This document shows, one piece after another, positions 1 to 54,739 of a DNA stretch of 54,739 nucleotides. Numbering within the stretch: position 1 is the stretch's first letter; the number at the start of each line of letters is the position of its first letter. The position numbers and the translations under genes were made by a program. The notes beneath the pieces are model-generated. The model did no database searches and was not told where the DNA came from. It worked only from the letters and a program-made list of their open reading frames with translations. Source of the DNA: an archaeon GW2011_AR15 (GTDB lineage: Archaea > Nanobdellota > Nanobdellia > Woesearchaeales > GW2011-AR15); contig CP010425.1 of NCBI GenBank assembly GCA_000830295.1, forward strand, positions 1,102,952 to 1,157,690, read 5' to 3'.

Positions 1-176
1 TTGCAGAGCAAAGGAATGTGCATTATTACTTCTGGAGGATTGACATCTTTTGCAAAGACTACAAGCTTTGCCGTGCCTCTCTCTATTGACTTTGTTACCT
101 CATTGGTCCCTTTCTTAATCTTGCCGGTTGTCCTGGCAACTTCAACTGCTTCGTAAGCTTTTTCACTTTCTGACAT
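1..176 (-). CDS. rpl7ae: Ribosomal protein L7Ae / K-turn-binding protein, 3' part cut by window edge
   Basis: Reading the minus strand from the ATG at 174-176 gives 58 codons, with the family signature [18 protein letters not shown] followed by [20 protein letters not shown]. This is the L7Ae RNA-binding face and core strand. L7Ae is a 50S subunit protein that also binds kink-turns in C/D and H/ACA guide RNPs and RNase P. The C-terminal half lies outside the window. A GGTG Shine-Dalgarno-like stretch lies about 8 bases upstream (about 185-188), so the transcript has a leader of about 80 nt from the TATA box at 281-290. The leader contains two short stems (GGCC/GGCC and GGTAAC/GTTACC). L7Ae is known to autoregulate through a leader K-turn in some archaea, but I do not see a canonical K-turn here. 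Confidence 0.93.
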
Positions 177-280
177 TTGTTTTCACCTTTCCCCATTATT
201 GGTAACCAGAATAAATGTTACCTTCTTTCGGGCCATCTGGCCGTCATAATTCATTAGGTATTTTAAAGGAAATTTGGGGT

Positions 281-290
281 GTTTATAAAT
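281..290 (-). promoter_or_regulatory. TATA box of rpl7ae
   Basis: ATTTATAAAC on the minus strand, about 105 bases before the L7Ae start codon. The implied transcription start near 257 leaves a leader of about 80 nt, unlike the mostly leaderless genes elsewhere in the window. Confidence 0.5.
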
Positions 291-348
291 GTTACTGATA
301 GAATAATTCTCCAGTTAATTTAAATATAAACAAAATTTACATTGGGGT

Positions 349-789
349 ATGGGAGATATTGCTGAATACATATTGGAACATGAGAATGGCGGGTATCGTA
401 TTGTCCAGGCCTATCAGCAATATACTGCTCACCTTGCAAAATATTTGCAGATTATTGGGGAGATGGATAGTTTAAAGGGAACAGGAGATTGGGTTCTCGG
501 TATAAATGTTCCGGGCGTCGGGCCTGCATTAACTCTGATTGACGGTGACGAGCCCTTTATTGGTCCAATGGGGAATGCAATGATGCATGAAGTTGGACAA
601 GCAAAAACACATCTGCAAATACTGGTGGACAGTCATTGGGGGAATATTCCCTTAGTCAAGAAATATTATGGGAGATTAATGCAGCAACCATTCCCAGAGA
701 ATTACCAAGGATATGATATCCCCGCAGAATACATGATTGCTGATGGCAAACTTTCTCCTGGCAGGCCGCTGCACCTGCTTGAAGGTTAA
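349..789 (+). CDS. Hypothetical protein, 146 aa
   Basis: I do not recognise this protein. It is an intact 146-aa frame starting at ATG 349, with an A/T-rich TATA-like stretch (AATTTAAATATAAAC) at about 316-331, so it is probably leaderless. The sequence is mixed alpha/beta with no membrane segment. It has an N-terminal helical part and a Gly/Pro-rich middle (GINVPGVGPALTLIDGDEPFIG), then a His-containing helix. It stands alone 53 bp before aIF2-gamma, whose own TATA box lies in that gap, so the two are not clearly one operon. It could be a small enzyme or a binding protein; no catalytic motif stands out. Confidence 0.6.
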   Translation: MGDIAEYILEHENGGYRIVQAYQQYTAHLAKYLQIIGEMDSLKGTGDWVLGINVPGVGPALTLIDGDEPFIGPMGNAMMHEVGQAKTHLQILVDSHWGNIPLVKKYYGRLMQQPFPENYQGYDIPAEYMIADGKLSPGRPLHLLEG

Positions 790-808
790 TTCTTTATCAA
801 TACTCAAC

Positions 809-817
809 TTTTATAAA
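809..817 (+). promoter_or_regulatory. TATA box of the aIF2-gamma gene
   Basis: TTTTATAAAG at about 808-817, 25-30 bases before ATG 842, predicts a leaderless transcript. It also argues for 842 over the more upstream in-frame ATG at 737. Confidence 0.6.
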
Positions 818-841
818 GCTGTTGATTTTTCAGTTTTTCAG

Positions 842-2071
842 ATGGCACCCAAGAAAGAAGAATCAGCTCAGCCGGAAGTCAATATAGGCCTGGTGGGGCA
901 TGTGGACCACGGCAAGACAACGCTGACTGAAAAGCTTTCAGGAAAATGGACAGACACCCATTCCGAAGAGCTGAGGAGAGGGATAACCATCAGGCTGGGA
1001 TATGCAGACACTGTTTTTGTGAAAGCCGGAAAAGAATACACAACAGAAGAGCTGGCCAAAAAAGCAAAGAAAAAGTATACTGTTCTGAGGAAAGTTTCTT
1101 TTGTGGATGCTCCCGGGCACGAGTCACTGATGGCAACAATGCTCAGCGGAGCCAATGTGATGGATGGTGCCCTTCTTCTTGTTGCAGCAAACGAGAAGTG
1201 CCCACAGCCCCAGACACGGGAGCATCTGATGGCATTAAAAATAATCGGCATAAAAAATGTTGTCATAGTGCAGAACAAGATTGATATTGTTTCTGATGAA
1301 AAAGTCATGGCCAATTACAAGGAGATAAAGGAATTCCTGAAAGGGACTGATTATGAGGATTCCCCTATAATTCCTATCTCTGCCCAGCACAATATTAATG
1401 TGGATGCTGTTATAGAAGCTATTGAAACATACATACCTACTCCTAAGAGGAACAGGGATGCTGACCTGAGGATGTTCGTGTCTAGGTCATTCGATATAAA
1501 CAAGCCAGGCCAGGACATAAGCACACTGAAGGGAGGGGTGCTTGGAGGGGCAGTGCAGCAGGGGATGATAAAGACCGGAGATACCATTGAAATCAGGCCA
1601 GGACAAATTTATGAGGAGGCAAACAGGAAAGTCTGGAAGCCGATAAAGACCAATGTAAAGAAGATCATGACCGGCAGCAAAGAGATTAAGGAGGCAGGCC
1701 CGGGCGGCTCAATAGCCCTTCTTACAGACCTTGACCCGTCTGTTGTCAAATCAGACAGTTTCACAGGAAATATTGTAGGGTTTGAGGGCAAGCTGCCTGA
1801 AGTCTGGGATAACCTTATGCTTGAAGTTCACCTGCTTGAAAGAGTGGTAGGAACATCAGAGGATGCCAAAGTTGAGCCTCTGAAAATGGGAGAGGTACTT
1901 ATGCTTAATGTCAACTCAGCTGCGACAGTCGGGGCTGTTGTAAAATTGGGAAAAAACAGGATAGACTGCAGGCTGAAGCTCCCGGTCTGCGCTGACAGGG
2001 GTTCAAGAGTTACAATATCAAGAAGAATCGGCACAAGGTTCAGGCTTATAGGCTACGGCATAATTTCTTAG
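842..2071 (+). CDS. eif2g: Translation initiation factor aIF2 subunit gamma
   Basis: This is the GTPase subunit of the heterotrimeric aIF2 that brings Met-tRNAi to the small ribosomal subunit. From ATG 842 the protein has 409 aa, the usual family length. All G motifs are visible: G1 GHVDHGKTT near residue 20, switch I with RRGITI, G3 DAPGHE, G4 NKID and G5 SAQH, followed by the two beta-barrel domains (SFDINKPG ... GGVLGG, GTRFRLIGYG at the C-terminus). The frame is open further upstream to ATG 737, but that extension overlaps the preceding gene and carries no family sequence. The partner aIF2-alpha lies at 49.8-50.6 kb in this window. Confidence 0.97.
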   Translation: MAPKKEESAQPEVNIGLVGHVDHGKTTLTEKLSGKWTDTHSEELRRGITIRLGYADTVFVKAGKEYTTEELAKKAKKKYTVLRKVSFVDAPGHESLMATMLSGANVMDGALLLVAANEKCPQPQTREHLMALKIIGIKNVVIVQNKIDIVSDEKVMANYKEIKEFLKGTDYEDSPIIPISAQHNINVDAVIEAIETYIPTPKRNRDADLRMFVSRSFDINKPGQDISTLKGGVLGGAVQQGMIKTGDTIEIRPGQIYEEANRKVWKPIKTNVKKIMTGSKEIKEAGPGGSIALLTDLDPSVVKSDSFTGNIVGFEGKLPEVWDNLMLEVHLLERVVGTSEDAKVEPLKMGEVLMLNVNSAATVGAVVKLGKNRIDCRLKLPVCADRGSRVTISRRIGTRFRLIGYGIIS

Positions 2072-2075
2072 AACT

Positions 2076-2190
2076 GGAAGCACAAAGAGTTTATCTTGAG
2101 AATTTTGAGGTCAGTCGGCGTATCGCCTAGGGCACAGCCCCTTGTTTTTATTTAGAGCCTCTCTCTCAACAAGACCTTTTTGTGCTTCCT
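2076..2190 (-). ncRNA. Candidate structured RNA, about 114 nt, family not recognised
   Basis: The gap after aIF2-gamma is closed by a perfect 11-bp helix: GGAAGCACAAA at 2076-2086 against its complement at 2179-2189. On the minus strand the inside continues with a UCUUG/CAAGA helix, an internal loop and a GAGG/CCUC helix. It then holds two adjacent mini-hairpins, GGGC-UGU-GCCC and GGCG-AUA-CGCC, followed by GACUGA. A TATA-like ATTTATAAATG lies at 2211-2221, about 25 bases before the minus-strand 5' end, which favours that strand. The sequence does not fit 5S rRNA, SRP, RNase P or a standard C/D or H/ACA guide by eye. The helix could also be read on the plus strand as the 3' end of the aIF2-gamma transcript. 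Confidence 0.42.
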
Positions 2191-2210
2191 ATAGTTTAAT
2201 ATGTTTTCTG

Positions 2211-2221
2211 CATTTATAAAT
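2211..2221. promoter_or_regulatory. Palindromic TATA element between the candidate RNA and the 125-aa gene
   Basis: CATTTATAAATG is a perfect 12-base palindrome at about 2211-2222, so its direction is ambiguous. On the minus strand it sits at the right distance for an RNA starting near 2190. On the plus strand it would give a leader of about 35 nt for the gene at 2281. Confidence 0.4.
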
Positions 2222-2280
2222 GTAACCTAAGCAGTCTAGGTAAAAATGAAAAATATTATATTGTACAATAATAACACAAT

Positions 2281-2658
2281 ATGCAGATGAACCAGCCTGC
2301 TTTTGATTATAGTGAGAAAATAATCCCTGAGCTTGATAAGTTTTCAGCGAGGGTTGATGAGATTGCAGGAGACGACAAGCGCCTCAGGGTATCCGTTGAG
2401 ATGGAGTCGCTTGAATGGCACACTTCTATGTCAAAAGTGAAAAGAGAGCTGCTGATCATGGCTACCCAGCTGAAGGAAATGCATAAAAAGATGGAGTCCA
2501 TGAAAACGGAATTTATAGAAACTGTCATGGATTTCAGGACAAAAACAGACAAAGAAAATTTCGAAAAGCTGAAAAGGAAGCTTGAGAGGTTTAATTTTGA
2601 AGAATACATGACAAAGGAAGAATTCAGAAAACTTCTAGGCAAGAGCAGCCCCGAGTGA
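2281..2658 (+). CDS. Small helical / coiled-coil protein, 125 aa
   Basis: Function not recognised. The protein is almost entirely helical and highly charged, with heptad-like spacing across roughly residues 45-105 (KVKRELLIMATQLKEMHKKM and following) and a C-terminal EEYMTKEEFRKLL segment. This fits a short coiled-coil adaptor. There are no cysteines, no membrane segment and no catalytic motif. The start is ATG 2281; a second ATG follows two codons later. A 12-base palindrome (TATTGTACAATA, 2259-2270) overlaps the AT-rich promoter just upstream and could bind a regulator. The 3' end overlaps the convergent DUF1385 gene by 24 bp. Confidence 0.6.
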   Translation: MQMNQPAFDYSEKIIPELDKFSARVDEIAGDDKRLRVSVEMESLEWHTSMSKVKRELLIMATQLKEMHKKMESMKTEFIETVMDFRTKTDKENFEKLKRKLERFNFEEYMTKEEFRKLLGKSSPE

Positions 2659-3480
2659 TTTTATAGCCACTTCAATCATGTCATCTGTCGGCTCTTTTGT
2701 GGTTATCTTCTGGATGAGCAGGCCAGGGGATATAATTATCTTAACCAGGATATTGTCAAAATGCTTTCCTGCAAATTTCAGGAATTCATATGATACTCCT
2801 GCAATTACGGGCAGGAGGAGTATCCTGATGCCCAGTCTCTGGAAATAATTTCCTGCATCTACGAAAGTGAAAAAGACTATTGAAAGCACAAATACAATAA
2901 GTATGAAATTTGTGCCGCATCTCGGATGGAGTGTTGAGTATTTCTTGACATTTTTTACTGTAAGCTTTTCCTTATTCTCATAGCAGTATACTGTCTTGTG
3001 CTCTGCACCATGATACTGGAATATCCTTCTTATATCAGGGATAAATGAGATTAGCAACAGGTATATCAGGAATATAGCTATCCTTACTATTCCGTCTATC
3101 AGGTTCAGCGCTGCTCCTGTGCTGCCTGCAAGGAATCTTGCGATAAAAAGAGGCGCGGCAAAGAAAAGGAGTATGGTCATTCCTACTGACAGAATAACTG
3201 TAAGCGCAATTTCCCATGAGGACATAACCTGGTTATCTTCTCCCTGGGATTCAAGTGCTGAATATGATATGCTGCTAACACCGATTGAGAGGGTTTCAGC
3301 AAACCTGTACACCCCCCTTACTACCGGAATCTTCGGGAACCAGTGCTTCGGCTCCTGTATTTTCACTATTTTTGTAGAAATCTTTTTATCGGGCCTTCTT
3401 ACGCATAGGGCATACTTGTCGCTGGAGCGCATCATGACTCCCTCAATCAAAGCCTGCCCCCCAATAGTTAGTTCCGGCAT
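2635..3480 (-). CDS. DUF1385 (YqhQ-like) integral membrane protein
   Basis: The protein has 281 aa from ATG 3480. It begins with the family hallmark GGQALIEGVMMRS near residue 5. A hydrophobic hairpin of two or three segments follows in the middle (around residues 90-150). Next come the paired family motifs FQYHGAEHKTVYCYE and HPRCGTNF, then further membrane segments towards the C-terminus. DUF1385 proteins are best known from bacteria (Bacillus YqhQ, Thermotoga); the conserved His/Glu/Cys cluster suggests a metal site, but no reaction is established. I prefer 3480 over an in-frame ATG at 3501 because the TATA box at 3503-3510 would overlap the longer start and sits about 25 bases before 3480. 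Confidence 0.85.
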   Translation of the reverse strand: MPELTIGGQALIEGVMMRSSDKYALCVRRPDKKISTKIVKIQEPKHWFPKIPVVRGVYRFAETLSIGVSSISYSALESQGEDNQVMSSWEIALTVILSVGMTILLFFAAPLFIARFLAGSTGAALNLIDGIVRIAIFLIYLLLISFIPDIRRIFQYHGAEHKTVYCYENKEKLTVKNVKKYSTLHPRCGTNFILIVFVLSIVFFTFVDAGNYFQRLGIRILLLPVIAGVSYEFLKFAGKHFDNILVKIIISPGLLIQKITTKEPTDDMIEVAIKSLGAALA

Positions 3481-3502
3481 CGCAAAAGGAATAGACGCCA
3501 AA

Positions 3503-3510
3503 TATATAAA
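3503..3510 (-). promoter_or_regulatory. TATA box of the DUF1385 gene
   Basis: TTTATATATT on the minus strand, 23-30 bases before ATG 3480, predicts a leaderless mRNA. It lies back to back with the TATA box for the tRNA transcript at 3531-3540. Confidence 0.55.
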
Positions 3511-3530
3511 TTTACTTAAAAAGGCTTAAG

Positions 3531-3540
3531 ATATATAAAG
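3531..3540 (+). promoter_or_regulatory. Probable TATA box for tRNA-Pro(GGG), misplaced relative to the intact gene
   Basis: ATATATAAAG lies 28-37 bases before the partial tRNA 5'-end copy at 3568 but about 120 bases before the intact tRNA at 3658. Nothing comparable lies 25-35 bases before 3658. This suggests that the original gene began at 3568 and that a unit was inserted afterwards. Confidence 0.5.
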
Positions 3541-3567
3541 AAAGCGAGATTCACCCAAAACACTAGA

Positions 3568-3669
3568 GGGGCTATGGTGCAACTGCTATGCGTCAGTTGG
3601 CACCGCATGTGCGACATGCGCCTTTTCCAAAGGCTTAATCCCACTAAAAGAAAATAAGGGGCTATGGTG
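3568..3669. repeat. Hairpin unit between direct repeats of the tRNA-Pro(GGG) 5' end
   Basis: GGGGCTATGGTG occurs at 3568-3579 and again at 3658-3669, where it is the first 12 bases of the intact tRNA (offset 90 bp). The 78 bases between hold three hairpins in series: CAACTG/CAGTTG (3580-3599), CGCATGT/ACATGCG with a GCG loop (3604-3620) and CCTTT/AAAGG with a TCC loop (3621-3633). It looks like a small insertion that duplicated 12 bp of target. Four similar units occur elsewhere in this window. Confidence 0.7.
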
Positions 3670-3730
3670 TAGCTTGGTATCACACAAGGCTGGGGGTCTT
3701 GTAACCGCAGTTCGAATCTGCGTAGCCCCA
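3658..3730 (+). tRNA. tRNA-Pro(GGG)
   Basis: 73 nt without CCA. The acceptor helix is GGGGCTA/TAGCCCC with discriminator A at 3730. The D-arm is GTGT...TCAC, the anticodon stem CAAGG/TCTTG has loop CTGGGGG (anticodon GGG, reading CCC/CCU), and the T-arm is CGCAG-TTCGAAT-CTGCG. There is no intron. A run of six T follows directly. Partial copies of its two ends flank it at 3568-3579 and 3804-3819. The outer copies could themselves pair as a second acceptor helix, which may matter for processing by RNase P and RNase Z. Confidence 0.95.
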
Positions 3731-3819
3731 TTTTTTCGTTCTGTTAGCCTGCTAACAGGACTGGGCCTGTTTGGCTCAAGCGTTTCTTAAAGGCTTGGTT
3801 TGTAATCTGCGTAGCCCCA
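3715..3819. repeat. Hairpin unit between direct repeats of the tRNA-Pro(GGG) 3' end
   Basis: A perfect 16-bp repeat, AATCTGCGTAGCCCCA, lies at 3715-3730 (T-arm and acceptor of the tRNA) and at 3804-3819 (offset 89 bp). The 73-bp insert contains CTGTTAGC/GCTAACAG (3741-3758), TGGGCC/GGCTCA and CAAGC/GCTTG (3777-3797) in series. The second copy lacks the rest of a tRNA, so this is not a tandem tRNA duplication. Confidence 0.75.
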
Positions 3820-3855
3820 CATTATTTATCGTTAACTTAATAATACACTGGGTTG

Positions 3856-3874
3856 GTAAGGGTGAAACCCTTAC
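3856..3874. repeat. GAA-loop hairpin, near-identical to one beside tRNA-Pro(TGG)
   Basis: Arms GTAAGGGT and ACCCTTAC close a GAA triloop. The same core (TAAGGGT-GAA-ACCCTTA) recurs at 30487-30505. It lies just before the convergent end of the DUF357 gene and could act as a transcription end signal or be part of a dispersed repeat. Confidence 0.5.
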
Positions 3875-3903
3875 GTCAAAAAAATATAGTGCTGTCTTTC
3901 TTA

Positions 3904-4185
3904 CTATTCATCTACAGTAAACAATTTAGAATCCTTAACTTTAAACAGGCCGATCCTCGCGCCGGCATCCAGCCAGCCATGCGCATAGTTAAGGGCGGCA
4001 AATGCAGTGACCTTATCTCCCTTGCTGCGGAAATGCCCTGCATCGCTGAAATATCTTGAGGCCATATCAAAGAAATCCTCTGCCTCTTTTCTCCTCTCAG
4101 GATCAAACCTGCCTTCAGCCATTTTCAGGGCCTTTTCTGTGACTGAAAAATATCTTTTCAGCTTTTCATCTGTTATCCTATCCAT
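3904..4185 (-). CDS. DUF357 family protein
   Basis: This is a 93-aa protein with the characteristic archaeal DUF357 C-terminal half, running from RYFSDAGHFRSKGDKVTAF into a short stretch that reads ALNYAHGWLDAGARIGLF. It is all helical, and the family is known as a helical-bundle domain of unknown function confined to archaea. The N-terminal half (MDRITDEKLKRYFSVTEKAL) forms the first helix pair. It is monocistronic, facing the tRNA-Pro(GGG) unit and divergent from the HPP-type gene. No catalytic residues are evident, so a structural or binding role is more likely than an enzymatic one. Confidence 0.85.
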   Translation of the reverse strand: MDRITDEKLKRYFSVTEKALKMAEGRFDPERRKEAEDFFDMASRYFSDAGHFRSKGDKVTAFAALNYAHGWLDAGARIGLFKVKDSKLFTVDE

Positions 4186-4326
4186 CTGCTGAGGGATATA
4201 TTCATGCTTTATTTATTTTATCATGTGTACTTATTTACATTTTAGTATACTTTTTTCCATATTAATATACAAAAAATAGATAAATTTAAATACCTGTGTG
4301 ATATATCCATAAATTCTGATAGTTAT

Positions 4327-4827
4327 ATGGATCAAAAAAAAGCATACCGAAAAATTGCTATCACTCTTTTCCTAGTCCTCGGCCTGCTGGTCGTGGTATT
4401 TGCAGCCATGCTCCTCTTTAATGTAACTGACTACGGAATAACCATTGCATCATTCGGCGCAACAGTCATGATGATACTTTCAAAAAAGAAAGTTGAAAAC
4501 AGGAAAATAATCGGGGCATATATAGCAGCCTCTGTAATCGGGTTTATCATGGCAAGAGTCCCAGGCTCAGTACTGTTTAATGTTGCCGTCGCTGGTGTAG
4601 CCTCAGTAATAGCAATGACTGTCTTGGAAATGCAGCATGCTCCTGCAATAGGTATTGCCATAGCAATGGTCCTTAACAATTTCTCATTCTGGACTGACGT
4701 GACTATAATATTTTCAATACTCCTTATCATCGGCATGGCTATGATACTGAAGTCATTCATCAGGAATCCTGAGAGAATACTGAACTTTGTGAAAATAGAA
4801 ACAGAAAAGATAAACTGGGATTTCTAA
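4327..4827 (+). CDS. HPP-family-like integral membrane protein
   Basis: 166 aa with about five predicted membrane spans. The first span lies at residues 9-32 and is followed by ASFGATVMMILSKKKVENRKIIGAYI. The next pair of spans is interrupted by MQHAPAIGIAIAMVLN, which resembles the HPPAGATAL signature that names the HPP family. A charged C-terminal tail (RNPERILNFVKIETEKINWDF) faces the cytoplasm. HPP proteins are linked to nitrite or other small-solute transport in some organisms, but here the motif is degenerate (HAP for HPP), so substrate is unknown. AT-rich TATA-like elements lie within the 50 bases upstream. Confidence 0.6.
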   Translation: MDQKKAYRKIAITLFLVLGLLVVVFAAMLLFNVTDYGITIASFGATVMMILSKKKVENRKIIGAYIAASVIGFIMARVPGSVLFNVAVAGVASVIAMTVLEMQHAPAIGIAIAMVLNNFSFWTDVTIIFSILLIIGMAMILKSFIRNPERILNFVKIETEKINWDF

Positions 4828-4865
4828 GAAAAATATATAAAACCCAACATTAATCAATAAGAATT

Positions 4866-5282
4866 ATGAAACAAGACCAGCTCCTGTTTTCATCGCTTTT
4901 CGCGGTTTTTTTTGGATTCCTTATATTCATACTCTCCATAATGAACCAGGGCCTCAGGCTTATTGCCATATTCACAACATATTATGTGCTCTTTCTCCTC
5001 CTTGGGCTTGTGATAATGCTAACCGGCTTTGTATTCATGCTCATATGGCATGTAAGCAACAGGCAGCCCTTTGAGGATAAGGAAAATAAGAGAGAAAGCT
5101 TCTACGGGTATCTTGCACTGGGAATATTCTCACTGACAATGGGCTTCCTTTACATGTTCTATTTCCATGACAGGAACACGACACTGTATTATGTTTTCAT
5201 TTTCGTAAGCATCGGGGGAATAGCCCTGCTGGTAAAAGGCCTGAAAAATTTCTATATTAATGTTATCGAAAAAAAGATATGA
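4866..5282 (+). CDS. Four-span membrane protein, 138 aa
   Basis: Unrecognised. There are two N-terminal spans (about residues 9-30 and 35-60), a charged loop (NRQPFEDKENKRES), and two further spans (about 78-100 and 108-125), ending in a basic tail. A TATA box (AAATATATAAAA, about 4830-4842) precedes the ATG by about 25-35 bases, so it is transcribed on its own after the HPP-like gene. The end overlaps the convergent RNase HIII gene by 20 bp. No conserved catalytic or transport residues can be picked out. Confidence 0.6.
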   Translation: MKQDQLLFSSLFAVFFGFLIFILSIMNQGLRLIAIFTTYYVLFLLLGLVIMLTGFVFMLIWHVSNRQPFEDKENKRESFYGYLALGIFSLTMGFLYMFYFHDRNTTLYYVFIFVSIGGIALLVKGLKNFYINVIEKKI

Positions 5283-6069
5283 CATTGCTGAAATTCATCT
5301 TGACATAATCTGCCGGATCGAGTGATTTTTTCTTCAGCTCAAGCAGCCCTGATTCCACATTCGTGCTGCCGAAAGGAATGAAGAAACCTGCCTTGTGCTC
5401 AAGTTCCCTTATCTGTATCAGGGCAAAATACCTAGCAATAATTGATGCCGCAGAAACTTCAGGGTATTTTGAATCCGCGTTCTTCTCCCTGATGTCCCCT
5501 ACTGAGCAGCCGGGATACAAGTCAACTATATGAATAGCTTTTTTTGAAAGCTTGTTATAGCATTTAAGGTGGAGATTATCAAGAAGTTTTGTTGTGTTAT
5601 TTTTTGCTATCATCGCATTGTATTCTCTTGGATATAAGGATTCAACATGATAGTTCTTCGGGTATCTCCCGATAAGCTCTTCCCCCAGTTTCACTATCTG
5701 CGGCTTGAGCAGTTTTTTTGAGTCTTTTACGCCGAGTCCTTTAAGCTCCTTCCGTATCGTGTCATCTGCCATGAATGCCGCAACAACAATGCCACCGAAC
5801 GTGTCTCCCTTCAGGGTTTCATCTGAACCGACTGACATAGGCCTGGATTTCTCTTTCTTTATTGCTCCTGTAAAAAGAAGAAGTTTCTCTGCCTCTGCTG
5901 TATTCTCCTTTTTGCCCTGCACAAGCAGCTTTCCCGTCTTGTAAAGGATTATGCTGCAGCTGCCGGAAAGCCTTATCTCCTCATGCTTTGATTTCGGCTT
6001 TTCCTCTTTAAATCCGTATTTTTTTATTTTTTTCAGGCCGGTTTTAGTCACATTGTCAAAGCTTGCCAT
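5263..6069 (-). CDS. rnhC: Ribonuclease HIII
   Basis: 268 aa. The N-terminal 70-75 residues look like the TBP-like substrate-binding domain that separates RNase HIII from HII. The catalytic domain begins with GSDE (Asp83, Glu84) and continues with KDSKKL (Asp116), VDLYPG (Asp183) and the type-2 RNase H block DSKYPEVSAASIIAR (Asp199 onwards). The enzyme cuts the RNA strand of RNA:DNA hybrids, and HIII enzymes do not usually replace HII in ribonucleotide excision. RNase HIII is much rarer than HII in archaea. It follows the 158-aa regulator-like gene with a 2-bp gap, so the two form one operon. Confidence 0.88.
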   Translation of the reverse strand: MASFDNVTKTGLKKIKKYGFKEEKPKSKHEEIRLSGSCSIILYKTGKLLVQGKKENTAEAEKLLLFTGAIKKEKSRPMSVGSDETLKGDTFGGIVVAAFMADDTIRKELKGLGVKDSKKLLKPQIVKLGEELIGRYPKNYHVESLYPREYNAMIAKNNTTKLLDNLHLKCYNKLSKKAIHIVDLYPGCSVGDIREKNADSKYPEVSAASIIARYFALIQIRELEHKAGFFIPFGSTNVESGLLELKKKSLDPADYVKMNFSNVISFFR

Positions 6070-6071
6070 TA

Positions 6072-6548
6072 TTATCCACTCTTCCCCTGGAAATCCTCAT
6101 CTATAGCCTTAAGGTATTCCCTGAGCCTTTCAATAATGCTGGGCACAAGGAACCTCTCTATTTTTTCCCTGAATATGTCCTGGAGAGGAGAGAATTCGCT
6201 TATCCTGTATTCATTTTTGACCTTTTCCACAATAAGGACTTTCCTCAGCCTTCTTACCTGCCTTCTTATGTTTGAGGCAGCTGCTCCTGCATCACCCAGC
6301 TTATATTCTTTTCTGAATGCCAGCACTTCATCCCTTATCCCGTCAGAAGAAAGCAGCTTATTTTCCTTTCTTGCCTCAAGCAATACATAAAGGACATCAA
6401 CCACTATATCCCTTGAATCGCCCGGGTTGAGAAGCCCGAGGCTGAGGCATAATTTCCTTACAAGCTCCCTGCTGTTAAGATTATAGGGCTTTTCATATCT
6501 CCTTAATGTGATTTCTGCTAAGGGTGTGTCTACCTGCTTGGATTGCAT
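6072..6548 (-). CDS. Probable winged-helix DNA-binding protein, 158 aa
   Basis: Not assigned to a named family. The middle (about residues 45-115) reads as a helix-turn-helix with a basic recognition helix (AAASNIRRQVRRLRKVLIVEK) and a short beta wing (KNEYRIS). A helical C-terminal dimerisation-type segment follows (DIFREKIERFLVPSIIERLREYL). The N-terminus (PLAEITLRRYEKP) recurs in archaeal DNA-binding proteins. It is the first gene of an operon with RNase HIII. A perfect 9-3-9 palindrome overlaps its start codon and lies just inside its TATA box, which strongly suggests that it represses its own operon. Confidence 0.6.
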   Translation of the reverse strand: MQSKQVDTPLAEITLRRYEKPYNLNSRELVRKLCLSLGLLNPGDSRDIVVDVLYVLLEARKENKLLSSDGIRDEVLAFRKEYKLGDAGAAASNIRRQVRRLRKVLIVEKVKNEYRISEFSPLQDIFREKIERFLVPSIIERLREYLKAIDEDFQGKSG

Positions 6549-6567
6549 GATTAAATATTTTAATCAT
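6547..6567. promoter_or_regulatory. Perfect 21-bp palindrome, putative operator of the 158-aa regulator/rnhC operon
   Basis: Arms ATGATTAAA and TTTAATCAT around TAT. It overlaps the start codon (6546-6548) and lies next to the minus-strand TATA box TTTATAAA at 6571-6578. A protein bound here would block transcription initiation. Confidence 0.65.
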
Positions 6568-6597
6568 AAGTTTATAAATATTTTGGAACTCCAGAAG

Positions 6598-6900
6598 TCA
6601 GTTATCAAAGCTGCCGCCCGGCCTGCTTGCTTCCAGCCTGTACACATCCGGGCTATTTATTAAATCAGGCAGTTCTGCATAAGGCATGCCAATTGCATAT
6701 ATCCCGCCTATTCTACCCATTTTGCCTTTAAAATCCAGTCCGGATTTTGCCCGCATAAGAAAATGAACTTTTGTTGTATTCAGGTCAATGCCCGGATCTT
6801 TTGTCATGAGGATATGGTACTGGTGCATCATGTACGGGTCAACTTTCGGGGATTTAAGTGCCTCTTCAATTTTCTCCTTCAGAGAAGTTTGGTCCTGCAT
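6598..6900 (-). CDS. Hypothetical protein, 100 aa
   Basis: Unrecognised. Residues 1-20 form a charged helix (SLKEKIEEALKSP), followed by a beta-rich middle (TTKVHFLMRAKSGLDFKGKM) and a segment, ELPDLINSPDVYRLEASRP. That segment has the rhythm of the inhibitor-I9 / subtilisin-propeptide fold (helix, then V-x-R-hydrophobic-E). The C-terminus is RPGGSFDN. There is no signal peptide. A minus-strand TATA-like element (TTTAAATATAAAC) lies about 25 bases upstream, so it is monocistronic. A small standalone inhibitor or chaperone of that fold is possible, but this is only a resemblance. Confidence 0.55.
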   Translation of the reverse strand: MQDQTSLKEKIEEALKSPKVDPYMMHQYHILMTKDPGIDLNTTKVHFLMRAKSGLDFKGKMGRIGGIYAIGMPYAELPDLINSPDVYRLEASRPGGSFDN

Positions 6901-6979
6901 AGTTTCATTAATAAAACTAGTTTATATTTAAATTTTGTTAGCTACATTTTTATATAACATTGTATTCTTCTTTTCCTCT

Positions 6980-7180
6980 ATGGGGGACTATATTGATGCT
7001 TATGACCATGAAATTTATAGCAGGATCCTCTACAGGCATGCGCTTGAAAGGGACCCTGTAACTGCTGCAGAGATTGCAAAGATGGCAGGATTGACAGGAG
7101 ACCAAATTTCTAATATCAAATACGTTGGAAACGGTCAGATCCATGCTGATATAAATCTTGAAAGAAGAGTTAGGGAGTAA
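6980..7180 (+). CDS. Small hypothetical protein, 66 aa
   Basis: Starts at ATG 6980, about 25 bases after the TATA box TTTTATATAAC (about 6949-6959), so it is leaderless. The frame is open upstream, but the TATA box lies inside that extension. The sequence has one helix-turn-helix-like stretch (DPVTAAEIAKMAGLTGDQI) followed by a short beta-like segment (IKYVGNGQIHADI). It could be a minimal DNA-binding protein. No family is recognised. Confidence 0.5.
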   Translation: MGDYIDAYDHEIYSRILYRHALERDPVTAAEIAKMAGLTGDQISNIKYVGNGQIHADINLERRVRE

Positions 7181-7216
7181 GTCTTAGAAAACTTTAAGTA
7201 TAACAATCTCATTGGA

Positions 7217-7996
7217 ATGGAAATGATTAATAGGCATACAGGCATTGTTGCAGTTCTCATTGCCGGCGGAATTGTTCTCGCAGCATGTGCTTCTCCGGCA
7301 CCTCAGCCTACTGTTACATTAGAGCCAACGGTAGCTTATACTGCAGCACCAACGGTAGCTTATACTGCAGCACCAACGGTAATCCCCACATCCACTCCAA
7401 TGAATCTTCCGGTCAGAGATGCCATATCTGAAGCAAGAACTGGTTTAATTAAGTCGTTTCAGGAAAATGGTGGCTATTTACTAGAAAGCGATTATGAGAA
7501 CCATGTTGATGAAGAAATAAGGAGAACAGGACTTAATCCTAAAGAATGCAGTCCACTTGACTCTTGGATTTATTATGAACTTTTTTCAAACTCTCTCAGC
7601 ATTGATAAAAAAATTGGCGCGGATGAAGATGCCCAATATTACATCTATGATTATTCCGGCCTTCCAGAGAATGTTGAAAGAGCATCAATTAGATACGACA
7701 ATTTGAGAGATGGACTTGAAGATTATTTATCTAAATTTATGGGTGATGGGCCAATCCATATAATTGTCCTCATGGATATAGTAAGAGGGTATGTTGAGAG
7801 GACTAGCGACTATAAAGCATCAGAGCTTTGGAAAACTGAGCTTTGGGGAAGGCTGACATTGGATATGCGAGATGAATTATACGATGGAAAGGTTGAAGGG
7901 CTTCTAGAATTTAATTTTCCCCCTTATGTATGTGGGGTGCCATCTGATGAAATAAGAAATACCTTCAGAGAGTTGACTCCGACAGAGCAACCATAA
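7217..7996 (+). CDS. Putative secreted lipoprotein, 259 aa
   Basis: The N-terminus has a short positive segment, a hydrophobic core (GIVAVLIAGGIVL) and a lipobox AAC followed directly by a Ser/Pro/Thr-rich linker, so the mature protein would be lipid-anchored at Cys near residue 25. The linker includes two perfect tandem copies of an 8-residue unit (TVAYTAAP), from a 24-bp tandem repeat at about 7329-7380. The rest is an acidic alpha-helical domain with no recognised family. Starts at 7217 or 7223 are both possible. It is monocistronic, before the LSm gene. Confidence 0.6.
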   Translation: MEMINRHTGIVAVLIAGGIVLAACASPAPQPTVTLEPTVAYTAAPTVAYTAAPTVIPTSTPMNLPVRDAISEARTGLIKSFQENGGYLLESDYENHVDEEIRRTGLNPKECSPLDSWIYYELFSNSLSIDKKIGADEDAQYYIYDYSGLPENVERASIRYDNLRDGLEDYLSKFMGDGPIHIIVLMDIVRGYVERTSDYKASELWKTELWGRLTLDMRDELYDGKVEGLLEFNFPPYVCGVPSDEIRNTFRELTPTEQP

Positions 7997-8020
7997 CTCT
8001 TTTTATCTTTTAATCACAAA

Positions 8021-8066
8021 CTTTATAAAGCATCTCCTAATCCAGAAAGTATACATTTTCGAGGTG
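8021..8066 (+). promoter_or_regulatory. TATA box and Shine-Dalgarno of the LSm-L37e operon
   Basis: CTTTATAAAG at 8021-8030 and GAGGTG at 8061-8066, seven bases before ATG 8074. The ribosome-binding site selects 8074 over the out-of-frame ATG at 8069. Confidence 0.6.
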
Positions 8067-8073
8067 TTATGAT

Positions 8074-8298
8074 ATGGAAAGCGCAAGACCACTGGATGCC
8101 CTTAACAAGGCAAGGAATAAAAGGGTAATAGTTGATTTAAAGAACGGCAAGCAGCTTGCGGGCAAGCTGAATGCTTTTGATATCCATATCAATGTTGTCC
8201 TTGATGAAACAGAAGAAATGGTTGACGGGCAGGTCAGCAGGAAGCTAGGCACTGTATTCATAAGAGGGGACACAATAATCCTGATTTCTGCAGAATAA
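8074..8298 (+). CDS. Sm-like archaeal RNA-binding protein (LSm)
   Basis: 74 aa with both Sm motifs. Sm1 covers KRVIVDLKNGKQLAGKLNAF and the following DIHINVVLDETEE. Sm2 is LGTVFIRGDTIILISA near the C-terminus, with the RGD/RG turn that contacts RNA. LSm proteins form heptameric rings that bind U-rich RNA and tRNA precursors. It is followed 10 bp later by L37e, a gene order typical of archaea. The length matches family members. Confidence 0.95.
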   Translation: MESARPLDALNKARNKRVIVDLKNGKQLAGKLNAFDIHINVVLDETEEMVDGQVSRKLGTVFIRGDTIILISAE

Positions 8299-8308
8299 GT
8301 GAGTTAAC

Positions 8309-8491
8309 ATGACAAAAGGAACGCCATCAATGGGTAAGAAGTCCGGTAAGACTACCCACATAAGGTGCAGGAGATGCGGACAGAAGACATACCACAGGAG
8401 AAAAAACAACTGCAGCTCATGCGGCTATGGCGTTTCCCCAAGGATAAGATCGTACGCCTGGATGAAAAAGAAAAAGCTCACACATTCTTAA
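8309..8491 (+). CDS. rpl37e: Ribosomal protein L37e
   Basis: 60 aa. It starts with [11 protein letters not shown] and carries the zinc-ribbon pairs CRRC and CSSC around KTYHRRKNN, then ends in the basic [10 protein letters not shown] tail. This is a 50S subunit protein that sits deep in the rRNA. It is co-transcribed with LSm from the promoter at 8021. All four zinc ligands are present. Confidence 0.95.
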
Positions 8492-8571
8492 TTACTCTTT
8501 TCCTGCTATTTCAGTAAAATATTTAAAAGAAGTAAAAGTTCATTCATACACCCGGCGGAATCTATGTTTAT

Positions 8572-8707
8572 GCGGAGGTGCCGGAGCGGTCAAACGGGAC
8601 AGGCTTAGGTCAGTCCAACACTATTAAGGTGTGCTGAGGCGAAAGCCGATGAATGTAAGACACCTGTTAGCTTAGTGCTTACCCAGGTTCGAATCCTGGC
8701 CTCCGCA
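8572..8707 (+). tRNA. tRNA-Leu(TAG) with a 52-nt intron
   Basis: Acceptor helix GCGGAGG/CCTCCGC with A at 8707, and T-arm CCAGG-TTCGAAT-CCTGG. The anticodon stem is ACAGG (8600-8604 region) with CCTGT at 8663-8667, and the anticodon is TAG at 8606-8608. A long variable arm (TAGCTTAGTGCTTA) identifies a class II tRNA. Removing 8610-8661 leaves an 84-nt tRNA. A TATA-like AATATTTAAAAG lies about 45 bases upstream. The 3' 15 bases recur at 8783-8797. Confidence 0.93.
8610..8661 (+). other. tRNA-Leu intron at canonical position 37/38 with kink-turn-like hairpin
   Basis: The intron lies between G37 and A38, the standard archaeal bulge-helix-bulge position. Inside is CTGA-GGC-GAAA-GCC-GATGA (8634-8652): a 3-bp stem with a GNRA tetraloop, flanked on both sides by GA, as in the tandem sheared pairs of a kink-turn. 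GGTGT at 8628-8632 can pair with ACACC at 8660-8664. Confidence 0.7.
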
Positions 8708-8797
8708 CTTTTCTTTATGTGTGCTTGACGAACAGAGTGAGGAAACACACAGCTCCATCAATGCTGATAAGGATTGGTGGGTATCCTGGCCTCCGCA
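8693..8797. repeat. Hairpin unit between direct repeats of the tRNA-Leu 3' end
   Basis: ATCCTGGCCTCCGCA occurs at 8693-8707 and 8783-8797 (offset 90 bp). The 75-bp insert contains hairpins TGTGTG/CACACA (8718-8751) and CCATCAAT/ATTGGTGG (8755-8780, one wobble). A T6 run follows the outer copy, consistent with the original tRNA terminator now displaced downstream. Confidence 0.75.
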
Positions 8798-8817
8798 TTT
8801 TTTATTCTAAAATTATG

Positions 8818-9795
8818 TCAGAAATATTTAAGTTTGAATAGTACCCATATTGAGATAGAGGAGAAGATAAGCGATATCAGGACAACAATGCCGAATGCAT
8901 GCGGGGACTGCTGGAAAGGCAGTGGTATGTTCATCCCGTATATGCTTGCAATCAGCACAGGGAGCGAGATTATAAGTGTTATTGAAGTAAGGATTTTTAT
9001 CACGACGTTCAGATTATTCGATATTATTGAGGCAAATGCATCCAGAGTATTTGACAATATATTTGAGTAGATATCTGTCATCTGGATTGCCTGGTTTGTC
9101 TCATCTATGATTTTTGTAATAAGGTATTCATCCTCATCAGTCTTCACCCTTATGCCGTATTTTGAAACACCGTACTTGGTCCTTCCGTTTTCCTTGCGGC
9201 CTTTCTTCTTGCGCCCCTCCTCAGCAATCCTCTCAATCAGGATTTTATTTGACTTAAGCGACGTGTTGAAATATACAAAGCTCTTTTCAAGCTGGAGATA
9301 ATCCATTACCAGTTCGTTTTTTTGTGATTCGGCAAGCTTGTCCTCAGCATTGTACATCTTGTTTTTAAGATCTAAAAGGTATGCCAGGTAGAGCCTGGCA
9401 GAAACCAAAAGCAGCCTGAAAACCAGCTGTGTCTTCCTAAAAGGAAAGTTCTGGGTCTTGAGTTTTGAAATAGTGTCGTTTTCGAAAAAGCAGATAGTAA
9501 GCACAAATTCATTTGTCGAAAATATCCCAAGCGGGACAGTATAGTATTCCAGATCCTTTCCCAGATTATTATATGGTGTCCTTATGATTATAAAAGTGAA
9601 CTTCTCATAGTTTTCTATTGCAGGCACTTCATCAATATCCTTAAGCGATATGAGCAGCTCTTCCGGTATGTCGAGCATTGACTTTATTCTGGTGATTTCG
9701 CTTTCAGTCGGCGAGATAACGTTTACCCAGCAGTTTTTTTCAAGCCTATCTAGAACTTCAAGCTTTTTCTGGGTCGGGCGGAGTATCTCAATCAT
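8818..9795 (-). CDS. corA: CorA-family Mg2+/divalent cation channel
   Basis: 325 aa. It has a cytoplasmic alpha/beta N-terminal domain, a long stalk-helix region (about residues 140-245), and two C-terminal spans separated by the selectivity signature YGMNIPLPF, with a short extracellular loop (QQSPHAFG). CorA works as a pentamer for Mg2+ or Co2+ entry. An unusually basic stretch (EEGRKKKGRKENGRTKYG and following, about residues 192-220) interrupts the stalk helices and could contact membrane lipids or nucleic acid. It is divergent from the E1-like gene; the 123-bp gap holds TATA elements for both directions. Confidence 0.9.
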   Translation of the reverse strand: MIEILRPTQKKLEVLDRLEKNCWVNVISPTESEITRIKSMLDIPEELLISLKDIDEVPAIENYEKFTFIIIRTPYNNLGKDLEYYTVPLGIFSTNEFVLTICFFENDTISKLKTQNFPFRKTQLVFRLLLVSARLYLAYLLDLKNKMYNAEDKLAESQKNELVMDYLQLEKSFVYFNTSLKSNKILIERIAEEGRKKKGRKENGRTKYGVSKYGIRVKTDEDEYLITKIIDETNQAIQMTDIYSNILSNTLDAFASIISNNLNVVIKILTSITLIISLPVLIASIYGMNIPLPFQQSPHAFGIVVLISLIFSSISIWVLFKLKYF

Positions 9796-9880
9796 GTGAT
9801 GCAGGTTATTCCGATGTCCCTTATAAATTTTTCTGCCTGTAATTTTTCATGCATAATCCCGGAAGCTATCCGGCTTTCCC

Positions 9881-9890
9881 GTTTATACCA
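9881..9890 (+). promoter_or_regulatory. TATA box of the E1-JAMM operon
   Basis: GTTTATACCA followed by ATTTAAAACC, 29-38 bases before ATG 9919. It fixes the start at 9919 rather than the open extension reaching 9796. Confidence 0.5.
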
Positions 9891-9918
9891 ATTTAAAACC
9901 CTGCGGTATCTTCATGGC

Positions 9919-11451
9919 ATGGCAGAAAGGAACAGCAGGAACGAGCTTGCATGGGGGGCTGAAAACCAGGAGAAGCTCAGGAAATCAAAGGTCCTTGTTG
10001 CCGGCACAGATATACTCGGCCAGATGGTGCTTGGAGGACTTGCGGGACTGGGCATAGGCAGCATACATCTCATGGACAACAGGAGGGTAAGCAGGGGAGA
10101 TTACGATTTTCTGTGCTCACAGACCAATACAGATATCGGGCAGAAAAAAACCAGCCATATCAGAAGCACGCTGGAAAGCATAAATCCTTCTATCGATGCG
10201 GTTGTAGCTATCCATTCCAGATTCTCTGAAGCCCTGGCCTATCCTCTCCGGCCGGATATAATAGTGGACGCGACTAACGACCGGCTAACAAAGAAAAAGA
10301 CTTCTGAATATGCAGCCAAGTACAGGATTCCTGTTATATCTGCCTCTTCAGGGAGTTCAAAAGCTGCTGTTTCTGTTTTTTCTCCGGCTAGGAAAATAAA
10401 ACCAATGCACAGCTCTGCTGACCTTGATTCCCTTCTCATGGATGAATTCTATAAAGAGACGCAGTCTCCTGTGGCGGGCGGGGTCATAGCAGGGATTGCA
10501 TGCGAGGAAGTGAGGAAGCAGATATTTGCGTATGATAAAAAAGATACTCCCCTCCAAAACAGGAAAAAAATCATGTATAACCTGAATTCTGAGTCCAGGA
10601 CAGGAGTTTCTGAACCACAAAACATAGCTTCGTATTTCAGGCACAGGAAAATGCTGGTTGCCGGGGCAGGGGGCATTGGAACTTTTGTATGCCTTAATCT
10701 TGCTCTGCTTGGTGTAGGCTCTATTGATATAGTGGATTTTGATTCTGTCGAAGAGCACAACCTGAACAGGCAGCTCCTTTTCTACGGCAGGCAGGGTGAG
10801 CTGAAGGCTGAAGTGATGGCTGGCAGGATAGCCCTAATAGACCCTCATGCAGATGCTTCTGCTTTTTCCGCCAGGGTTGGGAAGATAGACATGAAAAAGG
10901 ACAGGCCATGGCTGGAAGAGCTGTATGAGACAGACAGGAAGCTGTGGGAGCAGGAAGACGATAATACAAGAGAGCCTGATTATCCTGGGTTTGAGGATTA
11001 TGTAAAAAAGAATTTCGGCTATCAAAAGGACAGGCTGCTTGATGAGAAGATCGCAGAAAAAGGCTATGATATGATTTTCGGCTGCCTTGACAACAAGTAT
11101 GCAAGAATATGGCTCAACAATTTCTCTGTTAATAACAAAATACCCTATATTGACGGCGGAACCGCTGCCAGATCCGGCCAGGTTGCTGTGTATGTTCCCG
11201 GAAACACAAGCTGCGTGGACTGCCAGCTCGACCTGAAGCATCTCAAAAGGATTCCCATGCACTGCCATGAGGCAGATGCCAGCGTGGTCATGTCAAATAT
11301 GGTTATAGGAAGCGCAATGGTCGGCGAGGCAGTAAGGATATTTTCCGGTGCAGCCCCCCTGAACGGGATTCTGAGATATGACCCCTTCTCTGATTCGCGG
11401 CTGTATATAGATAATAAAAGAACAAGGTTTGCAAAAAAACACGGGTGCTGA
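9919..11451 (+). CDS. Tandem E1/ThiF-superfamily ubiquitin-activating-like enzyme
   Basis: 510 aa from ATG 9919, made of two Rossmann ThiF/MoeB/E1 domains. Domain 1 (about residues 22-205) is decayed: the nucleotide loop reads AGTDILGQ, the usual Asn-Arg-Gln triad is absent, but VDATND (117-121) remains. Domain 2 (about 244-500) has the full adenylation set: GAGGIG (249-254), DFDSVEEHNLNRQ (273-285) and GCLDN with Asp391. It also has a Cys cluster: Cys432, Cys435, and a PMHC ending at Cys449 that recalls the Cys...P-x-H-C of canonical E1 enzymes. An inactive half before an active half is the layout of eukaryotic Uba1. It probably adenylates the C-terminus of a ubiquitin- or ThiS-like protein not encoded nearby. 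It is co-transcribed with the JAMM gene 3 bp downstream. Confidence 0.82.
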   Translation: MAERNSRNELAWGAENQEKLRKSKVLVAGTDILGQMVLGGLAGLGIGSIHLMDNRRVSRGDYDFLCSQTNTDIGQKKTSHIRSTLESINPSIDAVVAIHSRFSEALAYPLRPDIIVDATNDRLTKKKTSEYAAKYRIPVISASSGSSKAAVSVFSPARKIKPMHSSADLDSLLMDEFYKETQSPVAGGVIAGIACEEVRKQIFAYDKKDTPLQNRKKIMYNLNSESRTGVSEPQNIASYFRHRKMLVAGAGGIGTFVCLNLALLGVGSIDIVDFDSVEEHNLNRQLLFYGRQGELKAEVMAGRIALIDPHADASAFSARVGKIDMKKDRPWLEELYETDRKLWEQEDDNTREPDYPGFEDYVKKNFGYQKDRLLDEKIAEKGYDMIFGCLDNKYARIWLNNFSVNNKIPYIDGGTAARSGQVAVYVPGNTSCVDCQLDLKHLKRIPMHCHEADASVVMSNMVIGSAMVGEAVRIFSGAAPLNGILRYDPFSDSRLYIDNKRTRFAKKHGC

Positions 11452-11454
11452 AAA

Positions 11455-12555
11455 ATGAAACTGCTTGATGATATACTCAGTAAATATTTTTACAAAACTG
11501 CAGGCTCTTCTGGCTCTGATGCCTATGATTCGTCAAGACCTGATTATTCTGAGAGGTTCAATTTAAGGGATGACGGTCCGGAGTATATCATGAAGATGCA
11601 GAGATATCAGTACAGGTTCAGGGAGTGTCTTGAATCCAGGCTTGAAAACCCGTCTGAGCCCGGAGAATACAGCAGCAGGATGATAAAGAGCACGGCAGCA
11701 ATGACAGAGTTCTGTAATGACTATGGCTTTGACGTATCTTCCTATATCAGGAGCCGCGCGTTTAATGAAAGGAGAGAGCTGCTGAAAGAAAAGCTCAGGA
11801 GGAGGATTGCCAGAGATTCCAACAGGGAGATAGACAAGACAGTTGCAGATGCTGCAAAGAGCATTAAGATAACAGATTACGCCCTGAAAAAAGCGAATTA
11901 TGCTGCAAGAAAAATTTCAGAGCTTTCATCAAAAGCAGGGAAGCGCGGTTCGTACGAACTAGGCATGTACATGCTGAGCAGCTCTTTAAAGAATGACGAT
12001 GATGTCGTGACTGATATTTATGTTGCACAGGAGCAGGTTGTGACCCAGGGCAGGTGCAACATAACCCCTGAGGGTGTGATGAAGTCGCTGAGAGATACAA
12101 AAAAATCAGGGAAGAGGATAATAGGCTGGGCCCATTCCCACGGCGGCTTCAGCACATTCTTCTCAGCAGAGGATGATGAAACCCTTCTCGGCAGGAAAAA
12201 TATAGCAGAGAGCTCTTTTTTCCCGATGTTCCTTGAGAAAAAGGTTAAGGGGCATTTAGCGCCTGATGATGTGGTAAAATATTTCCTTGCACTTGTGGTA
12301 AATGAGAAGAACGATGAGCCGGCCTACAGGATAGTGGCTGTCAAGCCGAGGTATTTTGTTGAAAACGGGAGACTCAGGAAAAAGACAGAAGTAATAGACC
12401 TTGAGAGGACTATATCAGAAAACAGCGGGGAGAACTGGCCTGCTGCTGAGATAGCGGAAGAGAAAAGCAGGGAAATTGATGCAGAGATAGCCGGCCGCGT
12501 AAAGTTCCAGGACGGCACAAGATTAAGTGATTATCAGCCTGTTGTGACTGAATAA
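11455..12555 (+). CDS. JAMM/JAB-domain metallopeptidase (deubiquitinase-like)
   Basis: 366 aa. The C-terminal half carries a perfect JAMM signature, WAHSHGGFSTFFSAEDDE: His227, His229, then Ser237 and Asp240 with the expected seven- and two-residue spacing. Glu168 in SYELGMYML is a likely catalytic Glu. These residues bind Zn2+ in isopeptidases that cut after the C-terminal Gly-Gly of ubiquitin-like proteins. The N-terminal 160 residues are helical and charged, without a recognised domain. The start lies 3 bp after the E1-like stop, so the two are translationally linked. It could mature a ubiquitin-like precursor, remove conjugates, or release sulfur-carrier adducts. Confidence 0.85.
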   Translation: MKLLDDILSKYFYKTAGSSGSDAYDSSRPDYSERFNLRDDGPEYIMKMQRYQYRFRECLESRLENPSEPGEYSSRMIKSTAAMTEFCNDYGFDVSSYIRSRAFNERRELLKEKLRRRIARDSNREIDKTVADAAKSIKITDYALKKANYAARKISELSSKAGKRGSYELGMYMLSSSLKNDDDVVTDIYVAQEQVVTQGRCNITPEGVMKSLRDTKKSGKRIIGWAHSHGGFSTFFSAEDDETLLGRKNIAESSFFPMFLEKKVKGHLAPDDVVKYFLALVVNEKNDEPAYRIVAVKPRYFVENGRLRKKTEVIDLERTISENSGENWPAAEIAEEKSREIDAEIAGRVKFQDGTRLSDYQPVVTE

Positions 12556-13754
12556 GGCGTGCCGTAAATCCCAAGGTGGTTGGCAACTGGCCTGCCTCCC
12601 AGTTCCGCTGTATAGACAATGCCGCCTTTGTTCTCTATAATCAGTGAGCTGGATCCCCCACCGTCCATATTGATTGCATGGCTTGCCTGGTTTTCCAGCA
12701 GTATATATGCAAGCTCCCTGAAATTGAGCCCTGGCATATCTCCTGTATCCCCTACTGATATAACAAGTACAAGATGCTCATTCTCTTCATCCAGGCCTAT
12801 TGATGTCCTCGGCCTTCTTGTCTCATACCCATCCTTGTGGTCAGGATGGCCCTTGTCCTTAACTTTTGCATTCACATCTCCTTTTACCACCAGTGTTGTC
12901 GAGCCTGAGATTGCATTGTAAACCACATTAGGCCTTTTTCCGATGCTGACTTCATTGTCTTCTGAGATGAAGATTGGCACTTCCCCTGAATCTTCCGGCC
13001 TTTCTGCATACAGGTCTCCGAGCGAGGCTGCCAGCCCTGCAACATCTGCGTTCGAGCTGTATACTGTGCCAGGAGGCCAGGGCCACTGGTCGCCGTTGAT
13101 TGCTATCTGCACTCTCTGCTGCCTCTGGAAATCAATAGCCGGCTGCAGGCCTGTCTGATGAGGGGTCACAAGGAAGCTTGTCCCCGGGTCTCTTAATGCA
13201 ATCTTTACGACGTAATAGTGCACAGGGAATCCCTCTTCTGTGATATAATCATCTTCCTTGTAGATTATATTCCTGTAAATCATCTCAAAGCCCTCGGGGA
13301 TTTCCACTTTTTTGTAGTCCAGCTCCCTGTGCTCGAATGCCTCAAAGCTTGTTTTCTGCTCTGCTTTTGACAGCTCTATAGGGAAATCCAGGTATACAAA
13401 GAGGTTATTGCCTATGAATTCTGCTTCATAAGCTGGAGTCTGGTAATTTACGTTGTATTCCTTTTCTTTAAAGGTTTTAAAATCGTCAATGCAATCCATG
13501 TAGTGGTCTTTGAGATAGTCTTCCACTAATTCCGGGTCGTCAACAACCCACAGCTTCTCTTTCAGCTCCAATACTGTGAAATGCACGCACCCTGTCACGT
13601 AATCCTTTAATGATTCTTTTGTCTGAGTGAACAAAACTGCCTCTTCCCCCTCGTTCCGGAGGCTGTTAGGGTCTAAGGTGATGATGAATGCCACAATGAA
13701 GACCAGGAGAAGCCCTATTATAACGAATGCAGACGTCATCCCTCTTTTGTCCAT
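12534..13754 (-). CDS. Phosphodiester-glycosidase-domain (NAGPA-like) exported protein
   Basis: 406 aa. The N-terminus, MDKRGMTSAFVIIGLLLVFI, is a short basic segment plus one hydrophobic helix of the kind seen on archaeal pilin-signal and anchored exoproteins. The C-terminal 200 residues match the phosphodiester glycosidase fold. They contain a QIAINGD segment, TSIGLDEEN, and the diagnostic HAINMDGGGSSSLIIENKGG followed by GGRPVANHLGIYG. In animals this domain uncovers mannose-6-phosphate; in prokaryotes it is linked to wall or capsule glycans. The N-terminal 150 residues are unassigned. It is convergent with the JAMM gene (22-bp overlap). A minus-strand TATA box lies at about 13770-13780. 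Confidence 0.8.
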   Translation of the reverse strand: MDKRGMTSAFVIIGLLLVFIVAFIITLDPNSLRNEGEEAVLFTQTKESLKDYVTGCVHFTVLELKEKLWVVDDPELVEDYLKDHYMDCIDDFKTFKEKEYNVNYQTPAYEAEFIGNNLFVYLDFPIELSKAEQKTSFEAFEHRELDYKKVEIPEGFEMIYRNIIYKEDDYITEEGFPVHYYVVKIALRDPGTSFLVTPHQTGLQPAIDFQRQQRVQIAINGDQWPWPPGTVYSSNADVAGLAASLGDLYAERPEDSGEVPIFISEDNEVSIGKRPNVVYNAISGSTTLVVKGDVNAKVKDKGHPDHKDGYETRRPRTSIGLDEENEHLVLVISVGDTGDMPGLNFRELAYILLENQASHAINMDGGGSSSLIIENKGGIVYTAELGGRPVANHLGIYGTPYSVTTG

Positions 13755-13828
13755 GCAGGGTTTAGAGAAGGGGTGGTATATAAAGTTTGTTCAAAAAGAT
13801 ATTTATATTAGGGTTGCATATTGTCTTT

Positions 13829-14008
13829 GTGGTTAACAAAGAGCTGCTGAAATCACTCGGGTTTCTCGTACTGCTTTCTATCGGCTTTCCTTTAATCATG
13901 ATACCCATATTCGAGAGTGTTCTGTACGGCATACTTGTCGGCCTGCTATTGGCATTCTTCGGGTTTGTGGTTATGTTGTTTTTTAAGAGTGATTCGGGGA
14001 AGCGTTAA
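13829..14008 (+). CDS. Small two-span membrane protein, 59 aa
   Basis: The hydrophobic segments are LLKSLGFLVLLSIGFPLIMIP and, after a short loop, VGLLLAFFGFVVMLFF, ending in a charged tail. I take the GTG at 13829 as the start because the TATA box ATTTATATTA (about 13800-13809) lies 20-29 bases upstream, which makes it leaderless. An ATG at 13787 is in frame but lies before the TATA box. No family is recognised. It is divergent from the NAGPA-like gene. Confidence 0.45.
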   Translation: MVNKELLKSLGFLVLLSIGFPLIMIPIFESVLYGILVGLLLAFFGFVVMLFFKSDSGKR

Positions 14009-14103
14009 GCTTATCATTACAGCAACCTTTATAAATGACCACTGATTTTCCTGTAGCAGAGAGAGAAAAAACCGATTAGATCACTTTCTCAAGAGTGGCG
14101 GAG

Positions 14104-14436
14104 ATGAAAGGAAAACCACTATTGCCTACATTAAGGATAAAAAAAAGATATGTCGTGTATGAGGTTGTCTCAGAGCAGGCTATAGACTCAAGGGAGGCTG
14201 TAAAGGCCATCATAGAGTCATATGCAAAGTGCTTCGGCACATTCGGGCTTGCTGAAGCAGGAATACTCGACACAAGGATATATGCGGGCAGCAGGGGAAT
14301 GCTCAAGATAAACCACAGATACGTAGATAACCTGAGGGCAGCAATGGCCATGATAAAAACAATAAACACCCAAAAAGTCATCATAAGGACCGCAGCTGTC
14401 TCGGGAATACTAAGAAAAGCAAAATTAAAGTTATAA
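14104..14436 (+). CDS. rnp2: RNase P protein component 2 (Pop5)
   Basis: 110 aa from ATG 14104 (an in-frame GTG at 14095 would add three residues). The start MKGKPLLPTLRIKKRYVVYEV matches the Pop5/Rnp2 N-terminus, followed by a ferredoxin-like alpha/beta domain ending in RTAAVSGILRKAKLKL. Rnp2 pairs with Rpp30 to activate archaeal RNase P for 5' tRNA maturation. It heads the proteasome-exosome operon, 12 bp before psmA, with a TATA box at about 14029-14038. Confidence 0.9.
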   Translation: MKGKPLLPTLRIKKRYVVYEVVSEQAIDSREAVKAIIESYAKCFGTFGLAEAGILDTRIYAGSRGMLKINHRYVDNLRAAMAMIKTINTQKVIIRTAAVSGILRKAKLKL

Positions 14437-14448
14437 GGAGGTCACAAA

Positions 14449-15165
14449 ATGCAACCACTACAGCACCAGATGATGGGTTATGATAGGGCAATTACAATGT
14501 TCTCTCCTGACGGGAGGTTATTGCAGGTAGAATATGCAAAGAAAACAGTAAGGCAGGGCAGCACTGCAATCGGAATAGTCTGCACTGACGGAATAATCCT
14601 TGTCACTGACAAGAGGATTGTCGACAAATTGATAGTCCCTGAGTCCGTCGAGAAGATATGGAAAATAGACGAGCACATAGGCGTCACAGCCTCAGGAATA
14701 ATAAGCGACGGCAGGGTGCTTATAGAAAGGGCGCAGGTATTGGCGCAGCAGCACAAGGTGACATACGACTCACCTATTGATATAATATCCATTGTAAAGG
14801 ATGTCGCAAACCTGAAGCAGTGGACAACGCAGTCAGGAGGGTACAGGCCTTTCGGCGTCTCACTGCTGATAGCAGGCGTTGACAACGGCACTCCGAAATT
14901 ATACGAGACAGACCCGACAGGAATATATTTCCAGTACAAGGCAACTGTGATAGGGGAAGGCGAGCCACAGGTCGAGGAAGTGCTTTACAAGGAATACAAG
15001 GAAAGCATGAACATGGAAGACGGCTTCAGGCTGGCAATGAGATGCCTCAAGAAAGCCCTTGACAAGAATTTTGACACTGAAAGGGTGGATGCGGCATTTA
15101 TTTCCCTGAAGGACCAGAAATTCACAAAGGTGAAAAAGGAGAAACTTCTTGCATACGCAAAATGA
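14449..15165 (+). CDS. psmA: Proteasome subunit alpha
   Basis: 238 aa with the archaeal alpha-subunit N-terminus (GYDRAITMFSPDGRLLQVEYA), which forms the gate and the Gly-Arg-Leu-x-Gln-Val-Glu-Tyr signature. Then come GSTAIGIVCTDG and the PFGVSLLIAGVD strand, and the C-terminus is lysine-rich. It forms the outer rings of the 20S core and docks PAN or Cdc48. A good Shine-Dalgarno (GGAGGT) lies 6-12 bases upstream. Its 3' end overlaps the SBDS start by 4 bp. Length is typical. Confidence 0.97.
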   Translation: MQPLQHQMMGYDRAITMFSPDGRLLQVEYAKKTVRQGSTAIGIVCTDGIILVTDKRIVDKLIVPESVEKIWKIDEHIGVTASGIISDGRVLIERAQVLAQQHKVTYDSPIDIISIVKDVANLKQWTTQSGGYRPFGVSLLIAGVDNGTPKLYETDPTGIYFQYKATVIGEGEPQVEEVLYKEYKESMNMEDGFRLAMRCLKKALDKNFDTERVDAAFISLKDQKFTKVKKEKLLAYAK

Positions 15166-15875
15166 AGCCGACAGGTGTAATAGAAAAGGAAAGGATATCC
15201 CTCAACCTAGCCAAGCTGAAAAAGGGCGGGGAGCACTTCGAGGTAATCATAGACCCTGACAAGATTGTGCTTTACAGGAGCAAAAAGGCAGCTGCCAGGG
15301 AAGTCCTTATGTATGAAAAGATTTTCTCAGACGCAAAAAAAGGCTTTGAGGCTTCTTCTGAGCTTATCGGGAATGTGTTCGGCACAAATGACATACTGAA
15401 AGTGGCCGAGACAATCCTGAATGAGGGCGAAATACAGTTCACCCAGGAATACAGGGACAATAAGAGGAAGGAAAAGCTGAACAGAATAATAGACATGATC
15501 ACAAGGAACGCGCTTGACCCTGTTTCAGGCCTGCCGCATCCGAGGACAAGGATAGTGGCTGCAATGGAAGAGGCAAAAGTGAGGATTGATGATTTTAAGA
15601 GCGCTGAAGACCAGATAAACGATATAGTATCAAAGCTGAAGCCCATAATCCCGATAAAAATAGGGATGAAGGAGATACATGTGAGGATTCCCACACAGTA
15701 TGCGGGGAAATCATATTCAACTGTAGAGAAATTCGGCAGGATACTTAACGACAGCTGGCTTACGGACGGCTCATGGGCGTGCACTGTCGAGATTCCGGCA
15801 GGGCTGCAGAACGATTTTTTCGACGCCTTAAACAAGCTGACACACGGGTCAGTAGAATCAAAAATTTTGAAATAA
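15162..15875 (+). CDS. SBDS homologue, ribosome maturation protein Sdo1
   Basis: 237 aa. The N-terminal FYSH domain contains RISLNLAKLKKGGEHFEVIIDPDK and SELIGNVFGTNDILKVAETIL. A helical domain II includes GEIQFT and the NALDPVSGLPHP turn, and a ferredoxin-like domain III ends it. In archaea and eukaryotes SBDS, with EF-2 family GTPases, removes aIF6 from new large subunits. The ATGA overlap with psmA marks translational coupling. Its place between psmA and rrp4 is the conserved archaeal order. Confidence 0.95.
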   Translation: MKPTGVIEKERISLNLAKLKKGGEHFEVIIDPDKIVLYRSKKAAAREVLMYEKIFSDAKKGFEASSELIGNVFGTNDILKVAETILNEGEIQFTQEYRDNKRKEKLNRIIDMITRNALDPVSGLPHPRTRIVAAMEEAKVRIDDFKSAEDQINDIVSKLKPIIPIKIGMKEIHVRIPTQYAGKSYSTVEKFGRILNDSWLTDGSWACTVEIPAGLQNDFFDALNKLTHGSVESKILK

Positions 15876-15891
15876 ACGGTGAAACAAAAAA

Positions 15892-16632
15892 ATGGATAAA
15901 ACAAACTTAAAAATAAATGATAAAGATGTTGTTGTTCCCGGTGAGATACTGGCAGAAGGAATGGATTACCTGCCGAGCCAGGGGACATACAGGAAGGATA
16001 ACCATGTTATCGCTTCAATGCTGGGACTGGCAAGGATAGAGGGGAAAGTCATAAAGATAATCCCTCTCTCAGGAAACTATCTCCCCAAAAGAGGGGACGT
16101 GATAGTGGGAAAAGTGGCTGACATTAATTTCAGCGGATGGTCTGTTGAGACAAACTCCGCATATGCAGCAATGCTTTCCATGAAAGACGCAACCTCTGAC
16201 TACATAAGGAGGGGGGAAGACCTTACAAAGTACTTCAATATAGGCGACTATATTGTCACAAAGATATACAACGTGACAAGCCAGAACCTGATTGACCTTA
16301 CAATGAAAGGCCCCGGGCTGAGGAAGCTTACAACAGGAAGGATAATGAAAGTCGCCTCACCAAAAGTCCCAAGGATAATCGGGAAGCAGGGCTCAATGGT
16401 GAGCATGATAAAGAAAGCAACAAACTGCAATATAATTGTCGGGCAGAACGGCGTAGTCTGGATAAAGGGATTGAACCCTGAGGACGAGCTTATAACTGTC
16501 GAGACAATAAAGAAGATAGAAGACGAAAGCCATGTCTCCGGGCTTACAGGAATCATACAGAAATTCCTGGAAAGCAAGGGCCGGAAGGCAGTTTTGGAAA
16601 CAGTAACAGAAGAAACTACAGGTGAGGCTTAA
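15892..16632 (+). CDS. rrp4: Exosome RNA-binding subunit Rrp4
   Basis: 246 aa with the N-terminal Rrp4 motif (VVPGEILAEGMDYLPSQGTY), an S1 domain (about residues 70-145, KRGDVIVGKVADINFSGWSV), and a KH domain carrying the variant GKQGSM loop (PRIIGKQGSMVSMIKKATNC). It caps the Rrp41-Rrp42 hexamer and guides RNA into the pore. A GGTGA ribosome-binding site lies about 10 bases upstream. Its stop overlaps the Rrp41 start codon by one base. Confidence 0.96.
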   Translation: MDKTNLKINDKDVVVPGEILAEGMDYLPSQGTYRKDNHVIASMLGLARIEGKVIKIIPLSGNYLPKRGDVIVGKVADINFSGWSVETNSAYAAMLSMKDATSDYIRRGEDLTKYFNIGDYIVTKIYNVTSQNLIDLTMKGPGLRKLTTGRIMKVASPKVPRIIGKQGSMVSMIKKATNCNIIVGQNGVVWIKGLNPEDELITVETIKKIEDESHVSGLTGIIQKFLESKGRKAVLETVTEETTGEA

Positions 16633-17342
16633 TGGTTTACAAGAAAAGACTTGACGGAAGGAAATTTGACGAGCTAAGGGAAATAGAAGCAAAAGTCGGC
16701 GTGATACAGAACGCCACAGGCTCAGCATATTTCAGGATTGGAAAGACTGTTGCATACGCAGCTGTTTACGGCCCAAGGGAACTCTATCCGAGATTCATGC
16801 AGGACCCTAAAAAAGGGCTGCTGAGATGCAACTACAACATGCTTCCCTTCTCAGGCTCAGGCGAAAGAGTAAGGCCGGGTCCGAGCAGGAGAAGCAGGGA
16901 AATCTCGCTGGTGACAGACAAGGCATTGCTGCCTGTTGTTGACCTTGAGCAGTTCCCGAACTCTGTAGTGGATGTTTTCATAGAGCTTCCGCAGACAGAC
17001 GCAGGCTCAAGATGTGCAGGCATATGCGCAGCCTCAATGGCTCTTGCTGACGCAGGCATAATAATGAAGGACCTTGTAGGAGCTGTCAGCGCAGGGGTAG
17101 TGGACGGCCAGGTAGTGCTGGACCTGAACTATGACGAAGAAGCTTACGAGGAAGGGGATGTCGCAGACATACCTGTCGCATACATACCAAGCCTTGACAA
17201 GTTCTCGCTGCTGCAGATGGACGGCAAGGTAAAAAAAGAAGACCTTGTAAAAGCCCTTGAGATGGCAAAAAAGGGTGCCATGCATATCATAGAAGTGCAG
17301 AAGAAAGCGCTTAAATCAAAATTTGAGGTTAGCAGAAAATGA
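16632..17342 (+). CDS. rrp41: Exosome catalytic subunit Rrp41
   Basis: 236 aa RNase PH fold. The start MVYKKRLDGRKFDELREIEAK, the RNA-binding RRSREISLVTDKAL block and the catalytic-side PQTDAGSRCAGICAASMALADAG segment are all present, with DLNYDEEAYEEGDV supplying the acidic catalytic residues. It phosphorolytically degrades RNA 3' ends in the hexamer with Rrp42. A 1-bp overlap with rrp4 and a 4-bp overlap with rrp42 show co-translation. Confidence 0.97.
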   Translation: MVYKKRLDGRKFDELREIEAKVGVIQNATGSAYFRIGKTVAYAAVYGPRELYPRFMQDPKKGLLRCNYNMLPFSGSGERVRPGPSRRSREISLVTDKALLPVVDLEQFPNSVVDVFIELPQTDAGSRCAGICAASMALADAGIIMKDLVGAVSAGVVDGQVVLDLNYDEEAYEEGDVADIPVAYIPSLDKFSLLQMDGKVKKEDLVKALEMAKKGAMHIIEVQKKALKSKFEVSRK

Positions 17343-18112
17343 ACAAAGAAAAACAAGATCACGTCCTGAATTACCTTAACAAGAATGTGAGGTATGACGG
17401 AAGAAAAAAAGACGAGTACAGGAAAATCACAGTTGAAACCGGGATAGCTGCAACAGCAGAAGGCTCTGCAAAAGTAACAATTGGTGAGACTGTTGTGCTG
17501 GCAGGAGTCAAGTTTGAAGTCGGCGCCCCATATCCGGATCAGCTGGACAAGGGGACAATGATGGTGAACGCCGAGCTGCTTCCGATGAGCAACCCCAGGT
17601 TCGAATCAGGCCCTCCGAACATTGAATCAATAGAGCTTGCCCGTGTCGTTGACAGGGGAATAAGGGAGTCAAATGCAATCGACTACAAAAAGCTCTGCAT
17701 AAAAGAAGGGGAGCTTGTATGGACTGTCATAGTTGACATAACCCCTCTGAATGCTGACGGCAATCTTTTTGACGCATCTGCGCTTGCAGTGCTGCTTGCG
17801 ATAAAAGACGCAAAAATGCCGAAGCTGAAGGACAACAAGATAGATTACAAGTCAAAGACAGACCAGAAAGTCCCTATGCTTGAGGAACCCATATCAGTAA
17901 CAGTTCTCAAAATAGGAAACCATTATATTGTGGACCCTGTTTCTGATGAGGAAGATGTCCTTGATGCAAGGCTGACAGTTGCCCTTACAAAGGACAACAC
18001 AATCTGCGCCCTGCAGAAAGGCGGCGAGCAGCCTCTTTCAGAAAAGGAGATTGAGGAGATGGTTGACCTTGCTGTCAGGAAATCCAAAGAGCTGAGAGGA
18101 TACTTAAGGTGA
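17339..18112 (+). CDS. rrp42: Exosome subunit Rrp42
   Basis: 257 aa, the inactive RNase PH-type partner of Rrp41. It has [15 protein letters not shown] near the start, [35 protein letters not shown], and the [19 protein letters not shown] block. It lacks the Rrp41 catalytic acidic set, as expected, and supplies RNA-binding arginines. The start overlaps the rrp41 stop as ATGA. Length is typical. Confidence 0.96.
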
Positions 18113-18117
18113 AGGCA

Positions 18118-18348
18118 ATGGCAGAAGAGGAAATGAATTACACAAAATACGAAAGAGCCAGGATGATCGGCGCAAGGGCACTGCAGCTTGCAATGGGGGC
18201 CCCTTTCATGATAAAGCTTTCAAAAAAAGAGATTGAAGACATGAAATACAATCCCATCAAGATAGCAACGCTCGAGTTCGAGAAAAAACTTATTCCTATA
18301 GCTATCAGAAGGCCTTTGCCTGACACAAGAAGGAAAGCAGAAGCTTAG
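18118..18348 (+). CDS. rpoK: DNA-directed RNA polymerase subunit K
   Basis: 76 aa from ATG 18118 (a GTG at 18109 overlapping the rrp42 stop is an alternative). The archaeal RpoK/Rpb6 core is clear: [21 protein letters not shown], then [25 protein letters not shown]. RpoK clamps the largest subunit during assembly. In many archaea the exosome operon continues with L37Ae and RpoP; here RpoK takes that place. It is convergent with the large minus-strand operon; only 22 bp separate them. Confidence 0.93.
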
Positions 18349-18370
18349 ATTTCTGGTTTATTTTTCTGGT

Positions 18371-20962
18371 TTATTTTTCTGTTTTATTTTCTGTTTTGGT
18401 GTTTTCGCTTACAGCATAATTAAGCATCTGCATTGACAGGTTGTCGAGGAATGTCGTTTTCCTGGACACCGCCAGAGTAAATTCTTTAATATCAAGTATT
18501 GACGAGAGAGCATCGTATGCCGGGAACTTATCGCCGTTATTAAACATGTAAAGCATATCTTCAAAGCTGTTGTGCCTGACATTCAGCAGGACTTTTGCAT
18601 TATCTGTGCCGGGTTCTGTCTTGTATACAAAAAGCGGCTCTCCCCTGCCAAGAAGTGAGGTCTCTTTGCCGAGATAATACCCCATATTGTAGATTGCCAG
18701 CATTGTATTATCCCTATCCCTCCTGTCGTGGCCATAAGCAGGACTGCTGTGCTTCATAACCTCATATTCAATGCTGCCCTTATCATAATAGCCAAAGCAT
18801 TTGATTATTTCGTCCCTGATAAAGTCTTTCAGCTTAGCTATACCCGGGTATGTTGTTTCATCCGGGGTGTATTCTATTACAGTCGGGAACCGGGGCACGC
18901 CCTGTCTTTTGCCATTGCTCTGGTCCATTTTGCTTTTTATTGTTTCCCCTACCCTTGCTATGCCATATATTGCCGCGCCTCCGACAGCCAGAGGAACCCC
19001 TATAGCCAGCACACCTGCCCCGACTGTCATGATTGTCACTACTCCTGTGCCTATCAGAAAAGTCCCTCCAACCACAATTCCTGCGCCTCTTGCAACTCCT
19101 TTTACAGCATGCCCTGCTGCATATGCAGCATCCCTAGCTGCCCGGGTAGTCGCAGGTATTGTCCTTCTGAGTATTTCCATATCATAGTTCTTCATTTTGG
19201 TTGGTTTTGCGCTTTTTACAAGGTCTACAAGACCTCTGTCAAGCGGGTTCACCCTGATTATATTGCTCTTCTCCATCTGCGATATAAAAGGCGTCCATAT
19301 GCTGTTAACCATGTAGCCGAATCTCGGGTTGTCAAGAAGAGAGACAAAATCCTCGAGCGTGATATTTTTGCTGTTTACATTGCTGAACATTACTGTTTTT
19401 GATATCCTGTCATACACTCCTGCTATTGTATCTTCGTTCTTGTATTCCCTGTTCTTTCCGTATGTGTGGTAAATCTTGGCAAAGTCAACAAGGTATTTCA
19501 GCGCGGCATTCTTTTCTGACATGCCCCCTTTTTTCATAAAATCAGGGAGCTGCACTACAAAATCCAGGTATTCCTTCTGGAGCTTTCTTATTATCCTGTT
19601 GTAAAGCGGGCTGGACTCGTTTACCTTATCCCAGAGCCATCTGGTTACTTCAAGCTCTGGTGCTTCTATGGAAGCCTCTACCCCAAGCATTGAACCGGTG
19701 AACAGGTTCCTGTCAACCTTGTCTATGTAAACTCCCTCTTTCAGGAACTCCATGTTTCCTGTGAAAGAATGGCGCCGAGGCCTGAGAGGCATGCCGAAGA
19801 AGCCATGGAAATCCTTATCTTCTATCTCTGCCATGTAAAGATATCTCCCCTTCAGCCCTGGCTTTCTTTTTGGTGCCTCTATCCTTGCTTTGGCCTGCAA
19901 TTCTTTACTGAATTCTTCACTGTAATCAACAAGCTTATCTCTGCTTCCGAGCAGCATCTGGATAGCGGCCGCTTCTTTCTGGCCAATAACAAGTGTAATG
20001 CCTCCGTCCAGACACTCATGCTTTTCTGCTTCAGATGTCGGGACATAGCGCACTTTCCTGTTTTTTATTGCATCTTCCAGCGATACTGCTTTTCCTGCAG
20101 TTGACATGAAAAACTTTGCCTCAAAGAAACTGTCACGGTCTGCGCCGAAAGTTTTTTCCTCGTAATCAAAATCATCATCTTTCTCCGGCCTATAGTGCGC
20201 CAGTGCCGAAATTATCCTTGGCCTCAGGTATTTCACATGCGCCCTTTCATTGTGGTCATACTTAGATGCCGCTTTTGCCAGGAATTTCGCAACTGCCTGG
20301 TCTGCTATGGTCTGTTTAATATGCTTTTCCTTGCCGTTGTCCAGGCCTGTAAATTTCTCATCGTATATCTGGTATTTTGTATTCATGACTATCTCCGTGG
20401 CCGGCAGGAGTGAGTAGTCCCTTATGGTATCAAGATAACGGTCATGGTAGAGCACTGTTATATCTGAGCGGATTTCACTTTTCTCATCCATATTGAGTAC
20501 ATAGTCTGAATAGAAGGTCCCGTAGCTGCTGTAGTATACAGAATTCATAATCGGTGTTTTCGGAACATAAAAATCAAACTGGTATCCTGAAAGTGAAACC
20601 GAGTCCTTAATCAGTATGTTCTTCTCTTTAAACTTAAATTCAGGAGTGTCTTCAAGGAATCTCTGCCTGTAGACAGATGTCTGAAGGTCCTTGTTGACTT
20701 CATTAAGGTGCTGTATAGGGAATCCTTTGATTCCCTTCAGCTGTTGCAGAAGCTCCAGGAGCTCTCCATTCCCGATATATACTGCATCCGGTGCAATTTT
20801 CAGCGCCTTTGAGCCGATGAATCTCCTGTCTGTAACATACTCTATCTCCCCTCCCGTCCGGCCTGCAAGTTTTACAAGCTCTTCAAGGTCAAGTGCTGTA
20901 CCGTCCAGCTTCTTCACTCCCTCAATCTTCATGAGTTGAGATATCAATTGCTTGTCATTCAT
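18371..20962 (-). CDS. Large uncharacterised protein with glycine-rich hydrophobic hairpin, 863 aa
   Basis: Unrecognised, the last gene of the five-gene operon. Residues 1-640 are soluble mixed alpha/beta. Around residues 635-700 there is an Ala/Gly-rich run (AGHAVKGVARGAGIVVGG, then GTGVVTIMTVGAGVLAIG and a third hydrophobic segment). It could form a membrane-inserted or pore-like hairpin, flanked by KSKMDQSNGKRQG. The C-terminal 160 residues are again soluble, ending in a Lys/Thr/Glu repeat encoded by a 13-bp near-tandem repeat at 18356-18405. Its start overlaps the upstream gene by 4 bp (ATGA). The hairpin suggests an effector or membrane anchor for the GHKL partners, which is inference. 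Confidence 0.7.
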   Translation of the reverse strand: MNDKQLISQLMKIEGVKKLDGTALDLEELVKLAGRTGGEIEYVTDRRFIGSKALKIAPDAVYIGNGELLELLQQLKGIKGFPIQHLNEVNKDLQTSVYRQRFLEDTPEFKFKEKNILIKDSVSLSGYQFDFYVPKTPIMNSVYYSSYGTFYSDYVLNMDEKSEIRSDITVLYHDRYLDTIRDYSLLPATEIVMNTKYQIYDEKFTGLDNGKEKHIKQTIADQAVAKFLAKAASKYDHNERAHVKYLRPRIISALAHYRPEKDDDFDYEEKTFGADRDSFFEAKFFMSTAGKAVSLEDAIKNRKVRYVPTSEAEKHECLDGGITLVIGQKEAAAIQMLLGSRDKLVDYSEEFSKELQAKARIEAPKRKPGLKGRYLYMAEIEDKDFHGFFGMPLRPRRHSFTGNMEFLKEGVYIDKVDRNLFTGSMLGVEASIEAPELEVTRWLWDKVNESSPLYNRIIRKLQKEYLDFVVQLPDFMKKGGMSEKNAALKYLVDFAKIYHTYGKNREYKNEDTIAGVYDRISKTVMFSNVNSKNITLEDFVSLLDNPRFGYMVNSIWTPFISQMEKSNIIRVNPLDRGLVDLVKSAKPTKMKNYDMEILRRTIPATTRAARDAAYAAGHAVKGVARGAGIVVGGTFLIGTGVVTIMTVGAGVLAIGVPLAVGGAAIYGIARVGETIKSKMDQSNGKRQGVPRFPTVIEYTPDETTYPGIAKLKDFIRDEIIKCFGYYDKGSIEYEVMKHSSPAYGHDRRDRDNTMLAIYNMGYYLGKETSLLGRGEPLFVYKTEPGTDNAKVLLNVRHNSFEDMLYMFNNGDKFPAYDALSSILDIKEFTLAVSRKTTFLDNLSMQMLNYAVSENTKTENKTEK

Positions 20963-23619
20963 CTGCTTCCACCGCCGAAAAAAGAAAATTTCCCCATTTT
21001 TGTGTAATTATATATCAGGAAGTTGGTCATGTTCTGGTTATTTGTGCGCAGCTGAAAGAAGTTTATGAGGGGGTTCCCCACATATGTGCTGCAGAGCTGA
21101 TTGAAGTATCCGACTGCCTCTTCACTGATTTTCTCGAGAAGGACAGAATATTCCGGGTTTCCCGAATCGATTTTCGCACCAGAGTATTCATCATCAAATA
21201 TCATAGGCAGGTCAGGGGATTCAACAACAATTTCAAATCCTGAAACTGGCAGCTCTATAGTGGTTTCAGATACCTTTCTGTTATAATGCTTGAACTGGAC
21301 TGTGTTTTTGCCGAATCTTTCAACGTCCCTTGAAATGCTCATAGACAGGTCGTATTGCGAGCCATCTATATCAAGGCTGACATTTTTGCCTGGGTTGTAT
21401 GGGCTTCTCCAGAATGAATAGTATTCCGGCTTTCTTTCTTCAAATCTTCTTCTGGGGGTGTAATCATGCGGCGCCACTTCATATCCCATCTCCCCAAGCA
21501 TGTCTGCGCAGAACTGCACTATCTTAGTGCCCTCATTCATCAGGACAATCCTGTTCGACATGGTCTCATAGGTCTCATCTTTCCCAACCCAGCTGTCATA
21601 GAACAGCAGGCCCCTGTCCCTCTTCGGAGAATCCTCTATGTCCTTTGCCAGCTTATTTATTGAAACCTTATCCTCACTTGTTGTTTTGAATATAGGAAAT
21701 TCCCGGAATGAAGTGATAAGTTCTTCTCCTGAATTCCTGAATGATTCAGGGCTGTTTATTATGAAATCCCTGATCATGGCTTCCATTCTTTCGAAATCTG
21801 TCTTCTCTGAATCCCTGCTCCTTTCTGTGCTGTATGTCGGCTTGCTCTTTACTTTGAGGAAGGCATTTACATACAGCTCAGCTGCTGCCTTCTTCAGGTC
21901 AGCCATGAAATTCTCATTTTCCTTCTCTCCAGGCACAAGGTCTGTCATGGCATCTATAAGCCTCAGCTCGTCATTGTTAACTATACCGTAGAAAGGCAGG
22001 TCAAGTATCTCAGAAAATTTTATTTTCTTCACTTCACGGCCGTCATTAAGAATAGTTACCAGTCCATTTGCGGATTTGTTGACAGGTATTGCAAGTTCTC
22101 CTCTTGTCCTGCCATAGTCGAAGGATATCTTAAAGAACTGGTTCTTATCATAGTATGGCAGGATCGGGCTGAGCCTGATCTGCCTTTCAAACTGGTAAGC
22201 GCTGTATTCTACTGCAAGCGAATTTGTCAGATTGATAAACTCTACTTTTTTTTTTGCCTCTTTAAATCTCTTCTCAATAAGGGCCATGACTACATCTTCC
22301 TTGCCTGAAAACGGCAGGTATTCTGCAAGCAGTTGCTCTCCTGTTGAGATAATTGAGAAAATATTTTTTATAGACCTGTGGAACAGTTCTTTTGACTTAT
22401 CATACTCTCCTCTCACTGCCTGCAGTTCCGGGATGTACACTAGTGGAATTCCTTCTTTCGGGAAGGGGAATGCTTCAGTTGTGTAGTATACTCTGGCTGT
22501 CTTGCTGCCTTTATTTTTCAGCAAAGCCTTGACAAGGCCTTCGTATGAATATGCATCCTTTCCTGTATGGTCCTGGAACAGCGGTGCAGAAAGCAGCGCT
22601 TTTATGGCTTTTTCCGAGATATGCTCTGTCTGGAACCCAAACATATTGCTGTATAAGACGCTGAATCCTGCTATCCTTGCTATCTCCTTTTTTTGTTTCT
22701 CGTATGCCATGTCCCCTTTTGTCGGCTTCTTGTATTTGGACATGCTCCCTATATCGCTGAAATTCTTCCCAAGCTCAGCAAGGAATTCATCCACGTAGCC
22801 CCTTATAGCCATCCTCTCCTTATAAAAAGAGCCGGAGATGACTTTGCCGCTGATATCCTTTTCAAGATCGTCAAAAGCAGCCATGCCTGACAGTGTTACC
22901 CCCGGGGCTACCTCAACAGCCGTGCTTGAGACTTTCTTTCCGAAATTCGTTATATCTATCCTGTGCTTTTCTGCGGGGTTCTCGAGTGCCAGTATTCCCT
23001 CAAGCCCGTCTGCAGAAAACCTGTGCTGGAAGCTTGAATGGGGAAAATTAAACCCGACTGAGATGTCCTTTACATTGTTGTATTTTACTGGAATAGGTGA
23101 ATACAGCTGGTCTTTTATTGCTTTGTATATAGGCCTGCGCTGCTCCGGGAGGACGCCCCTTGAAAGGTCATTCGAGAAGTATATCAATGTCGTTTCTTTC
23201 TTTTTTGGCCTGATGGTTTTTACAGCCAGGTCTTCGGCCTCTTTGCCTGCATCAAGGTTCGCTGCAAAGTGCTTTCCATTCCAGTGCGTATAGACATTCA
23301 TGTTTTCTGCCCCGCCTATACCTATTATTCCTGCCACAGTTTTCTGGAATGCGTTGGAAACATTGAACAGCTCCTCCTCTGAGCCGTATATCCTGAACGG
23401 GTCTTCTATAATCTCCGGAGGTATCCCCTTCCCGTCAAATTCAATTCTCGTGGAAAATACGCTTTCGGAGATATTGAAGAAACTCGCATTATTCCTGACT
23501 GCAATCTCATATAGGGAAAAAATAGATTCTGTCCATTCTGAAAGCGTTTCTTTAAGCAGCTTCCTTCTCCTTGCTGCTTCATCAATCCCTATTTTAAGCG
23601 TGCCGATTGCCTTTGACAT
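20959..23619 (-). CDS. Large protein with divergent GHKL (Hsp90-like) ATP-binding fold, 886 aa
   Basis: The N-terminal 150 residues follow the GHKL plan in weakened form. A helix SLYEIAVRNNASF takes the place of the N-box (Glu38, Asn43, no DA pair). FDGKGIPPEI (62-70) replaces the DxGxG loop, and AGIIGIGG (96-103) keeps the GxxGxG lid motif. KETTLIYF near residue 141 fits the distal Thr strand. ATP binding is therefore doubtful without a test. The remaining 700 residues match no family I recognise and contain no membrane span. It is encoded 2 bp after the canonical GHKL gene, so the two probably form a complex. Confidence 0.7.
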   Translation of the reverse strand: MSKAIGTLKIGIDEAARRRKLLKETLSEWTESIFSLYEIAVRNNASFFNISESVFSTRIEFDGKGIPPEIIEDPFRIYGSEEELFNVSNAFQKTVAGIIGIGGAENMNVYTHWNGKHFAANLDAGKEAEDLAVKTIRPKKKETTLIYFSNDLSRGVLPEQRRPIYKAIKDQLYSPIPVKYNNVKDISVGFNFPHSSFQHRFSADGLEGILALENPAEKHRIDITNFGKKVSSTAVEVAPGVTLSGMAAFDDLEKDISGKVISGSFYKERMAIRGYVDEFLAELGKNFSDIGSMSKYKKPTKGDMAYEKQKKEIARIAGFSVLYSNMFGFQTEHISEKAIKALLSAPLFQDHTGKDAYSYEGLVKALLKNKGSKTARVYYTTEAFPFPKEGIPLVYIPELQAVRGEYDKSKELFHRSIKNIFSIISTGEQLLAEYLPFSGKEDVVMALIEKRFKEAKKKVEFINLTNSLAVEYSAYQFERQIRLSPILPYYDKNQFFKISFDYGRTRGELAIPVNKSANGLVTILNDGREVKKIKFSEILDLPFYGIVNNDELRLIDAMTDLVPGEKENENFMADLKKAAAELYVNAFLKVKSKPTYSTERSRDSEKTDFERMEAMIRDFIINSPESFRNSGEELITSFREFPIFKTTSEDKVSINKLAKDIEDSPKRDRGLLFYDSWVGKDETYETMSNRIVLMNEGTKIVQFCADMLGEMGYEVAPHDYTPRRRFEERKPEYYSFWRSPYNPGKNVSLDIDGSQYDLSMSISRDVERFGKNTVQFKHYNRKVSETTIELPVSGFEIVVESPDLPMIFDDEYSGAKIDSGNPEYSVLLEKISEEAVGYFNQLCSTYVGNPLINFFQLRTNNQNMTNFLIYNYTKMGKFSFFGGGSR

Positions 23620-23621
23620 TT

Positions 23622-25769
23622 TTATTTAACCCCGTATTCCAGTTTCAGGATTTTTGAATACATCTTTGCAGCCCTTCCCGGGTGCCCTGCATTTGACAGG
23701 GAAATGAATCTTCTGTTTCTCTCGTCATTATAATTAATAAAAAGCGTCCTCTGCCTTCCCTCAATTAATCTCCCTTCCTTTCCGACAGACGCAAAAAGCT
23801 CCCTGCTGATATTGTTCCAGTTCCCGTTGCCCTTGTAATACATCTCACCGCCTCCATTGCCGCTGGCAACAAGAATTTTCTCATATTCTATGCTGCCTGA
23901 AGCTGTAAAATCAGCAAACCTCACGTAATCAAAAGGAAGCTGCCTGACAAGGTAATCCAGGAATTTCTCTTCCCTGTCTGTAGGTTCAATTTGATTTGGG
24001 ATGAAAAACAGGCCATTTATGTTCTCCGAGGATTCAAAGTTGAATATCCCCATGCTTCCCAGTTTTCTTGCATGCTGCGTGCCTGCCTTTATCACTGGAA
24101 TGCTGTATTCGCCAAGTTTTTTTGCTATGCCTGTGTTATCCTCCTGGCCCTCTGTGAAAATACAGCCGAATTCCTTCCTTACCCTGATAAGGTCATCAAG
24201 GGAGCATGACTTTGCTTCCTGGCTTTCAGCAAGGGGGATGAATTTTGATTCGTATGCAAGTGAGTTTGTATAGCTCCCTACCAGCCTGATGGCTTTTTGC
24301 CTTATGCGGTTCTTATAAAAATCAGGGCTGATTATTTTAACAGCCAGCCTGTTTCTGAAAGGGCCCATCGCACTTCCCTGCTTTACCCTCGAATCAATTG
24401 AGGTTACAAGCTCGAGTGCGGCAACTGCTATATCTGGTGACAGGGGCAGCACTGGCTTTTCTTTTGAGGCGTCAATGGCTTCAAAGAATTTTGTGTATAG
24501 CCTCTTTTCCATCTCAGGAATCTGCTGGAGGATTGTCTTGTACTGCTTTCCTTTCTCCCCCTCCCTTGCTATCCCTTCTCTTGTCAGGTCATGGTGAATC
24601 ATGGGAGAATCAATATAGATAGTGATATTGCTGCTTGGCAGGTCTTTTTCCTTGCCTTCCCACAGCAGAATCCCCTTGTTCCTTACTTCTATGGCAGTGT
24701 GCTCTTTTGTTTCTTTTCCTATGACCATTGATATTTTTGTGCCGTTGAATTCCTTGTCCAGCCTTATGCTGTCAAGCGCATCCAGCAGTTTCGCCCTGTA
24801 TGAACCGTCTACTTTATCCTTATGCGCGAGTATCATTTTAGGGTTAAAGAAAGCCTGCGATCTCCAGCCGTATCTGGAAAGAGACCTGAATCCTTCAGGA
24901 ACCACCCCCCTGAATTCAGGGGATACAAGTTTTGCAATTATCCTGTCAAGCTCTGATTCATGGCTCGCTGCGATGTTCAGCCTTACAAATTCCGGCTTCG
25001 GCCCACTCACAATTTTATAGCTCCTGTATCCCTGGCCGTCATCTGCAAATCCCTTGTCATCATTGTTTATATCAAGGAATTCCCAGCCTTCGCCTTCCTC
25101 TTTCCGGGGGTCAAACGGGATTACTCCAAAATATAATGGGGCCTCAATTTTGCTCGTCCACCTCTGGATTACGCCCAGGACACTCTCAACAAACTTATCT
25201 TCCCTGTCGCTTGGTATCGGGTTAAACATCTGCATTATGGAAGTGCCGAAATTCTCAGGAATTACCCCCTTTGTGCCCTCTGACGACCAGAAATCCTCTT
25301 TTGTGAATATGTACTGCTCTATTCTCGGAAAATTTTTCTGGGGATTGTTGTCTGTGAATACAAGCCTGTATACAGGTGTTTCTCCCTTTGGGATACCCAT
25401 CTCTGTCCAGTCCTTTTTCTCCCCGAACTTGGGCGTGGTGTTTACAATAGTGTATTTCCAGTCAAGGCCGAGCTTGCACATTGTTCCTATGCCGTACTTC
25501 CCGGTCTGTGTAAAGTCCTTGTCTTTTGTGCTTGAGAACAGGACAAGATAATTTTCTTTCAGCACACTGTAGTCCATGCCTATCCCGTTATCATTATACA
25601 TAACAAAAGGGTATACTATATTTTCAGACCGTATGCTTGTGAACCCGACAATTATCTCAAGCCTGCTTGATTTCGCATCCTGCATATTCTGTATCTCCTC
25701 CCTTGGGGCAAGCTCAGGCGGAACGTGCTTGATTATTTTCTGGTATTCTGCAAGGAGTTTCGTGTCCAT
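23622..25769 (-). CDS. GHKL-superfamily ATPase (Hsp90/MutL/MORC-like), 715 aa
   Basis: All four Bergerat-fold motifs are intact. N-box EEIQNMQDA has Glu25 and Asn28 as candidate catalytic base and Mg2+ ligand. G1 is YNDNGIGMDY (Asp60, Gly62, Gly64), G2 is GKYGIGTMC (90-97), and G3 is ENFGTSIMQ (Gly175, Thr176). A beta-rich domain from about residue 190 could be the ribosomal-S5-like transducer common to Hsp90, MutL and MORC. The C-terminal 250 residues are unassigned. It is not standard HtpG, MutL, TopoVI-B or a histidine kinase. An ATP-driven dimer clamp is the likely mechanism. It starts 1 bp after the 319-aa gene and ends 2 bp before the 886-aa gene. Confidence 0.82.
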   Translation of the reverse strand: MDTKLLAEYQKIIKHVPPELAPREEIQNMQDAKSSRLEIIVGFTSIRSENIVYPFVMYNDNGIGMDYSVLKENYLVLFSSTKDKDFTQTGKYGIGTMCKLGLDWKYTIVNTTPKFGEKKDWTEMGIPKGETPVYRLVFTDNNPQKNFPRIEQYIFTKEDFWSSEGTKGVIPENFGTSIMQMFNPIPSDREDKFVESVLGVIQRWTSKIEAPLYFGVIPFDPRKEEGEGWEFLDINNDDKGFADDGQGYRSYKIVSGPKPEFVRLNIAASHESELDRIIAKLVSPEFRGVVPEGFRSLSRYGWRSQAFFNPKMILAHKDKVDGSYRAKLLDALDSIRLDKEFNGTKISMVIGKETKEHTAIEVRNKGILLWEGKEKDLPSSNITIYIDSPMIHHDLTREGIAREGEKGKQYKTILQQIPEMEKRLYTKFFEAIDASKEKPVLPLSPDIAVAALELVTSIDSRVKQGSAMGPFRNRLAVKIISPDFYKNRIRQKAIRLVGSYTNSLAYESKFIPLAESQEAKSCSLDDLIRVRKEFGCIFTEGQEDNTGIAKKLGEYSIPVIKAGTQHARKLGSMGIFNFESSENINGLFFIPNQIEPTDREEKFLDYLVRQLPFDYVRFADFTASGSIEYEKILVASGNGGGEMYYKGNGNWNNISRELFASVGKEGRLIEGRQRTLFINYNDERNRRFISLSNAGHPGRAAKMYSKILKLEYGVK

Positions 25770-25770
25770 T

Positions 25771-26730
25771 TTACCTCCTGCCCGGGTAGTATATCTGCGG
25801 AGACCTGTCTATTCCGCTGTCTGCCAGCATTTCTGCAAGCTTGTCTGCAATTGCTTTCTCATGCACTGCATATATTGCCCCAAAATTGTAGCCTATGCTG
25901 TCCGGAAGTTTTGCCAGAATCTCTTCTTTAACAGGAGGAAGCATCATTGAGTTGAAATCAGGCACTGCAGTTTTCCTCTGTTTTATGTCTTCCCCTATTT
26001 CCTGGTAAGGAAAAACTGCAACCATGGCGTCATTCTCCCCTATAAAATCAGCAATCCAGTCGGGGTTTGCAGTCTGGGAAAAGTAAAAATATCCAAGGTT
26101 GCCAAAAGATATATTCCTGATCCTTATGTCCCCTGCCATCTCTCTAATGTGGGGCCTGTGTCCGTAGCTGTCAAGGGCGTTATAGAAACTAAATCCATCC
26201 AGGGCCATGTTAGTCTTAAGGAATCCGCTGAATTCTGGCGTGGGCTCTACGGTTTTTTTCTTTTTGTTTACTTTGAAGAACCTGTCCAGCCTGCCCTGCC
26301 TGTGTTCTATATCAGCTTTGATGTGCGAAAATGTCGCGTATGGCGTCATAATCTCAGCATCCAGAAGGTATGTTGCATAGCCTTCTGCATCAGGGTTTAT
26401 TTTCCATCTCCACTGGGAATTGAAGTACCCCTTTATTTTACTATCACCAAGTATGTCCGGGCTGCCCTTGGCATTCCTGAAATATTCTGCATAGTATATC
26501 ACCTGCGGCATGCCTGTTGCAGCCATTATTGAGAGCCCGTTATCTGTATCAAGAGCATATCTGGCAACACTGCTTTTTGTGTTGCTGAATATATATTCAA
26601 ATCTCTCTATTGCGTCATCCCTTTCAGGAAAATAGCTGTCGAGCGTCACTCCGGCCAGTATGCTGAGAAGCTGAGACTTGTATCTCTCAAATTCTTCATC
26701 TGCTATTATTTTTGTTATCAGCTCTGCCAT
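25771..26730 (-). CDS. Uncharacterised operon protein, 319 aa
   Basis: Unrecognised. It is a soluble mixed alpha/beta protein rich in aromatic residues. Segments that may be structural landmarks are DTDNGLSIMAATG near residue 62, NSQWRWKINPDAEGYATYLLDAEI near residue 104, FSFYNALDSYGHRPHIREM near 180, and FGAIYAVHEKAIADKLAEML near the end. The C-terminus is SPQIYYPGRR. There is no signal peptide, membrane span, cysteine motif or nucleotide loop. It is the second gene of the operon, 33 bp after the 435-aa gene and 1 bp before the GHKL ATPase, so it probably acts in the same complex. Confidence 0.65.
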   Translation of the reverse strand: MAELITKIIADEEFERYKSQLLSILAGVTLDSYFPERDDAIERFEYIFSNTKSSVARYALDTDNGLSIMAATGMPQVIYYAEYFRNAKGSPDILGDSKIKGYFNSQWRWKINPDAEGYATYLLDAEIMTPYATFSHIKADIEHRQGRLDRFFKVNKKKKTVEPTPEFSGFLKTNMALDGFSFYNALDSYGHRPHIREMAGDIRIRNISFGNLGYFYFSQTANPDWIADFIGENDAMVAVFPYQEIGEDIKQRKTAVPDFNSMMLPPVKEEILAKLPDSIGYNFGAIYAVHEKAIADKLAEMLADSGIDRSPQIYYPGRR

Positions 26731-26763
26731 CGCTTTCCCGTTAAAAAGTATAAAAAAGAAAAT

Positions 26764-28071
26764 TTATCCCTTCAGCTGCTTCCTGTTGCCTGGGCCTATC
26801 TTATATTGGCTTCTTGGCATCCTGTCCGGGACTATGTGAAGGGGATCCTCTCCAAGCATGAGAGTGGCGCCGCTTTCCAGCCTGAGGAATATCTGCCTGT
26901 TATCATCTACAAGCTGCCTTAGCTCAATCATTGAAGAGCGCAGTGTGGCATAGAGTGTTTCTTCCCTTTCAATATAGTTGTAGTTGCCCTGCTGTATTCC
27001 CTTCAGTATATCAGCTGACGCTGAGCCAAGTATCTGGGCAGGACCTGTCTGGAGCAGATCAATCGCGCTGTTTGTCCTTACTTTCCTTGATTCCTCAAGC
27101 GTTTTTTCATAGAAGTGATGCATTGCAGAATAGGCTTTCATAAGCCCTTCCCTGGCATTGAAAAGCTGCCTGAATACCATTTTTGCAGATGCAGCCTGGC
27201 TCTCTCCTGTAACAAGCTCCCTCAGCACTTCATAATGCTCTTTTGTCTTTCCTCCTTTCTGGAAGACCTCATGTGCATTGCTTATCCCAAGCTGGCTGAA
27301 TGCCTCTGCTCTTGCATTGCTCAATATCTCATATTTTTCTGAGGCGAGATCCACATTCTTTTCTGCTGTTGAAAGCACTGCAGCAAGATATGCCTGCTGG
27401 TCAACTATGAAATCCTGGAGTTTCCTGATAACTGTTTCCTGGTTGCCCATCTCATTAATATATCCAAGGTCTGTGTCCAGAAGCTCATAGGAAATTTCTG
27501 TTAATGTTTTGCCGCCTTTGAATAGTGGCTTAGGATCAAAAAGGCTTGCCAGCCCCTTTTCTTTTACATTGTCTACATATTTCTCAAGCCCGCGCTTTGA
27601 AGGAAGGCTGTCTCTGGCTTTGTCAACGAGTGCCATCGGATTTATCTTCTTTTTAACGGCACTGACTCCCTCATCAATGCTTTCTCCCACATATGGAAGC
27701 ATTGCAATCCTGGTCTGGGCATATGTGTACGGAGATTTCCTGTTGAATTCTTTCTGGAGTTTGTTTCTCTTTTTGGAAAGGTCTCTCATTGCATCTGTGG
27801 AATTTGAGACTGTCTTGACAATCTTCTCAAGATCAGGAATTGAGTCCACCCATGCTATAAGTATGTTTGCAGCGTCATCATCTGCCTTGCCTGTTGGTGT
27901 AACCACAACCTGCTCATGCCTCAGCCGGTATCCTCCTATCTCAAAATCCCCGTTTCCTTCGAATTTGGGAAAAAGCTCATACTCAATGCCCTTTGCTTCT
28001 TCCATAGCAGAAGCTATCTTCTGGAATATCTCATCAAAATTGTATGTTTTGCCATCAATTACAGTTGTCAT
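26764..28071 (-). CDS. Long helical protein heading the GHKL operon, 435 aa
   Basis: Unrecognised. A small N-terminal beta-containing domain (residues 1-60, FEIGGYRLRHEQVVVTP) is followed by more than 300 residues of amphipathic helix with repeated Leu/Ala/Glu spacing (for example ILSNARAEAFSQLGISNA, LRELVTGESQAASAKMVF). This suggests coiled-coil or helical-bundle oligomers. The C-terminus turns basic (RMPRSQYKIGPGNRKQLKG). A strong ribosome-binding site (GAGGGGGAG, 28077-28086) lies five bases before the ATG, stronger than elsewhere in the window, so this operon may be well translated. A scaffold role is inferred only from composition. Confidence 0.65.
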   Translation of the reverse strand: MTTVIDGKTYNFDEIFQKIASAMEEAKGIEYELFPKFEGNGDFEIGGYRLRHEQVVVTPTGKADDDAANILIAWVDSIPDLEKIVKTVSNSTDAMRDLSKKRNKLQKEFNRKSPYTYAQTRIAMLPYVGESIDEGVSAVKKKINPMALVDKARDSLPSKRGLEKYVDNVKEKGLASLFDPKPLFKGGKTLTEISYELLDTDLGYINEMGNQETVIRKLQDFIVDQQAYLAAVLSTAEKNVDLASEKYEILSNARAEAFSQLGISNAHEVFQKGGKTKEHYEVLRELVTGESQAASAKMVFRQLFNAREGLMKAYSAMHHFYEKTLEESRKVRTNSAIDLLQTGPAQILGSASADILKGIQQGNYNYIEREETLYATLRSSMIELRQLVDDNRQIFLRLESGATLMLGEDPLHIVPDRMPRSQYKIGPGNRKQLKG

Positions 28072-28130
28072 TAAAGTCTCCCCCTCACATTATTTTTATT
28101 AGCCTAATTATATGACGGGAGAATCTCAGG

Positions 28131-28140
28131 CTATATTTAA
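28131..28140 (-). promoter_or_regulatory. TATA box of the five-gene GHKL operon
   Basis: TTAAATATAG on the minus strand gives a predicted start near 28107 and a leader of about 36 nt containing the strong GAGGGGGAG ribosome-binding site. TCACT-CTAT-AGTGA (28158-28171) just upstream is a possible regulator site. Confidence 0.45.
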
Positions 28141-28202
28141 AGCTATGGTGGTATTATTCACTCTATAGTGATGTCTTTTTGCAGTTAGAGATAACTAGAA
28201 AT

Positions 28203-28210
28203 TTTATAAA
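28203..28210 (+). promoter_or_regulatory. TATA box of nadK
   Basis: TTTATAAA, 17-24 bases before ATG 28227 and 23-30 before ATG 28233. Confidence 0.5.
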
Positions 28211-28226
28211 GTAATTGTTTATTCTG

Positions 28227-28997
28227 ATGCCTATGAATATACTTGTAGTCCGGCCAAGAGGATTTTACCTGGAAACTCTTGCAAGGCTGAAAAAGGTTCT
28301 TGGCGGCAATAAATATAATATTGTGGACAGGGAGGATCTTCTGGGATCCCATTACAACAATATTGAGCTTGTTATTGTAGTGGGCGGGGATGGGACTTTC
28401 CTGAGGGCAGGCCATTTCAATGACAAGATACCCATGTTCGGCATCAACCCTGCCCCAGGCGAGAAAGAAGGGTTTTTCATGCAGGCTGACAAAAATGATT
28501 TTGAGGAAAAAATAAAAAAAGTCCTTGGCGGAAAATACAGGCTGTCAAAGCTCCAGAGGCTGAGTGTTTTAATAAACGGGAAAGAGATAGAAGAGTTAGC
28601 ACTTAATGAAGTCTACATCGGGGATGCAAAGCCCTATACCATGTTCAATTATTTTATGAAAGTCGGAAAAGATACAGAATACCATAGGAGCTCCGGGGTA
28701 TTGATAGGCACTGCCTCAGGAAGCCATGCCTGGTTAAAATCTGCAGAAGGGAAAGTCATGAAAAAAGAGGAAAGGGGGATGCAGTATGCCTCAAGGGAAT
28801 TGTATAAGGGCAGGCTGACTCCCGGCTACAGGCTAAAGAGCGGGATTCTTGCTGAAGGGGAAAAAATAGAAATAATCCCTGATATGCCTGCAATTGTTGT
28901 GGCTGACTCCGTGGGCAGAGAATACGCTGTAAAGAGAAAAGACAGGATTATAGTGACGACCTCAAAACATGATCTTAATCTTATAGAATTACTTTAA
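28227..28997 (+). CDS. nadK: NAD kinase
   Basis: 256 aa from ATG 28227; ATG 28233 is equally possible given the TATA box. The signature GGDGTFLRAGHF sits near residue 54, the second NAD-kinase motif is ALNEVYIGDAKPYTM, and the third is SSGVLIGTASGSHAW, where the usual GST-A-Y reads GSHAW. The enzyme phosphorylates NAD+ to NADP+ and so feeds reductive biosynthesis, including the ProA and ProC steps encoded nearby. It converges with the aminotransferase gene (9-bp overlap). Length is on the short side but typical for archaea. Confidence 0.9.
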   Translation: MPMNILVVRPRGFYLETLARLKKVLGGNKYNIVDREDLLGSHYNNIELVIVVGGDGTFLRAGHFNDKIPMFGINPAPGEKEGFFMQADKNDFEEKIKKVLGGKYRLSKLQRLSVLINGKEIEELALNEVYIGDAKPYTMFNYFMKVGKDTEYHRSSGVLIGTASGSHAWLKSAEGKVMKKEERGMQYASRELYKGRLTPGYRLKSGILAEGEKIEIIPDMPAIVVADSVGREYAVKRKDRIIVTTSKHDLNLIELL

Positions 28998-30251
28998 GTT
29001 CTTCAGTGTTGGTGCAATTGTATTTTCAACAGCCAAATCTATGAGTTCTTTTGTCATTGCTCCGGGAGGAGGCGCTATTCTTGTGTATGCAACATCCTTT
29101 TCTTTATCATAATGGCCATGCTTCATGAAAATTCTCGGCTCTCTTTTTCCCAGGAGCATCTCCTGGCAGACGTGCTCTGCTGTTTTTACTCCTTTCAGCT
29201 CAACCCTTATCAGCAGGCCCCTGTTCTCAACAGCAATGCCGGGGATCTCCTTTCTCAGTTTCTGCACAAAATAATCCCCAAGCTCCCTTGATTTTTTCGG
29301 GATATCCTCCTCTTCAATATATTTCAGCGCTGCAACTGCTGCTGCGCATGCAATGGGATAGCCTCCATAGGTGCTACCGTCGCTTCCCGGCGTATACACT
29401 TTCATGAATTCTTCTGTGCCCACAACAGCTGAAACAGGGATGATCCCGCCTCCCAATGCTTTCCCGAGAGTTACAAAATCAGGCCTTGCCTCTTCCCCGT
29501 ATTCCTGCCATGCCATAATATAGCCGCATCTTCCGAGCCCGGTCTGTATCTCATCCAGCCCTAAAAACAAATTATGCACATCACAAAGTTTCTTCACTCC
29601 AACCAGGAATTCTTTTTTCGAAAATATCGGGCCGCCTTCCCCTTTATGTGTTTCTAAAAACATGCCGACTGTGTTTTTGTTTATCGCCTTTCCTATTGCC
29701 TCAAGGGTGTTGTCAACCACAACTATCCCCTGCGCCCTGGGAAGCCTCCTGAAAGACTGGTCAGAATCAAACAATGCGTTTGATGCGAATATCCATGTCC
29801 TGCCGTGGAAATAGTCCTTTGTGAGTATGACTTCCGGGTTTTTTATTCCCCTTTCATGGCCGTGCATCAATAATCCGCTTATTGCAGAATCTGCTGCTGA
29901 GCCTCCGTCGCTTTTTGGAAGCACCCGGTCATAGCCTGTCAGCCTTGTGACAGCCCTGACCATCTCAGCGAATCTTGCGCTGTACAATGCCCTGCTCACT
30001 AAGTCAGAGCCGTGCCTCATCTCATCTTCCACTGCTTTTATTATTCCAGGATGCCTGTGGCTCAAAATTGCTGAATATGCTGACAGGAAGTCCAATGCTT
30101 TATTTCCCTCAGGATCAATAAGCCACGGGCCTTCTGCTTTTTCAACAACAAACGGATAAGGAGAATAATTGGTTGCACTGTACTTGTCTATTTCAGCTAT
30201 TATTCTTGCGCTCTTCTCTCCCAAAGGACTGAACTTTTTATCCTCACCCAT
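28989..30251 (-). CDS. Class III aminotransferase, ornithine-aminotransferase-like
   Basis: 420 aa. Fold-type I PLP enzyme: DGGSAADSAISG for the phosphate loop, GLDEIQTGLGRCG for the pyridine-N Asp, and TLGKALGGG with the Schiff-base lysine. The N-terminus (SATNYSPYPFVVEKAEGPWLID, then FLSAYSAILSHRHP) resembles ornithine 5-aminotransferases, which make glutamate-5-semialdehyde. That product would cyclise to P5C, the substrate of ProC in this neighbourhood. Other omega-aminotransferases (4-aminobutyrate, LysN) are possible; I cannot fix the substrate by eye. It is monocistronic and convergent with nadK. Confidence 0.82.
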   Translation of the reverse strand: MGEDKKFSPLGEKSARIIAEIDKYSATNYSPYPFVVEKAEGPWLIDPEGNKALDFLSAYSAILSHRHPGIIKAVEDEMRHGSDLVSRALYSARFAEMVRAVTRLTGYDRVLPKSDGGSAADSAISGLLMHGHERGIKNPEVILTKDYFHGRTWIFASNALFDSDQSFRRLPRAQGIVVVDNTLEAIGKAINKNTVGMFLETHKGEGGPIFSKKEFLVGVKKLCDVHNLFLGLDEIQTGLGRCGYIMAWQEYGEEARPDFVTLGKALGGGIIPVSAVVGTEEFMKVYTPGSDGSTYGGYPIACAAAVAALKYIEEEDIPKKSRELGDYFVQKLRKEIPGIAVENRGLLIRVELKGVKTAEHVCQEMLLGKREPRIFMKHGHYDKEKDVAYTRIAPPPGAMTKELIDLAVENTIAPTLKNLK

Positions 30252-30350
30252 AAAGCTGGATTAAAATGCTACTGGTATATAAAGTTTACATAAACGGAAC
30301 TTTTATTTAAGAAAAATTTAATAACAGGCGAAGTTTTTAAAATTCAAATC

Positions 30351-30424
30351 GGGGTTATGGTGTAGCTTGGCTATCATCCGTCGCTTGGGACGACGAGACC
30401 CAGGTTCAAATCCTGGTAACCCCA
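30351..30424 (+). tRNA. tRNA-Pro(TGG)
   Basis: 74 nt without CCA. Acceptor GGGGTTA/TAACCCC with A at 30424; anticodon stem CGTCG/CGACG around CTTGGGA (anticodon TGG); T-arm CCAGG-TTCAAAT-CCTGG. There is no intron. An AT-rich element (AAAAATTTAATAA, about 30312-30324) lies about 28 bases upstream as a possible TATA box. The 16-base 3' end recurs at 30511-30526. Confidence 0.95.
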
Positions 30425-30526
30425 TTTAACCTTACGGTTAATACCAAATATGGGCTATTCAGCGAAGCTGAATAGGGCACGGGATGATAAGGGTGAAACC
30501 CTTATGTGGTAATCCTGGTAACCCCA
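30409..30526. repeat. Triple-hairpin unit between direct repeats of the tRNA-Pro(TGG) 3' end
   Basis: AATCCTGGTAACCCCA occurs at 30409-30424 and 30511-30526 (perfect, offset 102 bp). The 86-bp insert holds three perfect hairpins in series: TTAACC/GGTTAA with TTAC loop (30426-30441), a 9-bp stem CTATTCAGC/GCTGAATAG with GAA loop (30455-30475), and ATAAGGGT/ACCCTTAT with GAA loop (30487-30505). The last hairpin is almost identical to 3856-3874. Confidence 0.78.
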
Positions 30527-30608
30527 CCATTTATTAAACTCCCTGCTAAGGGTTGACCCTAGGGAGACTTCTGTGCACTTAGTCACTATATAGTAACAAG
30601 AATTTAGA

Positions 30609-30693
30609 AATATTTATATATCTCTAGCCCAATTAATCTAAGGATATCAGTAAGGGGACCACAGAGTAATTCTGTGTTCTTGTGGAGGGTTAA
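30609..30693 (+). promoter_or_regulatory. Promoter and structured leader of the FAD oxidoreductase gene
   Basis: TATTTATATA at 30611-30620 is a good TATA box. The leader of about 55 nt contains CACAGA/TCTGTG, a 6-bp hairpin, and CCACA can alternatively pair with TGTGG overlapping the GGAGGG ribosome-binding site. These are two mutually exclusive structures, so translation could be switched. Before it, 30527-30608 holds only a small CCCT/AGGG-type stem and no gene. Confidence 0.4.
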
Positions 30694-32277
30694 ATGACAA
30701 ACATTGATCTGGTAGGGCAACCTATAGGCCATTTGCTGGACAGGGATGCCAGACTTGAGACATATAAAAAAATAGACAATTTCTTGGCACTGCCTGATGG
30801 CTTTGACAAATCCAGTGTGCTGGACATGATGGCATACATGAAAAACAGCCTGCCTGATAATCTTGAAGAAGTGCTGAAGGAAACAAAAGGCATGAGGATA
30901 GACACTATCGGCGGCGGCATTTCAGGAGTCATGACTGCCTACATGGCAGGAGAATTATCAAGGCTATATAATCTAAACTGGGAAATTCATGTCTGGGACA
31001 AAAATTCAGGGGCAGGGCTTGGGTCAACAATGGAGAGTGCTGCAAGGATAAGGACCTCCTTATACAGCAGGGAAGAAGTGAGAGGCTCAGCAGGCGCTTC
31101 AATGTTCTATGACAATCTTGCTGATATCCTGGCAAGAGGGGCAAGAGAATCAGGAGTTGAGTGGGTGCATGATGTCCATACAGGAATTGAGAGAGCCAGC
31201 TACCTGTGGCTTTTCGAGTCAAGGCACAAATGGGTGGATGGTAAAAAAGTAGAGAATGGCGTGCTGGACGGAATAATAGAAAACCACAAAGTCCTGGCAG
31301 AGCTCGGCATACCTACATATGTTCTTACACCGGGCCAGGTGGAGATGCTGATGCCTGACCTCCAGATAAACAAGGAAAGTTTTGAGTTTGCCTACATGGG
31401 GCCTACAGACGGCCACATAGAGCCGACAAATGTAGTGAATGCCCTGGAAAGATATGGGAAAGATGTCCTTGGGGTGAAGTTCCACTATGACCAGAGTGTT
31501 GAAGAGATAATAATCAATCCAGGGGAAAGGATAAGGTTCAGGACAAAATACACTGACCCAAGCGCACCAGAGGAAATGCAGGAGCATGAGACAGACAGGC
31601 TTAGCCTGACAACAGGCTCATTCACAGAATGGCTTAACGGGAGGGTAAAGCTGGACGGAAAAACTGTCGGGAAGCTTGACCTCAGCATCAGGCCTGTTGC
31701 AAGGCAGCTTACGCACATAGGGGGATATGATGAAAACGAGCTGAGACAGTTTGAGCCTTTCATTGTCTACATGACTTCAAATGAGCCCGGCAACAGCAAG
31801 CAGACAGGCGTCTACCTTTCAAGGGAATCAAGAGGAAGCAGCAGGATAATAGTGGGATGTGCGGGTGACAATGACCCCAGATTCGACCTTGAAAAGATGA
31901 TGGCCGGAAAAGACCTGAAATTCAACGGCACAAGCCCAAATCTTGATTACTTTATGGGCCTGATGATTGACAGCACAGGGATTATGGATGTCTTTCCTAT
32001 TATCCTGGAAAAAATGAAAATAATAAAGCATACAGGCGCAACCTACGGCTACACAAAGGACGGCAGCTACCTTGCTGGCCCGCTTGACCAGCTGAATGCT
32101 GTCAACCCAAATGGACTGGTAACAATAGATGCAGGCCACAACGGCCACGGGATAATGATATCGCCTGATACTGCGCTTTCAAACGTCCTATCAATGGTCG
32201 GGCTGGCAAATACTCCTGAGACAAACCATTACCATCCTTCAAGGGACATGTCAATGGCAGGCACAACCAGCATCTAG
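30694..32277 (+). CDS. FAD-dependent amino-acid-oxidase-like oxidoreductase
   Basis: 527 aa. After about 70 residues without clear homology, a dinucleotide-binding GGGISGVMTAYMAGEL motif starts near residue 72, followed by the DAO-type HVWDKNSGAGLGSTMESAARI segment. The C-terminal FAD closure is ATYGYTKDGSYLAGPLDQ, then INAGHNGHG-like TIDAGHNGHGIMISP. This places it in the D-amino-acid/sarcosine/proline oxidase superfamily (DAO), but the substrate cannot be read. Neighbouring genes make proline, so a proline- or imino-acid-linked reaction is an attractive guess. A GGAGGG ribosome-binding site precedes the ATG. Confidence 0.8.
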   Translation: MTNIDLVGQPIGHLLDRDARLETYKKIDNFLALPDGFDKSSVLDMMAYMKNSLPDNLEEVLKETKGMRIDTIGGGISGVMTAYMAGELSRLYNLNWEIHVWDKNSGAGLGSTMESAARIRTSLYSREEVRGSAGASMFYDNLADILARGARESGVEWVHDVHTGIERASYLWLFESRHKWVDGKKVENGVLDGIIENHKVLAELGIPTYVLTPGQVEMLMPDLQINKESFEFAYMGPTDGHIEPTNVVNALERYGKDVLGVKFHYDQSVEEIIINPGERIRFRTKYTDPSAPEEMQEHETDRLSLTTGSFTEWLNGRVKLDGKTVGKLDLSIRPVARQLTHIGGYDENELRQFEPFIVYMTSNEPGNSKQTGVYLSRESRGSSRIIVGCAGDNDPRFDLEKMMAGKDLKFNGTSPNLDYFMGLMIDSTGIMDVFPIILEKMKIIKHTGATYGYTKDGSYLAGPLDQLNAVNPNGLVTIDAGHNGHGIMISPDTALSNVLSMVGLANTPETNHYHPSRDMSMAGTTSI

Positions 32278-32326
32278 GCATTGATTTTTATATAACTTTT
32301 ATTTTTCATTTTTCGGGTGGTTAAAA

Positions 32327-32983
32327 ATTGTATTTGTAACAGGTATTGTTTTCAATGATAAGCATGCGCTTCTTGCGGCATACCAGCCTGCAGAAAACAG
32401 CTATGTTCCGGTAAAAAACCCTAATCTTGCAGACCCTCCTGGCTTTACTATCCTTAAATCCTATAATAATGGCTATGCCGGCGGAATAGGAAGCATGGAT
32501 GCGCTGCAGTGGATAGACGGCTTTGAGCTGGATGCGCCTTTTTCTGCTGGTTATATGGAAAAAGCCCTGATGCACTCAAGGGCAAACTCAGGCAAGTTCA
32601 ATAACCTCACCCAGGTTTTTGTGCAAACAGCAGGAGAAGAATACCCTGAGGCAACCCTGCTCGGATTGATAAAAGAAGAAAATGGACTGGGATTATACAA
32701 AGCCTCCATGATATTTCCGGCACCTCTTCCTGTCCACGAGCAATACGAGACTCTTGGTGATTATGGAGGGGTAATAGACAGGATGCTGGCAAAAATAGAG
32801 AATAATGATGCTTCAAAAACCCTTAAGGAATTGTCCTCTTTGGCAGAAGAGAAATACGGGTCGGGAGGCAGCTACAGGGTGGCTGTATTTGACGACCTTG
32901 GACACGGGGAATTCCGCGGGGAGGATATGAACCTCATTGTCCGGCTTATTGAAATGCGCAGAATTTCCGGAAAAAAACAATAA
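32327..32983 (+). CDS. Conserved-looking protein of unknown function, apparent ATT start, about 218 aa
   Basis: The first in-frame ATG is at 32495, but coding-quality sequence continues upstream (VFVTGIVFNDKHALLAAYQ and more). No ATG, GTG or TTG lies between the in-frame stop at 32282-32284 and 32495. A GGTGG Shine-Dalgarno at 32316-32320 points to ATT 32327, and a TATA box lies at 32287-32295. So either an AUU start is used or the sequence has an error. The product is soluble, with LADPPGFTILKSYNNGYAGG and a C-terminal FDDLGHGEFRGEDMNLIVRLIEM. Function not recognised. It follows the FAD oxidoreductase by about 50 bp with its own promoter. Confidence 0.6.
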   Translation: MVFVTGIVFNDKHALLAAYQPAENSYVPVKNPNLADPPGFTILKSYNNGYAGGIGSMDALQWIDGFELDAPFSAGYMEKALMHSRANSGKFNNLTQVFVQTAGEEYPEATLLGLIKEENGLGLYKASMIFPAPLPVHEQYETLGDYGGVIDRMLAKIENNDASKTLKELSSLAEEKYGSGGSYRVAVFDDLGHGEFRGEDMNLIVRLIEMRRISGKKQ

Positions 32984-33123
32984 CATTTATATAGGAAATA
33001 CACCATAGCTTAAAGTTCTATGATAAAATTAGATTACAATAAATCTTTATTGCCCCCCAGTTCTCTTTAGTCATCGGCCTTTCAAAACATCATACTCTTT
33101 GAATATTCTGTTAAAAATAAACA

Positions 33124-33954
33124 ATGGTGGTTACGATTACAAGCAGGAATCAGCTCAGGAAAACAAAAAGGATCATTGTCAAGATAGGGACAAGTACGCT
33201 TATGAGCAGCAACAGCTTCAACAGCGCTGTGATGGGCAGCATAGCAGAACAGGTGAAAGAGCTCAGGCAGAGCGGAAAGGAAGTTGTCATTGTAGCGAGC
33301 GGAGCCATAGGCCTGGGGATGACAAGCAGGCTAGCAGACAGCAGCGACACATTAAAGCAGTGCTTTGCTTCAATAGGCCAGAACATGATGATGAGACACA
33401 TCACAGACTGCTTCACACTGCATTCGCTCGATGTCTCGCAGATATTAGTAAACCATAAGGACCTTCTGGGGAATGAAAGCAGCCACATAAAAGACATGAT
33501 AAATGCGCTTCTTGAGATGGAGATAATCCCTGTAATAAACCAGAATGATGCGATCTCCAGGGAAGAGATAACAAAATACGATAATGACACACTTTCTGCA
33601 CATGTAGCAAACCTCATAGGTGCAGAGCTTCTCATACTGCTCACTGATGTGGACGGGCTTTACAGGAGCGATAAAACAAAAGAAGTAATAGATTTTGTAG
33701 AGGAACTCAGCAGTGATATTTATAACTGCGTGAATCTTTCAGGCTCAGGACTTGGAAGGGGCGGGATGAAGTCAAAGATAAGTGCTGCGCGGATAATGAA
33801 AAAGCACACTGTGATTGCAAACGGCGCTTCAGAAGAGATAATAAGTAAAATAGTGAGTGGCGAAATCATCGGCACTCATCTGGCACTGAACGGAGGAGAA
33901 AAAAGTGAGGATTGGACTGATAGGAGCAGGAAATCTTGGGAAATGTATGATTGA
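33124..33954 (+). CDS. proB: Glutamate 5-kinase
   Basis: 276 aa, an amino-acid-kinase domain without the C-terminal PUA domain of many bacterial ProB proteins. Motifs: IIVKIGTSTL near residue 17, VASGAIGLGM, INQNDAISREE for the glutamate site, LLTDVDGLY, and GRGGMKSKISAA. It phosphorylates glutamate to gamma-glutamyl phosphate, the first step of proline synthesis. It heads proB-proC-proA; its last 50 bp overlap the proC start. The 140-bp gap before it contains a TATA-like CATTTATATAGG near 32985 and no other feature. Confidence 0.95.
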   Translation: MVVTITSRNQLRKTKRIIVKIGTSTLMSSNSFNSAVMGSIAEQVKELRQSGKEVVIVASGAIGLGMTSRLADSSDTLKQCFASIGQNMMMRHITDCFTLHSLDVSQILVNHKDLLGNESSHIKDMINALLEMEIIPVINQNDAISREEITKYDNDTLSAHVANLIGAELLILLTDVDGLYRSDKTKEVIDFVEELSSDIYNCVNLSGSGLGRGGMKSKISAARIMKKHTVIANGASEEIISKIVSGEIIGTHLALNGGEKSEDWTDRSRKSWEMYD

Positions 33955-34672
33955 TGCGCTTACCGATAATAAGATAACGCCTCTGGTGAGCGATGCCGTC
34001 GAGGGAGAATACAAAGGCATAGCCATAAAATCAGATAATAAGTCTGTTATAGAGAATTCTGATATTGTAATACTGTGCGTCAAGCCCCAGGTAATGGCTG
34101 CTGTCTTAGAAGAAATAAAAGGCAGCCTGGACGGAAAGCTCACTATAACCTTCGCAGCAGGCCTTCCTCTTGAATTCTATGAATCGAGAGCAGAAGCAAG
34201 ATTTGTGAGGGTAATGACAAACATGGCGCTGAAATACAGCCAGGGGGTCAACATATTCATTGCAGGGAAAAACTGCACTGAGGAAGACAAGAAAGCAGCT
34301 GAAAAAGTGCTGAAATGCTTCGGCTATGTCGCTGAAGCAGGCGATGAATCGCTTATAGACACTGTAACAGGGGTCTCAGGAAGCGCAATTGCCTATTTCA
34401 TAAAAATAATTGATGTCTTCGTGAAATCTGCGCAGAAATACGATTTGAGCGAGGAAGAGGCAAAAAAAATAGTCTATGAAACTGTAAAAGGCGCAGTGAA
34501 GCTTATGGAGAGCGGGGAGCCTGCTGATTCCATCATCTCGAAGATTGCCTCAAAAGGAGGCACAACAGAGCAGGGGCTCAGGGAGATGGATGAGAAAGGG
34601 CTTTCTGATATACTGGAGAGCACTGTTGAGAAGACAATAGGGAAATGCAGGTCCCTGGCTGGCAAAAAATGA
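33905..34672 (+). CDS. proC: Pyrroline-5-carboxylate reductase
   Basis: 255 aa from GTG 33905 (MRIGLIGAGNLGKCMIDAL, the Rossmann NAD(P)H site). CVKPQVMAAVL and FVRVMTNMALKYSQG follow, and the dimer-forming C-terminal domain has the diagnostic TGVSGSAIAYF and KGGTTEQGLREM motifs. It reduces P5C to proline, the last step. Its start lies inside the end of proB, and its stop overlaps the proA start as ATGA. Confidence 0.96.
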   Translation: MRIGLIGAGNLGKCMIDALTDNKITPLVSDAVEGEYKGIAIKSDNKSVIENSDIVILCVKPQVMAAVLEEIKGSLDGKLTITFAAGLPLEFYESRAEARFVRVMTNMALKYSQGVNIFIAGKNCTEEDKKAAEKVLKCFGYVAEAGDESLIDTVTGVSGSAIAYFIKIIDVFVKSAQKYDLSEEEAKKIVYETVKGAVKLMESGEPADSIISKIASKGGTTEQGLREMDEKGLSDILESTVEKTIGKCRSLAGKK

Positions 34673-35892
34673 TAACAGAGATGGCGGCAAAGGCAAGGGA
34701 AGCTTCATTAGAGCTTGCCAGGCTGACAGCTGAGCAGAAAAACAGGATTCTTCTGGATATGGCTGATTCGCTGGATAAAAACAGGGGCAGGATAATTGCA
34801 GCAAATAATACTGATGTTGGGAATGCAGTGGGCGTGATAAAAGACTCTTTAATCGACAGGCTGAAGCTGAACGAGAGCAGGATAGATTTAATGATAGAGT
34901 CGCTCAGGCAGCTTGCCGGGCTGAAAGATTATGTTGGAGAGATAATCAGCGAGAGAACGCTTGAAAACGGGCTTGTGCTTACTGAAAAAAGAGTCCCCTT
35001 CGGAGTTATAGGCATAATATATGAGTCAAGGCCGAACGTGACTGCTGATGTATGCGGAATCTGCCTGAAAAGCTCCTCTGCTGTAATACTCAAGGGAGGG
35101 AAAGAGGCAATTAACTCCAACAGGGTTCTTGTTGGGCTGCTTAGCAGGGCATGCCCTGTAAAAGATGCATTCCAGCTTGTTGAGTCATCTGACAGGGAGA
35201 TAACAGCACAGATGATGAACTTAACAGGACATATAGACCTTATCATACCAAGAGGCGGGGAAGGCCTTATAAGATTTGTAAGGGAGAATTCCAAAATCCC
35301 TGTTATCGAGACAGGCACAGGAAACTGCCATATCTACCTTGATGAGGAGCATGACCCTGTAAAAGCCCTCAATATAATAATAAACGCAAAGACGCAGAGG
35401 CCAAGCGTATGCAATGCAGCTGAAAAGCTGCTTATACACAAAAATGTGGGCCGGGATTTCATAAAAAAAATAGCTGGCGAGCTTAAAGAAAGGGGCGTTG
35501 AGATATTAGGCTGCGAAAGGACGCAGAAGATTATCGGCTGTTCTGCCGCCACAGAGAAAGACTGGCATACTGAATTCCTTGACCTTAAGATCGGAATAAA
35601 GATTGTTGATGATGCTGAGCAGGCAATAAGGCACATTAACAAGTACGGCACAAGGCATTCAGAGGCAATAATAAGCAATAGCAGGGAAAACATAGATAAG
35701 TTCCTGAATGAAGTGGACGCTGCTGCGGTCTACTCAAACGCCTCGACAAGATTTACAGACGGCTATGAATACGGGCTTGGCACAGAAATAGGGATAAGCA
35801 CCCAGAAGCTCCATGCAAGAGGGCCGATGGGGCTGAAGGCAATGACAACAACCAAATATATCATTAAAGGGGACGGCCAGGTAAGAGAATAA
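34669..35892 (+). CDS. proA: Gamma-glutamyl phosphate reductase
   Basis: 407 aa from ATG 34669, which overlaps the proC stop. It has the aldehyde-dehydrogenase-like ProA hallmarks: PFGVIGIIYESRPNVTADV, LKGGKEAINSN, IPRGGEGLIRFV, a catalytic Cys in QRPSVCNAAEKLLIH, and the C-terminal HARGPMGLKAMTTTKY. It makes glutamate-5-semialdehyde with NADPH. With ProB and ProC it completes proline synthesis, and an aminotransferase at 29-30.3 kb could feed the same intermediate from ornithine. Confidence 0.96.
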   Translation: MITEMAAKAREASLELARLTAEQKNRILLDMADSLDKNRGRIIAANNTDVGNAVGVIKDSLIDRLKLNESRIDLMIESLRQLAGLKDYVGEIISERTLENGLVLTEKRVPFGVIGIIYESRPNVTADVCGICLKSSSAVILKGGKEAINSNRVLVGLLSRACPVKDAFQLVESSDREITAQMMNLTGHIDLIIPRGGEGLIRFVRENSKIPVIETGTGNCHIYLDEEHDPVKALNIIINAKTQRPSVCNAAEKLLIHKNVGRDFIKKIAGELKERGVEILGCERTQKIIGCSAATEKDWHTEFLDLKIGIKIVDDAEQAIRHINKYGTRHSEAIISNSRENIDKFLNEVDAAAVYSNASTRFTDGYEYGLGTEIGISTQKLHARGPMGLKAMTTTKYIIKGDGQVRE

Positions 35893-35945
35893 TTTAAATA
35901 TAGATGGCGGTTTCAGAATAGTTAGTATTGTGGTGATGGGATAGG

Positions 35946-37403
35946 ATGGCAAAAGAGGATAAAAAACAGACAACAGTAGGACTAAGCGTAAAAAAAGACG
36001 AAAATTCCAGCGAATGGTATACCCAGGTCATACAGAAAACAGAGCTTGCTGATTATTCTGTTGTATCAGGCTGCATTGTATTCAGGCCTTATTCCTACCA
36101 GATATGGGACAACATAAAGAATTTCTTTGATGCAAAAATAAGGAAGTCCGGAGTTGATAACGCATATTTTCCCATGTTCATCCCTGAATCGCTGCTTATG
36201 AAAGAGCAGGAGCATGTTGCAGGATTCACTCCTGAAGTTGCATGGGTGACTCATGCAGGAGACACGAAACTCAGCGAGAGGCTGGCCATCAGGCCGACTT
36301 CAGAGACAATAATGTATGACTCATACAGCAAATGGATACGCTCATACAACGACCTTCCTCTGAGGATAAACCAGTGGAACTCTGTAGTGAGGTGGGAGTT
36401 CAAGCACGCTATCCCTTTCCTGAGGACAAGGGAGTTCCTGTGGCAGGAGGGCCACACAGTATTTGCAACACAGAAAGATGCAGGGGATGAAGTGCTTGAG
36501 ATACTTGATTACTATGCCGAGGTTTTTGAAGACCTTCTGGCAATCCCCGTGATAAAAGGAAAAAAAACAGAGTCTGAAAAATTCGCAGGCGCTTTGTATT
36601 CAACAACAGTCGAGACTTACCTTCCTGTAAAAAAAGCAATCCAGGGCGCGACATCCCACTGCCTTGGCCAGAATTTTGCAAAGGCGTTTGACATTAAGTT
36701 TGTGGACAGGGACGGAGAGACAAAGCTTGCATGGCAGAACTCATGGGGGCTTTCAACAAGGACAATAGGGATAATGATCCTGATGCATGGGGATGATAAA
36801 GGCCTTGTGCTTCCGCCAAGGGTCGCACCTATAACCGCTGTTATCATACCCATTCTGTTTGACAAGACAAAAGACATGCTGCTGAAGAAGGCAAATGAGC
36901 TGAAGAAGATGCTTTCAGAAGATTACACAGTTAAGCTTGATGACAGGGCTGACTACAGGCCCGGCTGGAAATTCAATGAATGGGAGCTTAAGGGCGTGCC
37001 TTTAAGGATTGAGCTCGGGCCAAAAGACCTTGAGAATGAGCAGGTCATGATAGCAAGAAGGGACACAGGAAAAAAGACAGCAGTAAAATGGAAGGACCTG
37101 AAGAAAGGCGTTGACAGGCTGCTGAATGAGATGCATAAAAACCTTTACGAAAAGGCAAAGGCGCACCTGAAGGAAAGCATCAGGGATGTAAAAGACTGGA
37201 AAGAATTCATGAAGGCGGTCCATGACAAGAAATGGGTTAAAGCGCATCACTGCGGCAATGCTGACTGCGAAGCCTCAATAAAAGAGAAAAGCGGCGGGCT
37301 TAAGACAAACTGCATACCTTTTGAGCAGCCGAAAAAATTAGGGAAGTGCGTGCTTTGCGGAAAGCCTGCAAAATACGAAGTTTTATTCGCCAAAAGCTAC
37401 TGA
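35946..37403 (+). CDS. proS: Prolyl-tRNA synthetase, archaeal/eukaryotic type
   Basis: 485 aa. Class II motifs: motif 1 in the MFIPESLL region, motif 2 as RWEFKHAIPFLRTREFLWQEGHT, and motif 3 in the SWGLSTRTIGIMI region. The anticodon domain (DDRADYRPGWKFNEWELKG) follows, and then the archaeal C-terminal zinc domain with Cys ligands in HHCGNADCEAS and KCVLCGKP. There is no bacterial editing insertion. It charges the tRNA-Pro species, two of which are in this window. A TATA-like AATTTAAATATAG precedes it by about 50 bases. Confidence 0.97.
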   Translation: MAKEDKKQTTVGLSVKKDENSSEWYTQVIQKTELADYSVVSGCIVFRPYSYQIWDNIKNFFDAKIRKSGVDNAYFPMFIPESLLMKEQEHVAGFTPEVAWVTHAGDTKLSERLAIRPTSETIMYDSYSKWIRSYNDLPLRINQWNSVVRWEFKHAIPFLRTREFLWQEGHTVFATQKDAGDEVLEILDYYAEVFEDLLAIPVIKGKKTESEKFAGALYSTTVETYLPVKKAIQGATSHCLGQNFAKAFDIKFVDRDGETKLAWQNSWGLSTRTIGIMILMHGDDKGLVLPPRVAPITAVIIPILFDKTKDMLLKKANELKKMLSEDYTVKLDDRADYRPGWKFNEWELKGVPLRIELGPKDLENEQVMIARRDTGKKTAVKWKDLKKGVDRLLNEMHKNLYEKAKAHLKESIRDVKDWKEFMKAVHDKKWVKAHHCGNADCEASIKEKSGGLKTNCIPFEQPKKLGKCVLCGKPAKYEVLFAKSY

Positions 37404-37459
37404 TTTCCTACTGCATATGAGTAAAATATATAAAGGAGGATATACCTTTTAGTATAAGA

Positions 37460-39283
37460 ATGGGGGATAAACTAATAGTCAAGAAAGGGGCAGAAAAACT
37501 ACCGGAGCCCCCTAAATTTGATGCTGAGGACTTGCCGCCTCCGCCGGATTTCTCAGAGATGGGAGAACCTCCAGTATCGAGTTCTGTTGAAACATTCCCG
37601 GGAGCAGAAAATTCAGAGACAATAGAAGAGGCTGCAGGATTGCCTGAACTGCCAAAGGCAGAGGACAGTCCTTTGCCGCAGGATATGGTCTTCGGAGCGC
37701 TGCCAAAAAAAGAAAAAGCTTCTCCTGACAAGATACTTGACAATATTGTTGAAAAGAGCAGCGGGTTGTTCTCAAAAATATTCAGAAAAAAATCAAAAGA
37801 TGCGCAGGCATCCTTGCCGGGCCTTAACCTTGAAGCTCCTCCAAGCTTTGACGTGCCTGGTAGCAGTGCATCCGGGGAAGAACCTGGTTGGATGGAAGAA
37901 GGAAAGAAATTCAGGGAAGAGGAAATGGCTGCTGAAGGCGAGTCTTTCAGAGAGAATGAAATGGAAGAAGAGGGGGAGAGCTACCTTGCAAAGACAACCC
38001 CGCTTACTGAAGTGAAAGGCATCGGCCCGAAGATTGAGAAAAAGCTGAAAAAAGCAGGCATAAAGAGCGCAGAGCATCTTGCAGCCCATGACCATGTGCA
38101 TATTGCAAAAAAAGCAAAGATACCTATAAGCCAGGCTAAAAAAATAGTCAGCCATGCAAAGAAGATAACTTCCTCAAAGGCGCAAAGGAGAGAGTCAATT
38201 TCCGATATTATAAAAGGGCTGGAAGAAGAAAAGAAAACTCTTGAGAGCGCAAAAGATTCTGAATTCAGGGGCGAGAAAATTGTTGACCTTGAAGGCCATA
38301 ATGAGGTAGTCCAGGTTCTGGAAAGGCTTGAAAGCAAGAGAAATGAGCTCCTGAATATGCAGAAAAAGCTTGAGGAAAAAGAGAAGAAGCTGCAGGGGCA
38401 TGATGACGTCTACAGGAGAGACATGGATTATGTCGACAAGATGAAAAGGAACGTTGATCATGATATAAGGGAAAGGACTGGCCACCTTATAGAGCTTGAA
38501 AGGGAATATTTCCAGAAGGCCCAGACACTGGCAAAGGAGAGGGCGGAGATTGAGGTGCTTTCAAAAAAGCTTGACGAAAAGGAGAAAACACTGAAAGATA
38601 AAGAGAACGAGCTAAAGAAAGAGCTGAATGACCTTGAGGACAGGGAGATAACTGTCAGCACAAAAGAGAAGAAGTTCCAGAAGATAATGGAAGAAATAGA
38701 GAAGCACAATCATATACTGAAAGAGAAAGAAGACGACCTTGAGAAGAGGGAAGCTGAATACATGAAAAAGCTTGATATACTTGAAAACCACGAGAGGAAT
38801 ATACTAAAAAATCTCGAGAATAAAAGAGTATCTCTTGAAAAGAAAGAAAAAGAAGTGAAGCTGAGAGAAGAGCAGATTTACAAGAGACAGAGAAATGTTG
38901 ACAAGAAAAGTGTGGCAGTTGAATACGCCAAGAACATAATTGAAGAAGAGAAAGGCAAGCTTGTTGATGATGAGTTCAGCCACTATGTGCATGACCAGGT
39001 GAACAGGCCCGGCTCCGGCGTGAATTACAGCGATGTTAAGCTTATGAACAGCCTGAATGTTGCAGATGTTGAAAAAGGGACAAAATCAATCTACCAGCTT
39101 GCAGATGAGATAAAAAGGATGCTGGGCAGCAACAGGGTTGAAGAGGCTAAGATATATTACAACCAGCTGAGGGAAAGGTATTACGATACTAAATTCTCAA
39201 ACCAGCAGGAGCAGGAAGCTGTGCATAATCTTATAAGGACATTGTATGACGATATCAACCTTGCTGATATAGGCAGGAGATAA
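37460..39283 (+). CDS. HhH-domain protein with long coiled coil, 607 aa
   Basis: Three regions are visible. Residues 1-180 are acidic and Pro/Glu-rich, probably disordered. Residues about 184-235 form a helix-hairpin-helix pair (TEVKGIGPKIEKKLKKAGIK, then IPISQAKKIVSHAKK), of the kind that binds DNA backbones or proteins. From about 240 to 500 there is an almost uninterrupted Glu/Lys/Leu coiled coil, followed by a helical C-terminal domain (DEIKRMLGSNRVEEAKIYYNQLRERYYD). This resembles SMC-like or structural scaffolds but has no ATPase. It is monocistronic with a TATA box (AATATATAAA, about 37425-37434). Its 3' end overlaps rtcA by 29 bp. Confidence 0.75.
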   Translation: MGDKLIVKKGAEKLPEPPKFDAEDLPPPPDFSEMGEPPVSSSVETFPGAENSETIEEAAGLPELPKAEDSPLPQDMVFGALPKKEKASPDKILDNIVEKSSGLFSKIFRKKSKDAQASLPGLNLEAPPSFDVPGSSASGEEPGWMEEGKKFREEEMAAEGESFRENEMEEEGESYLAKTTPLTEVKGIGPKIEKKLKKAGIKSAEHLAAHDHVHIAKKAKIPISQAKKIVSHAKKITSSKAQRRESISDIIKGLEEEKKTLESAKDSEFRGEKIVDLEGHNEVVQVLERLESKRNELLNMQKKLEEKEKKLQGHDDVYRRDMDYVDKMKRNVDHDIRERTGHLIELEREYFQKAQTLAKERAEIEVLSKKLDEKEKTLKDKENELKKELNDLEDREITVSTKEKKFQKIMEEIEKHNHILKEKEDDLEKREAEYMKKLDILENHERNILKNLENKRVSLEKKEKEVKLREEQIYKRQRNVDKKSVAVEYAKNIIEEEKGKLVDDEFSHYVHDQVNRPGSGVNYSDVKLMNSLNVADVEKGTKSIYQLADEIKRMLGSNRVEEAKIYYNQLRERYYDTKFSNQQEQEAVHNLIRTLYDDINLADIGRR

Positions 39284-40340
39284 TATTCTGTTTAGTTTTG
39301 AATTTCACATCCAGGAATTTTTCAATGACATGCATGTTTGTCTTTGCGTGCTCTGTGATTTCAGAAACCTTTATTTCTCCTCCTGAAAATGCCAGATAGG
39401 GAAGCAGCTGGTCTGCAAGGTATTTATCGACTGGAGCATTGCTGTCAATCTGCCTGGCCAGCCTCTCTGCCGCCTCCATGCCTACGTTCTCTGCTTTTTT
39501 CCCGCGCTCACCGAGGGAATCTGCACCAAGTATAACTGGATCTGAAAAATCCATCTCATCCCTGTCAGAAAACATTGCCCACAATGTTATGCCTGAACCG
39601 GCTGAAAGCGTGTCAGAATACTGCACGCTTATCTTTGCTGATGCATCATATTTCCCAAGCAGAAATTTCGCTGATTTTGCCTGCCTTTCCGCAACATTCG
39701 CCTTCATGAGGTCCTTTGAAGCGTGGCTTACCCCGAACACTGCAACGAGCCTGCTCTGCTCTGTAATTTTTATTGGATTTCCTCTCAGCTGAGAGAGAAT
39801 TTCTGAAAACCCTTTTTTTCCTAATTCATGTTTTGGGGCCAGCCTTATTGTTAAGCGGCCGCCCCCTTTCGGATAATATCCCCTTTTTTCCAGAGTAATT
39901 TCAAAGTCCGCATATCTCCTGAGATGGGGAACAAGGACATTGATAAAATAATCAACAGGCATACTGTGCTCTGTATCTGTGCCACCTTTAACCTGTATCT
40001 TCATTTTCCTGTCTGCAAAAAGGCATACAGGAAGCACTGCCTGGAGCAGCAATGTTATTGAGCCTGCTGTGCCTATGTCAATATTCAGGTTTCTGAAGTC
40101 TATTTTTTCTGGATAATACTCAAGAAAGCCGCTGCCTGGCTCAGCTCCTTTTACCTCTGCATTGCACATCCCTGCAAGGGTTTTTATTGCTGTAAGGTGC
40201 TGGTTTTTTAATCCGGATTTAGGCCTGCCTTTCCTTATGTCCTTTACTTTAAATGGCCTGCCTGTCAGTGTGGAGAGTGCAAGCGCTGTCCTCACTATCT
40301 GGCCGCCGCCCTCAAGATATGAGCCGTCTATCTCAATCAT
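39255..40340 (-). CDS. rtcA: RNA 3'-terminal phosphate cyclase
   Basis: 361 aa. It has the N-terminal GSYLEGGGQIVRTALALS, IGTAGSITLLLQAVLP, the YYPKGGGRLTIRL block, and the C-terminal catalytic-histidine segment ITEHAKTNMHVIEKFL (His near residue 337). RtcA uses ATP to form a 2',3'-cyclic phosphate at RNA 3' ends and is a candidate partner of RtcB in RNA repair or tRNA splicing; a spliced tRNA-Leu is present here. It is divergent from the membrane protein at 40415. Confidence 0.95.
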   Translation of the reverse strand: MIEIDGSYLEGGGQIVRTALALSTLTGRPFKVKDIRKGRPKSGLKNQHLTAIKTLAGMCNAEVKGAEPGSGFLEYYPEKIDFRNLNIDIGTAGSITLLLQAVLPVCLFADRKMKIQVKGGTDTEHSMPVDYFINVLVPHLRRYADFEITLEKRGYYPKGGGRLTIRLAPKHELGKKGFSEILSQLRGNPIKITEQSRLVAVFGVSHASKDLMKANVAERQAKSAKFLLGKYDASAKISVQYSDTLSAGSGITLWAMFSDRDEMDFSDPVILGADSLGERGKKAENVGMEAAERLARQIDSNAPVDKYLADQLLPYLAFSGGEIKVSEITEHAKTNMHVIEKFLDVKFKTKQNIISCLYQQG

Positions 40341-40414
40341 GAATGATGGTAGGCGGTTTCCAGTTATTAAGCATTTCCAAAAAATTTATAACCCGTGCAG
40401 GATATTCATGGTCC

Positions 40415-40951
40415 ATGAATCCAAAGGAGATTGCAATTACATTTGCCGTTGCTGTGCTTTTTACCATGTTTGTGATAGTTACTGTAGATGCTTTCTATCC
40501 AAAGCCCGAGATTGATGATTTCTGCAATAGCCAAAGGCCCTTTCTCAGCCCTGTAAAAACTGATGAACAGTGCAACATAACACTAACAGAGCAGGAGAAT
40601 GAGTGCTATGACAGCGGTGGAAGCCCAGAATACGGCGTTGATGCTGAAGGGTGCAGGACATTCGAGATGTGCAATTTCTGTTATTCAGAATTCGACAAGG
40701 CAGACAAAGGCTATTCCAATAATCTGTTTCTCGTGCTTGCCCCTCTTGGTGCGCTTGCAATAATCTTCGGGGTGTATTTCAGGCCTGAATTCATCGGCTC
40801 TGGCTTTATGTACTCTGGAATCATAATAATGGTCTATGGGACTATCCGGAATTTCGGAGAGCTGAACAGATACCTGAAATCACTGATCTTATTGCTGGAG
40901 CTTGCTCTTGTGCTGTTTATAGCATATAAGAAGATAATAAACAAGAAATGA
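40415..40951 (+). CDS. Membrane protein with cysteine-rich outer loop, 178 aa
   Basis: Start ATG 40415: a TATA box (AAATTTATA, 40382-40390) lies about 25 bases upstream, which excludes the open extension to 40343. One N-terminal span (EIAITFAVAVLFTMFVIVTVDAF) is followed by a loop of about 70 residues with six or more cysteines (FCNSQR, QCNITL, ECYDSG, GCRTFEMCNFCYSE), which suggests disulfides or metal outside the membrane. Three C-terminal spans then end in KKIINKK. No family is recognised. It converges with the nucleotidyltransferase gene with no gap. Confidence 0.65.
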   Translation: MNPKEIAITFAVAVLFTMFVIVTVDAFYPKPEIDDFCNSQRPFLSPVKTDEQCNITLTEQENECYDSGGSPEYGVDAEGCRTFEMCNFCYSEFDKADKGYSNNLFLVLAPLGALAIIFGVYFRPEFIGSGFMYSGIIIMVYGTIRNFGELNRYLKSLILLLELALVLFIAYKKIINKK

Positions 40952-41761
40952 TTACTTATACTCTTCAATAAATCTTCTCAGCCTTTTGATGTACTCCTCA
41001 GCTTCAGCGAAATACCTGTCGTAATCCTTTCCGCTTATTTCTTTTATCTCCCTGTACTCCACTTTCTTGCTGAGGTCATAGAATTTCTTTGCTGTATTTG
41101 CATACTTCTTCTCAATAAGGCCTGCCTTTACAAGCTTTTCATTTATCATATCTGCAACGTGGGCAGGCGAAGGGGGTATCTCATTTATTCTCATGAGCGC
41201 TGCATGGCTTGCATCAATGACTGCCCAGTAAAGGTCCATCACTGCTGAGATCATCCTGAACTTTGAGCCATGGAGGGTCTGGGAGCTTTTTGAGTAGTAG
41301 TTCCAGACTGATTCCTGGGAAGGCCTTATCCTTCCCTGGTAAAGCAATAGCTGCAGCGGCCTGAAGAACTCCCTGTCTGCTATAGGCACGCCGTCCCTAA
41401 GTATGTTGATGGCAATAGGGTCTCCGCTTCTTACAAATTCCCAGAATGATGTATATTTGAATGTTGTTACATGCAGCCTCTTTGAAATTTTCCCGACAAG
41501 GTTCTGCACTATTATCCTGTATGTCTGCACAAACTCCCTGCTGACAAATATGCTGACATCATCAATTATGACCAGGATATCAATATCGTGCGCCTCTTTG
41601 CTCTTTCTTGCCCTGCTGCCGAAAAGTATTATCCCCTTTACGAAGTTTCCCATCTCTCTTGTAAGCTCTGCTGAGAACCTGTAGGCGTGCTTGAGATCAT
41701 CATCCGGATACTGGCTCTTGTTCCTGTTGTCAAGATCCTTCTCCTTTATTTCAGCTTCCAT
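40952..41761 (-). CDS. Pol-beta-type nucleotidyltransferase with helical (HEPN-like) C-terminal domain
   Basis: 269 aa from ATG 41761. GIILFGSRARKSKEAHDIDILV gives Gly48-Ser49 and the DxD metal pair (Asp59, Asp61) of minimal nucleotidyltransferases. The C-terminal 150 residues are helical and end in a Lys/Arg-rich helix, similar to the HEPN partners of MNT-type proteins but fused in one chain. I rejected the longer open frame to 41980 because it runs back through the 3' end of the TIM-barrel gene. It is the last gene of a three-gene operon. Possible roles are AMPylation of a partner or RNA tailing. Confidence 0.8.
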   Translation of the reverse strand: MEAEIKEKDLDNRNKSQYPDDDLKHAYRFSAELTREMGNFVKGIILFGSRARKSKEAHDIDILVIIDDVSIFVSREFVQTYRIIVQNLVGKISKRLHVTTFKYTSFWEFVRSGDPIAINILRDGVPIADREFFRPLQLLLYQGRIRPSQESVWNYYSKSSQTLHGSKFRMISAVMDLYWAVIDASHAALMRINEIPPSPAHVADMINEKLVKAGLIEKKYANTAKKFYDLSKKVEYREIKEISGKDYDRYFAEAEEYIKRLRRFIEEYK

Positions 41762-41804
41762 TATGTTTCTCCTCTTGTTTTTGAGTTTATTAATCTTTTG
41801 ATTT

Positions 41805-43817
41805 CTATTCCAGTGACAATCCTGAATAGAATGGTGAGCCCTTGTACTCCTCGCTTGGCGCCATGTCTCCCACCAGGTATCTTGGGCCTTCTGTTCTTCC
41901 GAAATAGCTCCTGTAGACATCTCCCCATGCTGGCCTTGCGCTCGGGTCTGTCCAGTTGTCATGCGTAAAGCCTGCAACATGTATGCCGTAGACCGGGCTG
42001 TTGAAATGCATCCATGTATCCGGCAGGCTTGTCAGAGGGTTGAAAGAACCGGACTCAACTATGAATTCGCTCATGCCTGCTTTTTTTGCCTGCTCGACAA
42101 ACTCTTTTATCGGTGCATTGCCGTCCCCTGCAGTAAGATGCTCATCATGAAAGCCGTAGTTGTCGCTTATGTGGATGTGGCCTACAATCCCGTCCTTTAT
42201 CAGCCCCTGTGTCTTGTCCAGCAGCCATTTGTTGAACCTCTTGTCCCTGTCTTCAAGGGATTCTCCTTCCTTGCTCTTGAAATATTTCCTCCATATGTTG
42301 ATATGCCCTATATCAAAAGTCGCCTTTATGTGCTTTTCAGCCAGCTTCTTTGCCTCTTCTTCATTCTTTCCGTATTTGGACTTCAGCTCTTTTGCCATGG
42401 CTGCCCTTCCGTCCTGCACCAGTTTCCTCAGCTCATCCGGATGGCTCCCATACATCTCGGGGAACAGGTTTTCAGGGGCAAGGTAAAGATCATTTTTCAG
42501 CTTCATGGGTGTGTCTCCCTGCTGCTTCTTTGCTTTTTCAGACATCTGCCATGTGTAAATCCCAAGGTCTGCCATTGACTTTGAGCTTTCTTCAACTGCA
42601 AAATCTGATGCGGGTTTTAGCCTCTCAACCATCTCAAGAGTCTCCATTGACTGCCTCTTGCCCATTATATCATACTCAGTATGCCTCTGTATATTCCTGT
42701 CCACCTGTGAAACCATCTCTTCAAGATATTCGACGGGGTCTACTACATTAGGAGGGATAAACAGCCCCACTTGCGTCTCGCGCTGGACCTGCCACCAGTC
42801 TTTTTCAGGCACTCTTTTTTTCAGGTCCCTGTAAAACACCAGTGCTTTCTGGATCTTTTCCCTTTCCTCAAGCATTTTCTCATAAGCCCCTTTATGGAAC
42901 CTGCCGAAGTTTATGTAATACTGGACCTGATTGAGGGCCTGGGTCCTGTAGAAATCCTTAAAGTATTCTGATTCACTCCGGGGGACTGACTGGCCTGCTG
43001 CCTCATATTCCTTTTTTCTGTGCCCAACCCAGTCATTGTATTTCATAAGGTTGACTTTGACTGTGCCGTCTTTTTCCAGTTCATACACTGGCGTCTTCCC
43101 TTTGTGCACGTGGTCATATTTTTTCAATGACTCATCCACAATATAATTGCCGTTTTCATCTTTCAGGTAGACGAACCTGCCGCTCTCTCTTTTTATTATC
43201 GGCACCGGTATAAGGTCGTTTCTTTTTACGCCCACTACTCTCTTTGTCAGCGGGTCTGCGAGGAAGAACTGCTCCCTTTCTTTTTCTTCAGGGTACATCT
43301 CAAACAGCTTATCGCCGTTTCTTGCATTGTCCGGAAGCTGGGAGTAGAATGACCTTGGAGCCTCTCCTGTATGGAAAACTATTGCTCCTCCTGTTGTTGC
43401 CTCTGCTGCGAAATGGACTGCTCGCTTTATCTCATCGATTGCGTGCTTCCTCTGCTCATCTGAAAATGCCTGCTGCCTCATATCCAGCCCTGAAAGCCCC
43501 TGGACGCCGACTGTTGCGTGCGTCGTTGTCTCTACCTTGTTGAACTCTGCCAGCTCTCTCATATCCCTCCTTTCCCTCTTACCGAATGTTTCCGGAGTTG
43601 GGTTTTCTTTCCTGCCCTTTTCAGTGCCGAAAAAAGTCATTTCCACCCTGTTGGCTCCGTGAAAAATCCTTGCCTTAAGCGCATCTGTCTGGTGCTGGAA
43701 CGGGTTGGAGGTTGTTCCGATCTCCTCAATCCCGACATCCATGGCCCTGTCTATCTCTTTCATCTCCCTGCTTTGCGGAGCCATTTCCCTGTCCATGTTA
43801 GTGTAATATTCATTCAT
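41805..43817 (-). CDS. Xylose-isomerase-like TIM-barrel (AP endonuclease 2 family) protein, 670 aa
   Basis: The core follows the sugar isomerase/endonuclease IV TIM barrel: HATVGVQGLSG near residue 100, VFHTGEAPRSF near 148, APENLFPE near 445, the metal-site strand FDIGHINIWRKY near 500, GHIHISDNYGFHDEH with GDGNAPIKEF near 556-580, and IVESGSF near 597. His and Asp/Glu in these strands would bind one to three divalent metals. The protein is about twice the usual length because of an insertion of nearly 300 residues (about 150-440) with helical character. The reaction is unknown. It starts 7 bp after the 568-aa gene. Confidence 0.75.
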   Translation of the reverse strand: MNEYYTNMDREMAPQSREMKEIDRAMDVGIEEIGTTSNPFQHQTDALKARIFHGANRVEMTFFGTEKGRKENPTPETFGKRERRDMRELAEFNKVETTTHATVGVQGLSGLDMRQQAFSDEQRKHAIDEIKRAVHFAAEATTGGAIVFHTGEAPRSFYSQLPDNARNGDKLFEMYPEEKEREQFFLADPLTKRVVGVKRNDLIPVPIIKRESGRFVYLKDENGNYIVDESLKKYDHVHKGKTPVYELEKDGTVKVNLMKYNDWVGHRKKEYEAAGQSVPRSESEYFKDFYRTQALNQVQYYINFGRFHKGAYEKMLEEREKIQKALVFYRDLKKRVPEKDWWQVQRETQVGLFIPPNVVDPVEYLEEMVSQVDRNIQRHTEYDIMGKRQSMETLEMVERLKPASDFAVEESSKSMADLGIYTWQMSEKAKKQQGDTPMKLKNDLYLAPENLFPEMYGSHPDELRKLVQDGRAAMAKELKSKYGKNEEEAKKLAEKHIKATFDIGHINIWRKYFKSKEGESLEDRDKRFNKWLLDKTQGLIKDGIVGHIHISDNYGFHDEHLTAGDGNAPIKEFVEQAKKAGMSEFIVESGSFNPLTSLPDTWMHFNSPVYGIHVAGFTHDNWTDPSARPAWGDVYRSYFGRTEGPRYLVGDMAPSEEYKGSPFYSGLSLE

Positions 43818-43824
43818 TTTTTAC

Positions 43825-45531
43825 CTACTGCCCAGGATCAATCCAGTACAGGTTGCCGCCCGGGCCCATCTTATATCTCATGTATCCTTCAAAGCACGCC
43901 TCAACTGCAAAATGCTCTGCCCTGTGATGGATTTTATGGTGCTTGAATGCCTCTTTTGCATCAGGCTTCTTATGGCCGTGGCCTCCGTCATGGTCGTCTT
44001 TTTTCTCTTTTTTTGCCGGGCTGCCTGTAAATCCCTTTGCTATATCCCCGAATCCCCTGAATATTGAGACAAAGGGGTCAAGCACATCAGGGAGTTTCAT
44101 GCCCTCTTTCTCATGCTTGTAGTGCTCTTCCTCATCCCCCGGGAAATGCAAAGTTGGGTCTGCCTCTTTCAGGTATTTTTTCAGGTCATCTCCAAGTGCA
44201 TTCATTGCTGCCTCAACAGAGCCGTCTATGGCACTCATAAGGTCAATCTCATCATCCTGCCTGTATTTCTTGTAGTTCTCAATCTGCTCATGGTCCCATG
44301 CATAAGCCCTCAAAGTGATATCTGCCATTCCTGCATATATCGGGCCCTTGTGCTGGTATTCATAGCTGTGGAAAGAAAGCTCGGGCTTTACCCTGAAGAA
44401 AAGGTGCATTGAGACAACAGCAGCAGAATGCCCCTGTTTCCCGCCTGCCCCGAAATCATCCCTTATGAAGAGAAGCTCAAGCTCTATTATCTGCGACTCG
44501 AATGCATTTATTATCTCTGCCCTCTCCATGTTCTTCTCATAGAGCTGCAGCCTTCTTGCATTTCTTAAATACGGCTTTACCCATGCCATGTACATCTTGA
44601 TAGTATCATAATGCTGCTTGAAGTATTTTATTTCAAAGTCCCTCCTTACTTCCAGCTCCTTTTTTGTCCTCCATTTCCACTCGTAATACTGCCTCAGCTT
44701 TCTCTTCAGGACTTCCTTGATTTTCTCATTGAATTTTATGGCATCAACCTCTTTCTCCAGGCTTTTCCTGTCTTTTATCTGTATCCTGAAGAACAAATCA
44801 GGAAGTATGGTGAACCCCATTGTTGCAGAAAGCCCGTATATTGAGCCGGGGTTCTTGGAGCCGCCTTCAACCTGGTCAACCCACAATCCTTTCAGGACAA
44901 TCTCTGAGCTTAATGCATTTTCAGGAAAGCCTTTTTTATCCCCGTCGCTGTCATAATAATACTGGAGCCTCTCATCTATGATCCTCAGCTCCCTTACCAT
45001 CTGGAACAGTCCCTTTATCATGTCGCTTATTCCTTTCAGGTATTGCGATGCCTGCCCCTGCTGCGCCCCCAGCCTGGTCTGCATGTTTCCGAATGTGCTG
45101 GATGCAACGCTTGATGCATGCGTGTCAATTACTTTGTCCACTCTTTCAAATCCCCATGACTCATTGAAATAACGCAGGAACCAGTAATATGTCTGCTCTA
45201 TGTTGAATTCCGGGTATTCAAGAACCAGCCTGAATCTTCTTGCAGGATCCGGAAATTCTGTAGGCACTATCCTGTGCTGGAATTTCTCGAATGATTCCTG
45301 GTCTGCATCATCAGCTTTAAGCTCTCCTGCCTTGATAAGGTCTCCTTTTACAGGATTTTTTGCGTTTACAAATCCGTATTTCCTCAGGCGTGACTGCACC
45401 GGGTCTCCCCCTGAAGTAACTCCTGTCTTTTTATCCAGCTCATACTCGAGGTGGTGTATCTCTTTCCTCAAGTCTTCAGAAGTCTTCTCTTTTTTCTTCT
45501 TTTTCTGCAGGAAGGGTATCTTGAGTTCCAT
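43825..45531 (-). CDS. Large uncharacterised protein, 568 aa, first of three-gene operon
   Basis: Unrecognised. It begins with a lysine-rich helix (LQKKKKKEKTSEDLRKEIHH). A domain with RRFRLVLEYPEFNIEQTYYW near residue 100 follows, then long amphipathic helices (residues 150-380). A beta-rich segment (GHSAAVVSMHLFFRVKPELSF, GPIYAGMADITLRAYAW) comes next, and a His-rich tail with DHDGGHGHKKPDAKE and HHKIHHRAEH, possibly metal-binding. The C-terminus is GGNLYWIDPGQ. There is no signal peptide or clear span. Co-transcription with a TIM-barrel enzyme and a nucleotidyltransferase suggests a shared but unknown pathway. Confidence 0.65.
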   Translation of the reverse strand: MELKIPFLQKKKKKEKTSEDLRKEIHHLEYELDKKTGVTSGGDPVQSRLRKYGFVNAKNPVKGDLIKAGELKADDADQESFEKFQHRIVPTEFPDPARRFRLVLEYPEFNIEQTYYWFLRYFNESWGFERVDKVIDTHASSVASSTFGNMQTRLGAQQGQASQYLKGISDMIKGLFQMVRELRIIDERLQYYYDSDGDKKGFPENALSSEIVLKGLWVDQVEGGSKNPGSIYGLSATMGFTILPDLFFRIQIKDRKSLEKEVDAIKFNEKIKEVLKRKLRQYYEWKWRTKKELEVRRDFEIKYFKQHYDTIKMYMAWVKPYLRNARRLQLYEKNMERAEIINAFESQIIELELLFIRDDFGAGGKQGHSAAVVSMHLFFRVKPELSFHSYEYQHKGPIYAGMADITLRAYAWDHEQIENYKKYRQDDEIDLMSAIDGSVEAAMNALGDDLKKYLKEADPTLHFPGDEEEHYKHEKEGMKLPDVLDPFVSIFRGFGDIAKGFTGSPAKKEKKDDHDGGHGHKKPDAKEAFKHHKIHHRAEHFAVEACFEGYMRYKMGPGGNLYWIDPGQ

Positions 45532-45662
45532 TTTAGCCTTATAGCTCTAAATAATATACTAATTTCTATACTAACATATTGTTTTGGATATAAATAGTTT
45601 TCTATTTGCTGCCCTGCTCAGCATACAAACATATAAAAATAATCGTGATTTAGCTAATCCCC

Positions 45663-47195
45663 ATGGATATGCTTGAGCTGTCAAGGAAACTTCACCCCCT
45701 TGAAAGGAAAGTTCTCCCCAATCTTGAAAAAACCATTTCTTTTGAGCAGCTTGTCGAGAAGTGCGGCATGCAGGAAGTAGAGGTTATGAGGGCAGTCCAG
45801 TGGATGGAGAACAAGGGGATTGTCACAGTAAAGAAAGAGGAAAAAGAGATTATATCTCTTGACAGGAACGGGCTTGACTACAAGAAAAACGGGCTGCCTG
45901 AAAAAAGATTTCTGGATGCTGTAAAGGACAAGGCGCTTTCGCTTGCTGAAATAGGGAAGAAGGCAGGCCTTGACCAGAATGAATTGAGTATCTCTATGGG
46001 GCTTCTGAGGAAAAAAAATGCAATTGATGTAAAGAAAGACAAAGAGCTCATTGTAAGCATATCAAAAGAAGGAAAAGAGTTCCTCAAAAAAGAGACAGCT
46101 GAAGAAAAGTTCCTGGACCTGCACTTCCCGGTTGAGGAATCAAAGCTTGAAAAGGACCAGAAGGCTGTATTTGACGAATTCATGAAAAGAAAGGAGATTG
46201 TCAAAAAAGACAGGAGGGCCATGAGGGAGATTTCATTGACAGGGACAGGAGAAAAGCTCTCAAAGCTCAAGATTTCTGATAATGTTGCAGACAAGCTGAC
46301 ATCAAAAATGCTGAAAGAGGGATCGTGGCAGAAAAAAGAGTTCAGGAAATACGATGTCGAGATCAATGTGCCAAAAATATCAGGAGGAAAAAGGCATTTC
46401 ACCAACCAGGCGGTTGAATACATAAAAAATATCTGGCTGGACCTTGGATTCAGGGAGATGACCGGAAACATGGTGCAGACAAGCTTCTGGGACCTTGATG
46501 CCCTCTTTGTTCCTCAGGACCATCCTGCAAGGGATATGCAGGACACATTCTACCTGAAAACCCCGAAAAAAGGAAAGCTGCCGGACGCACGGTTTGTGAA
46601 AAGAGTGAAGGCAACCCATGAGAACGGCTGGACAACAGGCTCGCAGGGATGGAAATCTGCATGGGATGCTGAGAAAGCAAAGGAGAACCTTCTGAGGACG
46701 CATACAACCGTATTAAGTGCGCAGACAATTGCCTCACTGAAAAAAGAAGACCTGCCTGCCAAGTTTTTCGCAGTGGGAAAATGCTTCAGGAACGAAACAA
46801 TGGACTGGAAGCACTTATTTGAGTTCTACCAGGTTGAGGGGATTGTTGTTGACCCTGATGCAAATTTCAGGAATCTCCTGGGCTACCTTAAAGAATTTTT
46901 CAGGAAAATGGGCTACCCTGATGTCAGGATAAGGCCCGGCCATTTCCCCTATACAGAGCCTTCTGCTGAAGTGGATGTGTGGCATCCTGTAAAAAAAGAG
47001 TGGGTTGAGCTTGGGGGAAGCGGGATTTTCAGGCCGGAAGTAACAAAACCCCTCTTCGGCACAGAAGTCCCTGTCCTCGCATGGGGGCTTGGGCTTGACA
47101 GGATAATAAAGGAAAACTGGAATATAAAAGACATAAGAGAGCTTTACAAGAATGACCTTAAGCAGCTAAGGGAAATGAAGATATGGCTGAAATAG
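45663..47195 (+). CDS. pheS: Phenylalanyl-tRNA synthetase subunit alpha
   Basis: 510 aa, archaeal/eukaryotic type with the long N-terminal winged-helix DNA-binding-like region (residues 1-220) and a C-terminal class II catalytic core. Motif 2 is CFRNETMDWKHLFEFYQVEG and motif 3 is AWGLGLDRI. A TATA-like CATATAAAAATAA lies 20-30 bases before ATG 45663. pheT follows after 10 bp; the two form the alpha2-beta2 enzyme. Confidence 0.97.
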   Translation: MDMLELSRKLHPLERKVLPNLEKTISFEQLVEKCGMQEVEVMRAVQWMENKGIVTVKKEEKEIISLDRNGLDYKKNGLPEKRFLDAVKDKALSLAEIGKKAGLDQNELSISMGLLRKKNAIDVKKDKELIVSISKEGKEFLKKETAEEKFLDLHFPVEESKLEKDQKAVFDEFMKRKEIVKKDRRAMREISLTGTGEKLSKLKISDNVADKLTSKMLKEGSWQKKEFRKYDVEINVPKISGGKRHFTNQAVEYIKNIWLDLGFREMTGNMVQTSFWDLDALFVPQDHPARDMQDTFYLKTPKKGKLPDARFVKRVKATHENGWTTGSQGWKSAWDAEKAKENLLRTHTTVLSAQTIASLKKEDLPAKFFAVGKCFRNETMDWKHLFEFYQVEGIVVDPDANFRNLLGYLKEFFRKMGYPDVRIRPGHFPYTEPSAEVDVWHPVKKEWVELGGSGIFRPEVTKPLFGTEVPVLAWGLGLDRIIKENWNIKDIRELYKNDLKQLREMKIWLK

Positions 47196-47205
47196 ATGGT
47201 GAAAA

Positions 47206-48861
47206 ATGCCGACAATAACAATTAACAGGAAAGTGCTGGACAAAATAATAGGGAAGAAACTGCCTGATAAAAAGCTAAAAGACAGGATCTCAATGCTCGG
47301 CACTGACCTTGAGAGCGTGGGAGAAGATGATATCATTGTGGAGATATTCCCCAACAGGCCGGATATGCTCTCAGAGCAGGGATTCGGAAGGGCGCTGAGC
47401 TCATTCATAGGGGAGAAAACAGGCCTGAGAAAATACACTGTGAAAAAATCAGGGGAAAAAGTCATTGTTTCAAAGGAAATGAAGAGCGTGCGTCCCTACA
47501 CTGTGTGCGCACTGATAAAAAACCTTAAGCTGGACGATGAGAAAGTAAGGGAGATAATACAGATACAGGAAAAGCTGCACATAACCTTCTGCAGGAGAAG
47601 GAAAAAAGCAGCAATCGGAATCTATCCGCTGGAGAACATAAAACTGCCCATATATTTCTGCGCGAGAAAGCCCGAGGATATTGTTTTCAGGCCCCTTGAA
47701 TGGAAGAAAGAGATTAATGCAAAGCAGATACTTGAGCAGCATCCTACAGGGATTGAATATAAGCATCTTGTAAAAGGCATGAAAAAGTATGCAGTATTCC
47801 ACGGTTCAGATAATGAGATATTAAGTTTTACTCCTGTTATAAACTCCCACCACACAGGGAAGATTACAGACAGGACAAAAGAGGCATTTTTAGAAGTGAG
47901 CGGCTCTGACCTCCACACTGCAAATTATGTGCTGAACATAATGGCTGCCAGCCTTGCGGACATGGGCGCTGATATCTACTCAATGGAGGTTGTCTATCCT
48001 GATAAAACCCTTGTCACTCCTGACCTTTCAGCAAGAAAAATGAAATTCAGCGTTTCCTACATAAACAAGTGGCTCGGCCTGGCTCTTGATGAGAAAAAGC
48101 TGAAAAGCCTGCTCGAAAAAATGGGTTATGGCTATGAAAAAGGTCATGCTTTAATTCCCTGCTACAGGCCCGATGTCATACACCCTGTTGACCTGGCAGA
48201 GGACATTGCCATTGCATACGGCTATGAGAATTTTAGGCCAGAGCTGTCCACAAAAGGCACAGTGGCAAAAGAGGATGAGTTTGAAAAATTCAGGAAAAAA
48301 GTATCCAGCCTGCTGGCCGGCCTCAATCTTCTTGAGCTAAACTCATATCATATTTCAGGAAAAGATATCCAGTTCAGGCTCATGGAATTGAAGGCAGAAG
48401 ATTATGTTGAACTGGAAAATTCAAAGTCAGAGGAGTACAATATAATGCGGCATTCAATGCTTGCAAACCTCATGCAGGTGCTTAAGGAGAACACGCACAA
48501 CGAATACCCACAGAACATTTTTGAGTCAGGCTATGTTTTCAGGACAGGGGATTCTGAGACCGGAGTTATTGAAGAAAACAAGGTTGCTGTTGTGCTCTGC
48601 GACAGGGATGCTGATTACACAAAGATCCGGCAGGTCCTTGATTACCTGATTGCCTCTCTCGGGCTTGAATGCGCTGTAAAAGAAGCCAGCCACCCGAGCT
48701 TCATTGAAGGCAGGTGCGGAAAAGTGGTTTGCGGAAAGACAGAGATAGGGGTAATAGGTGAAGTCAGCCCTAAGGTAATAAGCAATTTCTCTGTTGAGAT
48801 GCCTGCTGCTGCTTTTGAAATAAGTCTGAGTGCGCTCTTTGGCATGATTGAGAAAGTTTAA
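47206..48861 (+). CDS. pheT: Phenylalanyl-tRNA synthetase subunit beta
   Basis: 551 aa archaeal-type beta subunit without the bacterial EMAP-like N-terminal domain. The B3/B4 editing region is visible (TPVINSHHTGKITDRTKEAFLEVSG), then the B5 domain (CYRPDVIHPVDLAEDIAIAYGY) and the catalytic-like core (NSKSEEYNIMRHSMLANLMQ). It helps bind tRNA-Phe and hydrolyses mischarged Tyr-tRNA. Operon with pheS. Confidence 0.96.
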   Translation: MPTITINRKVLDKIIGKKLPDKKLKDRISMLGTDLESVGEDDIIVEIFPNRPDMLSEQGFGRALSSFIGEKTGLRKYTVKKSGEKVIVSKEMKSVRPYTVCALIKNLKLDDEKVREIIQIQEKLHITFCRRRKKAAIGIYPLENIKLPIYFCARKPEDIVFRPLEWKKEINAKQILEQHPTGIEYKHLVKGMKKYAVFHGSDNEILSFTPVINSHHTGKITDRTKEAFLEVSGSDLHTANYVLNIMAASLADMGADIYSMEVVYPDKTLVTPDLSARKMKFSVSYINKWLGLALDEKKLKSLLEKMGYGYEKGHALIPCYRPDVIHPVDLAEDIAIAYGYENFRPELSTKGTVAKEDEFEKFRKKVSSLLAGLNLLELNSYHISGKDIQFRLMELKAEDYVELENSKSEEYNIMRHSMLANLMQVLKENTHNEYPQNIFESGYVFRTGDSETGVIEENKVAVVLCDRDADYTKIRQVLDYLIASLGLECAVKEASHPSFIEGRCGKVVCGKTEIGVIGEVSPKVISNFSVEMPAAAFEISLSALFGMIEKV

Positions 48862-48886
48862 ATATTGGTTCTGAAATTACTTAGAT

Positions 48887-49534
48887 ATGGGGCCTCCAAG
48901 AAAAAAACATTATTCTCTTGAGCAGGTGGTTGCGGGCTGCTCTGTTATCGCAGGCCAGATAGCTGAAGTCTACAATAAGCTGGGCTCTGATGAAATAAAT
49001 ATCCTCTATATAAAAAACGGGGGCAGCCTGCCCGGGGAAATCCTGGGGCATATGCTCACAGAAAGGGGCTTTTTTGTCAACCTTTATTCGCCTCATTACG
49101 GAAGATATGATGAGAGCGGCTTTGGCGGAAAAATAGAGATAAAAAAAGACCTTAGCCGGCTAGACAAGATAATGATAGCAAAGAGCATAAACAGGGACAA
49201 CCTGGCTATACACCTTGATGAGCTTGCTGACAAGGGCGAGACCCTTGAGTTTGCAAGAGAGGATATAAAGGGGTATGGGAATATAGATGAAGAAAAGTTC
49301 AGCAATTATGTTTTCACTGCTGTGCTCTGCAGGAAGCCTGATTTTGCCGCTCTCCCGGATAACAATCCGTTAAAAGCTTCTCTCAAGTTTTGTGCATATC
49401 CTGACGCACCAAACAGATGGCTGACATTCCCATGGGAAAAAGACTCCAAGTTTTACAGGAAGAAGATTGCTAATCTTGTGTATAATGCTCCTGTTTCAGA
49501 ATTAAGGGAATTTGCAGGGACGCTGGTTAAATAA
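48887..49534 (+). CDS. Phosphoribosyltransferase-like protein, 215 aa
   Basis: The segment INILYIKNGGSLPGEILGHML resembles the PRTase strand before the PPi loop, and NRWLTFPWEKDSKFYRKK resembles the C-terminal W-x-x-FPWE of archaeal xanthine/hypoxanthine PRTases. The normal PRPP-binding VDDVxDTG loop is missing: the region reads RLDKIMIAKSINRDNLAIHL. Catalysis is therefore doubtful, and it may be a regulatory or degenerate member. It starts 25 bp after pheT and overlaps convergent nop10 by 8 bp. Confidence 0.65.
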   Translation: MGPPRKKHYSLEQVVAGCSVIAGQIAEVYNKLGSDEINILYIKNGGSLPGEILGHMLTERGFFVNLYSPHYGRYDESGFGGKIEIKKDLSRLDKIMIAKSINRDNLAIHLDELADKGETLEFAREDIKGYGNIDEEKFSNYVFTAVLCRKPDFAALPDNNPLKASLKFCAYPDAPNRWLTFPWEKDSKFYRKKIANLVYNAPVSELREFAGTLVK

Positions 49535-49700
49535 GCCCTTCTTTCTTCCACTGCACTTCCTTGACTTTTCTCCTGTAATCCGCGTATTTGTCTTCAGGGC
49601 TGTATTTTGGAGGCTTGTTCTCTATTGCCTTCCCGCCGCACCCGCATTTCTCAGAAAGAGTGTATTTGCCGCAGCTCTGGCATTTTAGGATGTGTTTCAT
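49527..49700 (-). CDS. nop10: Nop10, H/ACA ribonucleoprotein subunit
   Basis: 57 aa from ATG 49700: MKHILKCQSCGKYTLSEKCG, then the conserved KPPKYSPEDKYADYRRKVK helix. Two Cys pairs (CQSC and CGC) form the zinc knuckle. Nop10 bridges Cbf5 and L7Ae in pseudouridylation complexes. In archaea it normally follows aIF2-alpha closely; here a 93-bp unit that duplicates the first eight codons separates them. A second CAT at 49705-49707 lies in the insert and is not in a coding context. Confidence 0.93.
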   Translation of the reverse strand: MKHILKCQSCGKYTLSEKCGCGGKAIENKPPKYSPEDKYADYRRKVKEVQWKKEGLI

Positions 49701-49796
49701 TTTTCATATGTGGGGCTGAGCTTTTAGCGAATGCCGCACCTGTTTTGTCCTCTGTTTTATTAAAACAGAGTGGCATTTTAGAATATGTTTCATTTT
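49678..49796. repeat. Hairpin unit between direct repeats of the nop10 5' end
   Basis: 25 bp across the nop10 start (49678-49702) recur at 49771-49795 with two mismatches (offset 93 bp), both at third codon positions. The insert contains GTGGGGC/GCCGCAC (about 49710-49738) and a 9-bp stem CTCTGTTTT/AAAACAGAG with ATT loop (49750-49770). The outer copy lies directly after the aIF2-alpha stop, which is where nop10 would ancestrally have started. Confidence 0.75.
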
Positions 49797-49799
49797 AAA

Positions 49800-50576
49800 T
49801 TATTTCTTCTCAGTTCTCTTGAACTCTGCCTGTCCCTTGTGCTTCAGCACATACTCAACTGCAATCTCAGATGCCTGCTTCAGCTTCGGCTCTGCTTCCT
49901 TGTAGTCCGGAGCAGTAACAGAAAACCTGTACTTGCCTCCTCCCAGGTATGTGATCCTGACCCCTTTTATTTTCTCTGCGCCTGTTAAGGCGCCTTTAAT
50001 TGTCTCTATGCCGTTCCCCTCATACGTTGAAAGGCTTGCAACGCCTGAAATCTCAATATCTTTGGGAGTAAACCTCTGCCTAATGAGCTCTTCCATCTGA
50101 GGAGCAAATTTTTTGTCTGCAAAATCAGAAACAGAAAGGTGGCCTGCAATGACATCCTCAAAAGCGTGGTGGATATAGCTGTAATCTTTGAAAAGCTTCC
50201 CGGAAATCTCGTCATAGAGCTTTTTTGTGTCAATCTTGTTCTGCCTGGCAATATAATCAATTATCGACTCTGCCTTCTGCTCAAGCTTTATCTCATTGAC
50301 CTTCTGCTTCCTCTGGCTCTCGTTTACCCTCCTCAAAGAAAGGTCAACATGGCCCCTTGCCTCATTGATCCTGAGAACCTTGCAGGCGACTTTCTTGCCT
50401 TCCTTTACATAATCCCTTATGTTCCTTATACGGCCTGCAGCAATCTCAGAAATATGTATCATGCCTGAGATGTTGTAATCATCAATCTTCACGAAAACGC
50501 TTGAATACTGTATATTCGTAACTGTACACATCACGATTTCAGATTCCTCAGGAAATCCTGTTTTGCTGTAAAACAT
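49800..50576 (-). CDS. eif2a: Translation initiation factor aIF2 subunit alpha
   Basis: 258 aa. The N-terminal S1 domain (PEESEIVMCTVTNIQYSSVFVK, then DYNISGMIHISEIAAGRIRNI) is followed by a helical domain (VDLSLRRVNESQRKQ) and an alpha/beta C-terminal domain (GIETIKGALTGAEKIKG) that binds aIF2-gamma. It is the middle gene of S27e-aIF2-alpha-Nop10, starting directly after the S27e stop. Confidence 0.96.
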   Translation of the reverse strand: MFYSKTGFPEESEIVMCTVTNIQYSSVFVKIDDYNISGMIHISEIAAGRIRNIRDYVKEGKKVACKVLRINEARGHVDLSLRRVNESQRKQKVNEIKLEQKAESIIDYIARQNKIDTKKLYDEISGKLFKDYSYIHHAFEDVIAGHLSVSDFADKKFAPQMEELIRQRFTPKDIEISGVASLSTYEGNGIETIKGALTGAEKIKGVRITYLGGGKYRFSVTAPDYKEAEPKLKQASEIAVEYVLKHKGQAEFKRTEKK

Positions 50577-50753
50577 TTATTCAAGTACCTCTAAGACTCT
50601 TGCATCAACCTTTATCTTTCCGCCTGTTGGCTGCGCAATTGGCTTGCCGCACACAAGGCAGTTGACTACAGAAGCTGCTTTCCCGAACACAATCTGCTCG
50701 TTCTTGCACTTCCCGCATCTTACTTTGATAAATTTTGAATCCGGTTCTCTCAT
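50577..50753 (-). CDS. rps27e: Ribosomal protein S27e
   Basis: 58 aa from ATG 50753, with SKFIKVRCGKCKNEQIVFGKA and VNCLVCGKPIAQPTGGK. The CGKC and CLVC pairs form the zinc ribbon and the PTGGK motif is diagnostic. I reject the upstream ATG at 50786 because the TATA box (CATTTATAAAT, 50784-50794) would overlap it. First gene of the operon with aIF2-alpha and Nop10. Confidence 0.94.
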   Translation of the reverse strand: MREPDSKFIKVRCGKCKNEQIVFGKAASVVNCLVCGKPIAQPTGGKIKVDARVLEVLE

Positions 50754-50783
50754 GAATATCACCAGAGTGAAGAAAACGCGGTT

Positions 50784-50794
50784 CATTTATAAAT
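50784..50794 (-). promoter_or_regulatory. TATA box of the S27e-aIF2-alpha-Nop10 operon
   Basis: ATTTATAAATG on the minus strand, about 31-41 bases before ATG 50753. The region 50795-50884 beyond it holds a small GCGG/CCGC stem and no gene. Confidence 0.55.
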
Positions 50795-50884
50795 ATATTG
50801 CATAAGGGAAAAATAGAGAATAAAAGGCCGCGGGATATCCGCAACCCAATTTTAAAAAAACCCCTGGTCTTTGTGTTTACTATT

Positions 50885-51844
50885 CTATTGTAGTTGTAAT
50901 TTAAATACTTTTTGGTTGTCTGAATGCATTATTCTGTCTAATGGGCTCTTTGTTTTTATCAGCCTTGGCTTTGCGGCGTGCGAATACCCAAATGTTGTTT
51001 CCGGATGCACATGGCCGAGCAGGGCCTGGACTGTAGATATGTCTTCATCTGATTCTAAAAGGTGTGTGGTGAATGAGTGCCTGAACATATGCGGGTGGAG
51101 ATGCCTGCCCAGCCTGGATGATTTTCCTGCTTTCCTGACAATCTCCTGCACAGCCTTTACTGACAGATGAGCACGATTTCTTCCCGGAAAAATATAGCTG
51201 TCAGACTGGCCAGCAAGTTCTTTCAATGGCTTTTCCAAGACTTCCGGAATGATAAAAGGCCTGTCTTTCCCTCCTTTGCCCTGCCTTACCCAGCCGACAA
51301 GGCCCTCAAAATCAAAATCTGATTTTTTCAGCCGGACAGCCTCCCCCACCCTCAGGCCTGCCCCGTACATTAGGGCAACAATCAGCCAGTGCTTTTTATT
51401 GCTGATGGCCTCCAGCACCTGCTTAATCTCCTGCTCTGTCAAAAAATCAGGTTTTTTCACAGGTATTTTGCTGAACCTGATCTTGAGATACATTGCCTTA
51501 TGCAGGATATCAACCATCATGAAGCGCAGGGCATTATGGGCCACATTGAGAGTGCTCCCGCTCACTCCCTTTTCCTGCATCCTGTATAAAAAAGCCCTTA
51601 CATCTTTTTTTGAGAATTCCCTTGGAGATTTTTCTTTTGCAAACAGCAGGAATTTCTTCACGTAAATCAGGTATGTTTTGACTGTTTTCCTGCTCATGCC
51701 CCTGCGAAGCATCTCTCTCCTCATGTTGTAGATTATATCAACAGCCATTAAATGCCACAACCGGCCTGCCTTAATATGCCCCACCATTAAAAACTCGAAA
51801 AAATGCTTCTCCTTGCCGGTTATTTTTACCACTCTGTCATCCAA
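50885..51844 (-). CDS. xerA: XerA/XerC/D-type tyrosine recombinase
   Basis: 319 aa with a SAM-like N-terminal core-binding domain (about residues 34-125) and a C-terminal catalytic domain. All catalytic residues are present: Arg165 in GAGLRVGEAVRL, Lys in GKGGKD near 190-193, His252 and Arg255 in HMFRHSFTTHLL, His278 in LLGHVH, and Tyr287 in TTFGYSH. The family resolves chromosome dimers at dif or integrates mobile DNA. The N-terminus is about 30 residues longer than usual, and Met33 or Met41 are other possible starts. It borders the AT-rich restriction island. Confidence 0.92.
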   Translation of the reverse strand: MDDRVVKITGKEKHFFEFLMVGHIKAGRLWHLMAVDIIYNMRREMLRRGMSRKTVKTYLIYVKKFLLFAKEKSPREFSKKDVRAFLYRMQEKGVSGSTLNVAHNALRFMMVDILHKAMYLKIRFSKIPVKKPDFLTEQEIKQVLEAISNKKHWLIVALMYGAGLRVGEAVRLKKSDFDFEGLVGWVRQGKGGKDRPFIIPEVLEKPLKELAGQSDSYIFPGRNRAHLSVKAVQEIVRKAGKSSRLGRHLHPHMFRHSFTTHLLESDEDISTVQALLGHVHPETTFGYSHAAKPRLIKTKSPLDRIMHSDNQKVFKLQLQ

Positions 51845-51955
51845 ACACTTTTTCTGCCCCAGATATCCAGAACCAAACCACTAACGCCCCGAATCCCCCA
51901 AAACCAGCCTTCTTCGCATATAAAGTGTTAAGTTCAATAAAATTTGAGTTCCTTT

Positions 51956-52015
51956 TGACTAAAACGAGGGGGTTCCTGTCCTTCGGACATATTGCCTTTT
52001 GCTTCGCAAAAGAAA
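51956..52015. repeat. Two TTC-loop hairpins at the left edge of the AT-rich island
   Basis: TGTCC/GGACA and CTTTTGC/GCAAAAG, each closing a TTC loop (GAA on the other strand), lie in series just after the AbrB-like stop codon. They may terminate transcription of the regulator operon or belong to the hairpin-unit class. The rest of 51845-52015 holds nothing else I can name. Confidence 0.4.
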
Positions 52016-52315
52016 TTATTTTTTACTAAGGGGCACACTTTTTTTAACAGAAATACCGCCAGAACATTTTTTAACATCAATCTCGATTCCACTCGACCAT
52101 GTTAATTTATCAATAAGACTTACAGGTATTGTAATCATATATGATGAACCTATATTTAACAATTTATTGAGTGAATTTTTAGATTTTTTTATAATTAATT
52201 CGCCATTATTAATAGATATATCTAACAAATCATTCTTTTGCCATTCTACTTTTCTCATTATGTGTAGAGGAATTGCTATTCTAAAAACCCTCCATCTTAT
52301 TTGTCTTAATTTCAT
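52016..52315 (-). CDS. Tandem SpoVT/AbrB-like transcription regulator, 99 aa
   Basis: Two swapped-hairpin-like modules are visible: residues about 9-45 (RVFRIAIPLHIMRKVEWQKN, then DLLDISINNGELIIKK) and about 53-92 (NIGSSYMITIPVSLIDKLTW, then IEIDVKKCSGGISVKK). Both fit the beta-loop-beta pattern with the I-x-IP turn of AbrB/MazE DNA-binding domains. It overlaps the upstream winged-helix gene by 4 bp. It is strongly AT-rich like the rest of the island and is probably a controller of the restriction-modification genes. Confidence 0.68.
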   Translation of the reverse strand: MKLRQIRWRVFRIAIPLHIMRKVEWQKNDLLDISINNGELIIKKSKNSLNKLLNIGSSYMITIPVSLIDKLTWSSGIEIDVKKCSGGISVKKSVPLSKK

Positions 52316-52593
52316 TTTTCAAGTTTTAACTGATATACAATCTTATTCTTTTCTTCATCGTATAATTTTTTTAAATAACCTGTTTTTGTAAGTTTTTCAA
52401 GTGCCTTATGTGTGGACTGCCTATTTAGGAAAATTTCATTCTTTTTCGCAAATGAATGTATCTCATCCATGCTTAGGTTTTGATTCTTCTCAACAAAGAG
52501 TAGTATTTTAATATGTTTTTCATTTTTTAATGCTCCAAATTTTTTAGCACTATCTTTCACATTATCTTGATTAACCTTTATTCTTACTTCCAT
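52312..52593 (-). CDS. Winged-helix regulator, 93 aa
   Basis: Helix-turn-helix with the segment NEKHIKILLFVEKNQNLSMD, an apparent recognition helix (NRQSTHKALEKLTKTGYLKK) and a beta wing (DEEKNKIVYQLKL). This fits ArsR/MarR-type winged helices. First gene of a two-gene regulator operon, divergent from the restriction endonuclease. Its start codon is next to an inverted repeat (52595-52613), so autoregulation is likely. Confidence 0.7.
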   Translation of the reverse strand: MEVRIKVNQDNVKDSAKKFGALKNEKHIKILLFVEKNQNLSMDEIHSFAKKNEIFLNRQSTHKALEKLTKTGYLKKLYDEEKNKIVYQLKLEK

Positions 52594-52594
52594 A

Positions 52595-52613
52595 ATATAC
52601 TAAATAAGTATAT
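52595..52613. promoter_or_regulatory. Inverted repeat (7-5-7) before the regulator operon
   Basis: Arms ATATACT and AGTATAT around AAATA, one base before the winged-helix start codon. It has the same geometry and the same AAATA centre as the repeat at 52661-52679. Confidence 0.55.
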
Positions 52614-52660
52614 CCATATTTAATGATTTGTCTCCACTTTTGCTGACAAGATTTTATATC

Positions 52661-52679
52661 TTATTGGAAATACCAATAA
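52661..52679. promoter_or_regulatory. Inverted repeat (7-5-7) between TATA box and start of the endonuclease gene
   Basis: Arms TTATTGG and CCAATAA around AAATA, between the TATA box (TTTTATAT, about 52652-52659) and ATG 52684. A repressor bound here would block the leaderless endonuclease transcript. Confidence 0.55.
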
Positions 52680-52683
52680 TTAT

Positions 52684-53343
52684 ATGGACGTTCCTAATAA
52701 TGCTCAAATAAAGCGAGATTTTGAAGCTATGCAAAAAATCTCTAAGGCAATCAAGAAAGTCATAGTCAAAATTGGAGATATCTCTATTATTAAGGAAGAA
52801 TTAGCCCCCGAAGGATTAAAACCTCTTGCCCGTTCAGTAAGTTGGTTAGTGGAACAAATAATGGTTCAAAATATAAGGAAGTATAAAGATGAATTAGGTA
52901 TTGAAAAAGTTGAAGACCCCCCAAGTAATGTAAGCTTATATGATTGTTCGATCAAGTTTAGAGGAGAATCTAAAATATATTATCTTAATCTTAAAACTAG
53001 TAGTGCTGGTGCAAAAAAGACAAAAGATGATATTTCAAAAGCAGATAAATTAATAGAGTTATATCAGAGTGATTCAGATTATACCTTATTTGTTGCTGTT
53101 TTAAAAGTGATATTTAAAAATACTCACTTAATATTAAATCACGAAAATAATTTAATAATATTTAATATCGCATGGATTCCTGATATATACTGTAACCCAA
53201 GAAACAATAATTTACAATCAAGTGAGTATGACCAAACTCAATTTAGAACTAATCAAGAGTTCCTTCAACAAATAAAGGCACACTATAAAGTGTCTGTTGA
53301 GAAAAAAAGAAATCAAGTGAGCCAAACTACTTTAGAATCTTAG
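52684..53343 (+). CDS. Putative type II restriction endonuclease, 219 aa
   Basis: A PD-(D/E)xK-like core is suggested by SLYDCSIKFRGESKIYYLNLKTSSAG: Asp near residue 87 followed about 15 residues later by NLK, where Asn replaces the usual Glu/Asp, as in some type II enzymes. Helices surround a short beta core; there is no helicase or specificity domain. It is convergent with the adenine methyltransferase (17-bp overlap) and divergent from the regulators. The AT-rich composition differs from the rest of the window, a sign of transfer. The assignment rests mainly on context. Confidence 0.6.
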   Translation: MDVPNNAQIKRDFEAMQKISKAIKKVIVKIGDISIIKEELAPEGLKPLARSVSWLVEQIMVQNIRKYKDELGIEKVEDPPSNVSLYDCSIKFRGESKIYYLNLKTSSAGAKKTKDDISKADKLIELYQSDSDYTLFVAVLKVIFKNTHLILNHENNLIIFNIAWIPDIYCNPRNNNLQSSEYDQTQFRTNQEFLQQIKAHYKVSVEKKRNQVSQTTLES

Positions 53344-54739
53344 AAAGAATATCATTAATTTGTTTTAATAAGTGTGAATTTTCTTCAGATTTACGTGCTA
53401 ATCGCGTTGCCTCATCAAATTTTTCTGCAATAAGGTCAATATCATTTTGACTAACTTTATTCATATCAGGAACTAATATATTTTCAATATCCTTTGGCTG
53501 TAATTTATCTAATCCTCCACCCATAGGACTTATCACTCTTTTGATTAATTCCTTACAAATTGATGAATTTAGAAAAGCTACAAGAAACTTGATAGTATTT
53601 TCATCTTTTGTTTTAGGATAAATGCCATGAAAAGTAGTTAAATTAAGACAATTAGAATTATTTAAAATAAATTTTACACCATCTCTGCTAAATGTGCCCG
53701 CCCAAATTCTTGCAGGTTCTCGTTTTTCCATTGAATACCAAGGATTTCTTTTTGATGGCAAATATTTATCTGGTATTTTTTGGGCTTCACCATGTTTAAT
53801 ATATTTTAATAGGTTATTAGATGGTTGAGAAAAAACATATAATAAATATGCAGGTTTGTTTGTAATAACAATATTATTAAAATCTGATTCATTGAAAGTA
53901 TGAAATTTACAGTTTAAAGATTTCTCTAAAACAGGACGCGTGAAGTTTTCTTCAATCCCCCAGTTAGAAAGGTCTGATTTGGATAAAATATAATATTCAT
54001 TAGCTCCAGTAGCAATTCCTCTACACACTCTTGCATAATTAGACAATTTTACGAGATTATGTTTTGTCTCGTTAAAAGTCTCATTCACTTCAAAATAATT
54101 ATTCCATTTCTCTTTATAATTTAAATCATGTTGCTTATACTTAAATAATCTAATTGTGGTGGAAGTAGGATTATTATCATGTAATGTATCTAATAATATT
54201 TTTTCATCCCACCTACTTAGCTTTATCATTTTAGCTTCTTTAGTTTTAATATCAGAACTGCTTTTAGTCAAAATTGTAATACACGCAGAAGACAAATTAT
54301 CCTCAAAAATTAAAGAACCGTTATCAAAAGTTATTATTGATTCTACTTCACAATTTTTTTTTATGAAACTTTTCAAATCTACACCATAGTTAAAATTTAA
54401 ATAATCACTAGGCGTAATAAAGACTAATCTTCCATTCTCTTTGAGCATGGAAATAGCCCTATAAAAAAAGAGTGCATAATAGTTAACTAATCTACTTACT
54501 TTAATATAGAGCTCATTTTCTAATTGGGTAATTATTTGGTCTCGTTCACCTACGCCTTGAAACCTAATGTACGGCGGATTAGCAATAATTAAGTCGTATT
54601 TTTTTTTATTTTTGAAAAATAGAAAATCTTCATTTAGGTAGTTAACTTTAATTTTTTTATTACGAGAAAGATTTATTCTTGACATAAATAAACAAAGAGG
54701 GTCTTTTTCTATAATATCACATTCTATTTGCTTATCATT
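53327..54739 (-). CDS. N6-adenine DNA methyltransferase (Eco57I-like), N-terminus beyond window
   Basis: The frame is open from the stop at 53327 to the window edge, so at least 470 aa are present and the true start is outside. Motif IV is NPPYIRFQGVGERDQ, typical of adenine-N6 enzymes. It is preceded by DLIIAN and followed by GRLVFITPSDYLNFNYG. Upstream of Met at 54683-54685 the frame reads on into CDIIEKDPL, which fits the acidic SAM-site motif, so that Met is internal. The C-terminal half has a TaqI-like target-recognition region (RVCRGIATGANEYY) and PMGGGLDKLQPKDI. It is the partner of the endonuclease at 52684. Confidence 0.85.
   Translation of the reverse strand, partial: NDKQIECDIIEKDPLCLFMSRINLSRNKKIKVNYLNEDFLFFKNKKKYDLIIANPPYIRFQGVGERDQIITQLENELYIKVSRLVNYYALFFYRAISMLKENGRLVFITPSDYLNFNYGVDLKSFIKKNCEVESIITFDNGSLIFEDNLSSACITILTKSSSDIKTKEAKMIKLSRWDEKILLDTLHDNNPTSTTIRLFKYKQHDLNYKEKWNNYFEVNETFNETKHNLVKLSNYARVCRGIATGANEYYILSKSDLSNWGIEENFTRPVLEKSLNCKFHTFNESDFNNIVITNKPAYLLYVFSQPSNNLLKYIKHGEAQKIPDKYLPSKRNPWYSMEKREPARIWAGTFSRDGVKFILNNSNCLNLTTFHGIYPKTKDENTIKFLVAFLNSSICKELIKRVISPMGGGLDKLQPKDIENILVPDMNKVSQNDIDLIAEKFDEATRLARKSEENSHLLKQINDILSKILK

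Follow-up and report, generated by a model that had tools for sequence, protein, structure and literature searches.

An E1-like enzyme and a JAMM peptidase of the archaeon GW2011_AR15 as probable components of a scattered ubiquitin-like conjugation cascade

Two adjacent genes of the archaeon GW2011_AR15 very probably encode the activating enzyme (E1; P0001) and the JAMM metallopeptidase (P0002) of a reversible cascade for conjugation of a ubiquitin-like modifier (Ubl), which belongs to Woesearchaeota and Nanoarchaeota and whose genes no longer form a single operon in GW2011_AR15. The stretch of DNA analysed, 54,739 nucleotides long and referred to here as the window, forms the end of the one-contig, 1.158-Mb genome. 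Sequence analysis established the genes and their motifs, the families to which they belong, the association of these families in operons and the matching of clades, and it predicted a beta-grasp fold for the modifier; it is by analogy with the chemistry of the respective families that we infer every enzymatic step. A first-pass annotation had described the pair as an E1 plus JAMM only, with no E2 or modifier nearby. The latter statement holds for the window and fails for the genome, which has an E2-like gene at position 965160 and a Ubl gene at 1082757; the former was abandoned because these genes, elsewhere on the chromosome, are of the same clade as the pair.

The gene pair and the encoded enzymes

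The open reading frames of the E1 and the JAMM are separated by 3 bp, in agreement with the earlier description, and their coordinates are collected in Table 1 along with those of domains, neighbours and partners. An Rfam scan of window positions 8500–14500 gave no match.

Table 1. Positions of the gene pair, its domains, its neighbours and its presumed partners. Positions are those of the window, except for entries starting with G000:C1, which refer to the chromosome.
Feature	Position	Strand	Remarks
E1-like activating enzyme (P0001), two ThiF/adenylation repeats, 510 aa	9919–11451	+	ThiF Pfam match; E1 tree; start ATG at 9919, stop codon ends at 11451
N-terminal inactive adenylation domain of P0001, residues about 1–210	9919–10548	+	DxD..NxxRQ motif lost
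C-terminal active adenylation domain of P0001	10660–11451	+	Complete adenylation motif
Insert in the active domain, residues 318–382, about 65 residues	10870–11062	+	Without cysteine; variable in relatives
JAMM/JAB metallopeptidase (P0002), 366 aa	11455–12555	+	Prok-JAB; predicted role in Ubl trimming and removal
N-terminal region of the JAMM, about 150 aa	11455–11916	+	Poorly conserved; shared in part with the closest relative only
JAB catalytic domain of P0002	11917–12186	+	E168, H227, H229, S237, D240
CorA gene, neighbour of the E1 gene	8818–9795		Divergent
Phosphodiester glycosidase gene	12534–13754		Convergent; 22-bp overlap with the end of the JAMM gene
Rpp14–psmA–exosome superoperon	from 14095		psmA and exosome genes assigned by visual inspection
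Lone E2-like gene	G000:C1:965160-966407	-	C327 in the site
Lone Ubl gene	G000:C1:1082757-1083188	+	Roughly 20 kb before the window
Second Ubl–E2–JAB–E1 operon	G000:C1:134479-138984		L006:4480-8985; another clade
Cysteine-less HPFV protein, 199 aa	about G000:C1:175170-175770		L063:7170-7769

The Pfam family ThiF matched P0001 over three stretches (E = 6.7e-66). Judged by its sequence, P0001 is a tandem pseudodimer that joins a degenerate first and an intact second adenylation domain in one chain. The N-terminal repeat has a G-loop (G29) and D117, along with R4 and R7 near the N-terminus, at the position from which MoeB and UBA1 supply an arginine. The full adenylation site of the first-pass annotation was located in the second repeat, where it comprises GAGGIG at 249–254, D273, D275, N281, R284, Q285, K296 and D391, and to that description can be added the degenerate N-terminal repeat and C449. 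The latter is a conserved candidate catalytic cysteine, presumably placed in the same loop as those of ThiF and UBA5, and the same C-terminal domain holds a CxxC at 432/435. Within the family, the adenylation motif was present in all 26 E1s, and the cysteine preceding the [PAS]SVV loop was recognised by pattern in 20 of the 26, with that of P0001 assigned by eye. PDB matches of the active domain were SAE2, UBA1, ThiF and MoeB. No relative was found when genome contigs were queried with P0001 alone, and the E1 profile also matched CBASS Cap2 and Bub proteins. The E1 clade profile had no match among the viral contigs, so that there is no sign of a viral carrier.

P0002 matched Prok-JAB over residues 155–244 (E = 3.2e-6) and carries, as had been noted, the exact HxHx7SxxD motif. 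The JAMM motif was found in 34 of 35 family members, and the best PDB match of the family profile was a Caldiarchaeum Rpn11-like structure (6fjv; 8.7e-8). A helical JAMM domain of about 160 aa, put forward earlier as a distinguishing feature, is not defining, as this N-terminal region varies among relatives.

Operons of relatives and the partner families

The JAMM was used as a query against 60 relatives and matched in eight genomes; the named relatives are MAGs of Candidatus Woesearchaeota and Nanoarchaeota. Examination of gene neighbours in related genomes, as proposed in the first-pass annotation, revealed operons in which the tandem E1 and the JAB are accompanied by an E2-like protein of 380–550 aa and a Ubl of 130–150 aa. 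All four genes occur together in 23 of 31 independent E2-bearing loci, and in 26 of the 31 no more than about 110 bp separate the Ubl from the E2 gene; these fractions are not unbiased frequencies because the loci were picked via JAB, E2 or E1 matches. Several of the incomplete loci end at a contig edge. The JAB and E1 are separate genes throughout, with no fusion of the two in any locus read. The profile of the E2-like family matched in 49 of the 353 genomes of the order and in 41 of the 371 genomes of a phylum sample, 13 of these 41 belonging to other orders of the class; it had no match in the two genomes searched of the same genus.

The larger operon protein is probably an E2, as supported by its motif, an invariant cysteine, its operon place, the order of elements in a structure model (helix, four strands, active site, helix) and its pairing with cysteine-less copies. 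Its C-terminal region carries the motif HPF(V)x3GxIC with an invariant proline and cysteine. The pattern HPx[IV]xxxGxIC, again with invariant cysteine, was read from the alignment of operon-borne members, several of which show a spacing (HPxVxxxGxIC) equal to that of yeast Ubc4 (HPNINANGNIC), as does the site HPFVYTSGKIC of GW2011_AR15. The E2 fold is the weakest link of our explanation and is backed by motif and operon place. Foldseek with the model returned no significant match (best E = 0.11), with several E2s among noise at E = 0.3–1.7, PDB profile searches with the family found no E2, and Pfam gave no relevant match for its members. PF00179 (UQ_con) had no match in the genome of GW2011_AR15, and the controls were likewise without one. 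Comparison of the family with E2 by hhalign aligned the 15-residue active site alone (P = 0.002), with a probability of 14%, a value that did not exceed 4% in any of 30 column-shuffled controls. In the L090 cluster, a putatively active E2 (HPFVYDNGSIC) adjoins a copy in which the cysteine is replaced by aspartate (HPFVYDNGSID; L090:5778-6311), and the 199-aa protein of GW2011_AR15 (Table 1) has likewise lost the cysteine; such proteins are reminiscent of eukaryotic UEV partners.

The small operon protein is predicted to be a beta-grasp modifier. Its members mostly end in GG plus a short tail, and GG occurs within the last 20 residues of 20 of 34 Ubls, compared with 8 of 175 similarly sized ORFs outside the family (p = 6e-13). 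The fold was modelled with AlphaFold on the L083 orthologue, not on the Ubl of GW2011_AR15 itself, using a 12-sequence alignment (pLDDT 83). The model comprises one beta-grasp domain in 137 aa, in the order beta-beta-alpha-(helical insert)-beta-beta-beta, followed by a low-confidence tail. Foldseek retrieved FERM Ubl lobes, RING1B, SUMO1 and Caldiarchaeum ubiquitin at modest E-values of 2e-4 to 6e-3; the matches were mostly of the Ubl-type beta-grasp, with some superantigen-like folds, which also contain a beta-grasp. No relevant match was obtained with Pfam for family members or with a PDB profile search for the family.

Further genes were observed around the operons of relatives. ClpX-like AAA+ ATPases are encoded in archaeal loci at L026:2473-3627, L066:599-2182 and L020:2822-4390, the first at 5 bp from the Ubl gene; ClpX is not known to be common in archaea. 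Transglutaminase-like genes (PF01841) stand beside Ubl operons at L075:12115-12774, L073:5290-5988, L071:3325-4026, L068:14661-15353 and L019:4066-4635, and a RimK-like ATP-grasp ligase is encoded in L075 and L073. These accessory genes hint at unfolding or further peptide chemistry. A search of the GW2011_AR15 genome yielded distant AAA matches only for ClpX and no transglutaminase-like gene of the relatives' family. In one Woesearchaeota cluster (L089:641-7552), four Ubl genes and three E2-like genes surround a single E1.

Scattered partners and the proposed cascade

With profiles built from other genomes only, the genome of GW2011_AR15 was found to contain a lone E2 (E = 4.4e-78) and a lone Ubl (E = 6.7e-26), the latter answering the earlier suggestion to search for a GG-tailed beta-grasp modifier. 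The Ubl ends in VENASGG-LKWQAYKV, and the active site of the E2-like protein, which includes C327, reads YKHPFVYTSGKICYG. In the E1 tree, P0001 belongs to an eight-member clade (support 99/97) of E1s encoded in Ubl/E2/JAMM operons, the other seven being those of L018, L020, L021, L073, L074, L075 and L080. In the E2 tree, the lone E2 clustered with all the E2s of precisely these seven loci (91/84), leaving that of the second operon outside. Profiles of clade A versus clade B (the rest) gave 229/110 bits for the lone E2, 91/25 for the lone Ubl and 172/106 for P0002, with the relation reversed for the E2 and JAB of the second operon. The scattered E2 and Ubl were assigned to the clade of the window pair on the grounds of these trees and profiles. 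The four genes lie at three places in the genome, and we therefore infer their joint action from clade matching, not linkage.

In the proposed cascade, the JAMM would cut the eight-residue tail LKWQAYKV off the Ubl precursor, exposing Gly-Gly. The C-terminal repeat of the E1 would adenylate the Ubl glycine, the other half of the pseudodimer being supplied by the degenerate N-terminal repeat, and the E1 would then carry the Ubl as a thioester on C449 and pass it to C327 of the E2-like protein. The E2 would put the Ubl onto target proteins, possibly aided by the cysteine-less E2-like partner, and the JAMM would take it off again. In Caldiarchaeum, an archaeal pro-ubiquitin is matured by a JAMM and then handled by E1 and E2 (PMC5654768). 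No E3 was identified, and no RING was found among the neighbour proteins scanned with Pfam, which are part of all neighbours.

The same genome also contains a second, complete operon of another clade (L006; Table 1). Genes for two membrane proteins come after it, and ahead of it lie a divergently oriented gene for an AAA-like ATPase and those of two unknown proteins. The small protein of this operon, P0006, was called a Ubl from its operon place and GGR end only, and was not recognised by independent Ubl profiles. A separate thiolation locus (L007) encodes a single-domain, UbaA-like E1 together with a SAMP2/ThiS-type protein, whose C-terminus is GG, and a PP-loop enzyme bearing the motif SGGKDS.

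Several minor observations concern the surroundings of these genes. The lone E2 gene adjoins one for a 350-aa, probably helical protein with homologues in the L073, L075, L090 and L071 clusters, and the lone Ubl gene (L032:8168-8644) shares 22 bp with the beginning of a gene for a predicted lipoprotein. A third, weak Ubl-like protein (L141:5896-6321; E = 0.001 to 4e-6) ends in GCG, not GG. A 100-aa ORF of the window (6598–6900) ending in RPGGSFDN was rejected as a modifier because it is not matched in the Ubl profile searches of the genome.

Alternative explanations and known systems

A feature-by-feature comparison upheld the view of the first-pass annotation that the pair falls outside the usual CBASS, Bil and SAMP forms: by the features tested, the sequences do not place the system with Bil, SAMP/UbaA, CBASS or Bub, and by analogy it would work like Bil and the Caldiarchaeum system. 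An antiviral purpose of the Bil kind, which would leave the chemistry of the cascade unchanged, is unlikely. It is suggested by the patchy distribution and by the same four activities, encoded as in Bil by four separate genes, whose order equals BilABCD in part of the relatives (operons of the L006/L022 type). BilD, moreover, likewise unites an inactive and an active adenylation domain in one chain (PMC11354881). Against it, the Bil modifier consists of two consecutive Ubl domains, the Bil E2 has a CEHH motif and BilD carries its catalytic cysteine in a helical Cys domain of about 80 aa (PMC11354881), whereas the Ubl here has a single beta-grasp domain, the E2-like site has HPF before the cysteine and no CEHH after it, and the candidate cysteine of the E1 lies beside the CxxC in the adenylation domain, the variable insert of P0001 being cysteine-free. 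The present system is also archaeal, no Bil protein was among the PDB or NCBIfam matches listed, no defence-gene context was seen and PADLOC gave generic E1–E2 matches only.

That the window pair is instead a spare E1 and protease for the second operon, unconnected with the scattered E2 and Ubl, is very improbable: although this operon is complete and present in the same genome, it has its own E1 and JAB, and P0001 and P0002 are of a different clade, which is that of the scattered E2 and Ubl. We give hardly any credence to sulfur carrier chemistry, in which the E1 would activate a ThiS/MoaD/SAMP-like protein for tRNA thiolation or a cofactor and the JAMM would merely process this carrier. ThiF and MoeB are close in sequence to P0001, and JAMMs of the MoaD–MoaE type exist (PMC8832034). 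However, P0001 is a tandem pseudodimer without a rhodanese domain, and the genome has the separate thiolation locus. The first-pass annotation had named thiamine, molybdopterin or cysteine genes beside orthologues as an indication of sulfur transfer only; none was present in the orthologue clusters read, where Ubl, E2-like and JAMM genes are the neighbours, so that its reading as more than sulfur transfer stands. Just as implausible is a decaying remnant of non-cooperating leftovers, to which the scattered genes, the patchy distribution in the order and the two same-genus genomes without an E2 match might point, given that all four ORFs are intact and retain the GG tail and all catalytic residues, and that Ubl–E2–E1 likewise stand apart from any JAB in the L074/L083 genome.

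The preferred reading, a reversible Ubl-conjugation cascade, can be compared with further systems. The operon of Caldiarchaeum subterraneum (Ub, E1, E2, small RING and Rpn11) is likewise archaeal, with an E1–E2 relay and a pro-Ubl whose short tail after GG is removed by a JAMM (PMC5654768), and the JAMM profile and Ubl model obtained here match its Rpn11-like and ubiquitin structures. It differs in that no RING gene was recognised in the clusters scanned here, and in that here the E2 is not detected as such by Pfam, the E1 is a fused pseudodimer and the Ubl has an inserted helical segment. UBA1, SAE1–UBA2 and NAE1–UBA3 share the combination of an inactive and an active adenylation domain, and the active half finds its best PDB sequence matches in the catalytic subunits of the SUMO and NEDD8 E1s; P0001 differs from eukaryotic E1s in having 510 rather than about 1000 residues, and neither a second catalytic-cysteine half-domain nor a UFD was found in it. 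SAMP/UbaA also pairs a ThiF-type E1 with a Ubl in archaea, but UbaA contains a single adenylation domain and works without an E2, in contrast to the tandem E1 and E2-like partner here. Type II CBASS (Cap2/Cap3) and Bub (BubCD) share E1 and JAMM chemistry; Cap2 is an E1–E2 fusion and BubCD a JAB–E1 fusion, whereas the genes here are separate, with no CD-NTase among the neighbours read.

In the literature searched, which was covered in part, no DPANN Ubl–E1–E2–JAMM operon was described, and both the Ubl and the E2-like families are missing from Pfam. Among archaea, Caldiarchaeum has been demonstrated to possess a complete E1–E2–Ubl–isopeptidase system, and Asgard archaea are reported to have such systems as well (PMC5654768). 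We tentatively suggest, as a doubtful but possible interpretation, an undescribed and widespread DPANN conjugation system with a pseudodimeric single-chain E1, a Ubl and E2 invisible to Pfam, a UEV-like dead E2 paired with the active one and, encoded next to the operon in part of the relatives, a ClpX-like unfoldase. Such a system might be a tag-and-unfold pathway that was assembled independently and exists beside the proteasome, and GW2011_AR15 might run two such systems plus SAMP/UbaA. A Ubl system with an E1 of eukaryotic layout in roughly every seventh to ninth genome of the DPANN order and phylum samples would widen the known range of tagging and would give new material on the origin of the pseudodimeric E1 and of E2/dead-E2 pairing. 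It would also mean that a seemingly incomplete E1–JAMM pair can represent a complete system with scattered genes.

Similar E1 pieces were seen at contig ends of a Dehalococcoidia MAG (L118, L119), which belongs, like L087, to the isolate series CSMAG, and reflect either gene transfer or a binning error. Farther along the window, five consecutive minus-strand genes for proteins of 319–886 aa occupy positions 18371–28071, just one of which has a Pfam match, to a GHKL-type ATPase (23622–25769).
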